Origin: Hydractinia symbiolongicarpus
Lineage: Eukaryota > Cnidaria > Hydrozoa > Anthoathecata > Hydractiniidae
Direction of reading: 5' to 3'
Length of the DNA stretch: 64,000 nt
Assembly: GCF_029227915.1 (NCBI RefSeq)
Contig: NC_079884.1
Coordinates: 22,010,001 to 22,074,000, forward strand
The position numbers and the translations under genes were made by a program. This document shows positions 1-64,000 of this stretch, piece after piece. Each line of letters begins with the position of its first letter. Positions within the stretch are counted from its first letter, which is position 1. The notes beneath the pieces were generated by a model. The model saw only the letters and a list, made by a program, of their open reading frames with translations. It did no database searches and was not told the DNA's origin.

Positions 1-394
1 ATAGCTTTAAAATTTCAATCGTTTGAAGCAGACATTAAATAAATGCGTAAAATTACCGTTATTGCTTATTAGTGATCAAATCCTGGTTTACAACGGATAT
101 TTTATACTCCGTAGTAACGGTACAAAAATGAGTCAAGAAAAAGATATGAAACCAACATAGTTTTTCAAGACGAAAAGCTTGAAAGCCAACTTAATTCTAT
201 ATTTCTTATCCCCTAGACGGAAGGCCGTAGAGCCAAGCGTATTTGCTATTCGGGAGGCCGTAGAGTTAAGCGTAAAACATTTTAGTTGCAATTCCCCAGA
301 AGGAAAGCCTTAGTGCTAACTGCAGTAATAAAACGAATTAACAGATGGGATTTGGTCAGAAAGTTGAACTTTAAAAAGCAGGGCGTTATTAGCA
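1..394. other. Gene-free flank of recombinase relic
   Basis: AT-rich sequence with no supported coding region. It may include degraded upstream parts of the recombinase relic that starts near 395, but I cannot read a protein there. A short imperfect repeat, 'ggaggccgtagag' type, occurs near 220-270. Confidence 0.4.
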
Positions 395-950
395 TTGGCA
401 TCTTCTCTTCCGAATGTTATTGAATCAGGCTTGTGATCTTCCTCTAACATCAAATATCACACTGGTTGGAAGCGGTGGTTAACGTGGTGCAAAGATAATC
501 AGGAAGCTCATAGTATGCCAGGAAAACCATTTTTTGTGGCACTATTTTTTAATCATATTGTGCAAAGCTACAAAACAAAAGGCGCGCTGATGTCCGCATT
601 TTACGGCATACGTTGGGGACATAACATTACCGGACAAGGATCACCAACTGATCATCCATTCGTTCAATTAGATTTTGTAGGTTGTTTAAGACTTGCTGCT
701 TCCAGAAAAGGAAAGAAAGAAACCTAAGGATCCTATTTCTCCAGAAGTGCTTAAGGTGATTTTCCATAAATACTGCAAAAATTCGCCAAGTATTTCTGAC
801 ATGCGACATTTAGTCATGTGCTTTCTCGGCTTTGCTAGCTTTTTTAGAATTCAAGAACTTTTAGCTGTACGCTTAGGAGATATGGCCCTTAAAGCTTCTC
901 ATCTGGAGGAGCTACTGCAGCATCTTCCAATGCAGTTACATGCATGACCC
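395..950 (+). pseudogene. Broken tyrosine recombinase (phage-integrase-like), transposon relic
   Basis: Two overlapping reading frames (about 440-727, then 693-947 in the +1 frame) read as one broken protein. The first part has an N-terminal helical region (FVALFFNHIVQSYKTKG, then GIRWGHN) as in SAM-like core-binding domains. The second reads SISDMRHLVMCFLGFASFFR followed by IQELLAVRLGD, the context of the first catalytic arginine in tyrosine recombinases. The frame shifts near 700-725 and the catalytic H-x-x-R and Tyr region is absent after about 947, so the copy is dead. Such recombinases come from Crypton-, DIRS- or related YR elements; the subclass cannot be decided because no other element gene is visible. 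Confidence 0.7.
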
Positions 951-960
951 GACAGAAGAA

Positions 961-1737
961 ACATTAAAGACATCGAAGTCTCTAGGATTCTAATCTTATT
1001 GACGAACAACGTGGTATAAACTTAAACCTGCTACTCTTCAGTCTTTTCTCAGTCTCGGTTTGCTGCCGCTTTTCGAACGAGGCCGAATAAAAAAAAGTCG
1101 GGAATACAGGTTTGGCAATGGTGGTTGTGTGAAATATTTTGGTTTAAATTAATTAAATTATATAGAAACTGTGGTTGAAGTGAATGTTATTGAAAATTTA
1201 GTTGAAAGTATAACTTGTGGCTGTTTTTGAAGGGTTCAAGTTGTGTAAATTCGCAGCATCTACGCATTTTAATAATAAGAAAGATATAATACCACAATAT
1301 ATTGTAGAAAATCAAAAGGGGAAGCTATCATAAAAGATCTGAAAAATGGATGGAAAGTCTCAGGAAAAACGGTACAGTAAATTAAATAGTATGTCTATAC
1401 AGCTCAGAAACGTGAATGGTAAATGTTGAAAGGGAAATGCATTTTTAAAAAATACATTACTTTAGGTGCAAAAAACGTTGAACAATTTACTTCTTTTTTA
1501 ATCACCAACTAAGTCCCCTCTTTAAACGCCTTCTTTAACAGACGTCGGGGCGTTTAATAGAAGAAATACTACCAGAGGCGTTGTTATGGGTAAAAACAAA
1601 TGACAAGTTTTTTTGGGTGAGTAAACAAAGCGGGGGAACTTCCTGTAAACCTTTTTCACTTCCTGAAGCTCGAATGTTGAACAGACAAACATTCCCTTTA
1701 AACATTCGAATGAAGATATCTATATAATAATACGCCA
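961..1737. other. Gene-free spacer
   Basis: No coding region supported. The sequence may include decayed 3' parts of the recombinase relic. An open minus-strand frame at 1535-1876 overlaps the start of the Helitron-like repeat and shows no recognisable domain. Confidence 0.35.
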
Positions 1738-2473
1738 GTTCCGTGTGTCTGTAACAGGCAAAGTGGATATGTTCATTTTCCTTTAATCTTACCGAAATTT
1801 TCTTTGAAGTAACCGAAAAATGCATGTCTAATATGTTAAATTTTCTGACGCTACGGCGCGACGTCAATAACACCACTTTAACGTCAATATCCTATATTAA
1901 ATTAATGAAGCCGTTACAGTGCACTTAAAACTTTGAGGCCAAATAACTTGGAAACGAGGTGGTGACGTCAATGATTTTTCACTGCGTGGGTAACTAGGGG
2001 CCACCTGGGACCAATTTGGGTAAGTTTCCCAAACCTGGGTCCCCAAATCCGTTTCGGAATGGGTGGGTTGATGACGTCATCAAAAACCTTTAAACCCTAA
2101 TATCTCTGCAACCGTTTGTCAAAAGTACATAATCCTATACATTTTCTTGATCAGCGTTTCAAGATCTATACGAGGGAGGCAACAGGTACATAAATTTCTG
2201 AAAAAATTTTTTTTGTGTTTTCACGGGCCTTTGCTGACGTCAGCACAATTTTTAAACACTTATATCTCTTTTTGCGTTCCTCGAAAACATATCATCCTAC
2301 ACATTATTTTGATCAGCGTGATTTAACCTCTACACATTACAATAAAATAATAAAATAAATTTCTCTAACTTTTTTGGGATCTTCACTGCTGACGTCAGCA
2401 AAACATCTAAAACAACCTATTTTTCTATTGCCCATCTGCCTAAGTGGATTTCTCCACGGGCCTTATCGACTAG
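1738..2473 (+). mobile_element. Helitron-like nonautonomous element, copy A
   Basis: This block is shared, in the same order, with sequence around 45.0-45.2 kb and 48.1-48.6 kb. Shared parts include the 'aatgttaaattttctgacg' region, the 'ctgcgtgggtaactagg' region and the 'gatgacgtcatc' region. Its 3' end carries a hairpin (GTGGA at 2444-2448 pairing with TCCAC at 2453-2457). About 12 bases later comes CTAG at 2470-2473, followed by T, as in a Helitron 3' terminus (hairpin, CTRR, host T). The 5' end near 1738 is estimated from similarity to other copies. No Rep/helicase gene is present, so it would need help in trans. Helentron-type ends are an alternative reading. Confidence 0.6.
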
Positions 2474-2570
2474 TAGAATAATAATTTTATTGATATTTTT
2501 TAGAGAGTCTTTGTAAACTAGAACTGAAACTTCACTCAAAACCCCCTTCAATGAACGTCTCCTTCTACAA

Positions 2571-2965
2571 TAGACCTTTCCCGAATTTCCTATTTATGCC
2601 AAACTCAATTAAAGAGGTCGATCTGAAAAATGATTCTTATCCCTATGTTACTTAGCAAAAGGTAGAACAAATTACCTAATTTCGTAAATTTGTCTGTTCG
2701 TTAAGAGCCACAATTGCGAGCTGAATGTTACGGTCAAACCCTTTATATAGCCGAGCTTACTAAGAGTAGCCTCGTTTTCAAAATAATTATTTTCTTCAAA
2801 TCTAAATAAAATCTAACCAGAATATTATATTGCTCTAAAAACTTCAGTTTTGTCATGATAATCTGATATTCTATCTGAATATCCTTATTTGAAGAGCACA
2901 GAACCATTATAAAATTTTGGATGACGTCATAATTATTATAATTTATGAAATTCGGGAAAGGTGTA
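2571..2965 (+). mobile_element. MITE 'GACCTTTCCC' family, copy 1
   Basis: About 395 bp bounded by TAGACCTTTCCCGAATTTC on the left and the inverse (GAAATTCGGGAAAGGTGTA) on the right, with TA at both outer edges. There is no coding capacity. Two further copies lie at 21396-21782 and, inverted, at 56741-57125. They share the interior, such as 'tagcaaaaggtagaacaa' and 'attatattgctctaaaaac'. The first nine bases of the terminal repeat resemble those of the autonomous ISL2EU-type element at 57309, which suggests but does not prove that the same transposase mobilised it. Confidence 0.85.
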
Positions 2966-3482
2966 TTGAAGGCTTATCTATTGCTTATTTGTTGGTTGAT
3001 CTTATTAAATATTGAGCATACTAATTGAATTAAGCGATGTCCTGTTGCCTTCACTATAATTCTATAATTCCCACCCTTTAATTAATTTTTTTCACTTCCT
3101 CTTTTATGCTTTTAATTTGTTCTCCATAGTTTTGAAGAAACAATATGGCAGCTGTCGCAATAATCGACTTAAATCATGCTGTGTTGTTGTTTTCACGAAT
3201 TTCACAATTTTGGCCCACTTTAATATTATTTTAGGACATAAGATTGAAAGGTGGAGCTCCGTAAAATCCTATATATGCCTCATATATAAAATACACGCTT
3301 TCTTTCTAAGAATATCAAAATTCAAACTAGGCTGACGATTATTCTTATATCTCTAGTGTTTTGAACTATATTCTTATATCTCTACTGTTTTTACCATAAA
3401 TTCCAGCCTGATATTCTTTTAAATATAAAGCATATTTCTACGAAAGAAAAAGCATGCACTACTTCCCTAAGGTACGGAAGCT
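2966..3482. other. Gene-free spacer
   Basis: AT-rich, no supported gene. It contains a short direct repeat of the 'attcttatatctcta.tgtttt' type near 3340-3390. Confidence 0.4.
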
Positions 3483-3892
3483 TATTAGGGCCATGTCTAC
3501 ACATTTTGTCATGTCATTTTATCAATGTTTTATCTCGAGGTCGCAACTTCCATTTCAAGATCGAAGAACACCTTTTGATCTCGTATATCAAACCTTCCAT
3601 TTGAAGAAATTTTGTGACTTTTCCTAACTTTTATTGGACTCTCTAATTCTAAAAAATTTTTTTGGATTCTATTGTATATTTCCTGGGGTAAGCCATTTGT
3701 AAACAGGGGGTAAAATATTTAAAGTAAATATTTTTTTGTTATCTCCTTCTATGCTTAATCTTTAGTCAAAAATTATTCAGTTGATAAACATTTGAAAGTA
3801 ATCACACGTGTAAGATAAAATGAGGACTAGATGTGTAATTTACAGACCAGAATATATGATTTGCGGACCAAAATTGATATATTTTGGTCCGT

Positions 3893-4288
3893 AATTTCCC
3901 TTTGTCTTTGATGACGTCACTACAGGTCGTAATGACGTCATAACATTCAAATTAAAAGTCAATCTTATTCCTATTGTGATTAATTCTTCATTTTGGGAAA
4001 TATACTTACTTTTGAAAAAAAGAAGAAATCGATGTTTTGAATTGGAAAAAAATTCTTTATTGTGATCAAGTTTCATTTTCTCCGAACATATATCTAACAA
4101 TCAGGCTTTTTTCATAATTATAATATTTTTGTATATATTTTACATACTTTCAAAACATAGCATACTCTAAACTACGACATTTTTTATTAATATCTAAAAT
4201 ATTAACTACCCTTTGTCTTTGATGACGTCACAACAGAAAGCAATGACGTCATTACACACAAATTAAAAGTCAATCGCATTCCTATTGT
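3893..4288 (+). repeat. Direct duplication of ~90 bp, each with two CRE palindromes
   Basis: Two copies (about 3893-3975 and 4206-4288) share 'ccctttgtctttgatgacgt', a second TGACGTCA about 20 bases later, then 'caaattaaaagtcaatc' and 'attcctattgtg'. They lie about 313 bp apart inside the host transposon. Confidence 0.75.
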
Positions 4289-4415
4289 GTTGAATTATAA
4301 GTGTGCCAAGTTTTATAGCAAAATGATTTTTAGTTCATGAGTAATTTATAAAAATGTGGCCGCGGGCACTTTGTACTACAGCGGACCTAAAAAAAGGCCG
4401 GGTTTAATAGGGTTA

Positions 4416-5904
4416 AAGCTTACCTCCCCACTTTAAAAAAAGTTCATCTTATTCTGTTTATAATATGTTGAGAATTTGTAATTTAACATTTATTAAGTAA
4501 AATTCAAAATAATAAAGCTAATATAAAGCCACATTTTCTTGTGTTTACAGCATGCTTCCTTCTCGAAAACCGCCATTTTGTGATAATTTTTTTTTCGGAT
4601 TAAACCCAGTTTGACGTCATCTCCCGGATGGCAAAAAAGGGCCCCTGAACATGTTGCCGTAAAACAATAACTCGGAAAAAAAGAGGAAGAGTATATATAA
4701 TATATAATTATAAAATGTGCTTTCGTGCTATGCCTTTTTGCAATAAAAATAATAGAAGTAGCGCTGGAAAGCATTCCTTCGCCAACAGGCAAGAAACAAC
4801 GAGCTGCATGTACTCATTAACTGAGTCGATACGCTTTCAAAGTCGAGTTTTAGTCACTAGAATGTTTTGATCAACGCTGGCAAAACAGGCTTTGGCAATT
4901 CTGTCCACTTGTCTTTGCATTATACCATGTGCAAATTCTGGTATAGGTTCTCGCTCTTCTTCTGCGTTGCATCTAAGACTTTTCTATTATATTGTGGTAC
5001 ACTAGGCAGGGATTTACGGGATTTTATTTTGTTATGCGCGCGTTGTTGTTTCTTCTTTCTTTTTTTCTTTCTTTCTCTCTTTCTTTCTTATAATAATCTA
5101 TTTTAATTTATTTTTCGTTTCGCGTTTCATTCTCATATCAAAGGACGCTATAGGCCGAGATTGCTTGGTGGGGAGGGGGTAAGATAGGCTACAAAAGAAT
5201 AAAATAAAATGTCGCCCCCCATGGTTTGCTCTGATAACCCTAAATAGCTTGATTTTTACTTCAAAATATACTTCCCGACGCCACGACCCGTCTCTGTGGT
5301 GGGCATTTCTGCAAGTCTCTACACAAGTCAGAAAGAGCCAATCTCGTTCTCAGGGACGAAAAATGCCACGGTTCACTACTACACTATTGCTTCCACTTCC
5401 ATTCTAATCCTTATAACAGCTTTCCAAGCTAGAGTCTGATTGAATACCAGGTTTTGTAGACTTTTTACTGACCAAAACTTTAAAACTAAGAAAACCCACA
5501 ACTTTTTCACGGGAACTCAGTTTTAAAAAGGGGAGTAAAAAACAACTGTTTACTTATCTTCAGTATATACCTGTTACAAACTCATCTTCAGTACCCGTTA
5601 CAATATTGAAAAACAAAATAACAAACAACCGCTTTGTACATATAAAAACCTGGGCCACTGCAGAGTTAGCGAAATTATCATCTGGGAGTTGACGTCACAA
5701 GCCCTCCCGCGAAGGCATTTATTTACAATCGGGACACAAGATGGCGACTGGCACGAAGCTTCTTCTCCAGCTAATATTTTACAACTTTAACGACGAATAT
5801 CTTGCGAACAAATCAAAATAAGTATAAAAGAAATTTTTTTCGTAATGAGTACAATATTTTGAGTTGATTTTCGATTACTTTTTTTAAAGTGGGAGGTAAG
5901 CTTT
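4416..5904. mobile_element. TTAA-flanked nonautonomous element nested in the 3485-6011 element
   Basis: The left terminus reads AAAGCTTACCTCCCC then ACTTTAAAAAAAGT. The right terminus is the inverse (ACTTTTTTTAAAGTGGGAGG then TAAGCTTT), giving an inverted repeat of about 28 bp with one indel. If the outer TTAA is the target duplication, the ends are AGCTTACC...GGTAAGCT, which fits Kolobok- or piggyBac-type TTAA targeting. No intact gene is present. A pyrimidine-rich (CTTT)n stretch lies at about 5050-5095. Confidence 0.7.
5048..5096 (+). repeat. CTTT-type microsatellite
   Basis: Run of ttct/ctttt units ('ttctttcttt' repeated), low complexity. Confidence 0.8.
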
Positions 5905-6013
5905 AAGATGGAAGCTTTGATCTCAAGGTCAAAGGAAGCTTTGTTCTTGAAATGGAAGCTGCAATCTCGATATACAACATTGATTAATAAAATGTGTAGA
6001 CATGGCCCTAATA

Positions 6014-6537
6014 AACCTCCTTACTAAGGCGTATTAATGATTATTATTATTAATTGATTATTAATCAGAATATAACTTCTCATTTGAAAAATCGTCATAT
6101 ATTGAAATCAGACTGGAATATCCTGATGCAAAAAAAAAAATCAGGTTTGGGGTATATTTACGTTATGGAAAAAAACTTAAAAACGTAAACGTTTTTTTAT
6201 GAGTTAGGGATGAAATGGTCCCGTTATCTAAAGGTATAATTATATTAGGTAAGTTTAGATAGTATAGTGGTGTTAAAAAATCTATCTGTGTGAAGGCAAT
6301 TAAAGAAGTCAATGACACAAAGAAAACCACATAAGAAGGATTCATCAAGCCTGCGGAATATCCTTAGCGTATGCTTAAAAATTTTCCTATCTGAATATGC
6401 TTATAAGCTTGATGCTTTTAAAAAACACGTAGGCTATTTTTTTTTTCTGCAAGGATGTGAAAACGTGTGTTCTTTCTCTATGGTCTTCGTCTTGACTTTA
6501 AAATTCTCGAAACAAACTTCATGATATGAGATAAAAG
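6014..6537. other. Gene-free spacer 3' of GPCR gene
   Basis: No coding region supported. It includes the presumptive 3' untranslated region of the minus-strand GPCR gene. Confidence 0.4.
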
Positions 6538-7470
6538 TTATTTTTGATTACAAAGTCTTAAAGCTCTTTTCCTCAACTTCGAACTTCTTACCAATATAAT
6601 CACTGCGTTAAAAAGTGAATTCAAATAAAGTGTAATGATCACTAGTCTGGTTAAACGAAACATTAAAAATGTTCTCGAGCCGTGGTTAATGAAATTAGAC
6701 AACGCATAAGTGACCAAATGGGGTGTGTTGCAAATTGCAGAACAAAAGAACATCATTGCAATTGTATCAGTTACTTTTCTGTTATTATCAACACTTGTGT
6801 GACGATTGCCATTCATTTTTGCCATCGACCTTCGAACTCGGATAATTAAATAGATTTGAGACACAGCCACTGCAGTAGTTAATATAAGCTCCCCTGCTGT
6901 AATAATGACAGCTGTAATTGGTGCTTTATTTTGATAGTTGATCGCCTCCGACTCTTTTATCAATTTTTTTTCGAGAAAATAATCATGCACGCTAATTGTG
7001 GCACCAATTGCCACACAACAAAATAAACAAAACGGGATGAAATACTTTAAAGCAGGTTTACAAAATCCAGAGTGAAAGTTTGGTTTAATGACTAATGCAC
7101 ACCTGTCTATTGTCATTAAAATCGTCATAACCCAAGAAAATAGATATGGAGAAATGAGACAAGCAGATAAAAACGGTGCAATGGAACATATTTTTTCTTC
7201 AGTGAAACCAGCAAACAAAACAATATTAGCTGGCAATGAGAACAAGCCAACACAAAGGTCTGTCGCAGATATAATCAAAAAATACTTGTCTATTCTTGTA
7301 CATTTCTCTTTTCGTATCGCGCTGATTAAAATAGAGTTAATTGAAAGTATTAAAACCATTACCATAATGTTGATCACCACCATAAAGTAATTAACTTCTC
7401 GACTGAACTTTCCACCTGTTGTAAGGCAGATATATTCATCCGATGTGTTACCAGTAATATTCATTGTCAT
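6538..7470 (-). CDS. Class A (rhodopsin-like) G-protein-coupled receptor
   Basis: Intronless frame of 310 residues with seven hydrophobic segments, usual for short class A receptors. The N-terminus has two N-glycosylation sequons (NIT, NTS). Helix 1 has the conserved Asn (SINSILISAIRK). Helix 2 has the sodium-site Asp (ISATDLCVGLFSLPAN). A Cys before helix 3 (EEKICSIAPF) could pair with an extracellular-loop Cys, although the second loop (ISVHDYFLEKKL) shows none nearby. Helix 3 ends MTIDRCALVIKP, a DRY variant (DRC). Helix 6 has CSAICNTPH in place of CWxP. Helix 7 has NSLFNAVI in place of NPxxY. The ligand is not predictable. Many invertebrates carry large families of such single-exon orphan receptors. 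A second Met two codons in (MTMN) could also initiate. The gene looks intact and sits between transposons. Confidence 0.9.
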   Translation of the reverse strand: MTMNITGNTSDEYICLTTGGKFSREVNYFMVVINIMVMVLILSINSILISAIRKEKCTRIDKYFLIISATDLCVGLFSLPANIVLFAGFTEEKICSIAPFLSACLISPYLFSWVMTILMTIDRCALVIKPNFHSGFCKPALKYFIPFCLFCCVAIGATISVHDYFLEKKLIKESEAINYQNKAPITAVIITAGELILTTAVAVSQIYLIIRVRRSMAKMNGNRHTSVDNNRKVTDTIAMMFFCSAICNTPHLVTYALSNFINHGSRTFLMFRLTRLVIITLYLNSLFNAVIILVRSSKLRKRALRLCNQK

Positions 7471-8005
7471 GACTTTTCAAGTTTAGGCGTTAGCTCTTAA
7501 AAACAGGGTTTCGCTAGTCGCCTCTTGTAGCTAACATCTTTGGCCTTTTTAAAAGATAAATAATTAATTTTTAGTGCTAATTAAATTGGGCAATGTTTTG
7601 TTTTAATTTTTTTTTTATTATTGAACAAAATTTCTTTTTTAGCTTACAATTTTTTTTTCGTTGTTAAAACAAAATAAAAGGCAGCTGCTTCCTTTAATTT
7701 TTTGGGCACACAAAATAATTAATTTATGTCACAATTTTTCTTTCTTTCTAAATTTGATTCAAATAATAGAAACTCTTGTAAAAAAATTGGTTCGCATCTT
7801 ATGCATCGGAGAGCGGGTGGTTAGTGAAAATATCGACTATTTTTTTAAAAAAATTACAAAAAATACTTTTATAACTTTTTAAGTTCATAATTCAGTCTAA
7901 TTCAGCTATTTTTCAGATCTATTTTTTTTTGCCTCATATATAATATGTTCAACTAATTTTATCCTTTTTTATATTCTGAAATGTTTTATGACGTCATTGT
8001 AAACC
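7471..8005. other. Upstream region of the GPCR gene
   Basis: Very AT-rich, no coding region supported. It should contain the GPCR promoter on the minus strand, but I see no site I can name with confidence. Confidence 0.35.
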
Positions 8006-8009
8006 TTAA

Positions 8010-8740
8010 CCCTATTCGGTCCGGGGTTTTTCGAACATACTATGACCGGGGGGAGGGGCGGAATCCGCCCCCTCCCCCCTCAATAACTTTTCATAGGGTT
8101 GTTCAGATTGAATCAAACTTGGCTCACTTATAGTACGTCATAAAAGGAACAAAATTGCAGCAATAAATTTTTTTGCTTGCGTCAGCACATTTTCTGTGAC
8201 GTCATTAGAAGCTTGAAATTTGATAAAAATGCCACTATCTGCTTAAAATTTATTTACCTTTGTTTCAGAGCGAATTTTTGCATTCTGTTTGAAGTTCTTT
8301 ATTTAACATGTTTTCCGGTTTTTACGTGGATCGCATAAAAAATAGACAAAAACTGCCCGAAAATCCGTTTTTTTTCCGATTTTCGGGTAAAATCCGACAA
8401 AAACGGGAAATAGGGTTAATCACGTGTCCAAACTATGCAAAATGATTCTTCTTAATAAACAAAGTTGTGTTGCAAGTTTCAAGTTCTAAGGATAGTCCTA
8501 ACAGGAGTTTTTAAATTTTTCCCATTATAAGGATTCCATTGAGATATTTAGGGGTGGTTTCGAGTAATGGCCAATATCAAAGCCTCTGAAAGTTATCGGA
8601 CCTAAAAATTTGGCATGCAGGTGTCTAATAGATGAATATTGAAACTCAGTAAGTTTCATAGCCATGTAACATAGCAATAAGGAGTTACTAAAAAGAAACC
8701 GTCAGGGGGCGGAATCCGCCCCTCCCTGGACCGAATAGGG
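8010..8740. mobile_element. piggyBac-like MITE (TTAA duplication)
   Basis: 731 bp bounded by TTAA at 8006-8009 and 8741-8744. The left end reads CCCTATTCGGTCC and the right end is its exact inverse (GGACCGAATAGGG). A GC-rich subterminal palindrome, GGGCGGAATCCGCCCC type, is present at both ends (about 8052-8078 and 8704-8722). TTAA targets and termini starting CCC are hallmarks of piggyBac elements. No transposase is encoded. Confidence 0.85.
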
Positions 8741-8744
8741 TTAA

Positions 8745-10628
8745 GGGGGAAGTTAACCCTAAAATCAACTTCAAAGATGGTAGTTTCGTTTCATACTTTT
8801 ATATACCCCAAACATGAAAAGTTAAAAAACTCACATTTCCACTTTACAAATTTCGTTTATAATATGTACCCCATAGAAAGCAACAAAGAAACTGGATCGA
8901 GCATACACAAACGCATGCAAGAAAGTACATTCTTGCACATTCTTTTTCGTCTGGCGGGAAAACGAAAGTTCTCCTAGGTTGCCATTTGTGCTTTTAAGTA
9001 GATAGGTATGCACCTTCTAATTTGGGAGGACAGTTTATATTACTGTGATACATAAAAACGTAATAGGTTAATGTTTAGAAACCTTAATAATAGCTTCTGT
9101 CAAATAGATGCAGTCAAAGACTAAGATTGTAAGTTTCCAACGTCAAATAATGAAAGACCATATTTTGTTTAAATCATTCACCGTAAAAAAATTTGTTCAG
9201 GTCAATTATTAATGTATAGTTAGCTAAAAAGCTAGCTCGTTAGGTAGTATATATATTTTTGAAATTTTCAGAGGCTGCTAGAAAGTATGATAGGAAGGTG
9301 AGGGTTTAACGTGGCAGTGCTGCCATTTTTATTGCAAGTTCCTCTTAAGTTGGAACGGTTTTATCAACAGTACAACTTGTGGTACTTGTTCATAGCTGGA
9401 GTACATAAAGTGTTAGTGACAAAAACTTTGTCATGCTCGCCGATTTTTTTCGCAAAAGTGTGTGAGGTTATAAGCAATTTTACAAACAACACAATGTCTG
9501 AATATTATATTTTAAATATTCCCTTCCTCGCACAACTGCTTCTGTGGCACAGCTCAAAGTTTAACAATCACAGAAGTTTTTTATTGTGCTCACCATACGC
9601 CAACCACTTTTTGTGTTTGCATGTCTTGCTTAGCCAAAATAATAAAAACAATGTCTGCGACCCCTAAAATAATGTCTTACTTCCGGTAAGGCATGTGCAA
9701 CAAAGGTAGGACTGTAATACATTAGTATTTTATTTATAAATCTATAAAAAGATGGAGAGTAAAAACGGCAAATGCCATTTACTCTTAAGAGTTCTATGTC
9801 TCACTTTGTGGCAACATAAATATGAAAGGCACGTCAAACACTAAAACAATATTTCTGACATGCTTTTCAGACTTGTTTTGGTTGCCCCGTTGTGGACTTT
9901 AAAAAAATCAGTTTTTTAAACTTTACTTTGAAGTCTGTATTACAATACTCGCTACCTGTCTGTGGAAACTGGGGGTATCGTAATCGAAAACACTGTTATA
10001 ATCGCACCTATGATAATAATAATAATAACCCCCATCCAAGTATATCTCTTTAATAAATATCGTCAAGCAGCTATCAAGTTTCCCTTTCGAATCAAACAAT
10101 AGAGCTTTATTTGACCTTATTTGATCTATCTTATTTGTTTTTGAGTTTGTAAAGAAAATAAAAACATAACCGGTTGTTAACATGTTGTGACAAATAACAG
10201 TGTGGCTAATTTTCATAGAATTTCTAGCAGCACAATCTTGTGTATATTTTTTATTGACTTTAGTTTTGTGGTAGTAGAAACTCTCCCAAATGCAAATTGG
10301 TAATATACTTGTTTAAATAACATAACAGGAAGTCGGCAACAGGACGAAGACAAGTTTCTGAAGTTTTTGGTTGCATATAATATTGAAATAAAAATGCTTA
10401 TACAAATGATTGGGGTAAGGACGTGTCACGAAAGTTAATGAGAGTTCTAAATAACTAAAGGAAGAAAACATCTCACGGTGATGTAAATAATCAAAAACCG
10501 TGGCTAATCACAATAATACAAAGAATTGTAGGTTAGTATGGCTGTAATAACCGCATCGACATGGCGCTAATAAAGTTTTTCTCGACATTACATGTGAATA
10601 TTACTTTTTGAAGTGTTTATACACTGTA
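8745..10628. other. Gene-free intergenic stretch
   Basis: No protein family is recognisable in any frame. The open frames here (for example 9311-9667) lack domain features and have composition expected of AT-rich noncoding DNA. An (AAT)n microsatellite lies at about 10011-10030. Confidence 0.4.
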
Positions 10629-10775
10629 TGGTCGCCTTGTGATAGAGCCTTCGCTTACAGTGCGGGAAGTCTTGGGTTCACATCCTGGCCGACTCATGCC
10701 AGAGTCTATAAAAGTGTGAATCTATCCTTTCTGTTTAGCTTTAACATTAGAATAGGTTTTGTGAATTTTGATCCT
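10629..10775 (+). repeat. tRNA-derived SINE, copy 1
   Basis: The head resembles a tRNA: an A-box-like 'cgccttgtgatagagcc' and a B box 'gggttcacatcc' (10674-10685). It is followed by a non-tRNA tail (tataaaagtgtgaatctatc, ctttctgtttag) shared with the copies at about 11178 and 31986. The diverged acceptor stem and the shared tail identify a SINE rather than a tRNA gene. Confidence 0.8.
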
Positions 10776-11177
10776 GATTTTAACATTGTTAGAAGAGCCA
10801 TCTGATTTAAGTTTTATGATCAGAGTCTGAAAAGCTTAAATGACAAAAAATATCCTTGCTGTCTCAGCTGGAAAATAGCAGGAAGGATCGTGGAGAACAA
10901 GTTTTAAACAGCTGTCGTTTCTAAACAAGATTTTGTGAATTTTTGACGAGCAACTGATCAATCAAATATTTTTTAAATAATAAAATATCCACGTCATAAA
11001 TGTATAAAATCTTCAGAAATCTTCAGTGTGATTTTCTTTGATTTTTTTTATTTTCTTCAGCTGCGAAACCCTCTTTTTTTGGCTTTTACTATATACTTTT
11101 ACTAGAGTGTTTTTCGATGGGTTCTTCTGAAGCGGTAGCAGTGAAAACATATTGTTATTATCATTGAAAATTGTTTA

Positions 11178-11345
11178 CCGACTAATAGCCTAGCGGTAGA
11201 GCGTTCGCTACCAGTGCGAAGGGTCGTCGGTCAAACTTCGGCCGAGTCATGCAAGAGACTATAAAAGTTAAAATCTATCCTTACTGTTTAGGCTTCAGCA
11301 TAAGATTAGGATATCTTAATGCGTTGTCCGGTTTTCTGTGCTTGC
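11178..11345 (+). repeat. tRNA-derived SINE, copy 2
   Basis: The best-preserved A box (tagcctagcggtagagcg) lies at about 11185. A degenerate B box (ggtcaaacttc) and the tail 'actataaaagttaaaatc' then 'tatccttactgtttagg' are shared with copies 1 and 3. Confidence 0.82.
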
Positions 11346-11646
11346 ACGACTTTTGTAGTTCAAATAAGAGCTTTAAATGGACAAGGACCACCTTTGCAGG
11401 ACCCTCGTTGAGAGCAGTACCAATAAAAACTAAAGAGACTATCCTGTGTAAACAAATCTTAATAACAATAACAATAGTAATTTTTCATTTTCATTCCCTA
11501 CATTACAGCTGCAAGCATTGGTAGTCGTAACGATCGCCCTTATTTTTTAATTGTAATGTCTTAAATTTTCATGTATCTTTAATCAGATATTTAAAAAATT
11601 GCAGGCATAATCCAATCGTGAAATTTCTTTACAGAATTATAATAGA
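11346..11646. other. Upstream region of the discoidin receptor gene
   Basis: No coding region supported. The promoter of the receptor gene presumably lies here or beyond the SINEs; no clear TATA or initiator can be singled out. Confidence 0.35.
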
Positions 11647-14600
11647 ATGAAACATGTATGGGTTTGGATCTTGCTGCAATGTTTTAAAGTTGATAATGCA
11701 CTAATCGTACCCCTCGATCCAGGTAATGCTTTTTAGAAAAGGATAGTTCAGATAAATTATTTCATTATGATGTAATGTATTCCGGTGAATATTTTTGTAT
11801 AGAGTCACAACAAGCAGTTGGTCTGGAGAGTGGAAAGATACCAGACCGGCAAATATATGCTAACAAAAACGTTGGCGTTTATAAAGCACGACATTGTCGT
11901 TTAAACAATGAGTCTGCATGGTGTATTGAGAATGACCCAAAAGCATTAGATGAATACTTTTCTGATCAACTTGCTATAAGTGTTGATTTTATATACAACC
12001 TTCAGATAAATGCTATAGCCTTGCAAGGCTATAAAACTTCTAGTTATGGTAATAATATTATAATTCGCTATTTTCATGGAGGATCAATGCAATATTACTC
12101 GGAGAATGGTTTAAAGGTAACTAACAAAACTCAGCCAGTATTTATGATAAAAATGTTTTAAAAAGTTATCCTTAAATTTTAATATAAGAACGATTTATAC
12201 TAAAATCGACTTCTTCTGCAGCAGTTCCAGAACCGTGGCGTTTAGCGACACCTTTAGTAACCTATTTTACCATTGGCTTAATGTATTATCAGTTATTTAA
12301 GGCCAAACCTTAATCGGTTATGTGCAAAACTTGATAAATACATACCTGATAACAATTATCGTTTTGAAAATAGTTATTTTATCTTTATTTCAATACTCTT
12401 TTTACTTATTATTTTAGACGATTACTGTGAAAAACTTTAAAGGTGATAACTATGAATATCGTGTACTAAACCCACCAATACATGCATCAAAATTACTTGT
12501 ACAGCTACCAACCGGAGTGAATACGAAATGTCTACGCATGGAAATGTATGGTAACTTACCTGGTAAAATGCCTCAACGCAAAGAGTTTAACGGTAAGAAT
12601 GATAACAGTTAGTACATGCTTGTAAGTTTTGCACAAAACTATGCCGTTGTCAAAGCGTAAAATAAAGCAAAAACATTGGATCGATAAAGAAAGTAATTTT
12701 ATGTGGACTCACAAATTACATAGGAACAAGTTTTGGGTTAGCCTGTCAATTTGGTGGAAGGATTTGGGAAAATACTCAAAACCATGTAACACCAGCATTT
12801 TCATATTCTACTGTAGGAATGTTTCATCCATAATAGGCTTCCAATCATCAAGGACGATTATAAACAATGCATTTTACTAGAGAATAAAACTGAAAACCAC
12901 TATGGTAAGGAAAACAAATCGAAAATGTAGATATTATAATATCTTATAGTCTTTATTACTATCTTACTGTGAGCCAATTTAAAAATTGGGCGTTTTCAAA
13001 TTAAAAGAACCGTTATAATCTCTCCCCAAAACATAACGTTGTCAAACCTCATTACGATACGTGTTAATTCTTTGTAACTTACCGATGCCATCAGAATTAT
13101 AATTATACTAATTAATTTTTCCTGCCTTACGGGCTACACTCGTGTCAAATTGCCCTGTCAGAATTTATGTTTTTATTTAGAATGCACTAAAACGAACCTT
13201 GGTCTTGTAACAAAAGATTTGGGGAAAACATTCTTTACGCAGACCCGATTTCTTGCACAGCAAATCTCATTAAACGCAGAACATTTACCAACCAATATGC
13301 CATACGCGTGGTGTTTAAAAAAAGATAATATATCATCGCCTTACGAAGACTGGGCTTCTGTCAACCTTAAAGCTAAACATTTGATATATGGTCTTCATGT
13401 TGATGGTTTTAGAGATTTTTTTAAACCAAGTGACAAATATCTCCCAACATTCTTTAAGCTCCAGTACAGTTTAGATTCTAAGCTTTGGGCAGATTATGAA
13501 GGAGGAAAGGTATAGATACTACCTGCTAATTAAACTCCTGTTACAGTGGGTGAAATAAATTTATGTAATTTTTACTTTTTCCTGCAGGAATTACAAAGTT
13601 TGAACTACAGTTTATTCAGTGGAAAGAAATTACTGTTTAAAGTTCCGCTTCTGGGACAATATGTTCGAATCAGAATGAAAATTGAAAGACGTACCATAAC
13701 ATGCATTAAACTTCAAGTGTATGGTTGTCCAGCTATAAAGGCACCAGGTATCACATAATCCTAATGTAATAACACTCTATTAGTTATTGTCTTGATTGGT
13801 TAAAAAAATGAATAATAAATTATTTCAGGGTTAAGTCAAGGGTTAGGGTTAGATATACATATACATGTATGATACAATAGATTTTGTTTCTCAATTAGTT
13901 TGAGAGGAAAAATGTAATAAAGAAATTGTTACCATATTACTAGGAAATTGTGACTCGCGTTTGGTATTTCTTTTACCTAGGCGCAAGCCCCTCCAAACAG
14001 GCAAAGAATTAAGTGATTCTGCGTAGAGGAAATTTAACCGCAAATTTAAACCGTGTTTTTTTTCAATGGCCACCGATTCAACGAAAAACAGCTGAAGAAA
14101 GTCTGAAATAGAATTATAAATTACGAAGGCTTGCTAAAAAAAGATTTGTTTCTCACTTTAGAAGGATTAATAATGTGGTTATTTTTCAAACGATAGCTGG
14201 AACACTTCTTTAAAGATGAATACGCCGCAGCAATTATTTAATGGAAATAGTTTTAAGTTTTATATCAGATTTGTCTAGACATTTAAGGAAGAACTCTTTT
14301 CGTAGGCAAAATTTACCAAAAAAAAGTAACGTATTGCTCACAAAATGTTTGATAATAAATACTACGGAAAATTCATTGAATTTTGCATTCTTAGTATGGA
14401 TTATGACGAGGTTGTCCAATCAGGTGAACAAGCTTTTCTGTCTGTATTCATGATAGGATTCCCTCAATTTGATCAAAAGATCCCACCTTTCCTTTTACAG
14501 GTGATTTCTTTATGCTCTCTTAATTTTAAAAAGCGTTAGCTAAAACGGTAACAGTAGCAGCATCTTAAAAACAGACCTATATACACATATTTTTCATCGA

Positions 14601-17600
14601 AATATACATAGTAAAATACTGAATAACATGAAAACGAAGTTTATTATAAACTGAGTTTTAGTTTCCAGCAAAACAAATATGTTTTTTTTACTTGAAAAAA
14701 TATTTGCAAAATTAATATTTTATACAATGTCATTATTAACAACATTTGGTAATAGTATATATCGCTCAGATACTGAGCAGTTTTTATGTTTTTTTTTTTG
14801 CTATTCTTAGCGTTAAATGAGCTATACTAGCTAACTTTGAATTATAATACTTTGAACTATGATACTTTAGCTCAGAAGTTCACACACAGTATGAGCAATC
14901 AAACATTCACATCTGTCCAGTTTTGCATAAAAAAAAGAAGAAAATCTGTTGTTAGCACACCTCTGCCTCGTATATTGCTTAAAATCTTATTCGAACTTTT
15001 AAACCTAGATGTTTGGGAAGTAGAATCTCCAACAGTTATCAAGTACCAAAAAATAACCTTTTTCTTCTAACTTCTTTAATGATCTGTTACACTTAAACCA
15101 TCTTCGACAGCACCCTAGAAGGGCTGGAACATCCTGTTTCTTATATATGAAATATAAAGTGTTTTTTTCCTGTGAATAGCTGCACTGCTTCTTTAAAAAA
15201 AGTGTGTCTTATTTTTCAGCTCGCATCTTCCATTACATGATATATCAAGGTGATTCCAGCTCGACGTACTCTTGGAAAGACACAAAATACCCTCACAATC
15301 CCACACTTAAAGAAAGATTTTTATCTCGTGAAACTGGCCTGCCTTACTGATGGAGAACACTTAAAAACTATAAGTCCATTAACTTCAAACTGTTGGGTTG
15401 GTTGGAATAAAACTTCACGCCCGAAACCATTAGTTGCTCTTACTTTAAGTGCTGTGTCAAGAATTTATGCTGTTAAGCTTTTAACATATGTAAATGAAAG
15501 TATGCATGCTGGCACTATTAAAAGATTTTCTGTGGAAGCTGGTAGATCTGTTCCCATACCGAGACTTGGTTATGTATGTGCTCCTGATTCAATGTACTAT
15601 ATTAGCCCACAAGTGATTGAGTATACAATAGATTTGGGAGGAGTATTGGCGAAGGTGATCAGTATCAAATTTGATTATTCTATGGAGTGGATTTTCTTGC
15701 GACAAGTTTCAATTGTTCAAGGTATGCCATGTTAGCCAGGTCTTAAAAGATATGGTTCACTTGTTTTCCAATGTTTTAACGAAATAACAGTTTGAAATCG
15801 GGTGCACAACCGAGGCTGTTATTTTTTTTGAAACCACCAGACTGAGCACTTGGCACACATAAACTGTATCGCACGTGTGTATAGGCGTAATACCCTTTTC
15901 CAAAAAAAACAACTGTATCACAACTTCGGTTAACATAAAAACACAGGTTAGACTCGTTGTTAACACTGGGCGAAGCACTTACTATACACTTTTCCAAAAA
16001 TACTTCATCGCAACTTCAGTAAAACACAGGAAACAACAGTTACCCCGTCCAGCTCAAAATATCATTAAAGCATTTTATTTTGCGAAATAATTTTTCATAA
16101 CAGTATTAAAAGGCGTAGACCTAACTGCATATAGCATGAAAATTAGTAATTACGAATTTTGTTGTAGCCAAACTGAATTTGGGCTATTTTAACTTTATTG
16201 CCAGAGCCACTTTAAAGAATTAGCTAGATAGCCACAATACAATAAAAGAATAATACTGTCCGTCCGTCCGTCCGTCCGACTGTCACGCAAAATGGTAGCT
16301 TAGCTGCGCAGGTAGCGAGACGCACGCAATGCGGTAAAAAAAGGATGGGCGAACCCGTGGATTTTTCTACGGGCTAACGACTAGTACTGATAATAATACT
16401 AATAATAATAATACTGATAATAAAATCTAGATAGGTAAGCATCATTTCCAAACAGATTTTTATTGTGGTTTCCTTTCGTTAATTATTCTTCCATTTCCAT
16501 ATTTTTTAGCATTCTTTCCCCCTACGAACTAGGTTTGTTTTCACCCAGCGAAATTTTAAAAATAGCAGATGTAGCACAAATGCGATTCGTCAATTTAGCA
16601 AAATGTCAATCATCACTACGGTAACAAAGCTGAACCGAATCGCCGAATAGCTAGCTAGATTTTTAGGATGCTCGCTCGAAATCTACGTTCAGAGCAAAAA
16701 TCTTCAAATTGGTGAGTTCAAGATTTTCATGTGGCTAAAAAGCGTTTATTTATTTATTTATCCTTACATGTAAAATCATATAAAAATTAAAGTTAAAGCT
16801 TTTAGTAGACAAAAACAGACTTGGTAACATCGACGCCACAGCTTTTAAAAATTTAAATATTGTTTTAGATTCCTTCGTCCGTAAAAATCGGATTCTGCAG
16901 GGTATTGCCGGAATTTTCCGAAAAAAGCTGCGCGCAACGATTTATAACACGCAGAATACGACTATTATTAAAGACACTAAACGGGACATAGCCGGCTTCG
17001 AAACGACGGGTTAAGCCATCAGTAATGAAAGGTTGAGTGATAGGTTGAGCGCTTAAGTTCATACAAGAATGTACTTCCTGTCCAGATGGAGCGCTGTGGC
17101 AATTGCATACAGTATGTCGCAAATCCAGAGAAATGCACACAGTGTTTCAGCGAGAATAAAAGCACAGGTTACAATATGTTGTTGCCCGTCATAGCAAAAA
17201 CAGTTGAATGGCATTTTTTATTTTTTTATTATGCGAAATAAGATCCCGTGGAAGTTTAAAACGAATCGGAGCACCAAACTGAGTGCTTAGTACAGGTAAA
17301 CTGTTTCGGACACGTGTATAGGCGTGATACCCTTTTAATAAAAAAAAAAAAATGCAAAGGAAAAAGACCATCGTTATTCCATCCAGCTAAAAAAATCAGT
17401 CAGCTATTTTATTTTGCGAAATAAATTGCTTGAAATTTGCAAAAATGATCAGTGCAAATAAAAACACATTTTGTGGTTACAAATTTGCATGTACAAAATG
17501 CTAAACTAAGTTAAATTACAAAACAAAGAAAGGGTACAAGAAAAGGAAGTTTTAAACGTTTCACCGACAAACATATTTAAAGTTCTCTTTTGTTAAATAA

Positions 17601-20600
17601 TACTTCTATACTAAAACTATCCGTACTATCGTCCTCGTCTTGTAGGTACTGCTCGATTAATCTAACATATAAAAGACATAGTTTTATTTTAATAAAAGCA
17701 GGTTCGAAAGTTTCCTCTAAGTTTGGATAAATTATTTAACCAGCTATTTAAGATAAAAAAGGAGGATTAGTTCTTCACCTAAGAAAGTTAAAGTAATGTC
17801 GTTATAAACCTGAGTTTATTTCTTCGTTTTTCCTCTTTAAAGCACAGACCGTTTTTCTGTAAACTTAATGATTCAAAAGAAGCCATCATATAATACAAGC
17901 AAAACTGATAAATTTTGTTAATATTCTTTTATTTCCATCTGCTAACGTGCCAAACCTTTATAACTTTTCTAAGCAGTTTTTACTGTTTCCATTTTTTTTC
18001 CTCTTTTCTTAATTGAACGTCGTGATCGATTTCTAATTTTGAGTTGCACATTTTGCGCGAAAAGTCACTTCAAACCCAGCACGTATATAATATCTTTTTT
18101 AAAATACGTGTTCTGCCTATCTTGTTGCTACGTTTTGTTTTATTTCTCCGATATAGATCTCGCCGCAAAGACACATTTACGTGTGGGAAAAGCTTTTACT
18201 TTAAAAATATATATTTTAAAATACAAAATGGCGAAGAGATTTAATAATCAAAGTAGTGTTTCACGTCAATTACATATAACAATAATGAGTGCATTTTACC
18301 GCCTAATTGGTGCGAAGATAGAGGCTCTAGTCAATTTTTAAGCAAATTTAACATTTTTTCACGCTCTTTAAGAACGCAATAACAACAATTCAAGCAAAGA
18401 AAAAGAAATTCAGCTTCAGCCACATGTCCTCATAACAAATGAAAATGGACAAAGATGGAAAAAAATCACGAAATAAGTCTTAAATGTACATTTAGTGAAC
18501 ATAAAAATAATATTATTATCATTATAACTTGATTTTTTAATTCCAATTAAAGGGCGGGAATAAAACAGACAAAAAAAATTCCACTTACGGAATCTTCTGA
18601 AAGTTATATTATTGTTCTATTCTCATCATAAAATTTGTTCTTGTTAATTTCTTTTAGATGGCGCAGATATTAAAGCGTTTTAACGAAATTGACAACTCTT
18701 TGCCAATCGCCCGTAACGTTTTCCGTGCACGAATTTATAACAAAGACAGTACATCGCTCGAACAATGGAAACTAACTACCCATGACTTTTTTTATCACAA
18801 AATTTTGACCGCGCAAAAAAAATTATACAGTACACATTCGTTAATTCAAATGCCGCGTAATTCGAAAATTCTCCATTTCGAACGAATTTTCTAGTCCCTT
18901 GAGTTTAGTCTAATAAAGTCTTATACTTTATGCTGCCTATTTCGAACGCCGAGCATTTATTGTTTGCTATTATTTTATAATTATTTACCCAGGATAGCCT
19001 TTTCAGTTCTTAATAGAACTGTCATCAATTAGTGCATTTTAAGCTCCCATTTGAGCTACGAAAGGTGCGCAAGCACAACAGCCGCTCAACTAGACAAACG
19101 CCTAAGATATCAATCCTATTTTCATACTAAACGGTGTTCTCAGACCTTCCACACCGGAGTTGAACGCAAGTGCACCAGTCGGTTACCTTTGCCGGTTATT
19201 GCTAATTCGAACAGTTTCTTCGGTCCTTAGGCTAAAAAAGTTCTTTAATTTGAACTGTTGTGCACTTATAAACTGAAAATGCAATGAAATTAAAGACATT
19301 TTTCTATTTTTACATTAATAGTGATAAAATTTCTTCGAACTTTCCAATAAATTTTACATTTCCAGTAAAATTGATTTTACAAGGTATCTAGTTTCCCAGT
19401 TACTTTTTACTTTGCAACAGTTGTAGTCGCCTGTTTAGAGAGAAAATGAAGTTGTTTTTGCAAAACGACCTGTCTTCCCTTTCGCCAAATGTCCAACCAC
19501 TCAAATCGACTCTCTAGAAATTATCCGATTTCTGGCTCTACTCGAACTAACTGTCATCGTAAAAAATCAGCAGAAAACAAAAAGCATTACGTTTTAATAC
19601 ATGATGGCGAATATTCAAAGTCAGAAGAGTTCGTCGAGTGGACTGACCGACGTGAACTTTGGCAAATTGTAGAGTTAATAAAACGGTTCTCCTTATTTTT
19701 AAATAATGGGGGGATGGTTTAATCATGTGCAAATCCAATGAGTATAGTAAAGTACAGTGAAATCGAGCATAGAGTGTGTTAATGAATTAGTCTTTAGAGA
19801 AGAACGCATCTGGAGATGACACACATCAAATGCAAAAAAAACACTATCTTTCGTAAAACATAAGCAAGTTTCTTACAAGAATTGTTTATATGAGCCATTG
19901 TTTAGTGTGCCGCTACAGAGAGGTCAAATGTAGTGGGTAATGTAAATTACAATTGTTAATGCAAATATAAAACTAAATCACTAAATGGAGATGTTGATAT
20001 AAAGAGGCTTCTGCTATAGTGTGTGCTACATGGAAGCTTTCTTATGAGAGTTTGACCTTCATTCCATGTGCATTTAAGACAAGTGTCCGTTGTAAAGAGA
20101 TAGCCACTGTTAGAAGGATTAACCGTTTCTATCCTTCCTTAAATGCCTTTTGTTACTTATACGTACAATTTTAATTTTTATTAACTTTAGAGATTCCGGT
20201 AGCTACGGGGGCGTTAAAATTATCACCGAAATATCTAACATGCAAAACACCGGCTAAGCCAACAAAACTTGGTAAGCCACACTGCGAAACATATACTTAT
20301 TTATTTAAGACTAAGAGAAGTATTTGTTAACCATGTTTGCTGAATTGTTTTTCTTAACTATTTGTGTGTTCAAAAGTAAATTTTGTTACTTTTTCTAACT
20401 TTTATTTAGTTTTAATTTTTTAGAAACTCTTTATAATATATGCCTAAGCGTTGTCATGGCAACTATGTTTTTGTGTTGAGTGAAATTATGTCGGGTTTTT
20501 TTTTCAATGAAAATACATAATTTTGCATTAGTAATTTTTTGTTTGCCATAATGGTGTGACTAAATTCTGAGCATTTAAACAAATTATTCACGAATATCAA

Positions 20601-21335
20601 ATTTGCGGTAACTTAAAAAATAAAATCAGTATTGAAAAGTCTAATAGAATGGTAAATGTCTTAGTTGAAAATTGAATTCATGAATGAGCCGAAATAAACC
20701 CTGCATTCTATTTCCTTATTCACTAATTTCAAAATGACTTTTTTATAGATGATAAAAAGGAGAAATTACCTTATTACTTGCCTTGGTTATCACTCCCTGC
20801 GTTGTTAGTAGTTGCAGTAATAGTAATTTTAATGTTACACCGACGTCGTACCAGACGAGACAAATCAAAATCATCCATAAATGAGCACTATGCAGGACTA
20901 AAAAAATACAAAAATCCTACCTATACAGATTTAAAGGAAAACGAACGCCAGGCTTATCCTGATTTACAAAACCACGAAAGCCCTGAATATGCAGACTTAA
21001 AGAAGAGAGAACGCCAGGATGGTGCCGGTTTATTAGAGCACGACAGCCCTGAATATGCTGATTTAACAATGGACGTTAGCTATAGTTATGTAGATGTTGA
21101 AGGGAAAGAAAGGCATGGTTATGAAGATTTGCAAAAGCACGAAAAGTCGAACTATGTGGATTTACAGAAACACGAAAAGCCGATCTATAAAAATTTGCAA
21201 AACCACGAAAGCTCTGGCTGCGTAAACTTTAGAGAAGACGAAAACTCTGTTCGCAAAGATTTAAACAGACATGAAAGCTCCAACTATGAAGAATTGAATC
21301 ACGATTATGAAGTAGAAATGCCACCAGATGTTTAG
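11647..21335 (+). CDS. Discoidin-domain receptor-like transmembrane protein with tandem ITAM-like tail
   Basis: Eight exons join in phase: 11647-11722, 11803-12116, 12418-12592, 13181-13509, 13588-13747, 15260-15721, 20191-20271, 20749-21335. All have GT..AG borders; the phases run 1,0,1,0,1,1,1, and the total is 2184 nt (727 residues). Residues 1-18 are a signal peptide. Residues about 26-188 are discoidin domain 1 (AVGLESGKIPD, ARHCRLNNESAWC, CLRMEMYGN); its terminal Cys is missing, consistent with the missing first Cys in this splice model. Residues about 189-351 are discoidin domain 2 (ECTKTNLGLV to LQVYGC). Residues about 352-505 resemble the DS-like domain of DDR kinases (LTDG, WVGWN, a YAVKLLTYVNE strand, EWIFLRQVSI end). 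A hydrophobic helix spans 543-562, followed by basic RRRTRR. The tail has no kinase, only YxxL repeats. A role in ligand binding and SH2-dependent signalling is inference. Confidence 0.82.
11723..11802 (+). other. Intron 1 of the discoidin receptor gene; alternative acceptor
   Basis: The donor is CCAG|GTAATG. The acceptor chosen (tatttttgtatag, ending 11802) gives an 80-bp intron in phase. A second in-phase acceptor at 11750-11751 would add 17 residues, including a Cys typical of discoidin starts, but leaves only a 29-bp intron, which is implausibly short. Confidence 0.55.
13748..15259 (+). other. Intron 5 of the discoidin receptor gene
   Basis: About 1.5 kb between phase-1 junctions. No protein domain is recognisable in the open frames near 14241-14539 and 14837-15070. 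Confidence 0.55.
15800..16090. repeat. Dispersed repeat family R1, copy 1
   Basis: Shares 'actgagcacttggcacacat', 'gtgtataggcgtaatacc', 'cttttccaaaaaaa', 'aaaacacagg' and 'accccgtccagct' with copies at about 17180-17430 and 62440-62830. No coding capacity. Confidence 0.75.
16258..16384 (+). mobile_element. Short Helitron-like element with TCCG microsatellite head
   Basis: Starts with (TCCG)n near 16258. It ends with an 8-bp-stem hairpin CCCGTGGATTTTTCTACGGG (16354-16373), then eight bases later CTAG (16381-16384) and T. This matches the 3' end logic of copy A at 2470-2473. It is only about 125 bp, so it is a minimal nonautonomous derivative or a 3' fragment. Confidence 0.6.
16385..16425 (+). 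repeat. AAT/ACT-rich microsatellite
   Basis: Short run of actgataataatact-type units immediately 3' of the Helitron-like end. Confidence 0.7.
17180..17430. repeat. Dispersed repeat family R1, copy 2
   Basis: Carries 'actgagtgcttagtacaggt', 'gtgtataggcgtgatacc' and 'ttattttgcgaaataa', shared with copies 1 and 3. Confidence 0.75.
18658..18894 (+). other. Unassigned 78-residue open frame in intron 6
   Basis: Reads MAQILKRFNEIDNSLPIARN onward and ends in ...HFERIF. Codon use looks less random than that of its neighbours, but I recognise no family, and the frame lies inside the large intron of the receptor gene. It could be a transposon fragment; the nearby 'atttcgaacg' motifs recur at about 18877 and 18940. 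Confidence 0.25.
20778..21335 (+). repeat. 33-bp coding minisatellite: 13 ITAM-spaced YxxL units
   Basis: The final exon encodes an 11-residue period from residue 580 to 715 of the modelled protein. Motif starts fall at 580, 591, 602, 613, 624, 635, 646, 657, 668, 679, 690, 701 and 712. The motifs read YAGL, YTDL, YPDL, YADL, GAGL, YADL, YVDV, YEDL, YVDL, YKNL, CVNF, RKDL, YEEL. Ten of 13 keep the Tyr. Each motif is separated from the next by exactly seven residues, often a charged linker like QKHEKSN or QNHESPE. YxxL-x(6-8)-YxxL is the ITAM consensus, so neighbouring units form overlapping ITAM-like pairs. Confidence 0.9.
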
Positions 21336-21395
21336 ATTACTCTATTTTCTTTAGTCAATTTACGCGACGCAAAAATGAAGTAAGATTTTCTCTAA

Positions 21396-21782
21396 TAGAC
21401 CTTTCCCAAATTTCATAATTACGTCAAACTAAAGAGGTGGATACTAAAAATGATTCTTATCCCTAAGTTTCTTAGCAAAAGGTAGAACAAGTTACCTATT
21501 TTCGTAAATATTTCTGTTCGTTAAGTGTCTCAACTGCGAGCTGAAAGTTTCAGTCAAACCCTTCATATAGCCGAGTTTTTTTTAAGAATAGCTTCGTTTT
21601 CAAAATAATTATTTTCTTTAAATCTAAATAAAATCCAACCAGAATATTATATTGCTCTAAAAACTTCAGCTTTGTCATGATAATTTGATATCTGAATATC
21701 CTTATTTAAAGAGCATTGAACCATTATAAAATTTTGGATGACGTTATAATTATTATAATTTATGAAATTCGATAAGGGTGTA
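21396..21782 (+). mobile_element. MITE 'GACCTTTCCC' family, copy 2
   Basis: Left end TAGACCTTTCCCAAATTTC. Right end degenerate (GAAATTCGATAAGGGTGTA). The interior is collinear with copy 1. It starts 61 bp after the receptor stop codon, so it may lie in the receptor's 3' untranslated region. Confidence 0.85.
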
Positions 21783-22845
21783 AAATTTGAAACTTGCAAC
21801 AAATATAATTCAAATGGAAAAATAGGCCAACTAATAGCAAAGTAGGTACTTATTTATTTTTCAGTGTGTTTCGTCATTATAGAAAGTATGGTTTTAGTCA
21901 AATAAAAAAATATTTGGTGATATAAATATTTACCACTTAATTAAACGAATACTATTTAGCTAATTCATGTCAACTGATTTGATATACATGTTCTAAAATC
22001 GCATTGTGTAAAAAAGTAAACAAATATGATAGGTGAACAAGCTTTTTTGTATTCCTTAGTTTGTATTTATATGCAGCATTACAGATGTATAAAAATTTTG
22101 ATTTGTTATTATTGTAATCCTTTGAAAATTCATAAATTTGTACAATAAGCCTTAACTAGCCTTCACAGTCTACTAACTGTATTTACTCTAGAGTTCCCGC
22201 CTCTTTAGTAAACCTGTCTTTTTGGCACGAGTTGCAAATGTAAACATGCTTTTCCAACAATCCCGCATGAAGAATTTGCTTTAACTTCTATGGATATTGT
22301 ATCCTATCTACATTCTTCAACAGTCTTGCCACCTAGCATTGCAAGTAGAATTTTGCAACAATTTCGATTGCATGCGTTTTCATTGCACGGAACAACCTTG
22401 TTCTTAGGGTATCTTGCATCTTTTCTGACATGCGTTTATGCAACGAGTTTGATTAAGCCACCCTTCTCCGTTGTAGTTAAAATAATAAAAAACATGGTGA
22501 TGTTCTTTTTGAAGTTAAAAATATTACCACTTTTCTGTTTAGTCATTGTCCTTAAATAATATACGTATTATAATGTTATGAATTTATTCGTGGCTACATT
22601 TCGATAGTTGCAGCTGTCATCTACGGGCAATCTTTAAAATCATCTTTTGTTACTTATTAGTTGAAGATATAACTATAGGGACAAAATAAACCAATCAGAT
22701 TATAGCAATTAAAGTAATTACCTTTTTGCGGTCCTTCATAAGTCTAAAAGTTCGCTTTATGTTACGTTTCACTCGAATCGTTTTGCTCCTTTTTTGAATA
22801 AAAGGTATTCGCTCTCGAAAGTGCTGGCGACACATGGAAGTGGAT
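21783..22845. other. Gene-free spacer
   Basis: No supported gene. The frame at 22290-22559 is hydrophobic but has no recognisable family. Confidence 0.4.
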
Positions 22846-22849
22846 AAAA

Positions 22850-23160
22850 AATATTATTAATTCAAATATTTTTGACTATACTATTTCTGGTTTCTTTCAC
22901 TTTTCTTGGTGTCCAACTGGACTCGCGATTCATGGTATTTATATTGTCCAAGTCAATAATATGCTAATTCTTCCAACTATGGACCCTAATCTCATTTTTG
23001 TCTGTATCGGTGTTGCGTACGGCTTTTTCTATGCTTCTGTACACGTTAATTGAACATTCGTTTAGTTTACTGATATAAACAGCATCGTAGTCCTTGTACG
23101 GGATTTCGTAGACAATATTATATTGATTTTCTAGACGTATTTTGCCTTTGGATTCGACAT
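22850..23160 (-). pseudogene. GIY-YIG endonuclease relic (Penelope-like or related retroelement)
   Basis: Read on the minus strand, the frame gives NIVYEIPYKDYDAVYISKLN, then a region equivalent to the SEH-type helix (ECSINVYRSIEKAVRNTD), then NEIRVHSWKN. This follows the GIY-YIG layout of C-terminal nucleases in Penelope-like elements. The second half of the core (normally a YIG) reads YIS, and a stop follows the WKN segment, so it is inactive. No reverse transcriptase is readable nearby. Confidence 0.6.
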
Positions 23161-23214
23161 TATACTACGTAGCGTGATTTTAGATAAAGGTATAAAGGTA
23201 TAAAATTTTGCGGG

Positions 23215-23250
23215 TATTTGATTTCGCGAAATTCAATACCCGCAAATAAT
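23215..23250. repeat. Imperfect palindrome
   Basis: GCGGGTATTTGA and TTCAATACCCGC flank a TTTCGCGAAA core, forming a long hairpin. It could be the folded end of a small MITE. Confidence 0.6.
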
Positions 23251-23314
23251 TTCAACATTTTGAAATCGAAATTCACCAAGATGTCAATTATAAGGCGATT
23301 AGCAAAAACAAGGA

Positions 23315-24510
23315 TTGCAGAAAACAGTGGAGAATCCTCAAAATGAGCACGATGGTGAAGCATGCAATTCTGTTAAAATCAACGATTCTCCTCCACAAAG
23401 ATCTTCTTTAGCATCACAGAGGGAAACAGGATTAGGCTTAGTTGATTACAATGCCATCACTGAAGAAATTGAAAAGTCACTAAAGACAAAAAGACGTTAG
23501 ATTTACCAAAAGTTAACTGTTGACGAACGTTACCAGACTAATAAATTCTGAAAGTGGAAACAGTGCTGCTATAAAACAAAGACCTTAAAGAAAGTACTGT
23601 ACGCACGCTTAAATCAAAATGAGAAATTTAGGTGAAAACAGATGTAAGAAACAAACGTTATTTGAATAAGATGTTACCAACCATACAATGAGGACGTCTC
23701 TTGTTACAGGGCGATTAAAAATATCTAGGAGCTGCGACTATTGGAAAAGTCGAAATTCCAGAAGAGAAGCAAATATCCTTTTTACGTCCATCTAGTTGAA
23801 GACCATGATATCACACAATCAATGATTTTAAATCTGGATCAAGCGCCGGTCAAGTACGTTTCTTGTGGGAAATCAACACTTGCAAAAAAATCGTGTAGCG
23901 CGGTACCGATAGAGGGGGAATCAGATAAACACATGCTTGATGGTTAATTCCTCCCTATGCAGCTCATATAAACTGGAAAAATTAGCGGAGTATCCCAAAA
24001 GTAGAGTTCCCTAAGGGATTCTCTCTGAGCGCAAACCCAAAACATAATAACAACGTAGAAGAGTCTGTCAAATTAATGAAAGAGATCGTTATTCCACACT
24101 TCAAAATTTAACGAAGGAGGCTTTGGAAATTAAGCATCCTGAACTTCTGATTATGGATGTATTCAAGGGACAGACAACCAGTGCCGTCAAAGATCTTCTA
24201 AAGGAGAACAATATTATTTTTATTAAGGTATCAGCAAATGGGTGGTTAAAAGCTGGGATTACTGACGAAATAGCAATAGGCATATCGAAACTTTCGTCTT
24301 TTAGATCCTTTTCATGAGAGTATGATCTACAAGAAGCGTTGGCCTCAAGTAAGTCCCGTTTGAACAAGGGAGTAACATGGGATATGCCAAGTGATGATGA
24401 AAGTGCATGGGAAGATCCGGATGATCCTGGATATAATGACGACTGGAATAGTTTGGGCGAAAAAGTGATTCGGGTGAAGAAAGTCAAGCTTGCGAGAAAA
24501 AAGTGCATTT
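23315..24510 (+). pseudogene. pogo/Tigger-like DDE transposase, broken
   Basis: Several frames read in order. 23741-23947 carries MILNLDQAPVKYV and KKSCSAVPIEG, the block around the first catalytic Asp of DDE_1 transposases. 24117-24317 carries EALEIKHPELLIMDVFKGQT, the block around the second catalytic Asp, then LLKENNIIFIKV. An acidic tail (EDPDDPGYNDDW) ends the relic near 24510. The third acidic residue is not visible where expected and frame breaks separate the blocks. An upstream frame (23315-23500) may be the decayed N-terminal region. Family: Tc1/mariner superfamily, pogo group. Confidence 0.72.
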
Positions 24511-25975
24511 GATTTGTTTAAGTGAAAAAAATGCACAAAGTCATGTTGAAACCTCAAGTATTTGTTTTTTTCTTTTTTGCATTTTAAGCAGAAAGTGTGG
24601 TATCTTTGAAAAATTCATAGCTTCTGATGACGGCACAGAAAAGTGCTGGCATAAGCAAAAAATTATTCCCGCAATTTTGTACCCTTAATGACTTACTATA
24701 AGTGGCACTAGTTTAATTCAATTTAGGCAAGCCTATCGAAAGTTATTTACAGAAAACGGAACCCTCTCTCCTCCTCCAGCCCGGTCATAATATGATAATA
24801 TGTGTAAAAAAACTAAAAAAAATAGGGTTAAATTATAACTACTTTTTATGAGAATATATTAGTTTCAAAAGGATAAACACATTTTTGTTTTAGTGTTAAT
24901 AATCTTAAAACTATCTTTTAGTCCGTTTGAACCCAGGTTAAGCGTACAGTTGATAATAATTGACATACGAAAAATTGAAACTTAATATTACTTGAATTGT
25001 TGTAAAAGCAGTAGTGTAAGAAACACTTCCGGTGGACCCCAAGCAGGTTGTAAGTGCCGGTGGGACTCTTAAACCTCCCTTTGTGTCATTCGTGAAGAGT
25101 GCGCAATATTTGGCACAAAGTTTTAAGGATTTGTGCACAAGGACTTTAGTTGCAATAACATGTCTTACATGTCATGCAAAAAAACAGGTCACGAAAATTC
25201 ACATTTTAACATCATGTGATACTGTTTTAATGCCTTATTTATGAAGGCTTGTATTGTATAGACTCCAAGAGGCCGGGTTAAAATGAGCTACATCTGATTG
25301 CTGTGAATGCGGAGGTTGATTCCTCTTCATTTTGGATTTATATAGCAGCCAAATATAAGGGTTTTTTATTCCGACTAGGTTTGGACCAACAATGATGTTA
25401 GGAAAGTAAATCTAACATATACAATAAGTGATGTCACCACTACATTCGTTGTGCGTATCGTTAATTGTATCAAATTTGAAAATCGGTTACACGTACAGTA
25501 GATTTTATTTGTTGGAATATAATCTACTATGTTTCATTGTTATAAAAAAATCATTCTTCATCACAAATTTCAATAACAGACCTGATTTCAAAAAAGAAGA
25601 AAGAAAAAAGGCGTCCTTCAGCAGGTTACAAAATATCTTAAATTTGTGTGGACTTAATGTCCCTGTGGGTTGACTCTTTTCTTGATAACTTCTAATTTTT
25701 ATGCTCAATATATCTATTTAAAAGATGTGGTTATAAAGAGCCAAATGATTGGTGGATACAAAGCATCCATTTACCTATTTTGTTTCTTTCTTGTTGATTC
25801 TATTATTTACGACCTTGTTGCATGGTGAAATGAAATTTGAATTGGACAAACTTTATTCATGCATTATTCATCAGAAGGGAGTAAAAATTTTCAAACTTAT
25901 AAAATTCTACAGAAAATTCTTCTGATAACAAGTTTGGGTAGATATAACTTGTGTCAACAAAGGTTTTATACCAAC
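24511..25975. other. Gene-free spacer with small repeat ends
   Basis: No supported gene. An 'aatagggttaa' end signature near 24825, like that of the piggyBac-type MITE, suggests a decayed copy. Confidence 0.35.
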
Positions 25976-26302
25976 ATGCTTTTACTTCGCTATTTTTATT
26001 TATTGTTTGCATGTTTTCATGTATCAACAAGTCATCTGTTGAGACAAAAAAGAGCTAGATCAGCAGTATTTCATAAGGTGTTTCAATACAAGGATACGAA
26101 ATTAAATATCGCGCCACTGGAAACGATACCTGATGTCCTGCTGGAGGAAGATTGTTGTAACCATTGTTTAGCAAAGAACGGATGTGTGTCTGTGAATTAT
26201 GAACGTAGTGGATTAAAACGTTGTGAATTACTTGCAGAGGATCGAGATACAAAAAACGAAACAGATTTTGTCAATGAGAGATACTTTTCCTACTACGATA
26301 CC
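25976..26302 (+). CDS. Secreted PAN/apple-domain protein, first exon (partial gene)
   Basis: Starting at the Met at 25976, the product opens with a clear signal peptide (MLLLRYFYLLFACFHVSTS). A PAN/apple-type domain follows, with the patterned cysteines EEDCCNHCLAKNGC, SVNYE and CELL. The exon closes at 26302 with a good donor (ACC|GTAAGG, phase 0); reading through meets a stop five codons later. PAN domains bind proteins or carbohydrates and are common in extracellular cnidarian proteins. No phase-0 acceptor exon could be identified downstream; the next supported exon (30923) has a phase-1 acceptor. Either a small exon is missing or this exon belongs to a gene broken by transposon insertion. 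The frame stays open upstream to 25859, so an earlier start is possible. Confidence 0.7.
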
Positions 26303-26408
26303 GTAAGGCATCTTTAGTTTTTATACTCCTTGATTGAAATGCTACTAAGAATTGCAATAATACTATCTTCGATCTTCTTAGCGGCGTATTATAAATTACG
26401 CTTTACGT

Positions 26409-26475
26409 CCACCCTCGTCCCCAGGATATTTTGCCATCTTAATATAATGTCAAAAAGCCCTGGGGACGAGGGTGG
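26409..26475. mobile_element. Tiny hairpin MITE
   Basis: 67 bp whose arms are CCACCCTCGTCCCCAGG and its exact inverse, separated by an AT-rich loop. Superfamily not decidable. Confidence 0.75.
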
Positions 26476-27970
26476 CTTATGTCATACCTAAATGACTTAC
26501 CTTACCTGGACATCTGCAGAAAAATTTAATATTTTAATCTGAAAAAAATAGAAAATTAAAATATTCTTGAAAATTTTACAACTAGATTTCATTTAGCATT
26601 TCGTAGTAGTAGCTTAAGTAGCCTACATTCGACTCTTTTCGCGTTCACACCCCACAGTTATAAAAAGAGAATGTTGGCGTATTTTATCGCAGGTCTTTAC
26701 CCGACATTGTGCAGGGAAGGATACGAAAGTTGCAATAACATACACAAAGAGAGTATTGTAATAAAGTATAAAAATATTTAACCTCCTTCTCAGGACGAGT
26801 TTGGGAAATATTTTAATAGTTTTCTAACTACCTTGATAAATTCGTTAAAAGACTAAAAATTGGAGAAAATCTATTTTTATCGATTTAACAAAGTTGATTT
26901 GTGTACATGCAAATTAAATTATATAAATCCGTAAATTATCGTTGCCGTGACTAGAACCTTGTCATCTATTTTTAATGGAACATTGAGGGGAAAATATGAA
27001 AGTGGAAAATATGAAAAGTGAAAATCAAACAGTTAGTTAGTTAGTTACCTTAGCAAAAAACAAAACAAACTTATTTATTAAAATAAGTAGCTATGTATGC
27101 GATTCAAAAAGATTCTTCATTTCATTAATCAATGATGAATATTAATGACCATTTTATCTTTTCTTCAGCAACTTTTTATTTTAGCCAACAAAAACGTTCG
27201 CCTCACTGTTCGTAGCCAATTTTAAGCAAAAAGCAAAACAATTATTTAACATAGGTTGAAAATGCGACCTTTTTTCTGCCTTAAATATGCAAAATAATTC
27301 TGAATAACTGCATAGTTAAACTTTGGCGTTATTTAATGTCACAATCGAGTCAGATGTGTCAAGTTATTTGATGTAAGCATAGCCAGAAGAACCAGCATAA
27401 TTTTTCTTACCACCATGAAATCGCAATAGTTAAGGTGGAACCCCTTAAATTATGCTGGGTTTCAAACGATTTTTCTGCCGTCAGAATTCTGACTGCGCTT
27501 TCTGATTGGTTAATTCTGTTGTTCTTTGTTCACGTGGTCAATATCGGAAAATCTTTTGTTTTAAGCGACAATGGCTTTGCTCACCTGAATATAAGTAATT
27601 CTTGTATTATTTAACAGGATAACATGTGACCACACCGGCTTTGTGCTCATTGGTTGATTGTAATTCCGGGTTTGCTGTCAGGCGGAATTGAATTTTAGGG
27701 GTACTAGTCGGTGGCCCGTGAAAAAATTCACGGATTCGCCTGTTCTTTTTATACCGCACTGCGGTATAAAAAAAGTGTCTCACTACTTGCAGTACCATTT
27801 TACATTTAAGCTTTCGTTTGAGAGAAACAAAATTTGATATCCTTGATAAAAGCTTAGTTAACGAGGCTAATATAAGCATATAAATGGCTAAACTTTTTAA
27901 CTGAAAAAAAGATATTTCAAGAAGGCAAAGAAAAAAAAGTTGCTCAGAAAACTTTCTACGAGTGTTGTGA
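26476..27970. other. Gene-free stretch before the LINE
   Basis: No supported gene. A (TTAG)n run lies near 27030. The minus-strand frame 27607-28017 is noncoding in appearance and overlaps the LINE start. Confidence 0.35.
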
Positions 27971-27974
27971 ATCT

Positions 27975-29250
27975 GTGACATGTTGTGAATATGTGAACCT
28001 ACTGCCCTGTTTCTCAAAATTACTTGAACGGATCATGTACAATAGATTAGATAAATTTCTTTTAGAGCATAACATTTTATATGAAAAACAGTTTGGATTT
28101 CAACACGCACATGCCACTGAACATGCAATTGTCCAACTTGTTGACCAAATGCTCCAGTCATTTAATGAAAATAAATACACAATAGGTGTATTCATAGAAT
28201 TATTAAAAGCCTTTGACACCGTAGATCACGAAATTCTAATAAAAAAATTCAAATCTTGAAGGTATCAGAAACATATCATTTGGTTTCGTAGTTATCTCTC
28301 TCAAAGAAAACAGTTTATAAGCTATGAAAAAGGTAAAACTGACTATGAACATATACTTTGTGGAGTACCTCAAGGCTCGATATTAGGCTCACTTTTATTT
28401 TTAATATACGTAAACGATTTGAAACGAGCTACAAAATTGCTGGATCCAATAATGTTTGCAGATGACACGAATTTATTTTACTTTCATAGCAACATAAAGG
28501 ATTTGTTCGATTCTGTAAATACGGAAGTTATCGATATACATGAGCGGTTCCGTGCAAACAAATTGTCTTTAAGTATAAAAAAATCGAGATAACCTTTTTT
28601 CACAAATTTAGTAGAAGGGATCACATTCCTTTAAAACTACCAAAATTAGCAATAAACAATATAGAAATTGAAAGTGAAACAGAAATTAAGTTTCTTGGAG
28701 TAATCCTAGATCAAAATCTCGAAAATTATTGATATTCTTTGTAGAGCTAAATCTATTTTAAACCAGATGTGTTTAAAAAACATATAATTCTCACTAATTC
28801 ACTCGTACATAAACTATGCAAACATTGCATGGGCAAGTACACACAGGACCAAATTAAAACCAATTTTGAGCAAACAAAAACAAGCAACTAGGATAATTTA
28901 CTACCAGGATCATGGCACTCACTCAAGGCATTTTATGAAAGATTTAAAGGCGCTTAACATTTATCAAATAAATATCTATCAATACTTAATCTTCATGTTT
29001 AAAGTTAAAAATAAGTTAGCACCACAAACATTCCACAATAGTTTTAATTTAATAAATCACAATTTTCCGACTAGATTTCGTGAAAATAATCTAAGGCAGC
29101 CAAAAATTGTTAAGCAGCGAACTAGTTTTGCTACATCTAAAAGACGACCACGTCTATGGAACAATTTTTTTAGATAGAGATTTAAAAAAGTTAACACCAT
29201 TATGTGTTTTTAATCAGTGTGTGAAAAATTTTATTGCGAAATTTGAAAAC
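27975..29250 (+). pseudogene. LINE reverse transcriptase relic (FADD box)
   Basis: Read through at least two frameshifts, the region follows non-LTR reverse-transcriptase order. LLPCFSKLLERIMYNRL leads to QFGFQHAHATEHAI, then an AFDTVDHE segment (first catalytic Asp). GVPQGSILGSLLFLIYVNDL follows, then MFADDTNLF at about 28452-28480 (catalytic FADD), and a C-terminal tail ending near 29250. Stops and frame changes occur near 28255 and 28590, and a deletion near 28720. No endonuclease domain is visible upstream, so it is a 5'-truncated dead copy, as LINEs often are. The clade looks CR1/Jockey-like, but that needs a tree. Confidence 0.85.
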
Positions 29251-29439
29251 TAAGTTACTTTCTTTTAAACAACAACAAGGAATAATAACACGGCTTGATT
29301 TTTTCTTGACTTTATCGTTATTACCATCTGTGTTCAGATTTCGATAAATTTCACGTAGAAGCATCTCAGTTAAAGACTATTCTTTAAAGGAATGGATACC
29401 CTTCGAAGGTTTTTGAATTCTGTCTCAGAATCTTCAAGA

Positions 29440-29990
29440 GCAGAAATTGCGAACCGAAGGAGCCAGTGACTGTTGCTTCTAAGAAAGAGTTAGTCTTTTT
29501 TTACCTTTTTTAGGAAAGATCTTCTTACAAACTAGAACACGCTCGCACCATTTGTTTAAGCAGAAATCGACACATTGTGATATTAAACTTATATTTTTCC
29601 AAGAGGAGGCTACGTAGCTGCTTTGTCTTTAAGGACAGAATGCCCAATTCATTACGCTCCGGACTTGTTTACTGTTTTAAGTGTAGTGGCTGCAACGCCA
29701 CTTATTATGGCAAAACAAAACGCCATTTTAAAGTCCGTATGTCTGAGCACCCAAGTATTTCTGCACTTACAGGTAAACACGTTAAACTTGTTCCCCAGGT
29801 CAGTGCCGTTCTCAAACATTTGATGTTTTGTAATTATTCTTTAGCATCGTTTCACGACTTCTCAGTATATTTGGAAAAGTCTAATGATCTTAAACTTACT
29901 CTGATGGAATGCCTTTGGAATTCTTCCTATTATATACTATTACATTTAGTATTTATCTCTACATGTGAAAGAGAAAGAATTTAGAATTAG
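29440..29990 (+). pseudogene. Penelope-like element C-terminal GIY-YIG endonuclease fragment
   Basis: A segment reading HHLFKQKSTHCDIKLIF leads by frameshift into the frame 29577-29984. This has KDRMPNSLRSGLVYCFKCSG, then CNATYYGKTKRHFKVRMSEH, then SALTGKHVK and a KLTLMECLW tail. This is the GIY-YIG layout (VYCFKC...YYGKTKRHFKVRMSEH) with paired Cys in the insert. The reverse transcriptase expected upstream is missing or unreadable. Confidence 0.75.
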
Positions 29991-30922
29991 TGTGAACATG
30001 CCTACTTGGGTGTTGGCGAAAGCTTGCTGAAAAGATATATTCTGGATATGTCACAGATTTTGTCGTTTTTTTTTTTTTTTTACATAAAAGTAAATATGGA
30101 ATATGATACTCTCGCTCAAAACGTTAAAGAAAAGAGATTGTTGTGTTTATATATAAAGTGTTTATAGTTAGAATCTGAAATTTTAAGTGTAAAACACATT
30201 TTTTCAGGTAATTGCGCAGCAAAGTACGAGTGTTTGGTTCAGGCAGTAAAATTTCTACATTTCACTTCTTACTTGCGATAGGTCACCAATCGCACTTCTG
30301 CGATAAGTGACAAAATATAAGGCAGACTTTTAATTTCAGCGGTTGTCACCAGGAAGAGGGTAATCAAAGCATATCTGTGAAATAATTGCATCGTGTAAGC
30401 GATGCACAAAAGGAGAATAAAACAACGTAGAAGAATTACATTTATCTTATCGTAAGCTATGCAAAAAACCAAAAAGTATATGGCACTTGTGTCATTTAAT
30501 TTCAGTTAGGAAACTTTTTCGTGCTCCACTTTCATAAATGTAAGACAATAGTAAAATATTACTAGCAAAAGTTTCAAAGATATGACGTACATGTTATGAA
30601 TAAGCAAAAAGTTTTTCAGAATGTTATATTGGAAATTAGTTCGAAGTTTTTTGTCATCAACATTAATTTTGTGTTGTGTAAGTTTTCTAGAAGCAGTATG
30701 TGAGTTGCTGAGCTTTCTTTTTCTTCTTTTAGATTGTTCGGGATTTATGCAACGAAAAAGATTCTTGCTATCCATGTTCTTGCTGGTCGGCTGAATTTTA
30801 TCGTTCGCCTTGTATTTGCAGAAAATGTAGGATTTTCTAAATACCCCGAATTTGTTTTATTTTTAACTATATCGTTGCAGGAATAACCTGAGAAATATAA
30901 ACAAATTTTGTAACAATTTTAG
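29991..30922. other. Spacer upstream of the 30923 exon
   Basis: No supported gene. It contains a T17 run near 30069. A plus-strand ATG at 30747 opens a 16-residue hydrophobic, signal-peptide-like frame (MQRKRFLLSMFLLVGW), but I could not find a donor in the phase needed for the next exon. Confidence 0.35.
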
Positions 30923-33900
30923 TGCATGGTAAAATGAGACAACATTCTCCATCTTGGATAAGTTACATCACAATCAACATTTTCCACCACCGTGTTTATG
31001 GTATTGACCAACAAAATGGAGTTGTAGTCACCCCAGGAGCATCACCGACCAACGATTCCTATGCAATTCTTGCAACACCTTGGGTACGTGAAATTAAATA
31101 TCGCAGAAATGGAATTATGTGTGCACTAGATGGCGACAATATTGTTCATGTTTGGAAAGGTTCATGGATAAGTAAAGACGTACATGGTCTATCTTTCGAT
31201 TGTGCTGCAAAACACATCCTCGCCATCGATTTATCAACGTTTGAACTTCGTTTGAAAGAAGACAATAGTAAGTATATCTTACTTTATATAAAGAAAACAA
31301 TTTACGAAAAATGGGTTTTCGATAAATCACACTTAGTTCGGTCTATATAGCAGCACTGAATTGACCACAATATAAAAGAATGGTAAGCTCTGCCGTTAAA
31401 TATTAACTTAAATCAAATATCTAAATTTTACGATTCGTAATATATATGGACGCAGTTCTTCTTAAAGACTTCTTTCTGAACCTGTTATTAAAAAACGCAT
31501 AGCATAAAATTCAATTTCTAGTCAGAGCAGCAACTGTAGGAGAAATGTTAAGAAACAATCACAAAATTCTGTGTTTTGATTTTACAAAATTACTTCTCTT
31601 TATTAGTTGCTTTGACTAAAGTTGCTGCAGGTGCGATATCGAGAGTTCAGGAATATGGGAATCACTGGTATGCCATTGGCAAAGATTGCAAATGCATTAT
31701 GAGGCACGAGACAACTCCTTCTCCAACTGTAAATAAATGGGAAATACTAACAACAAATCCAGGATCTTCTGTTGAGTTCAAAATTGCATTTAACGGTATT
31801 ATCTACTCACTACACGAAGATCAGAATATATACGAATGGTATGGAAATGAGAACAGATGGATTATGATATATCAAGGTCCTTGCATTCATTTTGATGTTT
31901 ATCATCTTATATTTTGTGTAACGTCAGATCACAAAGTTAAATCAAGTATGTATACTTTTTCTTTTTAAAACATTGTTCGGTTTAGTTACCGTAGACATCT
32001 TAGTGGTCGAGTGGTCGAACGTTCTCTTCCAATGCATAAGCTCCTGGGTAAATTCTCGGCCAAGTCACACCATGGTCATAGAGAGAGCATAAATGTGTAA
32101 AGCGATCCTTTCTGCTTAGTGTTTATCATGAGAATAGGATTGATTATCTGAGCAGGTGGTCTATTATTTACATATTTCGCATCACATGAGATTATACATA
32201 ATTTTCATGTCTTAGATATTCCATGTCTTTGCGTCTGTTTATTTATGTTAACCCTATTATAAGTAGGCTTTATAGATTCGCAACCGTTAAATTTATAAAA
32301 CAATGATGCATAACAAAATATAGTCCATTTTTATATCACACATTTATAATTAAATACTTTTTTTAAATATGTTTTATATGACATTTCAGCGTTTCTTGTA
32401 TGATAGCAGTTGTAAAATGAACCTAAAGTAAGTAAGTCATATTTGTGAAAATTTTTTAAAAGAAAAGGCTCGCTTTCAGCATTCATTCAATTTATTAACG
32501 TTGTTAAAATCCAAAAACTGAGATATTTCCAATTTGACACATATATAAGTTTCTTTCGACACATTTAGTATTGATTTACAATATAAAATTTACAAATATT
32601 GCATTAAATCACTTTAGGCATGCTTTTGTGTTACCAATCTATTTTTATTTGTTGGCGAAACAAGAAAACAAAACTTGTTATAGAACTAAGCTACAAACTG
32701 CTACATATCATTGTTTTGCAAGTTTTATAGTGATTTCAATTTTTACTCTTATATTTACTAGCCATAGGTCAACCTAATCTGCCGCCCCAACCTTATTGCA
32801 ATAATACTAAACAGGCCCACTATTTGATCAAATTTTATGAGATAATTTGGTTCTCACGTTTCAATTAGGCCAAAAATTAAACAACTTGCTTATGAACCAT
32901 TAGGGCACTCTCGTCCCAAGGACCTCTTTTCTCTTTTTTAAATCGCCAAGTTTTTCTACTTGGCCAGTGAATATAAGTCACGAGCAACACATTGTCTTAA
33001 ATTTTCCGTTTGTTAAAAATTTCGCGTGTTTTACGGAAGAAACTTTCGCGAGAATTAAATTGCCGCGAAAGTTCTACCCTAAAGTAAATCTGAAGCCTGA
33101 CCTAAAAAATAAGTTGTTTATATTTTGCTGTTTTGAAACACCTGAAAATCTATAAAAATATCAAAGTTTTGACTCTGTTGATTCAAGGCATTGTCTTGGT
33201 GCGTGTGTTTAACATATTTTCCAAAAAAACCAACCACTGGAGTTAATTGAATACAAACTATCTAACGAGTTAAATAAATTACAGCTATCATGCAAATCAT
33301 CTATCAGTATCCAGTTGTCGTTACTGTTTATTGCACAGGTAAAATGAATACCTAAATGTCTAACTATTCCTTTTAACCTAAATTGCTGCTCTAACACAAT
33401 TTCTGGAGGAAACTGAGAAACACTCATCATAGACTCATTAAATTGTACAAACAAAACATCACTGATTTGCTTGACTGATGCTGTGACTGAAAGTGTAATA
33501 TTACAATTTTCACACTGTGCATTAGAAATAGAGTTACTCTGTGCTAGATACAAAGGCAATTGCTCTGGCAGCAAATTGGAAGATAATATACCATCTAAAC
33601 TTACATAATTTTTTAAAACTTCATTTGAGACTTGAAAATTATTGTTACATGTGCTACATGACACACTGAAAAAATAGTTTGAAAAAATCTTATTTCTTTC
33701 ACTAACTGGCATATCACAAAATACAGTACTTTGAAAAATTTCAGAAAACTGTGCATTGCAATTCATTGGAACAAAAGAAGGACATTTTAATCTTAAATAC
33801 TGCCAAAAAACCTCTCTTAAAGAGCATAGAACTGAGGCCTCTGAGTTCTTATTTTGATGATCTTTAAATTGCCTAGTGACGTATTGTAATGATCCTATAC

Positions 33901-36425
33901 AATAGCTGGTAAAATTATTTCCTACAAACAGATTCGAAACACAATGTATCCAAGTTTCAAGAAAACAATCTACAGCACTAGAAAATTTTCCAGCTGTATG
34001 GCGACAAGAGTTTAAAAAATGTAACTTATTAATCAACATTTTATAATCTGGTTCTCCACAACGGAGTTGTCTTTTTACTCCACAACGGAGCTGTCTTTGC
34101 TAACAATTCAAACAACTTAGAAATTAAATGAAAATATGAGCTCACCATATAAACAGACTTCTTTACCTCTTATACAAACCACGCAACTGATTATTTTCGC
34201 CACGCTGCCCAACACGAGGAGAGTAAGTACGCTACGAAGTAGCTTAATTAGCCAATTGGAGGAAAGAGCCAAAAACCATTCGACCAATTAAATATATTTC
34301 GCTACATAAAGTGCCCGTCGCTTAACATTTTTTGCATTTTTTCGCCAACTCATTGTCTTCTTCACTAATGGTCACATGTTATGTGATAAATATTGAGCAA
34401 TCGAGACACGAAGCAAAAAGGCAGAAATCGAAAGTTTATACGGCTCGTCTCTCCCATTCGCCCTTCACACGCTCACACGCAGGGCCGACAATGCTGCCGC
34501 CCCCTTAAGGGGCGGCAATAAATAAGACCTCACTCTGAAATGAGCATCCACTTGTTCTTTAAAGGCGGAAACCTTTTACACCAGTTCAAATTTCGGTGTC
34601 GGCGACAAAAAAAAAAAAAAAAAAAATACAGTATACTCTCCAATTAGCGGACACCATAGGTGTATGACCAAAGTGTCCGCCTTTTAAAAATCTTTGCAGT
34701 TTAAGCCGTATATTAGAAAAAAGCCGATTTTTGTATCACAAAGGAAAAATAACAAATGATAATATAATATTAACATAATGATAACGAACCAAACTTTCGA
34801 TCGTTAAGGCTAAAATACCCGGTGAGTTTCAACGGACCGTTTAAATGCAAAAAGCAAAGATGTACAACTTTTTTCGGTTTTGTAAGTTTTTTTAAAAGTT
34901 GGACATGTTCAACTTTTGCTAAGTTTTTTCTATTGAAATTAACAGAATGATTAATGAGCTATTGTCCAAACTTAAGATTTGAGCATATTTTTTCAATTTC
35001 TAATCATAACCGCTTTTTTCTTCAAACATTTACCCTGCTTCTATAACAATACCCGTTAATTATTTTTTGTAACGTGTAGACAGGTATATTACCTTTTTTT
35101 CTCAGATTAAACTTACCGTGTATTTTAACCTTTACAGATCTTTAAAGTCTTTTAAACAAGTTTTAACAAAATTCGTTAGATGCATGATTAACCCTACCGG
35201 CTTTTTTAGGGCTGCTTAAAAACTTTGGTGTGCACATAGGGCACATGGTCCTTTAAAATGACTCAGTTAGTCCATGGCTCTGAAATTTTGACTGGATGAC
35301 ATTTTAACATTAACGTACCACTAAGAAAAATATTTTGTAAAAAAAAAAAATTCTGGCCAGTACACACAGGGGTACAAATCGCGTTGTCGGCCTTTTTGGG
35401 TAAAATGGACCGAAATGTAATAAAGAGCGAAAATCAATGGGTAAAACATTGTCTGCCATGTTATTCTCTTTTATTAGATTATAAGTGGTTAGTCTTGCTT
35501 CTCAACCACTTATATGTTGAAAAATCAATTTGTATTAGTGAGGAGGACTTCACAGATTAGAGATATTTTCGATTTTTTTTAAAAAAAAATTTCTAAGTTT
35601 TACATTTTGATGAGAAATTTTCTTATCATAATAACCACTATAAATTTTGTGCGTAAACTGGGTATATGGATAGATTATTACATTTTGCATATCAAAATAG
35701 AAAAATCTTTTCTGCGCTATTTTTTATCTTTTTATGGAACTTTGTACCAAGAAATATAAGAATGTCGTTCTAAATGTTCATATTAGAATACATGTCATCA
35801 ACAATAGGAATAGTATAATTATTTATTAGTTATTTTATTTACTGCTAAATGCGATTTTATTAAGTATATAATCATGTAAGATATATTTAAAACAAAAAAT
35901 ATCGAATTACGAAAAGTCAGAAAATTTGTGTATTTGGGCTCGACCAACGGACTGACTGATGCCACCGCCCGGCAGGCCTAAAAAAATTTTTTTTACAAGT
36001 GACGGCTAGTAATAAATATTGAAAGTCATAAAATTAAAATCATAGAGATTCTGTACTAAATACTTACATGGTCTGATGTTACAAAAATTTGTGCATAACT
36101 GTGTAAAATTACATTGCCTGGTATTAGTACGTAAGTACACTGTAGACAATTTACCTTTATTTTAGATTATGGAGAATATGTGCCTCGTCCAAACATTCAT
36201 ATTCCTTTTAAAACTGTAAACCACGTTAATAAAACGACACCATATGGCAGAGGAATGGATATGGACGGAAATACAACAGTTGTATTAGATTTGGAAGCTA
36301 ACAACATTGCATTGGACCAGTTTGGGAAAGGTTACGTCTTACAAAAAGGTGATGGAGAGATTGTTGAATTTGGAAATTTTGAGGAAACAGTTTTGCGGTA
36401 TGATTTCTTGGATAGAATTTTCTAA
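30923..36425 (+). CDS. Three-exon gene of unassigned, possibly beta-propeller-like fold (5' end missing)
   Basis: Exons 30923-31267, 31607-31945 and 36166-36425 join in phase 1 at every junction and end at TAA. The first starts with a phase-1 acceptor, so at least one upstream exon (probably a signal peptide) is not identified. Repeated motifs alternate a short strand with Trp-rich turns: VHVWKGSWISKDVHG in exon 1, and IYSLHEDQNIYEW then NENRWIMIYQG in exon 2. Similar GxIY/WxGxW spacing occurs in beta-propeller repeats such as tectonin, but the match is weak. The last exon is glycine- and acid-rich (YGRGMDMDGN, VLQKGDGEIVEFGNFEE). The gene lies in a tract of extracellular-protein exons, so secretion is plausible but unproven. 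Confidence 0.62.
31986..32165 (+). repeat. tRNA-derived SINE, copy 3
   Basis: The head 'atcttagtggtcgagtggtc' resembles an A box with a Leu/Ser-type D loop. The tail 'gcataaatgtgtaaagcgat' then 'cctttctgcttag' matches copies 1 and 2. It lies in the long third intron-side of the 30923-36425 gene. Confidence 0.7.
32166..33208 (+). other. Intron sequence with small inverted repeats
   Basis: No supported gene. A hairpin CGCCAAGTTTTTCTACTTGG lies at about 32943-32965. Paired 'ttcgcg' motifs near 33010-33075 suggest a small decayed MITE. Confidence 0.4.
33209..34039 (-). CDS. USP-fold cysteine protease-like ORF (ubiquitin/SUMO isopeptidase-like)
   Basis: An uninterrupted 276-residue frame lies antisense in an intron. 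Near the N-terminus, SAVDCFLETWIH (Cys25) aligns with the Cys box of USP-like peptidases, best with the DC-containing box of the USPL1/C98 type. Two CxxC pairs (CSTC, CENC) lie where USP fingers bind zinc. Towards the C-terminus come FRLKGIVRHLGIHFTCAI (His232) and WILIDDL (Asp247/248), then WFFWK, so a full Cys-His-Asp triad is possible. The start is uncertain: Met34039 may be internal, and the upstream GC-rich block at about 34490-34510 could belong to the same unit. Its isolation among transposons suggests a transposon passenger gene or retrocopy; a real host gene is also possible. Confidence 0.6.
   Translation of the reverse strand: MLINKLHFLNSCRHTAGKFSSAVDCFLETWIHCVSNLFVGNNFTSYCIGSLQYVTRQFKDHQNKNSEASVLCSLREVFWQYLRLKCPSFVPMNCNAQFSEIFQSTVFCDMPVSERNKIFSNYFFSVSCSTCNNNFQVSNEVLKNYVSLDGILSSNLLPEQLPLYLAQSNSISNAQCENCNITLSVTASVKQISDVLFVQFNESMMSVSQFPPEIVLEQQFRLKGIVRHLGIHFTCAINSNDNWILIDDLHDSCNLFNSLDSLYSINSSGWFFWKIC
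34040..36165 (+). other. Intron/spacer with homopolymer and pogo-like end
   Basis: A doubled 'ccacaacggag.tgtct' unit lies at about 34055-34100. A G/C block (cccccttaaggggcgg) lies near 34500. A poly-A of more than 20 lies at about 34606. 'TACAGTATACTCTCCAATTA' then 'GCGGACACC' at about 34627 resembles pogo/Tigger termini, but a matching inverse end was not found. No gene is supported. Confidence 0.45.
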
Positions 36426-37054
36426 GACGTATGTCGCAGCACTGTAATGTATGTGAGAAGATATCCTGGTGTGATTAATAGAATTATTGTCTACGATAAA
36501 TTGTTATCACCAGTGAAGCCATGCTTTCTTTTCCTTGCACCAACAAGCTCTTAGATAACCAAGACTAGTTTAACACGCAAAATTATTGTATTCACGATCG
36601 AAAAAGATGGTAACACATACATTTTACTTATTTTAGCATTCAACTAGACATACTAAATTGACATTATTCCTTGATAACGATTATATCTGTTTTGGATTTT
36701 TGTAATACATTAATTAAACTCGTAGCCCAACCAACTTGAGGAATTAAACTATTACATTAAAGCTTAATGTTTTTGGCTTCTTTGTAACACGTTAAAGTAA
36801 CGTGTGAAAAAATTAGACAGTGACGAAGCCAAATATTAAACCTGTGCTACTTTTTAAAAACAACAAAGAAATGTCAAAACTATTTCCTTGTTAAGTGACG
36901 ATTTATGAGGCGAGTTAAGAGACGAGTAAAGAGGCAAGTTAAGAAGCGAGTTAAATCTAGCCAGTATTATGTTATTTGTCTCTGAAGTGTAAACAATGTA
37001 ATAAATGCTCGGGCGTTTGATCATTGCATTCCAATACGTATGTAACATGGAATC
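36426..37054. other. Short intergenic stretch
   Basis: Between the stop of the unassigned gene and the first LamG exon. A repeated 'gaggcgagttaaga' unit lies at about 36905-36955. No gene supported. Confidence 0.4.
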
Positions 37055-40000
37055 ATGACTAAAAGTTCAAAATCTTATTTGTCATTTAGTGGGCCGTTTT
37101 CTAACCACCATGTAAATCATCCCGGATACTTCACGATATCTCTGTGGTTCAGAGCTACCTGGCAAGCTATGAATCAGAGAACAGCGATTATTTCTACTTT
37201 ATCTGAAAACGGTATGTCTATTCTTATATGTTTATGTGCTTTAGGATGCCAAAACGAACGGACAGACTACTAGTAAGTGTTAGTGTAATCAGGTTTTGTA
37301 GTCAGGACCAGGCAAACCACAATTGTAGTGGCTCCTTTGATACACCTTTACAAACCCTGTGGCTTCATCAGCGTAAACCATCGCATAAAGGGTCACACAT
37401 AGGTCATATCTCGCTACCCCCGCATAAACCAATGATTCCCCGCTTCAGGCTCCTCCTGCAGAGACTTCACGCTAACATTGACGACTCCCCACTCCATACT
37501 TCTTCCGCAGACATTCTCTTAACAGCGTATGACGTCATCACGACTGTTGCACTTTTAATCGTTGTTCCGGATATTTAACATGTTAATGCGCGATGGACGC
37601 TGGCGGTCATTATTTTAGTTCATTTTAATAATGAGTGTAAAAATCAGAGAGCAAAATGTTCACAGAGATACACCTTAATTATTTGCGCAGAATTTTTGTT
37701 GATATATTCACACTAGTACACCATAGCCAAATCCGCCCCTGGATGAGCTAGGCGTCAACACTTTCTCTTCGGAAGTTGTTAAAAGTCTAGATATATCTCT
37801 GAGAGGCTTAAGCAATTCGAAGACAACAAACGTACCAACTTTCATAGGAAGAAAGTACCACAGAATCCTTATGAATGTAGCACGATCCTGAAAGTTGCCA
37901 GTGTGTATGTGCAGAGGAAAGACTGGTAACCACAGCCCTAATTGGAAAGGTGTACGTACAAGGAGGTTGGATCCATGGCGCTGGCTAGCTTAGTGACTCT
38001 GATGAGGATGATGACAGTTTCACCACAATATAGACGATCTAGGGTAAACGTGTTGATATTACACAGAAACAAACATGAAAAACCTGAAGAAAGAGGCGTT
38101 GAATGTATGTATTAAGGAACGATCTAAGATGTGTACGCAGAAACTAGAAAGTGCCAGTTGAAAAGCCAAGTTTAAGAATGTTTTAACACAGATTATGGGT
38201 CTTCTTTTATGTACCTTGTGTACAAGCTGCACAAAGACAAAAAAGTAGAATTATACATGGAGGAACTTAGCAAGAAAGCGAAAGCTTACACAAGATACAT
38301 AGCTTATGATGGCAATCTACTAATTGATACAGCTACCGAGGAGGTGGTTGGGTGTGGAGTTGCAGAATCAACCCTCTTGTGAGCGGTAGCCCGTAGTTTT
38401 GTAGATTGAGCTAACTCATTCACATTCGCATTCGCTATTGCACCCTCGCCATAACTTGGAAGGGGCTGTAGGTGGTAGAGGAATGCAGTATAAAATTTTA
38501 AGCGCCTCGTCTTTATCTTCTTGTCGCCCTCTCGCCACTAGCCCTGCACGTTTTTTTTCATCGATAAAATAAAATACGTTTCACTCGCTGTCGTATCTGT
38601 GATGGGGCGTGATCACTCCTTCTAACCCACGTACCATGCGTCATGCAACTTCTTTGCTAGACTATTACGTTCTTTCACTCAACTGCGTTGATACTGCTCC
38701 ATCTGAAGACTTGAATTTCGTCCTGTGCCACCTCGGGGACAGTTGGTGGCATTGTCGGATATAGATTTATTCCTCCCTATGCTATAAGTATATGCAAAGT
38801 GATTTCAAAAAATGATAAATTTTCGCATGGTGATAATTTTCATCAGTCAGCATAAACTCAAACCTGTCCGTTGAACCTTGCAGAGAGAGGTAGACACGGG
38901 TGTTGGAATTTCACGTCATCATGCTAACCCAGGTTGCTTCTTTGGTCTGAAGTATGGCTAGAATCTTAGACTTTTCACTATCAAGGAAGCAGTGGTCTTC
39001 ATCCAGCTGTAGACATACAAGTAGTAGTCAAAGGTAGACGCCAGAAGAAAATGTCGTTGTCACTCTTAGCGAAATACTTTCCACCCGGAGGCTCCGGTAG
39101 AACCATAAGTCCCCGCATCGGTCGATTAATTGATTTTCTAAAGATACCGTTTTAAAGCATAAAGATCATGACCTTTTCATCGGCTTCCTTGTTGATATGT
39201 GCTGCTATATCCTCGATTCTGTACAACACGTTCATGATCTCGATCCGGATAACGTTTTTGTTTGGTATCTATCTTCCTGATGGCACAGTTAATGCTACTA
39301 TAGATTTTAAGCCGTTTAGGTCCGATCAATATCGACTTTGAAGCAATTAACTTGATATGTCCTAGGCTGACGTCAAAGAGCGTAGGTTTCGCTATATCTG
39401 TGATGTAGAATTGCGAAAGTGTGTGCATTATATTTCTTGTGAAAAAAGGATTAACATTTACTTGTATAAGCCAAGAGCAAAAGGCAAGTCAAACCGGGAG
39501 AAAAGCCGCTAGGTGTCACGAACCTTTAGCATCAAGACATCAACATATCCACGACGAGTCATTTTCCTGTGATATTTCTAGAGTCTACCAAGTACACATT
39601 AAGGTTCCACTGACACTTAACGATTTTGTGTAAGTTATATGGAAAGCTGGACATGCACTAGAATTTTGGCACACTCAGGTTTACTTTGCAGTGCACTGTG
39701 CTACTAAAGCTTTAGGCATCTCTCTCAACTTCCCCTCCTACTAGTCACCAGTATCTTTCAATTCTATGTGTACTAGCACATGCGTCGCATGTGATAGTAT
39801 GATGAAAAAGGTCAGAAGAAGGAAAATTACCTATGTGAATGGTGCAGAGATACAGGTGCTTCGCTTACCAATGAGGAATGGTTGCCACATGATGAAGTGG
39901 ATTTTGCCAAGTTAATAATGCCTACAGGTCAGGATCTTACCTTAAAAGGCTTAGCAAAGCTTAGTAAAAGTGTAAAAGTGCTCACAATGCTTACACTTGC

Positions 40001-43000
40001 CCCACAATTGCAAGCCAAAGCCACCTTTATCGGCTCAGGAACAGATAAATATATAACAAGACTGCTGCACAACATTAGATCGATGGTGTTTAGAAAAGGA
40101 TGTTGGACAAGATAGAACAACCTTTTAAGAAGTGATGCAATATGCCAAAACCCCTGTAAACTTTGTCGTGATGCCTAGCGTCTACATCCTATCTAGTGAT
40201 ATGTTGGTCCACGTTGAAAAGACGAGGATTACAACAACAACACCATGATAGCACCAGCTAGTGTATAGCCTGGTAGCCAAGTCGATGTAAACACGGTAGC
40301 AAGAGCCCACGTAAAGCCCAGTGGAAAGTCTTCAACGCTTCAACATAAAAACTCGAACGGCGAAACCTAACGGAAAAGTTTAGATTGAATTGTCCTTCAA
40401 ACGCATGGGCGAGAAGAGGTACCAAAAGCGAAACAGCAGGGGGATATATATTCATCAGCGTTTCCTCAATCGCCTTGAACTGGGTCTGGGTCTAGTGGGC
40501 AGCAACCATGAGGTTTACGCGCTGCCTCGCGTTTGCCCTGTAATCTTTCTAGATCTTCAGCGTGAACAAACAAATGTTGTCGTTCCACATATGCTGTTGT
40601 TCCTCTGACACTCTAGACTACTCCTGTTTAGCCTCCAGCCTCCTTACCTTTTCGTAAACCTTGTCGATCTCGCTATTGTAGAATATCTCCTTATTTAATA
40701 GATGTTTAAGGTGTTCAAGATTTAAATCTCCTAGTTCCCACACTGAAAAGACTCCGTCTAAGAAAGTATCTCATAGGAAACTTTCTGTATTATCCACCAC
40801 ATCTTCGACCTTTGGTAAACTTTGAATAATTTCCATGTTGTGATCCCCTTTTCAACTTGTTCCGTACATCCTTAAATTCGTTCAGAGTCCTCTGCGCCTT
40901 TTGCTCGTCCACATTCACAGTCCTTCTAGGTGTATCGTCAACGGTGAACCCTAAATGCACTAAGCGATCATTCCCTAACCTATACTTATCACACCGACTG
41001 TCCGGAGCCCACTATATTTTTTGGTTAACTCTACATTGTCAGCACCAGTCACACATAGCTTGTCGTAGTCCGTTAACAACTCGCATAGGAACATCACCTT
41101 CTCCAATTTACATTCCTGAAATTTCTACCGTCTATCATAGCTTATTCCTTGTGGTAAAGAGTTTTTGATAGCAAGGAATTTGAACTTCGAAGTTGTCGGG
41201 AACATGTACTTGTTGTCCTTCTTCAGCAGTGTGATTTTTCGCTAATGACAATCACGTCTACTTGGTTGATCCATTCCAACCACTTTTTCGAGTCTTTACG
41301 GGAAGTAAGGCAAAGTCCTCAAGTCTAGGGCACGTTTTTTCCACGTTTTCTACGATGAGGTTCTGCCTCTTTTCCAGCTTTTCAACGAATCTTTTAACCA
41401 GTATTTTCGAACCCTCATGCTCTATAAATGTTGGTTCACCATTCAAACTATCGTGGATAGCAACGCTCACTGGTACGTGCTCGGTTATATTCGTAAAGCC
41501 TGCTGTTTTCTGCTGATTCAGTGGTATTAGAAAAGCCTCAAAGTCAAAACGATGTAGTGAGTGTATGATGTAGTGAGCTCTTTCTTGAAATACCGCTTAG
41601 CCTTGCTAAGATTCTCACATTCCCAGGCAGTGACGAGGTTGTAGCCTAGTTCCCATATAGCTTCTTCTTTTCCCGTTGTCCACTTGTATAAGACTTCGTC
41701 GGATTCTGGTTAGCAGAGGCAAGCGTACCACTTTTTGTAGGTTCATACCGATCTACCTTGAGTTTCGCCTTGCATTTCCCTACGACGCGTCCTCCTCCGT
41801 AGCCACTTCTTTTTTCCATCGACATGTACTCTATCCATTACAATGCAGCTTAGCGAAAGTTCTCTCTTTAAAACACCATCTCTAACCTTTCCAGATGATT
41901 TTTTTGTTTGTGTCCATTGCATATATGTTGTTTGAGATGGCCTACTTGTGTTAAGACTTGTTTTATGTCACATTCCTTTCCCTTCGTCAAAACATCCATC
42001 TTCTTGATGTAGAAACAGTTTCCTTCCACCATAACCAGGTTGGTGTCATGCAACCCTTGTCTGCATTAATTCTTACAACAGACTAGTCTCCACGGTGCTT
42101 CCTTGTCAAAGCTATAGATAAACCGCTTCTTCTGCAAAAAGTCTGAAGGAGATCCACAACCCACCAGAGACTCCCTGGTGCTGATGATCTTGAACACTAA
42201 TTTCCCTTAGTATAATTCTGAGGTGTTGATGGTTCGACAGGTATGCTTTACTCCAAAAGTCGATATCGAAACGCTTTATCTGTTGTTCCTCTATGAATGC
42301 TTCGATTCAGGTGAGATTTAAAAGTGGTGTGTCGTTTTCGCCGAATATATGCTGCATGAGAACATGCTTTTTATGTCTCCGACTTCTTGGTATTCGTCTT
42401 TTATGGACTCAGCATCGTAGCAGTTCTCCTGCGCTTTAACTCCGGTATCATCGTTTAGTGTTGTCCCAGAGCAAATCTGTTCCTTTCTTCATTATTATAA
42501 AAAGTAACATTATCTCCCACCCTCTGCATTCGATCAGCGTCGTGGTTACAGCTACTGGCACTGATACAGTGCTATACAGTTTCGTCATCGCATTCCTGAA
42601 CCAACTTATCTCTCTATATTATTAGTATAATTTTACTTTTAAATTTTTTCTACGTGGATAAAACTATTGAGTAAGGGACTTTCCCTTCTCAAAACGTAAT
42701 TACACTATTGTTGTTTTATGGGAATTTTCCTTTTTCTGTTCTTGCAATAGCTGATGTAAGCAATTTTGCGACATTTTCAAAATTTCGATAATTTATGATA
42801 ATTTATGTTGATGGCGTCGTAGGTTTTTGATAGGGTGTCTGCGGAAAAAGTCTGAAACGGGGAGTCATCGATGTTAACGTGAGGTATCTGCGTAATGAGT
42901 CTGAAGCGGGGAGTCACTTGATGTTTGCAGAGGTATTGCAGATGTATCTGCGGAAGGAATCTGAAGAGGTGAGCCATTGATCTTTACGGTGGTATCTGCA

Positions 43001-46000
43001 GAAGGAGTCTAAAACTGGGTTTGACGTATGTGTGGCTCTTTCTGCGATAGCCTAAAAATACAAATTCGTTATGCAGCGTTGATTTTGTTTTTATCTATGG
43101 ACAAGTTAACCAATATGAATAATTACTCGCAGCTATTGTAGGTGGTTAATATTGTTGCTTATTCGTATATTTATAATCTATTAAATGAAAATATTTGTAT
43201 GTATGTATGTCTTCTAATGCTAAAATTAGGCCCTTTCCGAGCCCAAGATGTATTTGGACTTTTTTTATATACTATATATACTATATACTATATATTATGT
43301 ACACCTCGTGTTCAAGAAAACGTGTAACAAAAAAAGGTGCCAAAAGTGTGCATTGATAGTAAAAGATTTACATGTAAAGTATAAGGACCCTTAAAATTCT
43401 AGACAAGGCAATTTTGATAAGTCAATACAGCAGCCCGTACGTATTATCTACAATTTGGAAACCATCAATACAAAACATTGTTAAATAAAACAAGGAGTAG
43501 CTATTTAATTCCGTTATGTATTATTTAGGTATTGCAATACAACTTCAAGGAGTTGATGATTTCAATGCTATACTACGGATAGTCGTGTCCGGACAAAGAG
43601 ATCATTCAAATGTTGTAGTTTCAAAGCAAAAGGAGTTTTTTTACTCTTGGACGCATGTGGTGGTTAAATGGAACTTTTTAAGTAAATATATGATTAGCTA
43701 TTTTTAGTTGCAACTACACACAAGTTAATAAGGCGTTAAACAACTTCTTAAACTATTTTAGCAACATGCTTGCGGTTGTATCTACAGGGGATTCTTGAAA
43801 AAACTTATTGTGGCAGAGTGTCGACAATTAGAACATCAACCCCATCAGCTCTTCGTTCAATAGCACCAGCTGTTTACATAAGCGACATTGCTATTTGGTA
43901 TGCGTTATTGCTTGATGAACAGATTCTTCAGCTGTATCAATCAGGTATCTATTTTCAATTCAGTGCGCGAAATGCTCAAATTTTTATCGCAATATCACAG
44001 CCTAAAAACAACAACAAGAACAACGACGACGACGACGACGATAACGACGACGACAACAACGACAATGTTGGGCTAACACAATTTGTAGCCAAAATTGTCA
44101 AAACAAGAATAAAAAGCCAAATATTGAATACAATAAATAATTCCAAATAAATTTTAATATCTGGGAAAGTTACACAAAATTCTTTACAGGGCCAACCTAT
44201 ACATCAGATGATGTTTTATGCAAAATTAATTTCATACTGACCTGATCTTTAATTACGGATAGAAGGATAAGAATTCTTAAAAATCGTCATATGAAATTGT
44301 AGATATATAAGAGGATCATAAACATCCAAACTTTCGTTGTAAAACCTATTCTGGATTAAATTTATATTCAATATTGCATTTTCTGAAGATTGCAACAAAA
44401 CTGAGGCTCACTGTAGTCGCATATTGGATCAGTCCTTTGACTATGAACACGTGAAGCGTTAATGACCAAAAAACGTCCTCCTTAACTAACTAAACTTTTT
44501 CTTCCCTAACTAACTAAGTAGCTATCAATTCAGTGCACGTTCTTTTAATTGATAGCTTGCTTTTTTACAAGAATTTTTATCTGAATGTTAACTCAAGACT
44601 TTAATCTGTATTAGAACAATAGCGACGCAATATCATGACATGTTAATAATGTCAGGAAAAACTGAAATACATGCCATTTGAATGTGTATTTTACCGAATT
44701 ATTTTATACCTAAAAAATTTAGCAAACGAATAATATATTGAGAGTTACCAAAGGTAATATAAGCTAAAAATCGATCACAAAAAATCATTTTAAAATTCTA
44801 TTTTTGAACCGTGACCTAACGCATAAACGGAAAAATAGTTTTAATCGCCTATAGTAATACGGTGTGCAAGTGTGTTTGTGAGGGGCAATTTTGACATGTA
44901 TTTCTCTTTGATGTTGTCAAAAAGCTTATGTCTCAAATGTTAAATTTTCCGACGTGAGGGCACGACGTCAATAACATTAGTTTAAGGTCAAAACGGTAAC
45001 CAATGCACCGTGCAAACGGAAGAAATAAAAGACACCCGGAAACGCATACGAAGATAAATACGACGATTCAAACTTTTCTTCATTTTCCTTTGATGTTGTC
45101 AAAAAGCATATATCTCAAATGTTAAATTTTCTGACGTGAGGGCACGACGTTAATAACATTAGTTTAACGTCAATCTCCTGAGTGTTAGAGACATTTGGTG
45201 AGCTAGGGTTCTAACCCCGGGGGATCTCCTCATTACTTGAAGTGTTTTTTGACCAAGCTACACCTTTTTTTCTTTTCTATTACTGTATTTTCTTTGTTGT
45301 GCTGTTATCTCTGGGGTCAAATCTCTCAATGGATCAACTGTGCAAATTGAAACGTCCAAGTGCTGAACAATAAGCAGCATCCCAAGAAAATAAAAACCAT
45401 CTCTACAATGTGACTACTGCTTTCGTATATTTGGATCGAAGAGTGCAAAAAGAAACGTCCTGATGACAGCAAAGAAACTAACAAAGTTGATGCAGGTGAA
45501 AGTGATGAGACTCTTTTAAAGAGCAACGGTGGTACCGATTCCTCAATGCAACCGACAAGTATAGGAAAAACATGACAACACGTCAATTGAAGATATCATC
45601 AGTCTCGTTTACGAGCAAATAGCCTTTTGGAGAAAAAATCTATTTCTTCTTTCAATAGGCTCGGCTGCAAAGGAATTCATTAACGAAACAACAAGATTGC
45701 GTAATGCATGGATTCATAATTCACTAATGAAAAAGATTGCTGTGAAAGCTGTCATGATCATGCCTTCACTTTTGTTGCAAAAACCTCCGAAGAATATTAA
45801 GTCAAAAGACCATCGCAATGCGCACGAAAGAAAACAACAGTTTTGGTATGCAGGAGATACGCTAGTGTTATTGGCAAAGACCGATTTCCACGCATCCATG
45901 ACCAGAAATCAATCAATGAAACATCGAAGCAGTTCGCAAACAGGATAAAGAAAGGTACCGTAAATGTTGCTCTTAAACTGCTCACTAACAAAATGCAGAA

Positions 46001-49000
46001 AAGATTCCTACCTCTAAATGATGAAACATTAAAATATCCATCAACAACAGCATCCAGTTGCAAGAACGGCAATGCATCGAATTTTTTTGCCAGATGAACC
46101 TAAAACGATTCATCAAATCATCTTTGATAGTATCAATTGTGATACAATTAAAACTGTGGTAATAAGAACTAAAGGAGATTCCGGACCTCCAAACATGGAC
46201 TATGACGGTTGGAAAAGAATGTTGATGAGTAAATCATGTGGTGAAAGCTGTATGGAATTATGTAAAGCCATTGTTTTAGTAACTTGCAAGTTGTGCGCAG
46301 AAGAAATAAATGATGCTTCATTAGAATCACTCGTTGCATCACGTTTAATACAACTTGGCAAGATTCCAGGATTGAGACCAATTGGTGTTGGTGAAGTCCT
46401 GCGACGCATCATTGTGAAGGCAGTTGCAACAACATTAAGAAAAGACATCACAAAATCCGTTGGATCTCTTCAGGTTTATGCCGGTCGAGAAGGGGGCTGT
46501 GAAGGTGCGATCCATGCAACTAAAAGCATCTTCAGAGAGAAGGAAACCGAAGCAGACCTCCTAATAAATGCAACTAATGCATTCAATAGGTGAATCGTAA
46601 TGCCTTCCTTCACAATGCAAAAGTTGTTTGCCCGAAAATAGCAACATTCATTATAAATTGCTACGTATCACCATCTTAGTTGTTCATCCTTGGTGGAAAA
46701 CAAATCTCATCTGCAGAAGACACGATACAAGGACATCCAGTTGCGATGCCTATATATGCCATTGCAATCATTCCACTCATCAACATGATTCTGGAAGTCA
46801 CAGAAAATCTACCTGGAACCAAAACAAAAACAGAGGCATATGCAGATGACCTTTCTGCAGCTGGATGCTTTATAAATCTGAACAAAAGGTGGGAACAGCT
46901 ATGCAAAATGAGACCACTGTTTGGGTACTTCCATGAACCTACAAAATATTGGCTAATTGTAAAGCCTGATCAAGAAGGAAAAGCTAATAAAAATTTTTAA
47001 TCAGACTATAATCAACATTACTAAAGATGGCAAGCGACACTTTGGTGCGGATCTGATGATTACAAGGCCAGCTGATGATTCTGCTGAATACAAGGCGAGC
47101 TATGTGCTTGAGAAAATCAACGGGTGGTGTGACGAATTGAAGAAACTATAAGAAATTGCTCAAACAGTACCTCGCGCCCCATATACGTCATTTGTGAGTG
47201 GTTTTCTGCAAAAAATGACTTATGTGATGAGAACCATACCAAGAATATCCAACCTTTTTAAGAGAATTGACTATATAATTACAACGGAGTTCAATCCGTC
47301 GTTAACTGGTGGAGTCTTCATTAATGAAACTGAAGGAAAAGTTATCTCACTCCCAGCAAAATTTGGTGAACTTGTTATACAAATCTTCGAAGAATTAAGC
47401 GACACTGAATACAAAAACTCGAAAACCATCACAGAAAGTCTCACCAGTCTCATCGTAAATCAAGATTGATGGCATACCTAAGACCAAAACCTGGGTATAA
47501 ACAAAGCAACAATTAAAAAAGCCAAAATCGAGATTGTAAAATCAAGATTACAGAAATCGAATCTGCTTTCAATGAACGCCTGTGTTGGAAGAGTTAAATG
47601 GCGAAGTTTTATCAACATTGAGTAACTTTTCCAAAGAAGCTAGACTAGACGTAACAGGAAGGAGGTTTTCGGTAACAGGACAGAAGGCATTTTTTGACGT
47701 CAGGGTTTTCAACCAAATAGGTAAAAAATATGTAATCCCGACACCATCTAAATGCTATGAAGTAAACAAAAAAGAAAAAAAAATGCAAATATGACAACAG
47801 AGTGATCAATGTCACGCCACTTGTTTTCTTTACAACAGGAGGATATGGAAGAGAATGCAAAAGACTTCACAAGGGACTTGCGGAAGTAACTTCAGAGAAA
47901 TGCGAAACAAGCGCAGTTAGAACAAGATATTATAAAGAAAATCAAATGAACTTAAGCCCACGTGCAAGTGAACAACTTGCCAACATTAACTAAAGTAGCT
48001 TCTAGTTACAAAATGTAAATTTAAATTAATGTTACGCATGTGAATATTTGTAAAGTAATTTACCCAGTCAACAGTGGTCCTGGAAATATATATATATTGT
48101 CAATGAAAAAAAAAATTAATAAAGCTATAACAATGTTTGAGACCAAATAACAAAGTCATTTTTTACTGCGTGGGTAACTAGGAACAGCCTGGGACCAAAT
48201 TGGGTAAATTTCCTGCCGAATTTGGGTTGATGACGTCATCAAAAAACCTTAAAACCTCAATATTTCAGAAACCGTTTGTCAAACGTACATGTTCCTATAC
48301 ATTTTCTTGCTCAGCGTTTTAAGATCTATATAATGAAGGCAACGGGTATAAAATTTATAAAAGAAGAATTTTCCTATTTTGGCATCTCCTTGCTGACATC
48401 AACAAAATTTTAAAACTCTTTTAACTTTTTTCGGCGTTTGTCAAAAGCACTTGATTCTATACATTATTTTGATCGAGCTCTACACAATAAAGGGAACGGG
48501 TAAACAAATTTCCGAGAAAAAAATTTTCTGTATTGACGGGTCCTTGCAGACCTCATCAAAATGTAAGTGATGGTTCTCTTTTCTATTGTTCTTCTGCCTA
48601 AGTGCATTTTTCCACGGGCCCTACCGACTAATAACAAGTAAAAATTGATAACTCAAAGATAACATATAATGCAGCGATGAATTTTAGACATCTCATCAAG
48701 TGCAATTTGATAACACACATCAAGCAAATATAGTGCAAGATAATAACTCGAAGTGCGACTTAATAATGTGCAATAACGTGCTAGTGGTGAACTGGCAGGT
48801 TCAAGATACAAGTTTCCGGCCAATACTTCACTTGTCGATTGTGCTTTATAAACAATGTCTCAAACAGTAAACGAAGGCAACTAGCATTTCACAAATGTAA
48901 GTTGTTGATTTTCTTTTCACGTTTCTTTGTAAGGCAGAAATACTTTTGGTAGCTAACTTTCCAAAGCTATTTCTTTTCAGTATTTCAAAGCAGGTTATTC

Positions 49001-52000
49001 GTATTTAGAAACAATACTTCTTCATAGGTCGACGTTCGGAGAAGTGTTGTCACTACAACACTAGCTACACCTCATTATTCAAAAACTGAATCTTTTTAGA
49101 ACCATGTGTCGTAAAATGCATGCTATCAGCATTAAAGAAGGCACTCAATGGATCTAGCTCTAAATTTGGATACCGCTTGATGCATCATAATTTACAACTT
49201 AGTGGTCTCAATGTGCATAGAAAATCATTACGTTCTGGCCATAAGGCATTATATACAGAAGGCGTTGGAAGGAGAACAAACCATCGCGTTTTACGCCGTA
49301 ACACACATTCAAAGGACCGAATTTTTTGTAGCACCTACATAGCTATGATAAGCTTAAACCGTTTGGTTTTGGCATCCATGAAGCCATTGATGGTTTCAGT
49401 ACAAAGATCTTGTGGTTAGCTGTAGGAGCAAAAAATAACAACTTCACAAGTGTGTCATCATACTTCCGCAATACAGTTAAGCACTGTCAGCTAATACCCT
49501 GTTGTATCCGTGCAGATCAAGGGTCTGAAAACGAAATAATTAAAGGGATGCAACGTAATCACGGTGACAGAGAATCTGGATATGCAAGTTGTTGTTACGA
49601 CCCGTCAACAAGAAATCGACAAATAAAGTGTTGGTGGTCAATTTTCAAAAGAAAAAGACGTAACTGTTTAATTAACTTTCTCAAGGACAACACAATCTTT
49701 GATTTGAATCTGCAGTTTAATATCGATTGTTTGAAATTTTGTTTCATGGGCGTATTGCTATCTGACCTTAATCACACAATGAAGTTATGGAGTATTCCCC
49801 GCGTTCGAAAAACAAGAGATGATGAGTCGACTGCTTTTTTCTCCGCATATTATCCAAGGTCACGAATGCAAGTTCTTATCAAATTATTCAGATTTTTATT
49901 TGACAGCCGCCTATTCAGGAGAGCCGCCTCTTTTTGGATGCACCGAACAGATGACTTAGTTTTCCACATTGTTATGAGCGAAGAGGAAATTGATTTTCCA
50001 AGTTTAGCTAAAGAAGCGAAAGAACTATTTTTCACTCAAGAAAAGAAAATCTGCATAGACGTTTTACATAAGGAATAATTTGGCCACGAACTCGCAATTT
50101 TTAGAGGATTTTCTACCTAAGGTGCAGAGGTCGCCAATAATTAAAAACTTTTTCAGATGATTACGTTGGTTACAATAAATTACTTATAAAGCTTTTATTA
50201 AAAGTCGCGTTAATAAAAAATTCTTATAAATGATTAAACGTGTATCGTCAAGAAAAACTTTTGCCCTGGTCGAACATACACAACTTGTAAAAACTGTTGA
50301 TTGATAATGCACTTCAACCATGTTTATAAATAATAAGAAAATGAGAGCTAAGGATCCTTTTTCCAAAATCAAAAGGGATGCAATACTAATCAAAGTACAA
50401 AACAACAAATCGTAACGTAATAAAAGGTTAGCTTCTTGCTAAAGATAAAAAACAAAAATTTAAACAATGTTTCGAAACAGTTCTATAAAATGAAACAAAA
50501 AGGCAAATTTATACAAAACATAAAACCAAATTTCTAACCAAGATTTTTATAACTTATTCACTAGGTAGCAAAAAGTAATAGTGAAAGATATGTTCAAATA
50601 CGTATGTGGTAAATTAAGTGGACAGAATGTTTGGAACAATGATTTAGTAAAAAGTCCCCAATATTTATAATCCAAATAAAAGTACGGTTCATACAAAACA
50701 GTAAATTTTCTCGCAATTGAGAAAATGAATTGTTGGAATAAATACAGAATTTTACAACCTGTCATCGATGAAGGTCTGACATGACCTCGTGGATAGTTCA
50801 CACCATATTCCAATTTGATTGATACGTCAGCTCTAAAACTTCTACACCCAGTAACAAATGTTAACAATGACAGAATTTCTGGTTTTCGTCACATTCTAGA
50901 TATTGTTGCTCCTGGATGGCGAAAAAAATTCAATTTTACTTCAGTGACAGAATCTTCGTGTGAACAATTAAGGAGACAACGACCCTACATAACTTCTGGT
51001 TACTACTGGATAAAATTAAATGGAAAAATGATAAGTGTGTATTGTGACATGGTGACAGATGGAGGTAAGGTATTTGCAACCACTAAAAAGCAACACCTTA
51101 AAAGCTGTTGTCTGTTTTTGTACTAACACCACTGTAAATTGACACAAATTCTCATTTTATCTTCTGAACGATAGCTATAATTTTCGAATCAGATCAGTCG
51201 ATGAACTTTATCTTCAGACCTATCAACGGAAAATCTTTTCACAGCTAGAAAACAAATAACTAAATAACAAATTAAATTGCGGTAGCTAATAGTTTGCTCG
51301 TTTTGCTCTATAGGGGGGATTCAACCTTGCCGTAAAAATCATAGACATTAAATGTTCTAGTACAACTTGTTATAACACGGATTTAAGACCCCTAAATGGG
51401 TGAATATACTAATACTTCGATATAAACTTATTAAATTATCTTATGAGAAAAAGAAGCACTAGACTGTAAGTACTACCGACTCTCCAATTCGTTATGACTA
51501 TAATATTTTATCAATTTAGCAGATAATATCTTGCATTTTACAGGAGATATAAACAAACAGCCAAAAGGGACAAATGACCCAATTAAATACCTTTCTGGGG
51601 ATCAATTATGTTTCAAATTGTTCAAAATTTGTAATAAATTTTTAATTAAAAACTTAATTATGTACAGGAGGATGGACACAGATAACTCATCTAGATACAT
51701 CACTACAGGCTCATGAAATTTCAGATGCTACTAAAATCGGTGACGTATTCTTTAAGAATTTTGTTCTTACTCACGATGGTCTGTCAATGTTAAGGCAACT
51801 GGTTGATTTCAAGCAACTAAGGATACGATGCAGTAAACCCGCACATCACGACAGAATTGTTGACATAGCAACAACAACGTCATCTGTTTTGGATTATTTC
51901 ACTGGAGTCACTGATGAAAAACCTTACGCCTGCGGTGGATTTTATCCGTTAGAAGAAGACAACTCGGTTTTGGCTCAAAGATGCGCCCAGTGGAACGACG

Positions 52001-52155
52001 GAAAATTTGGTCATCATGACCGCTTCGGTGTCAATGAGCGCTTTAAATATTATATACTTGATATATATCGTGTAGCTACTATACACTGGCTAGATAGTCT
52101 ATGTGACGATGTAACGTACGAAGGTCCGGCCATTTATCAGTACTATGTGCGGTGA
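37055..52155 (+). CDS. Extracellular LamG-like (ConA-fold) plus fibrinogen-like protein
   Basis: Exons 37055-37211, 43529-43681, 43762-43944, 50831-51064 and 51668-52155 join in phase 1 throughout and give 404 residues ending at TGA. Exons 1-3 form a laminin-G_3/ConA-like jellyroll: [25 protein letters not shown], then [11 protein letters not shown], and a closing [20 protein letters not shown]. Exons 4-5 form a fibrinogen-related domain start: [32 protein letters not shown] joined to GWTQITH. The rest is diverged, with paired Cys and a CDDVTYEG segment. No signal peptide follows Met37055, and acceptors at 37065 and 37089 are possible, so an upstream exon is probably missing. The acceptor of exon 4 could also be 50852. 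Introns 1 and 3 (6.3 and 6.9 kb) are full of transposons. A role as a secreted adhesion or recognition protein is inference. Confidence 0.78.
39177..39428 (-). pseudogene. Possible small accessory ORF of the Polinton-like relic
   Basis: The 83-residue frame starts [20 protein letters not shown] and has beta-rich periodicity that could belong to a small OB-fold-like protein. The assignment is weak and rests mainly on its strand and position, next to the polymerase relic. Confidence 0.25.
41100..42060 (-). pseudogene. Protein-primed family B DNA polymerase relic
   Basis: Minus-strand frames read in order. 41868-42053 gives a segment with [14 protein letters not shown] and a degenerate zinc-finger-like piece ([14 protein letters not shown]). 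About 41550-41720 gives [20 protein letters not shown]. About 41533-41550 gives HRFDFEAF, matching the Exo I DxE motif. 41258-41470 gives [18 protein letters not shown] then [16 protein letters not shown]. About 41120-41212 gives [20 protein letters not shown] followed by PQGISYD, a typical block of protein-primed PolB. Stops and frameshifts separate the pieces, and the palm motifs (DxxSLYP, YxDTDS) were not found, so the C-terminal half is lost. Confidence 0.65.
42061..43528 (+). other. Remainder of intron 1 of the LamG/fibrinogen-like gene
   Basis: Includes the right inverted arm of the Polinton-like relic and, beyond it, AT-rich sequence with a (TATAC)n-type run near 43270-43300. No gene supported. 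Confidence 0.4.
44003..44070 (+). repeat. (AAC/GAC)n microsatellite
   Basis: Trinucleotide run (acaacaacaagaacaacgac, then gacgacgacgacgataac) in intron 3 just after the LamG exon. The Asp/Asn-rich frame it creates continues from the exon only if the donor at 43945 is not used. Confidence 0.9.
44150..44859 (+). other. Intron 3 sequence, no gene
   Basis: AT-rich, no recognisable coding region. A short inverted 'aactaactaa' run lies near 44485-44520. Confidence 0.4.
44860..48631 (+). mobile_element. Helitron-like element, copy B, split by a retroelement
   Basis: The left part (about 45080-45184) matches copy A at about 1815-1890. The right part (about 48116-48631) matches copy A from about 1925 to its end. 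The 3' end shows the same hairpin remnant and CTAA at 48628-48631 followed by T. The left segment is also partly duplicated at about 44900-45000 (shared 'gatgttgtcaaaaagc' and 'aatgttaaattttc'). About 2.9 kb of retroelement separates the two halves. Confidence 0.65.
45185..48115 (+). pseudogene. Non-LTR-type retroelement relic: reverse transcriptase plus nuclease-like C-terminus
   Basis: Broken frames read in order. 45843-46097 gives an N-terminal helical part ([20 protein letters not shown]). 46072-46593 gives [19 protein letters not shown], then [17 protein letters not shown] and [10 protein letters not shown]. 46680-47000 gives [32 protein letters not shown] (catalytic YADD at about 46838), and [15 protein letters not shown]. 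47194-47469 gives a thumb-like region. 47582-47993 gives [25 protein letters not shown], and [17 protein letters not shown], which could be a PD-(D/E)xK-type nuclease. Several frameshifts and stops are present. An A-rich end (gaaaaaaaaaattaat) lies near 48105. The element inserted into Helitron-like copy B. Confidence 0.75.
48632..49100 (+). other. Intron sequence, no gene
   Basis: No supported gene between the Helitron-like 3' end and the integrase relic. Confidence 0.4.
49120..50078 (+). pseudogene. Broken integrase-core (rve-type DDE) gene
   Basis: 49120-49330 reads as an HTH-like front ([20 protein letters not shown]). A different frame from about 49335 reads [20 protein letters not shown] then [13 protein letters not shown], and on through 49410-50078. 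[18 protein letters not shown] lies around the second catalytic Asp. [14 protein letters not shown] lies where a Glu is usual (typically N-x-R-I-E-x-W-W), here replaced by Lys. An in-frame TAG lies just upstream of the YDKLKPFGF block, where a Trp is typical. The missing Glu, the stop and the frameshift make it inactive. Proteins of this integrase type are widespread in cnidarian and fish genomes; the parent element class is unclear. Confidence 0.7.
50090..50830 (+). other. End of intron 3, no gene
   Basis: AT-rich sequence without recognisable coding capacity, up to the fibrinogen-like exon acceptor. Confidence 0.45.
51065..51667 (+). other. Intron 4 of the LamG/fibrinogen-like gene
   Basis: Donor GGAG|GTAAGG, acceptor tatgtacag. 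It splits the conserved DGGGW segment between two glycines. No other feature seen. Confidence 0.8.
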
Positions 52156-54441
52156 GAAAACAGTGAGGCGAAGGTGAAGAAGAAGAATAATGATACTACA
52201 AGTAGCTTTGTAAACGTGTACACGTTATTTCTAAAAGTGGTGAACACATTTTAGTCAAGAAAAGTCGAGAAATGAAACATTTGCTGTTTTTAGTGGATAG
52301 AAATGATGTGATCCTCGGAATTTACGCATAAATAACAGTTTTTTTACTTCATTAAGTTTACGTAACGTACTGACTACTTAATCTATGTGATAGTATTAAG
52401 TATGAAGGTTCACCTATCTGTAAGTATTATGTGTGTAAAGAATCTGACATTAAAAATAATAGCCGCACTTTTGCGCTCCCGTGTGTCTGTATCGGTGAAA
52501 GTGGATTTTTTTTTTTAAGAATTTAGTCACAGTAATATGTAAAATATACTAAACGATTATTTATTGCCTTTTGCAAAAGTTTTATGTATTTTAACTTTTT
52601 AAAAAATATTAAGGGCAATTAACTTTTATTGCTCCCTCAATGCATTTCACTTTTGAAAATGAGTGCACCAGCAAAGTTGTCTATTTCGTGTGGAACGTTT
52701 AAATTATTCCCGCCATTTGTTAACGAAATCTCTTATAATAATACGCTAAGTATGTGTATGAGTGTGTCTGACTGCAACAGGCAAAATCGATTTTGTTTTC
52801 AACAATTTTTCGATAAAGGCGCCTAAAAAATATCCCGTAAAAACTATATTCTGTATTTTTAAATTTTTTGTTTACAATTTCCAGTTAGTCAGAACAAACT
52901 ATGTGATAAAATAAAGCAATTTTTTTAGCTGGGGAATTTTATAGTATGCCAATTTAAATTTAGCGTGACGGGTTTTAAAACCACAGGAATGCTTTGTTAT
53001 AAATTAATAGACGGGCAATGTCACGGGCTGTTAAACCTTGTTATTGTTGTTGTCTATTTCATGAAAATGTTCTATTTTCCGTCTTTTTAATCAAATTAAC
53101 AACAAAACGTAATAATTTTATGATATGACATATGATATTTTATGATAATTTTATGAAAGACTGCAATTCTTTTGACTTTGATTTCCCGGGGTTTTTTTTG
53201 TCTTATTTTACGGATTTTTTTTAACAAACTTAGGATAATTTACTGGCAATGATTCAATCCGTTATATTATTGACTTAACATTTGGATAGGTATGTTGGAT
53301 AAATGGCAGGTCCCATTATTTGATTTATTTTGTTTCATAGCCCTTTGTTAAAGGTGTAGACTCAAATGTGCTTTAAATTTTTTGTATAATCCCACTTTGA
53401 AGTGAATATCTCTGAAATAGTATGTTGTATAACTCATTTGCAGAATCTCATTACTAATTAAACAGGCACATGTATATTGATATGCTTTCGGTAATTTTAT
53501 TTGCTGCCAACAGCTAATATACCACGTGATACTGTTCTTTAGAAACAGTTTATCACATTTAGACAAATTTGTTACCGCTTTCTGTACATTTTTTCTTTAA
53601 TAATTTTTGAAATAGATTGTAAACATCAATTTGTATATAACTTTATGACTTAAACTTTGTTGGTCAAAAGTTTTATCACCCCTAATAATTTATGGATCCC
53701 AATTTTCGTCATCTTACTTAAAGCTTGGTCATTTTAGGCAGATAAGAGCGTTGATAATTTGACATCCGCTGCGGCTGTCATTAGTCACCTAACTAAAAGG
53801 TTTTCCATAAATAATGACCAAAAATTTAAAAGTGGTCCTTATTTTGGTCTCCCATTTGAAGTTTCGTCACTTTGACCGACAAAGTTTGCATCTAGAACAC
53901 TTTATATTGTTAACCACACTTATTTATGTACATAGCAACGATACGCAAATAAAAATTGACTTTTTATTGCTTCATCTTTAGTATACTCACAGCCATCAAT
54001 CTTCATGTTATTTAATTTTTGCACAGATATAATAAGCGATAAAAATATTGCTGCACGATATAAATACTGGCGCGCGAAAAACCTTTATTTAATTCAATGA
54101 TTTTTGCATTAAAATTTGCATTTCATATATAAGCATAAAATCTGGTAGTCAAAATAGAAATGATTAAAACTTGTAAAAGTAAGGACGTATAACGTAGAGT
54201 ATTTTTTACTTCAAAAGAGAATAATTTTAAGTTTCTATGTTGTCTGTAAAGAACTTGTTTTTTTTTTGTTGTAAGCTTATAATACGACATTACCACATGT
54301 CGGTGTTGTTGGTCTTATAGTCTTTAAATATTGCACGCAATTTTTTGCGCGCCAAAATTAATACTATTATATCGTCCGAGCAACTGTTTTATTAAAATCT
54401 CTAAGTTGTAGTTAGCTATAAAAGTTTTTACCAATATATAG
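52156..54441. other. Gene-free intergenic stretch
   Basis: No supported gene. Two fragments near 52465-52510 and 52740-52800 (gtgtgtctgt, acaggcaaaat) resemble the presumed 5' part of the Helitron-like family. Confidence 0.4.
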
Positions 54442-54732
54442 TTGCAACTACTTGCCGCCATTGTTTACCATGATACGACAGTTGTTCTTTCAAAGCTGAT
54501 ACATATGCACCCTTTATTTTCCAAAGCAATGATTAGCCCCAACACCAACCTTGACCCCGGGGATGGTTCTGTTTTTATAAACCCTGGAGTCGAGGTTGCA
54601 CCAACACGCGAAGGATACTTAATGCGTTTTATCAGATCACGTGTGCACATTCTACCTCCGCAAGCTTCTATGCCAGGTTTAAATCTGGAAGTTACATGCA
54701 CATTCGACTTTGTTTCTAGTGGATTTTTTTAA
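54442..54732 (+). other. Unassigned 96-residue open frame
   Basis: The frame contains DPGDGSVFINPGVEVAPTRE followed by GYLMRFIRSRVHILPP. It looks more protein-like and is less AT-rich than its surroundings, but I recognise no family and see no convincing splice partner. It may be an exon of an unseen gene or a transposon fragment. Confidence 0.25.
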
Positions 54733-56740
54733 AAGCAGCAAACAGTCTATAACTAATAGGATCCGGAAAGAATAACAAAATATTTCCAGTTAAGTTTTTT
54801 ATTTTGCACAGTATTATATACAGTGATATACAGCTGAATTTCTTGCTACATTCTACCTCACTATAAACTGGATTATATTTATACTGTTTTGCATGCACAA
54901 TTGATACTTTCAAAATGTTTAAAATGCAGTCTGTGAAGCATTTAAAATAAAACTTTATAAATATTTGTTTAAAAAAGGAAATAAAAAATGCCAATCAAAA
55001 AATAAGATTTTAGGACAAATAACACTTTTTTCAGACACACGCAAAAAATGTAAAAGTATATATCATACAACATAAAAATATAAAAAAAAATCAGGCCAAG
55101 ATTACTTTAAAAATATTAAAACTCCAGGTCTACTATAGACCTGCAGCATTATCATTTTTAAATCAAATTTATAGGTTAAAAAATTTAAAGGCATAATCTG
55201 CAAAAACAAAATCTATAGATATATGATTCAGTTCATGTTAATGGTGGCAAGTTTTTCTGCAAGTGTAAGCCAAAAAACCTTGTGGTTTACTGGTTGTAAC
55301 GTATCAGAAGGACTTTTCCTTTAATCATTTACAAGTACGTCCTTTATATTTCCAGTTAGGATCTCCATTAAATTTGTCCTTTTTTTTGACTCTAAAAAAA
55401 TATATAATTGATCAAATAAGCAATCCAAAAATGAAGTTATAGTTTAAGGATTTACCAGTCACATGCGGGTAACAGATAAGAATCATTTGTCAACAACTAT
55501 ATATGGGTCTATTCAAAAATGCGTACATACTATAAATCGTCAATCTTATACGCCATTGTATGCTTTGCTTTTAACTTACCCGTTTCCCGAGTTACAGATC
55601 ACCCCTCCCCGAAAAATCAATATTAATTATAACACGTTACTTTAAAAAAGGACAATTGGTAACTGTGGCAGGTCTAAGGTGTTAAAGTTGAAATAACCAC
55701 ACACTTTTTGCAGAAAAGATACCTAAAAAAACGCAATATTTTTTTAAAGCGTATATAGATATGTATGCCCTTCGAAGACCCTCTTCCCCTTGTACACTTT
55801 GAGAGCAACTGTAGAATTTGTGCAGAAAAATCTTGATTATTATATCAAAGCTGCAAGCGCAAATAAGCACTTCTAGCTACACACAAAGAATGAGAATTTC
55901 CAAGTAAACTGAATGAGTAAGTGCGTAACTGTGTTGCTGTTCATATTTTATTAAATTTTTTTGAATGCATTTTCTGAAGTTTAGCCGAACGTCAATTGAA
56001 CGTTTAGAAAAATGCGAGTGCTCTCTCTTTCCCAAATTCAAACTTACACATTCTTTTTGCACAGCTGAATTTCAGGGGTGACTACTTTACAGGACTTTAC
56101 AGAACTTTACATAAAGAAAAAAATTAAAATACTGCAGCTAGTTACATTACATAGATATATAGCTAGCTATCTCCAGGGTGTAGGCTTTTTAAGCAGTGTT
56201 CAAATGATGAGTCCAGCATGGAAATTGATCTAGCTAGCTATCAACGTTATCAACAAAGTATTTTTCACAGCTATGTAATGCAAGAATGTATCAAGTTGTC
56301 ATCATTGGGATCCCTGGCAACCTCAAGACAAAAAATTTTCTACACATTTTTGAAGTTCGGTAACGGTTCAATATGATAATTTACTTAATTCTAGATTAGT
56401 TTTGCCTAATCCAGTTAAAGCTTCGTGAAAGTTTGAGCATATAAAATTGCCTTTTCCTAAACAGAATGTATTCACATGTGGCCGATGAAAAAAAAACAGA
56501 GCTACAGATGTAATATATCAAGCACTCAAATGGAGAATGTTCAAGAAAGCTGATAACGGGTTTCTCACTGATGTTTTAGGACAGTTGAGAGTTTAAGCTG
56601 TAAAACGGTGAGGTTTTTTGTTTACTTGTATCTAACACCAGGTTTCCTCAACTCAAAAAGAAACTTTGAGAATCCTATTGTTCGAGATTTTAAATATAAA
56701 TATTCATTATTATGGCAATCATAAAGAATTTTCTTTTATT
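54733..56740. other. Gene-free intergenic stretch
   Basis: AT-rich. No recognisable gene, long repeat or transposon end. Confidence 0.4.
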
Positions 56741-57125
56741 CGTTTCTTTCCGGAATTTCATAAATTATAATAATTATGACGTCATCCAAAATTTCATAAT
56801 GGTTCTACGCTCTTTAAATAAGGATATTTAGATAGAATATTAAATTATCATGACAAAACTGAAGTTTTTAAAGCAATGTATTATTCTAGTTGGATTTTAT
56901 ATATATAATTATTTATATATAATTATTTTGAAAACGAGGCTATTCTTAGAAAGCTTGTCTATATGAAGGGTTTGACCGTAACTTTCAGCTCGCAGTTGAA
57001 GCACTTAAGGAACAGAAATAATTAAGAAATTAAGTAATTTGTTCTACCTTTTGATAAGGAACTTATTTTTAGTATCGACCTCTTTAATTAAGTTTGGCAT
57101 AATTAGGAAGTTCGGAAAAGGTCTA
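56741..57125 (-). mobile_element. MITE 'GACCTTTCCC' family, copy 3 (inverted)
   Basis: The reverse complement is collinear with copies 1 and 2: the 5' terminus is at 57125 (TAGACCTTTTCCGAACTTC on the minus strand) and a degenerate 3' terminus lies at about 56741. It lies 183 bp from the left end of the ISL2EU-type transposon. Confidence 0.82.
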
Positions 57126-57308
57126 TTAGCTAACATTGGAAATTGAGGAAAATGATAACACATGCAACTATATGAAAAGCCCTTGCAGGCTAAAAGATTT
57201 CGGATTCTTGTTCGTGTGTAATTTTGTTCCCTATACCAAGGTCGCCAGTAGCCTGTTTTGTACAGAACCTCTACAATGTTGTTCTGTTGTTTGAAATAAA
57301 TAGGTATA

Positions 57309-57335
57309 GACCTTTTCATAAATTATTGCGCAATA
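57309..57335 (+). repeat. Left terminal inverted repeat of the ISL2EU-type element
   Basis: Pairs with 61825-61851 with about two mismatches over the first 24 bases. Confidence 0.9.
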
Positions 57336-57389
57336 GTATGCCTCGTATTGAAAACGAGACAAGCGGTGCTAAACTTTTTTGTAAACAAA

Positions 57390-58913
57390 ATGTCGGAGGG
57401 GAATACGAAGAAAAAACATAAAAGATCTCAAGGAAAGCAATGTGCTGCCTGGGGATGCAATAATCGTAGCCTGGTTGAATTTGAAAATGAATTAATATCT
57501 TCAACCATAAGTTTTTTTAAATTTCCGAAAGATTCAGGAACAAGGAAAGTGTGGTGCAGCCGAATTAAACGTATTGATGGACAAGACAACTTTAGAGTAA
57601 CCAGCCATACTGTGCTGTGCGAAAAACACTTTGCAAAAAGTGATATAATAAAAGCCCCTGGAGGGACACGCCGCAGATTGAGAGATGGAGCCAAACCTAC
57701 ACTATTTGAAAATGTGGAGGATTTTAGCAAAAGAAAAGCTCCTGTTAACAGACCATCTCCTCGAAAAAAATTTAGAGAAACATCCACTCTAATTCCTGAT
57801 GAGACTGATATAGGGGATGATTCCACTGAATTTGTAGCTGAGCCAGACTTTATTATGAGGGAGGAACCAGACGCAATTTTTTTGTCAAAAGAAGTTGAAA
57901 AGCTTACAGAAGAAAAAAAGAGTTTGTGTAAAGAGATAGAAATGTTGAAACACAAACTCATGGAAAAAATTTCTACAGTTAAAATAAAATTTGTCGAAAA
58001 TGTTTTGTCATCTGATGCATCATGTAAACATTACACTGGCATACCAAACATCGAAGTGTTTAAAGAATTATTAATTTTTTTAAACCCAGGACAAAATGGA
58101 GAAAATGTTATTCTTTACAATAATCAAGATGTCAAAGGTTTTAGTGATAGAGGTAGACCACGTACGCTGTCCCCTCTTGAAAGTTTTTTATTGACCCTTG
58201 TTAGAATGCGAAGAAACTTTGATGTTTGCCATTTATCATATTTGTTTGAAGTGTCTGAAGGTACTGTAACAAATACTTTTCAAACGTGGGTAAATTATAT
58301 GTATGTTAAGCTCGGAACAATATGCATTTGGCCTTCCCGCAGTCAAGTTCAAGAAAATATGCCAGCTAGTATGAAAGAAAGATTTGCAAACGTACGATGC
58401 ATTATAGATTGTGTAGAGTTTAAAATTGCAGTGCCTTCATCTTTATATTTACACAAAATGATGTACTCAGAATACAAAAGTCACACCACCGTTAAAGTAC
58501 TTGTTGGCATTGCTCCTGGTGGAGGTTTCACATTTATATCGAGTGCCTACCCCGGTAGCATCTCAGATAAAGATATTGTTGTCAAAAGTGGTTTATTATT
58601 TCCAGAACTTTGGCAGGCAGGAGATGCTATTATGGCTGATCGAGGTTTTTTGATAGAGGACTATGTAAAACCTCTTGGTGTGGAATTAATTATGCCATCA
58701 TTTTTGAAAGGACGCGAGCAATTTTCAGAGTCTGAAGTAGTCAAAAGTCAACAAATAGCATCAGAAAGAATTCATGTGGAAAGAATGATTCAACGACTCA
58801 AATGTTTTCGAATATTCGATCGAGTTATTCCAGTAAACATGTTGAACTCCCTGAATCAAATTATTTCGGTATGTGGTATTCTCACAAATTTTCAAGACCC
58901 TATTTTAAAGTAA
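57390..58913 (+). CDS. ISL2EU-type transposase: THAP finger, coiled coil, HTH, DDE nuclease
   Basis: 507 residues from Met57390 (MSEGNTKK). This ATG is preferred because the frame upstream has only a TTG. Residues about 18-95 form a THAP C2CH zinc finger: CAAWGC (C18, C23), a Trp in VWC, CEKHF (C77, H80), and KPTLF in place of the AVPTIF box. Residues about 180-205 are a charged coiled coil (KEVEKLTEEKKSLCKEIE). Residues about 255-310 are a helix-turn-helix (SPLESFLLTLVRMRR to VSEGTVTNTFQTW). The DDE_Tnp_4 core follows: IIDCVEFKI (first Asp), IMADRGFL (second Asp), and ERIHVERMIQRLK (Glu). All three acidic residues and the finger ligands are present and the frame is unbroken, so it may be functional. 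THAP domains bind transposon ends in other families. Confidence 0.93.
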   Translation: MSEGNTKKKHKRSQGKQCAAWGCNNRSLVEFENELISSTISFFKFPKDSGTRKVWCSRIKRIDGQDNFRVTSHTVLCEKHFAKSDIIKAPGGTRRRLRDGAKPTLFENVEDFSKRKAPVNRPSPRKKFRETSTLIPDETDIGDDSTEFVAEPDFIMREEPDAIFLSKEVEKLTEEKKSLCKEIEMLKHKLMEKISTVKIKFVENVLSSDASCKHYTGIPNIEVFKELLIFLNPGQNGENVILYNNQDVKGFSDRGRPRTLSPLESFLLTLVRMRRNFDVCHLSYLFEVSEGTVTNTFQTWVNYMYVKLGTICIWPSRSQVQENMPASMKERFANVRCIIDCVEFKIAVPSSLYLHKMMYSEYKSHTTVKVLVGIAPGGGFTFISSAYPGSISDKDIVVKSGLLFPELWQAGDAIMADRGFLIEDYVKPLGVELIMPSFLKGREQFSESEVVKSQQIASERIHVERMIQRLKCFRIFDRVIPVNMLNSLNQIISVCGILTNFQDPILK

Positions 58914-59005
58914 ACAAACAACTTTAGACTGAAGCAATGTTTTAAATCAAAAATATTTACAAAAAGAGTGATATATATACATTACAAATATATACAGGTC
59001 TTATT

Positions 59006-61492
59006 TTACATCAATTTGTCCTGATCTTTCTCTATGATTTGTGGTAGCATATATGTAAAGTAAAACCGTAAAATGTTTTTTTGTAGTTCTTGCCAGTATT
59101 TCATGTCAAATGGCACTCTGTCGATTACAAGACCTTTTGAGGTATAAAAAATAAAATCACACCATGTTTGACATGTGATAGCCAATTGCATTTGTATCTG
59201 ATTGTAATATGTGTGATCTTTATTTATTTTGATATTTTCTGTATTGCTGTCATAGAGAATGCAAGGGTTTTTCGCCACAGAACACACTAACTTTGGATCT
59301 ATGTCTCTGTACAAGTGACTGCATTTTACCTCAAGGATGCCATAAAAGCCATTGCAGTTAACTCTTCCATCTGGTGTAGCTCCAAGCACATAATTATTTT
59401 GATCTATTGTTAAACCATTATTTTCCACAACAACTTGGAAACCTGCAATCTTCATGTATCTTTCATAATGTGCAATGGCTATGGGTTCATGATATCGTCC
59501 ATACTCAAATTTAACTTTTAAAAACTGTTGTGGTACACAACCATGCACTATATTTCGTGCTAAAGTTTTTAAGCCTCTTTCTGTTTTGGGTCCACTGTTT
59601 CCAAGTTTGTTGCACAGTGAGGCAGTAAATCTGTTTTCTCTATACTTGAACCAATTTGGATTGTTAGCTTGGTCTCGTGTATTTTTTTCGATGCTGATTG
59701 CATCAGCTGCCTGCTCTTTTAAATTTTGTAGTAACATTAGCTTTTTTTGCTCAACTAAATGAATTTCATTGGCATAATTATCGATAACATTGTCATTTTG
59801 TTTAAAAAAGTGGTCAGTAAAATCTGAAAACAAAACCCGGTCGCCCTTGTTTCCATCCTCCTTAATGTTACAGTAAACTTTAAAATCTGGTGGCATTAAG
59901 GCACATTGGTAGCTCAGAATAGATCCAAATGGCACCGGCCCAAATTGTGTTTGCGTGTATAGCTGAGGATTTGTGTTCATAATTTTTGGTGCATGTGCTT
60001 TGCCATGAAAATTAGTGACGTTGTCAAGCAAAATTCTCAAACTGTCACTACGTGTGTCTCTGTTATGTTCAGATCTTGGCTCGTACAATGAAGATGTAAT
60101 TCCTTTTTTAGAAGCTCCTTCAGTATTTGTGGCATTCCTTTTTGAATCTGGTGATTTAATGGTTAGTTCTGAGACAGGTGGCTTTTGCATATATTCTCTT
60201 GCCTGCGGTACATTCCAAACACATGGCATTGATGTGCATGCTTTAGGCTCTGGAATCATACGCAATTCATCAACTACCCATTTAGCTAACAGTTTCATAA
60301 CGGCATAGCAATGCGAACATGTGCCGGTTTTTCCGGCTGGACATTGACAATGTGCAAATACAACTTCACCATTAATTTTGTTAAGTACAATAAACACCCA
60401 TCTATTCATTTTTTTTAAACTTGCAGCAGCTATACCTTTTATACAAAATATATTATTGTCTTGTTTGACATATATTGTGCTGGTATCAATGTATTTTTCT
60501 TCTACAAATTGTTCACCTCTTGCAAAATGTTTTTTAATTGTTTTAGCCTTTTCAACAAATGTATTGTTTACTTTTGTGTGATAGTCTGTCATTTGCGTAA
60601 CGGTAAAGACAGGTACACCTTGCAAAGACTTTGACCAGCCAGTGAGGTCCAATGGATTTTTCATATCATTTTGTATTGCTGAGGGTGCTTCAGGTAGTGA
60701 GCCTTCTTTCCAAAGCGGTTTTAAAATTTTTCCTAGCTCCATTGCTTTTTTCCTAATCCAAAGCTTATCAGGTGTTGGATCAACAATCTTCTGATTGTTT
60801 TTATTCTCAAAGTAGTTCCATACTCTAAAGTGAAGAAAAATACATTGAATACAAATGTGTTGCTTTTTATGCATACAAAATCTTGAATTTAGGAAAATAT
60901 TTTTTTAGAATATATATTATATATAAATAGCTACATACACATATGATGGTAAAAAAGCATGTAAAATAATTTTCTATGAAAATATTATAAAATCCAAGTT
61001 TATTGAGGTTGCTCTGACTTCTGTTGTGAAATTGTAATTACCAACATTCCACTTTTCTTATGTTTCTAGATTTGTGTTTGCAATATAATAAAGCCATAAT
61101 TCTGTTCAGCTTCTCTCTACAATTTAATATCACTTACCTAACTTGGGCATCTTTTAGTGTGTGAATACCACGTAGAGTGTCTCCTCTAAATACTAACCAC
61201 TGTTTTAAATGTTCCATAGGATATTTTGAAAGCATTGTAACATTTAATTTTACATATGGGTTGTCAATATCATCTTCTGTGAGAGTAATGGCATCCATAT
61301 CTACATAAATTTAAAAAACCTATATATATACATTTTTTATAGTTTTCGTTTTCCTAACAATCACTTTTTTCCATTAAAACGTAAATTTCTCTTGCTAGCT
61401 AGCTTAAAAGTTTAAGGTTACTTACCAACCATGTTGTTTTTGAAATAATCATCAAAATCTGGTATCTCCAACTCGTGTTTTTTAAAATCCAT
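59006..61492 (-). CDS. ISL2EU accessory protein: SAP-like N-terminus, SWIM zinc finger, YqaJ nuclease
   Basis: Three exons on the minus strand (61492-61426, 61300-61138, 60824-59006) join in phases 1 and 2 with GT..AG borders and give 682 residues. Exon 1 starts MDFKKHELEIPDFDDYF. Exon 2 has a SAP-like motif (LKQWLVFRGDTLRGI). Exon 3 has a SWIM finger (FAHCQCPAGKTGTCSHCYAV, CxC...CxH). Its YqaJ-type nuclease core has FTASLCNKLG, FEYGRYHEPIAIAHYE, LGATPDGRV, GILEVKCSH and YYNQIQMQLAITC. These supply the Glu, the Asp and the ExK of the lambda-exonuclease/YqaJ fold. The gene faces the transposase gene tail to tail, 92 bp apart. It probably processes DNA during transposition; the exact role is not established. 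Confidence 0.92.
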
Positions 61493-61824
61493 ATTGAGCT
61501 GAGATTTAGCTATTAAAATAACTGTTTTTTACAAATTTTAGATATAATATTTCTGAAATAAAGCTTGTCACAAAACCAACACTTCCACAGATCTTGTCTT
61601 CAAACTCAGAATGCCAGCGCTTATTAATGTCAAAAGATGCGTAACTTTATAGAGATAAAGCCTTTTATTAAGGAGTTAACTCGTTTTTATGTAAATATCG
61701 CCCTCATAATAATGTATCTCCGCAGCATTTTGAATCTGTTGTTAGCGTAAACAAAGAATCATATTGGAAGCAATTAGTAAAGAATTTTAAGCACCGCTTG
61801 CCTCGTTTCCGTGCAACGAAGCAA

Positions 61825-61851
61825 AGTTACGCAATCATTTATGAAAAGGTC
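61825..61851 (-). repeat. Right terminal inverted repeat of the ISL2EU-type element
   Basis: Inverse of the left end, followed by TA. Confidence 0.9.
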
Positions 61852-61853
61852 TA

Positions 61854-62439
61854 TTATCCCATGGTATTATCTTGAACTTGAAAAATGTTTTATGTAGTAC
61901 AAATATACAAAAAGTGATTTGTGAAAATTAATACTTTAGCAATACTGTACCACACTCAACTTTCATTAGAAAGAAATTTTAAGACGTCTTAACATATCAA
62001 TTTATTAAACTTGTGGTGTAGCGATTTTTGGAAAATGTTTTATGATATCTGTGACATGACTAAAATATTCATCAAGTTTAAGATATCTAAGGTTTGATCA
62101 TAAAGTTAAATCCTACAAGTTTAAAAACAAAAAAAGAAATAGATGTAGGCGAAAGAAATAAAAAGGTTATGACTACGTTCATCGGTTTAGAATTAACAAT
62201 AGAGACTAAATCCAAAATGCGATTCCGTGGCATTAATATTTAGACTAGCCGGGTTAAGCCACAAGTAACTGTGTTACCTGGCGTGGAACGCCGGAAAGAG
62301 AGATTTAAGAACTGTAAACTGTGCCACACATTCAAGTGAAGTGCTTTAGTGTAGAGTGTCATAAATTGAGTGAGGCATAGAACATTATTGTATTTCCGGT
62401 GTAATATATTTTTTTTAAAATAACTTTTCACCACTTTAG
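61854..62439. other. Gene-free spacer
   Basis: No supported gene. Confidence 0.4.
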
Positions 62440-62830
62440 CTGAAATAAAAACACAGTTTACAAGTCGTTGTTACCCTCCCTGTTATAGCAAAAACAGTTG
62501 GCCAACCTTTTTTATTTTTTAGAGACATTCCTGCTAAGTTCAAAAATAAATATTACTCCGGGCTGAGGGATTAATACAGGCAAACAATGTTACATATCCA
62601 TATAGGCATAACCCTTTTTTAAAAAAAAAACTTTCTCGTAACTTTGGATAAACAGAAACTCAGAAAACAGCCATCATTAACATTAGACTGAGCGCTTAGC
62701 ACAGGTAAACTGTGTTGTCAATGCGTTTAGACGTAATGCCCTTTTCAAAAAAACGTTATTGCAAATTCGGTTTAATTAAGAACACTGGAAAAACAGCATG
62801 TCATTACCCTGTCCAGCTGAAAAGTTTTTA
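62440..62830. repeat. Dispersed repeat family R1, copy 3 (two partial units)
   Basis: Two tandem partial units. The first (about 62550-62660) has 'atataggcataaccctttt'. The second (about 62690-62825) has 'actgagcgcttagcacaggt', 'aaactgtgttg', 'aatgcccttttcaaaaaaac' and 'accctgtccagctgaaaa'. Shared with 15800-16090 and 17180-17430. Confidence 0.75.
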
Positions 62831-64000
62831 TGACACTAATAAAGGTGTCGCTACCTACTAACTGCATTTAGCATTTTTGTCATAGCTAGCCAAACTGTAT
62901 TTGGCTACTTTTACTCTTTAACCAGAACTAGCTAAAGAGCTAGAGGTAGAAGAGCGCCACAACCCCAACATAATAATAAATAATAATATACCAAACTTAA
63001 AAATAATAAGAATAAGTAAGGCTAGCTACAGATAGCTAGCTTTAGCAGGATGCTGCCTTGAGATCTACGTTAGCTAGCTAAAATTTTGAAATTGGTTTGT
63101 TTCAGATTTACACATGGCTAGGAAACGTGATGATATTTTTATCTTAATACGTGAAAACATAGACACAATGAAGAGAATATCTTAAACGTTGATAGAACTG
63201 AAATTTAGGCAGTTAAATAATTATACTAACCCAACCAAATGTTCCTCTTTCTTCAAAAAAATTTTTGATTTGCAGCTGAGTAAAGAAGCCAGAGTATAAA
63301 AAATATGGCGTCCTTCGAAAGAAACGACGACTCGTACCTTAACCTCTAGAGCTCGGTTAAGTTGAACAAAATCCGCCTCGTTAAAAACATAACTGGAAAC
63401 GAAAATTTGAAGGAATATCTAGCATAACTCATAAATAACAGTCTATAACAATATTTGTGATCAGATTCGTAACGGAGTCTTAATTCTTTTCCCAATTTAC
63501 AGCCGGAGCCGGAGTAGGGCTGGATCGCGGGGTCAGATCGGGCTTTAAAAGTCGTGACGTTCCGGAAAACGGTTAAAAAATCGGTCGAAGAAGAAGAAGG
63601 AGGAGGAAAAGAAAAAGACCGCCCGTTTTAATAAGATCTCGGATGTAATCCGAAATTTTAATAATACAATACAGCAACAACCATACACCTTTTGCATATA
63701 ATGAACGGCATGTGATCAGCAAATGGATTTAAAAACTTTACCAGTCCACGAGCCATATGAGGGTGTTATTATTAGCCCTCTTTCTGGAAGAGAAAAACCG
63801 TGATGATGACCACTTCTTGATGCGAAACATTCTGCACATATTTTTCGTGCCGTGTAGAGGTCTCCTCCATCGTATACTCAATGGTTGATGTAACATATAA
63901 TATAAAAGGAAGTAGAAATACAATGGTAACGTTTGCGCTGTCAAGGCCAACTGACGATCGAGGATGAAATTTTTTATTACCCGCCTTTTATACCTTGTCG
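62831..64000. other. Gene-free window end
   Basis: Contains repeated 'gctagcta' runs (about 62935-63080) and a GAA/GGA-rich purine tract (about 63585-63620). No coding region supported; the minus-strand frame 63738-63950 shows no domain. Confidence 0.4.

Follow-up and report, generated by a model that had tools for sequence, protein, structure and literature searches.

Receptor kinases and ITAM receptors are customarily considered two separate uses of tyrosine phosphorylation. In GPVI/FcR-gamma, the platelet collagen receptor, an Ig-type ectodomain is associated with an ITAM on a separate adaptor chain and signals through Syk, and CD3-zeta and other multi-ITAM chains combine a short ectodomain with ITAM motifs arranged as separate pairs. 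The vertebrate receptors DDR1 and DDR2 join one discoidin domain, with a pocket containing W52, D69, R105 and E113, to a DS-like domain and a kinase. Each of the three hydrozoan DDR kinases examined, from Hydractinia (P0002), Clytia (P0008) and Hydra (P0009), has two discoidin domains, a DS-like domain, a TM helix, YAxP-type juxtamembrane motifs and a tyrosine kinase. Hydractinia also possesses the Alr receptors, immunoglobulin-superfamily proteins in the excerpt of one paper (PMC11999971); according to an excerpt of a review, Alr candidate genes bear ITAM/ITIM motifs and the associated signalling molecules are encoded in the genome (PMC12065747).

In the window, the 64,000-nucleotide stretch of Hydractinia symbiolongicarpus DNA analyzed here, we found a gene whose product combines two discoidin domains with a DS-like domain of the DDR type, a single TM helix and a YxxL tail. 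Its discoidin and DS-like fold is like that of DDR1 and DDR2, but it has an extra discoidin domain, appears to lack most of the pocket residues and has no kinase. It has the ectodomain and TM arrangement of the hydrozoan DDR kinases, whereas their juxtamembrane motifs and kinase are both missing. The Ig-like extracellular domains of the Alr family were not found either, since the Pfam scan of the 727-aa window model returned no Ig domain (E ≤ 1) and the structure of discoidin domain 2 and the DS-like domain matches DDR1. As in the multi-ITAM chains, several YxxL pairs lie in one disordered tail, here as one continuous 11-residue repeat; if the ligand were collagen, the receptor would function like GPVI/FcR-gamma, to which it is unrelated by descent. 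A search of the open-licence PMC literature, covering titles and the opening lines of abstracts, turned up no report of an ITAM-like tail on a discoidin receptor, and a paper on cnidarian pattern-recognition receptors mentions Hydractinia and discoidin in the part consulted (PMC8260672). Judging from the sequence, we consider, with a probability of about 0.6, that the locus represents a kinase-less duplicate of a hydrozoan DDR receptor kinase with a putative phosphotyrosine-docking tail.

Exon structure and ectodomain

All exons lie on the forward strand. Exon 1 (11647..11722) provides the start codon and, by eye, a hydrophobic signal-peptide-like N-terminus, which the N-terminus of P0002 resembles. 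Discoidin domain 1 is encoded by exon 2 (11803..12116, first part) and exon 3 (12418..12592, end), where the C30-C185-type cysteine pair is missing, as it is in P0002. Exon 4 (13181..13509) and exon 5 (13588..13747) encode the first part and the end of discoidin domain 2, exon 6 (15220..15721) the DS-like domain and exon 7 (20191..20271) the linker before the membrane. The terminal exon 8 (20749..21335) encodes the TM helix and a cytoplasmic tail of 164 residues. An optional exon (12817..12904) is used in P0001, the isoform X2 predicted by NCBI; placed in the main frame, it would stop the protein after 193 aa. The initial annotation had proposed eight phase-consistent exons, and with its exon 6 start at 15260 they do form a single open frame. 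However, the exon 6 acceptor used in both P0001 and P0002 corresponds to 15220, and from there the frame runs into the extra base described below; the start at 15260 sidesteps this frameshift.

We identified two stretches of the Pfam discoidin family PF00754 in the 727-aa window model (E 2.8e-11), and both domains match solved discoidin domains in profile searches. The Pfam DS-like profile gave no match to this model or to P0002 (thresholds E ≤ 1 and E ≤ 0.5), and its match to P0001 (E 0.015, 15.5 bits) is below the cut-off of 27. The best structural match across discoidin domain 2 and the DS-like domain was DDR1 (4ag4_A), which upholds the earlier assignment of the third domain as a DDR DS-like domain; it is located after the discoidin domains, as in the DDR family. 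The structure model of P0001 has a mean pLDDT of 52.9, being good only in much of discoidin domain 2 and the DS-like domain and below 50 at residues 436-596, and that of full-length P0002, with a mean pLDDT of 43.8, was of poor quality and was left out of the comparisons. Two further Pfam matches below cut-off, to a fimbrium tip domain (E 0.0048 in the window model, 0.0023 in P0001) and to the EphA2 TM domain (E about 0.04), were judged to be due to chance.

The discoidin domains were then compared with the collagen-pocket set of human DDR2 (W52, T56, D69, R105, E113 and C73-C177), taken from the consulted part of PMC2807035, in an alignment that is uncertain in the loops. With this limit, discoidin domain 1 retains C73-C177 alone and discoidin domain 2 retains C73-C177, R105 and a Ser at T56, while W52, D69 and E113 were found in neither. 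The hydrozoan DDR kinases likewise lack these human DDR2 pocket residues. With most of the set apparently missing, the role of matrix sensor given to the receptor in the initial annotation is only a possible one.

Kinship to a DDR kinase

The closest paralogue is P0002, a true DDR kinase (Pfam kinase domain, E 3.1e-82) whose gene also lies on chromosome C10, at a distance of about 290 kb. Identity to P0002 is 83% across exons 1-6, ranging per exon from 52 to 87% in exons 1-7 and from 78 to 87% in exons 2-6. Exon 7 is the last exon in common and, as read from the letters, the intron after it has phase 1 in each of the two genes; the proteins diverge at this intron, before the TM exon, and exon 8 is not alignable to P0002. 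In a tree of seven rows, the intact copy of the gene described below paired with P0002 at 100/100, and the DDR kinases of Clytia and Hydra fell outside this pair, with long branches elsewhere in the tree. Because of the 83% identity and the split at a phase-1 intron, we conclude that a TM/kinase end was exchanged for a TM/YxxL end in a DDR duplicate. The initial annotation had spoken of a kinase swapped for a tail, and in the evolutionary sense this holds, as the sister gene in the same genome keeps its kinase.

Three DDR kinase regions were searched against the window and gave no match at E ≤ 1, which rules out a DDR kinase further downstream in it and agrees with the earlier observation of a tail with no kinase fold. 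P0001 also terminates with the tail, and the only kinase-like match to P0002 within the 264 kb containing both copies is 23% identical and on the opposite strand (C10:22076461-22077291).

The sequence of events would be as follows. A DDR gene on C10 would have duplicated within the Hydractinia lineage. From the phase-1 intron behind exon 7 onward, one duplicate would have exchanged its TM, juxtamembrane and kinase exons for a single terminal exon, which encodes a TM helix followed by a disordered tail built of YxDL repeats. The resulting pair of genes in one animal, so alike across exons 1-6 and with signalling ends that differ from a single intron onward, allows the step from a built-in to a borrowed kinase to be tested directly, and this in an animal whose self/non-self reactions are known.

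The same identity in exons 2-6 and the shared chromosome C10 could also be expected of a partner or brake of P0002, which would form mixed dimers with it and either soak up ligand or add YxxL docking sites once phosphorylated by P0002, with no immune role. Hydractinia does possess a second kinase-less DDR-type protein, P0004. We consider this explanation unlikely, at roughly one chance in four, as the TM helices of the receptor and P0002 show no meaningful alignment and nine YxxL motifs have been maintained despite decay of the repeat, which a mere decoy would not need. Cnidarian database entries called 'discoidin domain-containing receptor' may likewise be kinase-less.

The YxxL-repeat tail

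The exon 8 tail contains 13 units of 11 residues with the pattern YxDLxxxExxx, with nine YxxL and two YxxV motifs. Five neighbouring YxxL pairs are 11 residues apart (x7), within the ITAM spacing YxxL/I-x6-8-YxxL/I. None of 20,000 shuffles reached the YxxL count or the pair count of the tail (maximum of three pairs), so a chance origin of the array was ruled out. By count and with no formal test, Y is conserved in 10 of the 13 units and L in 11, with three Leu codons, whereas at seven other positions the commonest residue occurs in only 3-6 units; three units have lost the tyrosine.

Within the 480.9 Mb genome, the tail was present at two loci, which are the two copies of the gene (seven candidates scored), and its survival in another Hydractinia gene was ruled out on the same basis. 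Among 158 candidate catalogued proteins of 328-1043 aa, P0001 itself was the only match. The initial annotation knew of no described family with this layout; the two discoidin domains, being usual in hydrozoan DDRs, are not part of the novelty.

YxxL also has the shape of an endocytic signal, and each YxxL of the tail fits the YxxPhi sorting consensus. The array might then be a multivalent AP2-binding signal and the protein a scavenger receptor that internalises matrix or glycans, in which many copies might speed uptake. This seems improbable to us, since ITAM pairs agree better with a spacing of 11 residues and with the acidic residues (D in 8/13 units, E in 9/13), and a single YxxPhi generally suffices for uptake.

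For a phosphotyrosine-docking tail, the receptor would cluster on binding its putative ligand, and a kinase acting in trans, of the Src/Syk/Shark type or the DDR kinase in mixed dimers, would phosphorylate YxxL-x7-YxxL neighbours. Tandem-SH2 proteins could then dock and relay a graded multivalent signal. We tentatively suggest, at somewhat less than even odds, that one exon replacement in one lineage turned a receptor tyrosine kinase into an ITAM-type receptor. Its YxxL/V motifs, up to 11 in one continuous array, would let the DDR ectodomain signal via a borrowed Syk/Src-type kinase, perhaps in tissue-contact or immune responses of Hydractinia. Syk/Zap70 homologues are found in invertebrates having CARD-CC/Bcl10, and cnidarians are among the holders of Bcl10, according to an excerpt of PMC5978004.

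The tandem pair

The window copy is one member of a tandem pair, and its intact partner (740 aa) is located 68 kb upstream. In exon 6 it has one extra base (15338..15339, forward strand, CC versus a single C in the upstream copy), and this insertion leads to a stop at 15348-15350. The window copy is probably broken; its sequence indicates that normal splicing would give a soluble fragment of 394 aa. The working gene would be the upstream copy. The two copies differ at 13 residue-changing and seven silent codons (dN 0.0080, dS 0.0153), changes too few to prove selection.

P0001 corresponds to the upstream copy, being identical to it from the exon 3/4 border onward; it lacks exons 1-2 and has no evident signal peptide. 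This predicted model joins the exons for the second discoidin domain, the DS-like domain, the TM helix and the tail (exons 4-8). On this model, we rejected the idea that exon 8 is part of another gene, in agreement with the initial annotation, whose layout of a DDR-like ectodomain with an ITAM-repeat tail and no kinase stands for the gene, although the copy on which it was read is frameshifted and the intact one lies upstream.

Both copies might instead be decaying or artefactual, with the pair due to a haplotype left uncollapsed and exon 8 joined to the ectodomain exons by prediction only. The frameshift, a non-coding difference of 1.84%, compatible with alleles, and other equal-score pairs in the assembly (two on C2, two on C1) would fit such an origin. 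We regard it as very improbable: the 264 kb spanning both copies contains no N, the upstream copy is fully open, the NCBI model connects tail and ectodomain, and the difference at coding sites is half that at non-coding ones (0.94% versus 1.84%).

Beyond the gene, a dispersed repeat of about 400 bp (21388..21782, no strand assigned), MITE-like by eye, begins 53 bases past the stop codon.

Kinship with DDR kinases and exchange of the 3′ end

The window corresponds to C10:22,010,001-22,074,000 in the Hydractinia genome (480.9 Mb in 76 contigs; contig C10, 32,043,467 bases). Seven relatives were identified with a first protein search and eight with a profile search. The nearest kinase was P0002, a DDR of 1066 aa whose tyrosine kinase domain matched Pfam at E 3.1e-82. 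It is encoded on the opposite strand at C10:22,320,397-22,334,459, at a distance of ~290 kb from the receptor gene in the window. The Clytia (P0008) and Hydra (P0009) DDR kinases exhibited the same layout as P0002, including the two discoidin domains. When seven ectodomains were placed in a tree, P0002 and the upstream copy of the receptor gene were sisters (100/100), apart from Clytia and Hydra, with long branches elsewhere. In addition, the cysteine pair of discoidin 1 equivalent to DDR2 C30-C185 was lost in the window gene and P0002 alike (S and N), and is retained in the Clytia and Hydra DDRs.

We then compared the upstream copy with P0002 exon by exon. Identical residues amounted to 16/25, 83/105, 45/58, 93/109, 47/54 and 146/167 for exons 1 to 6, respectively (430/518 pooled, 83%), and to 14/27 for exon 7; the 42/195 obtained for exon 8, with 27 positions gapped, is not a real alignment. 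As read from the sequence letters, the intron 3′ of exon 7 is in phase 1 in both genes. Since exons 1-7 can be aligned, exon 8 cannot and the intron phase is shared, the sequences indicate that the whole 3′ end was exchanged at a single intron. The initial annotation had proposed a DDR ectodomain joined to a tail instead of a kinase, which is borne out by this kinase-bearing sister differing at its 3′ end. Taken together, the anatomy, the kinship with DDR kinases and the tail swap have good support, and the receptor is a DDR by descent.

The ectodomain and tail exons had also been proposed to form one transcript. NCBI protein P0001 (596 aa, named "discoidin domain-containing receptor A-like isoform X2") contains discoidin 2, the DS-like domain, the transmembrane helix and the entire tail in a single protein, supporting the proposal for these parts; RNA evidence presumably underlies this model. 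That exons 1-3 are part of this transcript is suggested by the open frame, by P0002 and by the upstream copy. Comparison with the window DNA revealed that residues 1-15 of P0001 correspond to exon 3 in a different frame, followed by an extra exon (12817-12904). In the main frame this exon ends the protein after 193 aa, which makes it a candidate poison exon or regulated switch. A signal peptide was not evident at the NCBI start within exon 3, and this start codon may be unused.

Other DDR-type proteins were observed. A second DDR-type kinase gene occurs twice on C2 (C2:6,877,552-6,881,973, L033, and C2:12,054,353-12,058,883, L032). Its two copies share the same best score and are separated by 5.2 Mb, possibly reflecting an assembly duplicate or a large duplication. 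The Hydractinia protein P0004, the near-twin P0003 and the ENA record P0010 carry two discoidin domains, a DS-like domain and a transmembrane helix, followed by short tails without a kinase; P0010 possesses a single YSII motif close to its end.

The YxxL-repeat tail and its putative signalling

Starting at exon 8 residue 48, the tail can be divided into 13 units, each of 11 residues. Position 1 is Tyr in 10 of the 13 units (three lack it), position 4 is Leu in 11, using three different codons, position 3 is Asp in eight and position 8 is Glu in nine; at the seven remaining positions the commonest residue occurs in just 3-6 units. DNA identity between adjacent units is 36-79%, so the array has the look of an old, degenerate repeat whose YxxL core is less decayed (a descriptive statement). 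Tandem Repeats Finder reported just a 33-base array of 2.8 copies. The cytoplasmic part (164 residues) contains nine YxxL and two YxxV motifs, with five YxxL pairs at 11-residue distance (YxxL-x7-YxxL). In 20,000 shuffles of the tail residues, neither the observed motif count nor the observed pair count was ever reached (the shuffles averaged 1.10 YxxL/I motifs, maximum 6, and 0.02 pairs with x6-8 spacing, maximum 3). The tail was predicted to be without structure. Among 158 candidate proteins (328-1043 aa), P0001 itself was the one match to the tail, and a genome search (two places at E<=0.001, seven candidates scored) gave no further locus. By sequence, the receptor would be classed with ITAM receptors and, having no kinase, not with receptor tyrosine kinases.

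A receptor without its own kinase must borrow one, and we give ITAM-type signalling through a borrowed kinase a probability of about 60%. In the simplest reading, the receptor would cluster, the YxxL tyrosines would be phosphorylated by this kinase and tandem-SH2 proteins would dock on the tail, the multiple overlapping pairs allowing a graded output. Hydractinia allorecognition candidate genes contain ITAM/ITIM motifs and the genome codes for associated signalling proteins, according to a review (PMC12065747). A further paper (PMC5978004) reports Syk/Zap70 homologues in invertebrates with CARD-CC/Bcl10, lists cnidarians as Bcl10 holders and gives Shark as an additional ITAM-linked invertebrate kinase. 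In the main alternative, the DDR kinase P0002, the sister of the receptor, would phosphorylate the tail within mixed dimers.

Concerning the ligand, we used the central DDR2 pocket residues described in PMC2807035. Of these, discoidin 1 has kept nothing but the C73-C177 pair; discoidin 2 shows this pair together with Arg at 105 and Ser at 56. The pocket was hardly better kept in kinase-bearing hydrozoan DDRs than in the window gene, which leaves collagen as no more than a possible ligand.

Tandem duplication and the damaged window copy

With 100 kb fetched on each side of the window (264 kb in all), an upstream copy of the receptor gene was found at C10:21,953,824-21,963,379. It belongs to a tandem duplication of C10:21,912,282 to ~21,973,755 (~61 kb) and C10:21,977,883 to ~22,041,983 (~64 kb), covering roughly the window's first half (1-32000). 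Matching pieces of at least 400 bases were 91-99% identical, with insertions, except three weaker ones (82-87%) at the far end. The two receptor copies differ at 21/2223 coding (0.94%) and 144/7845 non-coding sites (1.84%), with 13 residue-changing and seven silent codon differences. The second copy could possibly be an uncollapsed haplotype; however, the 264 kb holding both copies contain no gap (zero N), which favours a true tandem duplication.

With exon 6 taken from the acceptor equivalent to 15220, the upstream copy is an open frame of 740 aa, identical to P0001 from the exon 3/4 border onward. At 15338-15339, the window copy has CC and the upstream copy C. Using the normal acceptor, the window copy is read for 394 aa up to a stop; the product would consist of two discoidin domains and a small part of the DS-like domain, without a membrane anchor. 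The eight-exon frame initially annotated is open as read, but only through two cancelling frame changes, the extra base and acceptor 15260, which put about 27 DS-like residues out of frame. Acceptor 15260 is also present in the upstream copy, but the frame breaks there (385 aa). The working copy is probably not the one in the window.

Other elements in the window

A repeat family of ~400 bp (2563-2965, 21388-21782 and 56746-57129; 82-87% identical, inverted ends by eye) has its second copy just 3′ of the receptor stop codon. A long open THAP and DDE_Tnp_4 transposase ORF (57300-58910, +) adjoins a long open YqaJ-nuclease ORF (59009-60904, -), and together they look like a single two-gene DNA transposon. 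We also observed an uninterrupted rhodopsin-type GPCR frame (312 aa; 6541-7476, -; PF00001, E 3.5e-10), a PAN-domain frame lying ~4.5 kb 3′ of the receptor gene (25841-26314, +; E 8.2e-08) and LINE-type reverse transcriptase-like ORF fragments (27876-29177, +; PF00078 in 28260-28589, the remainder by eye).
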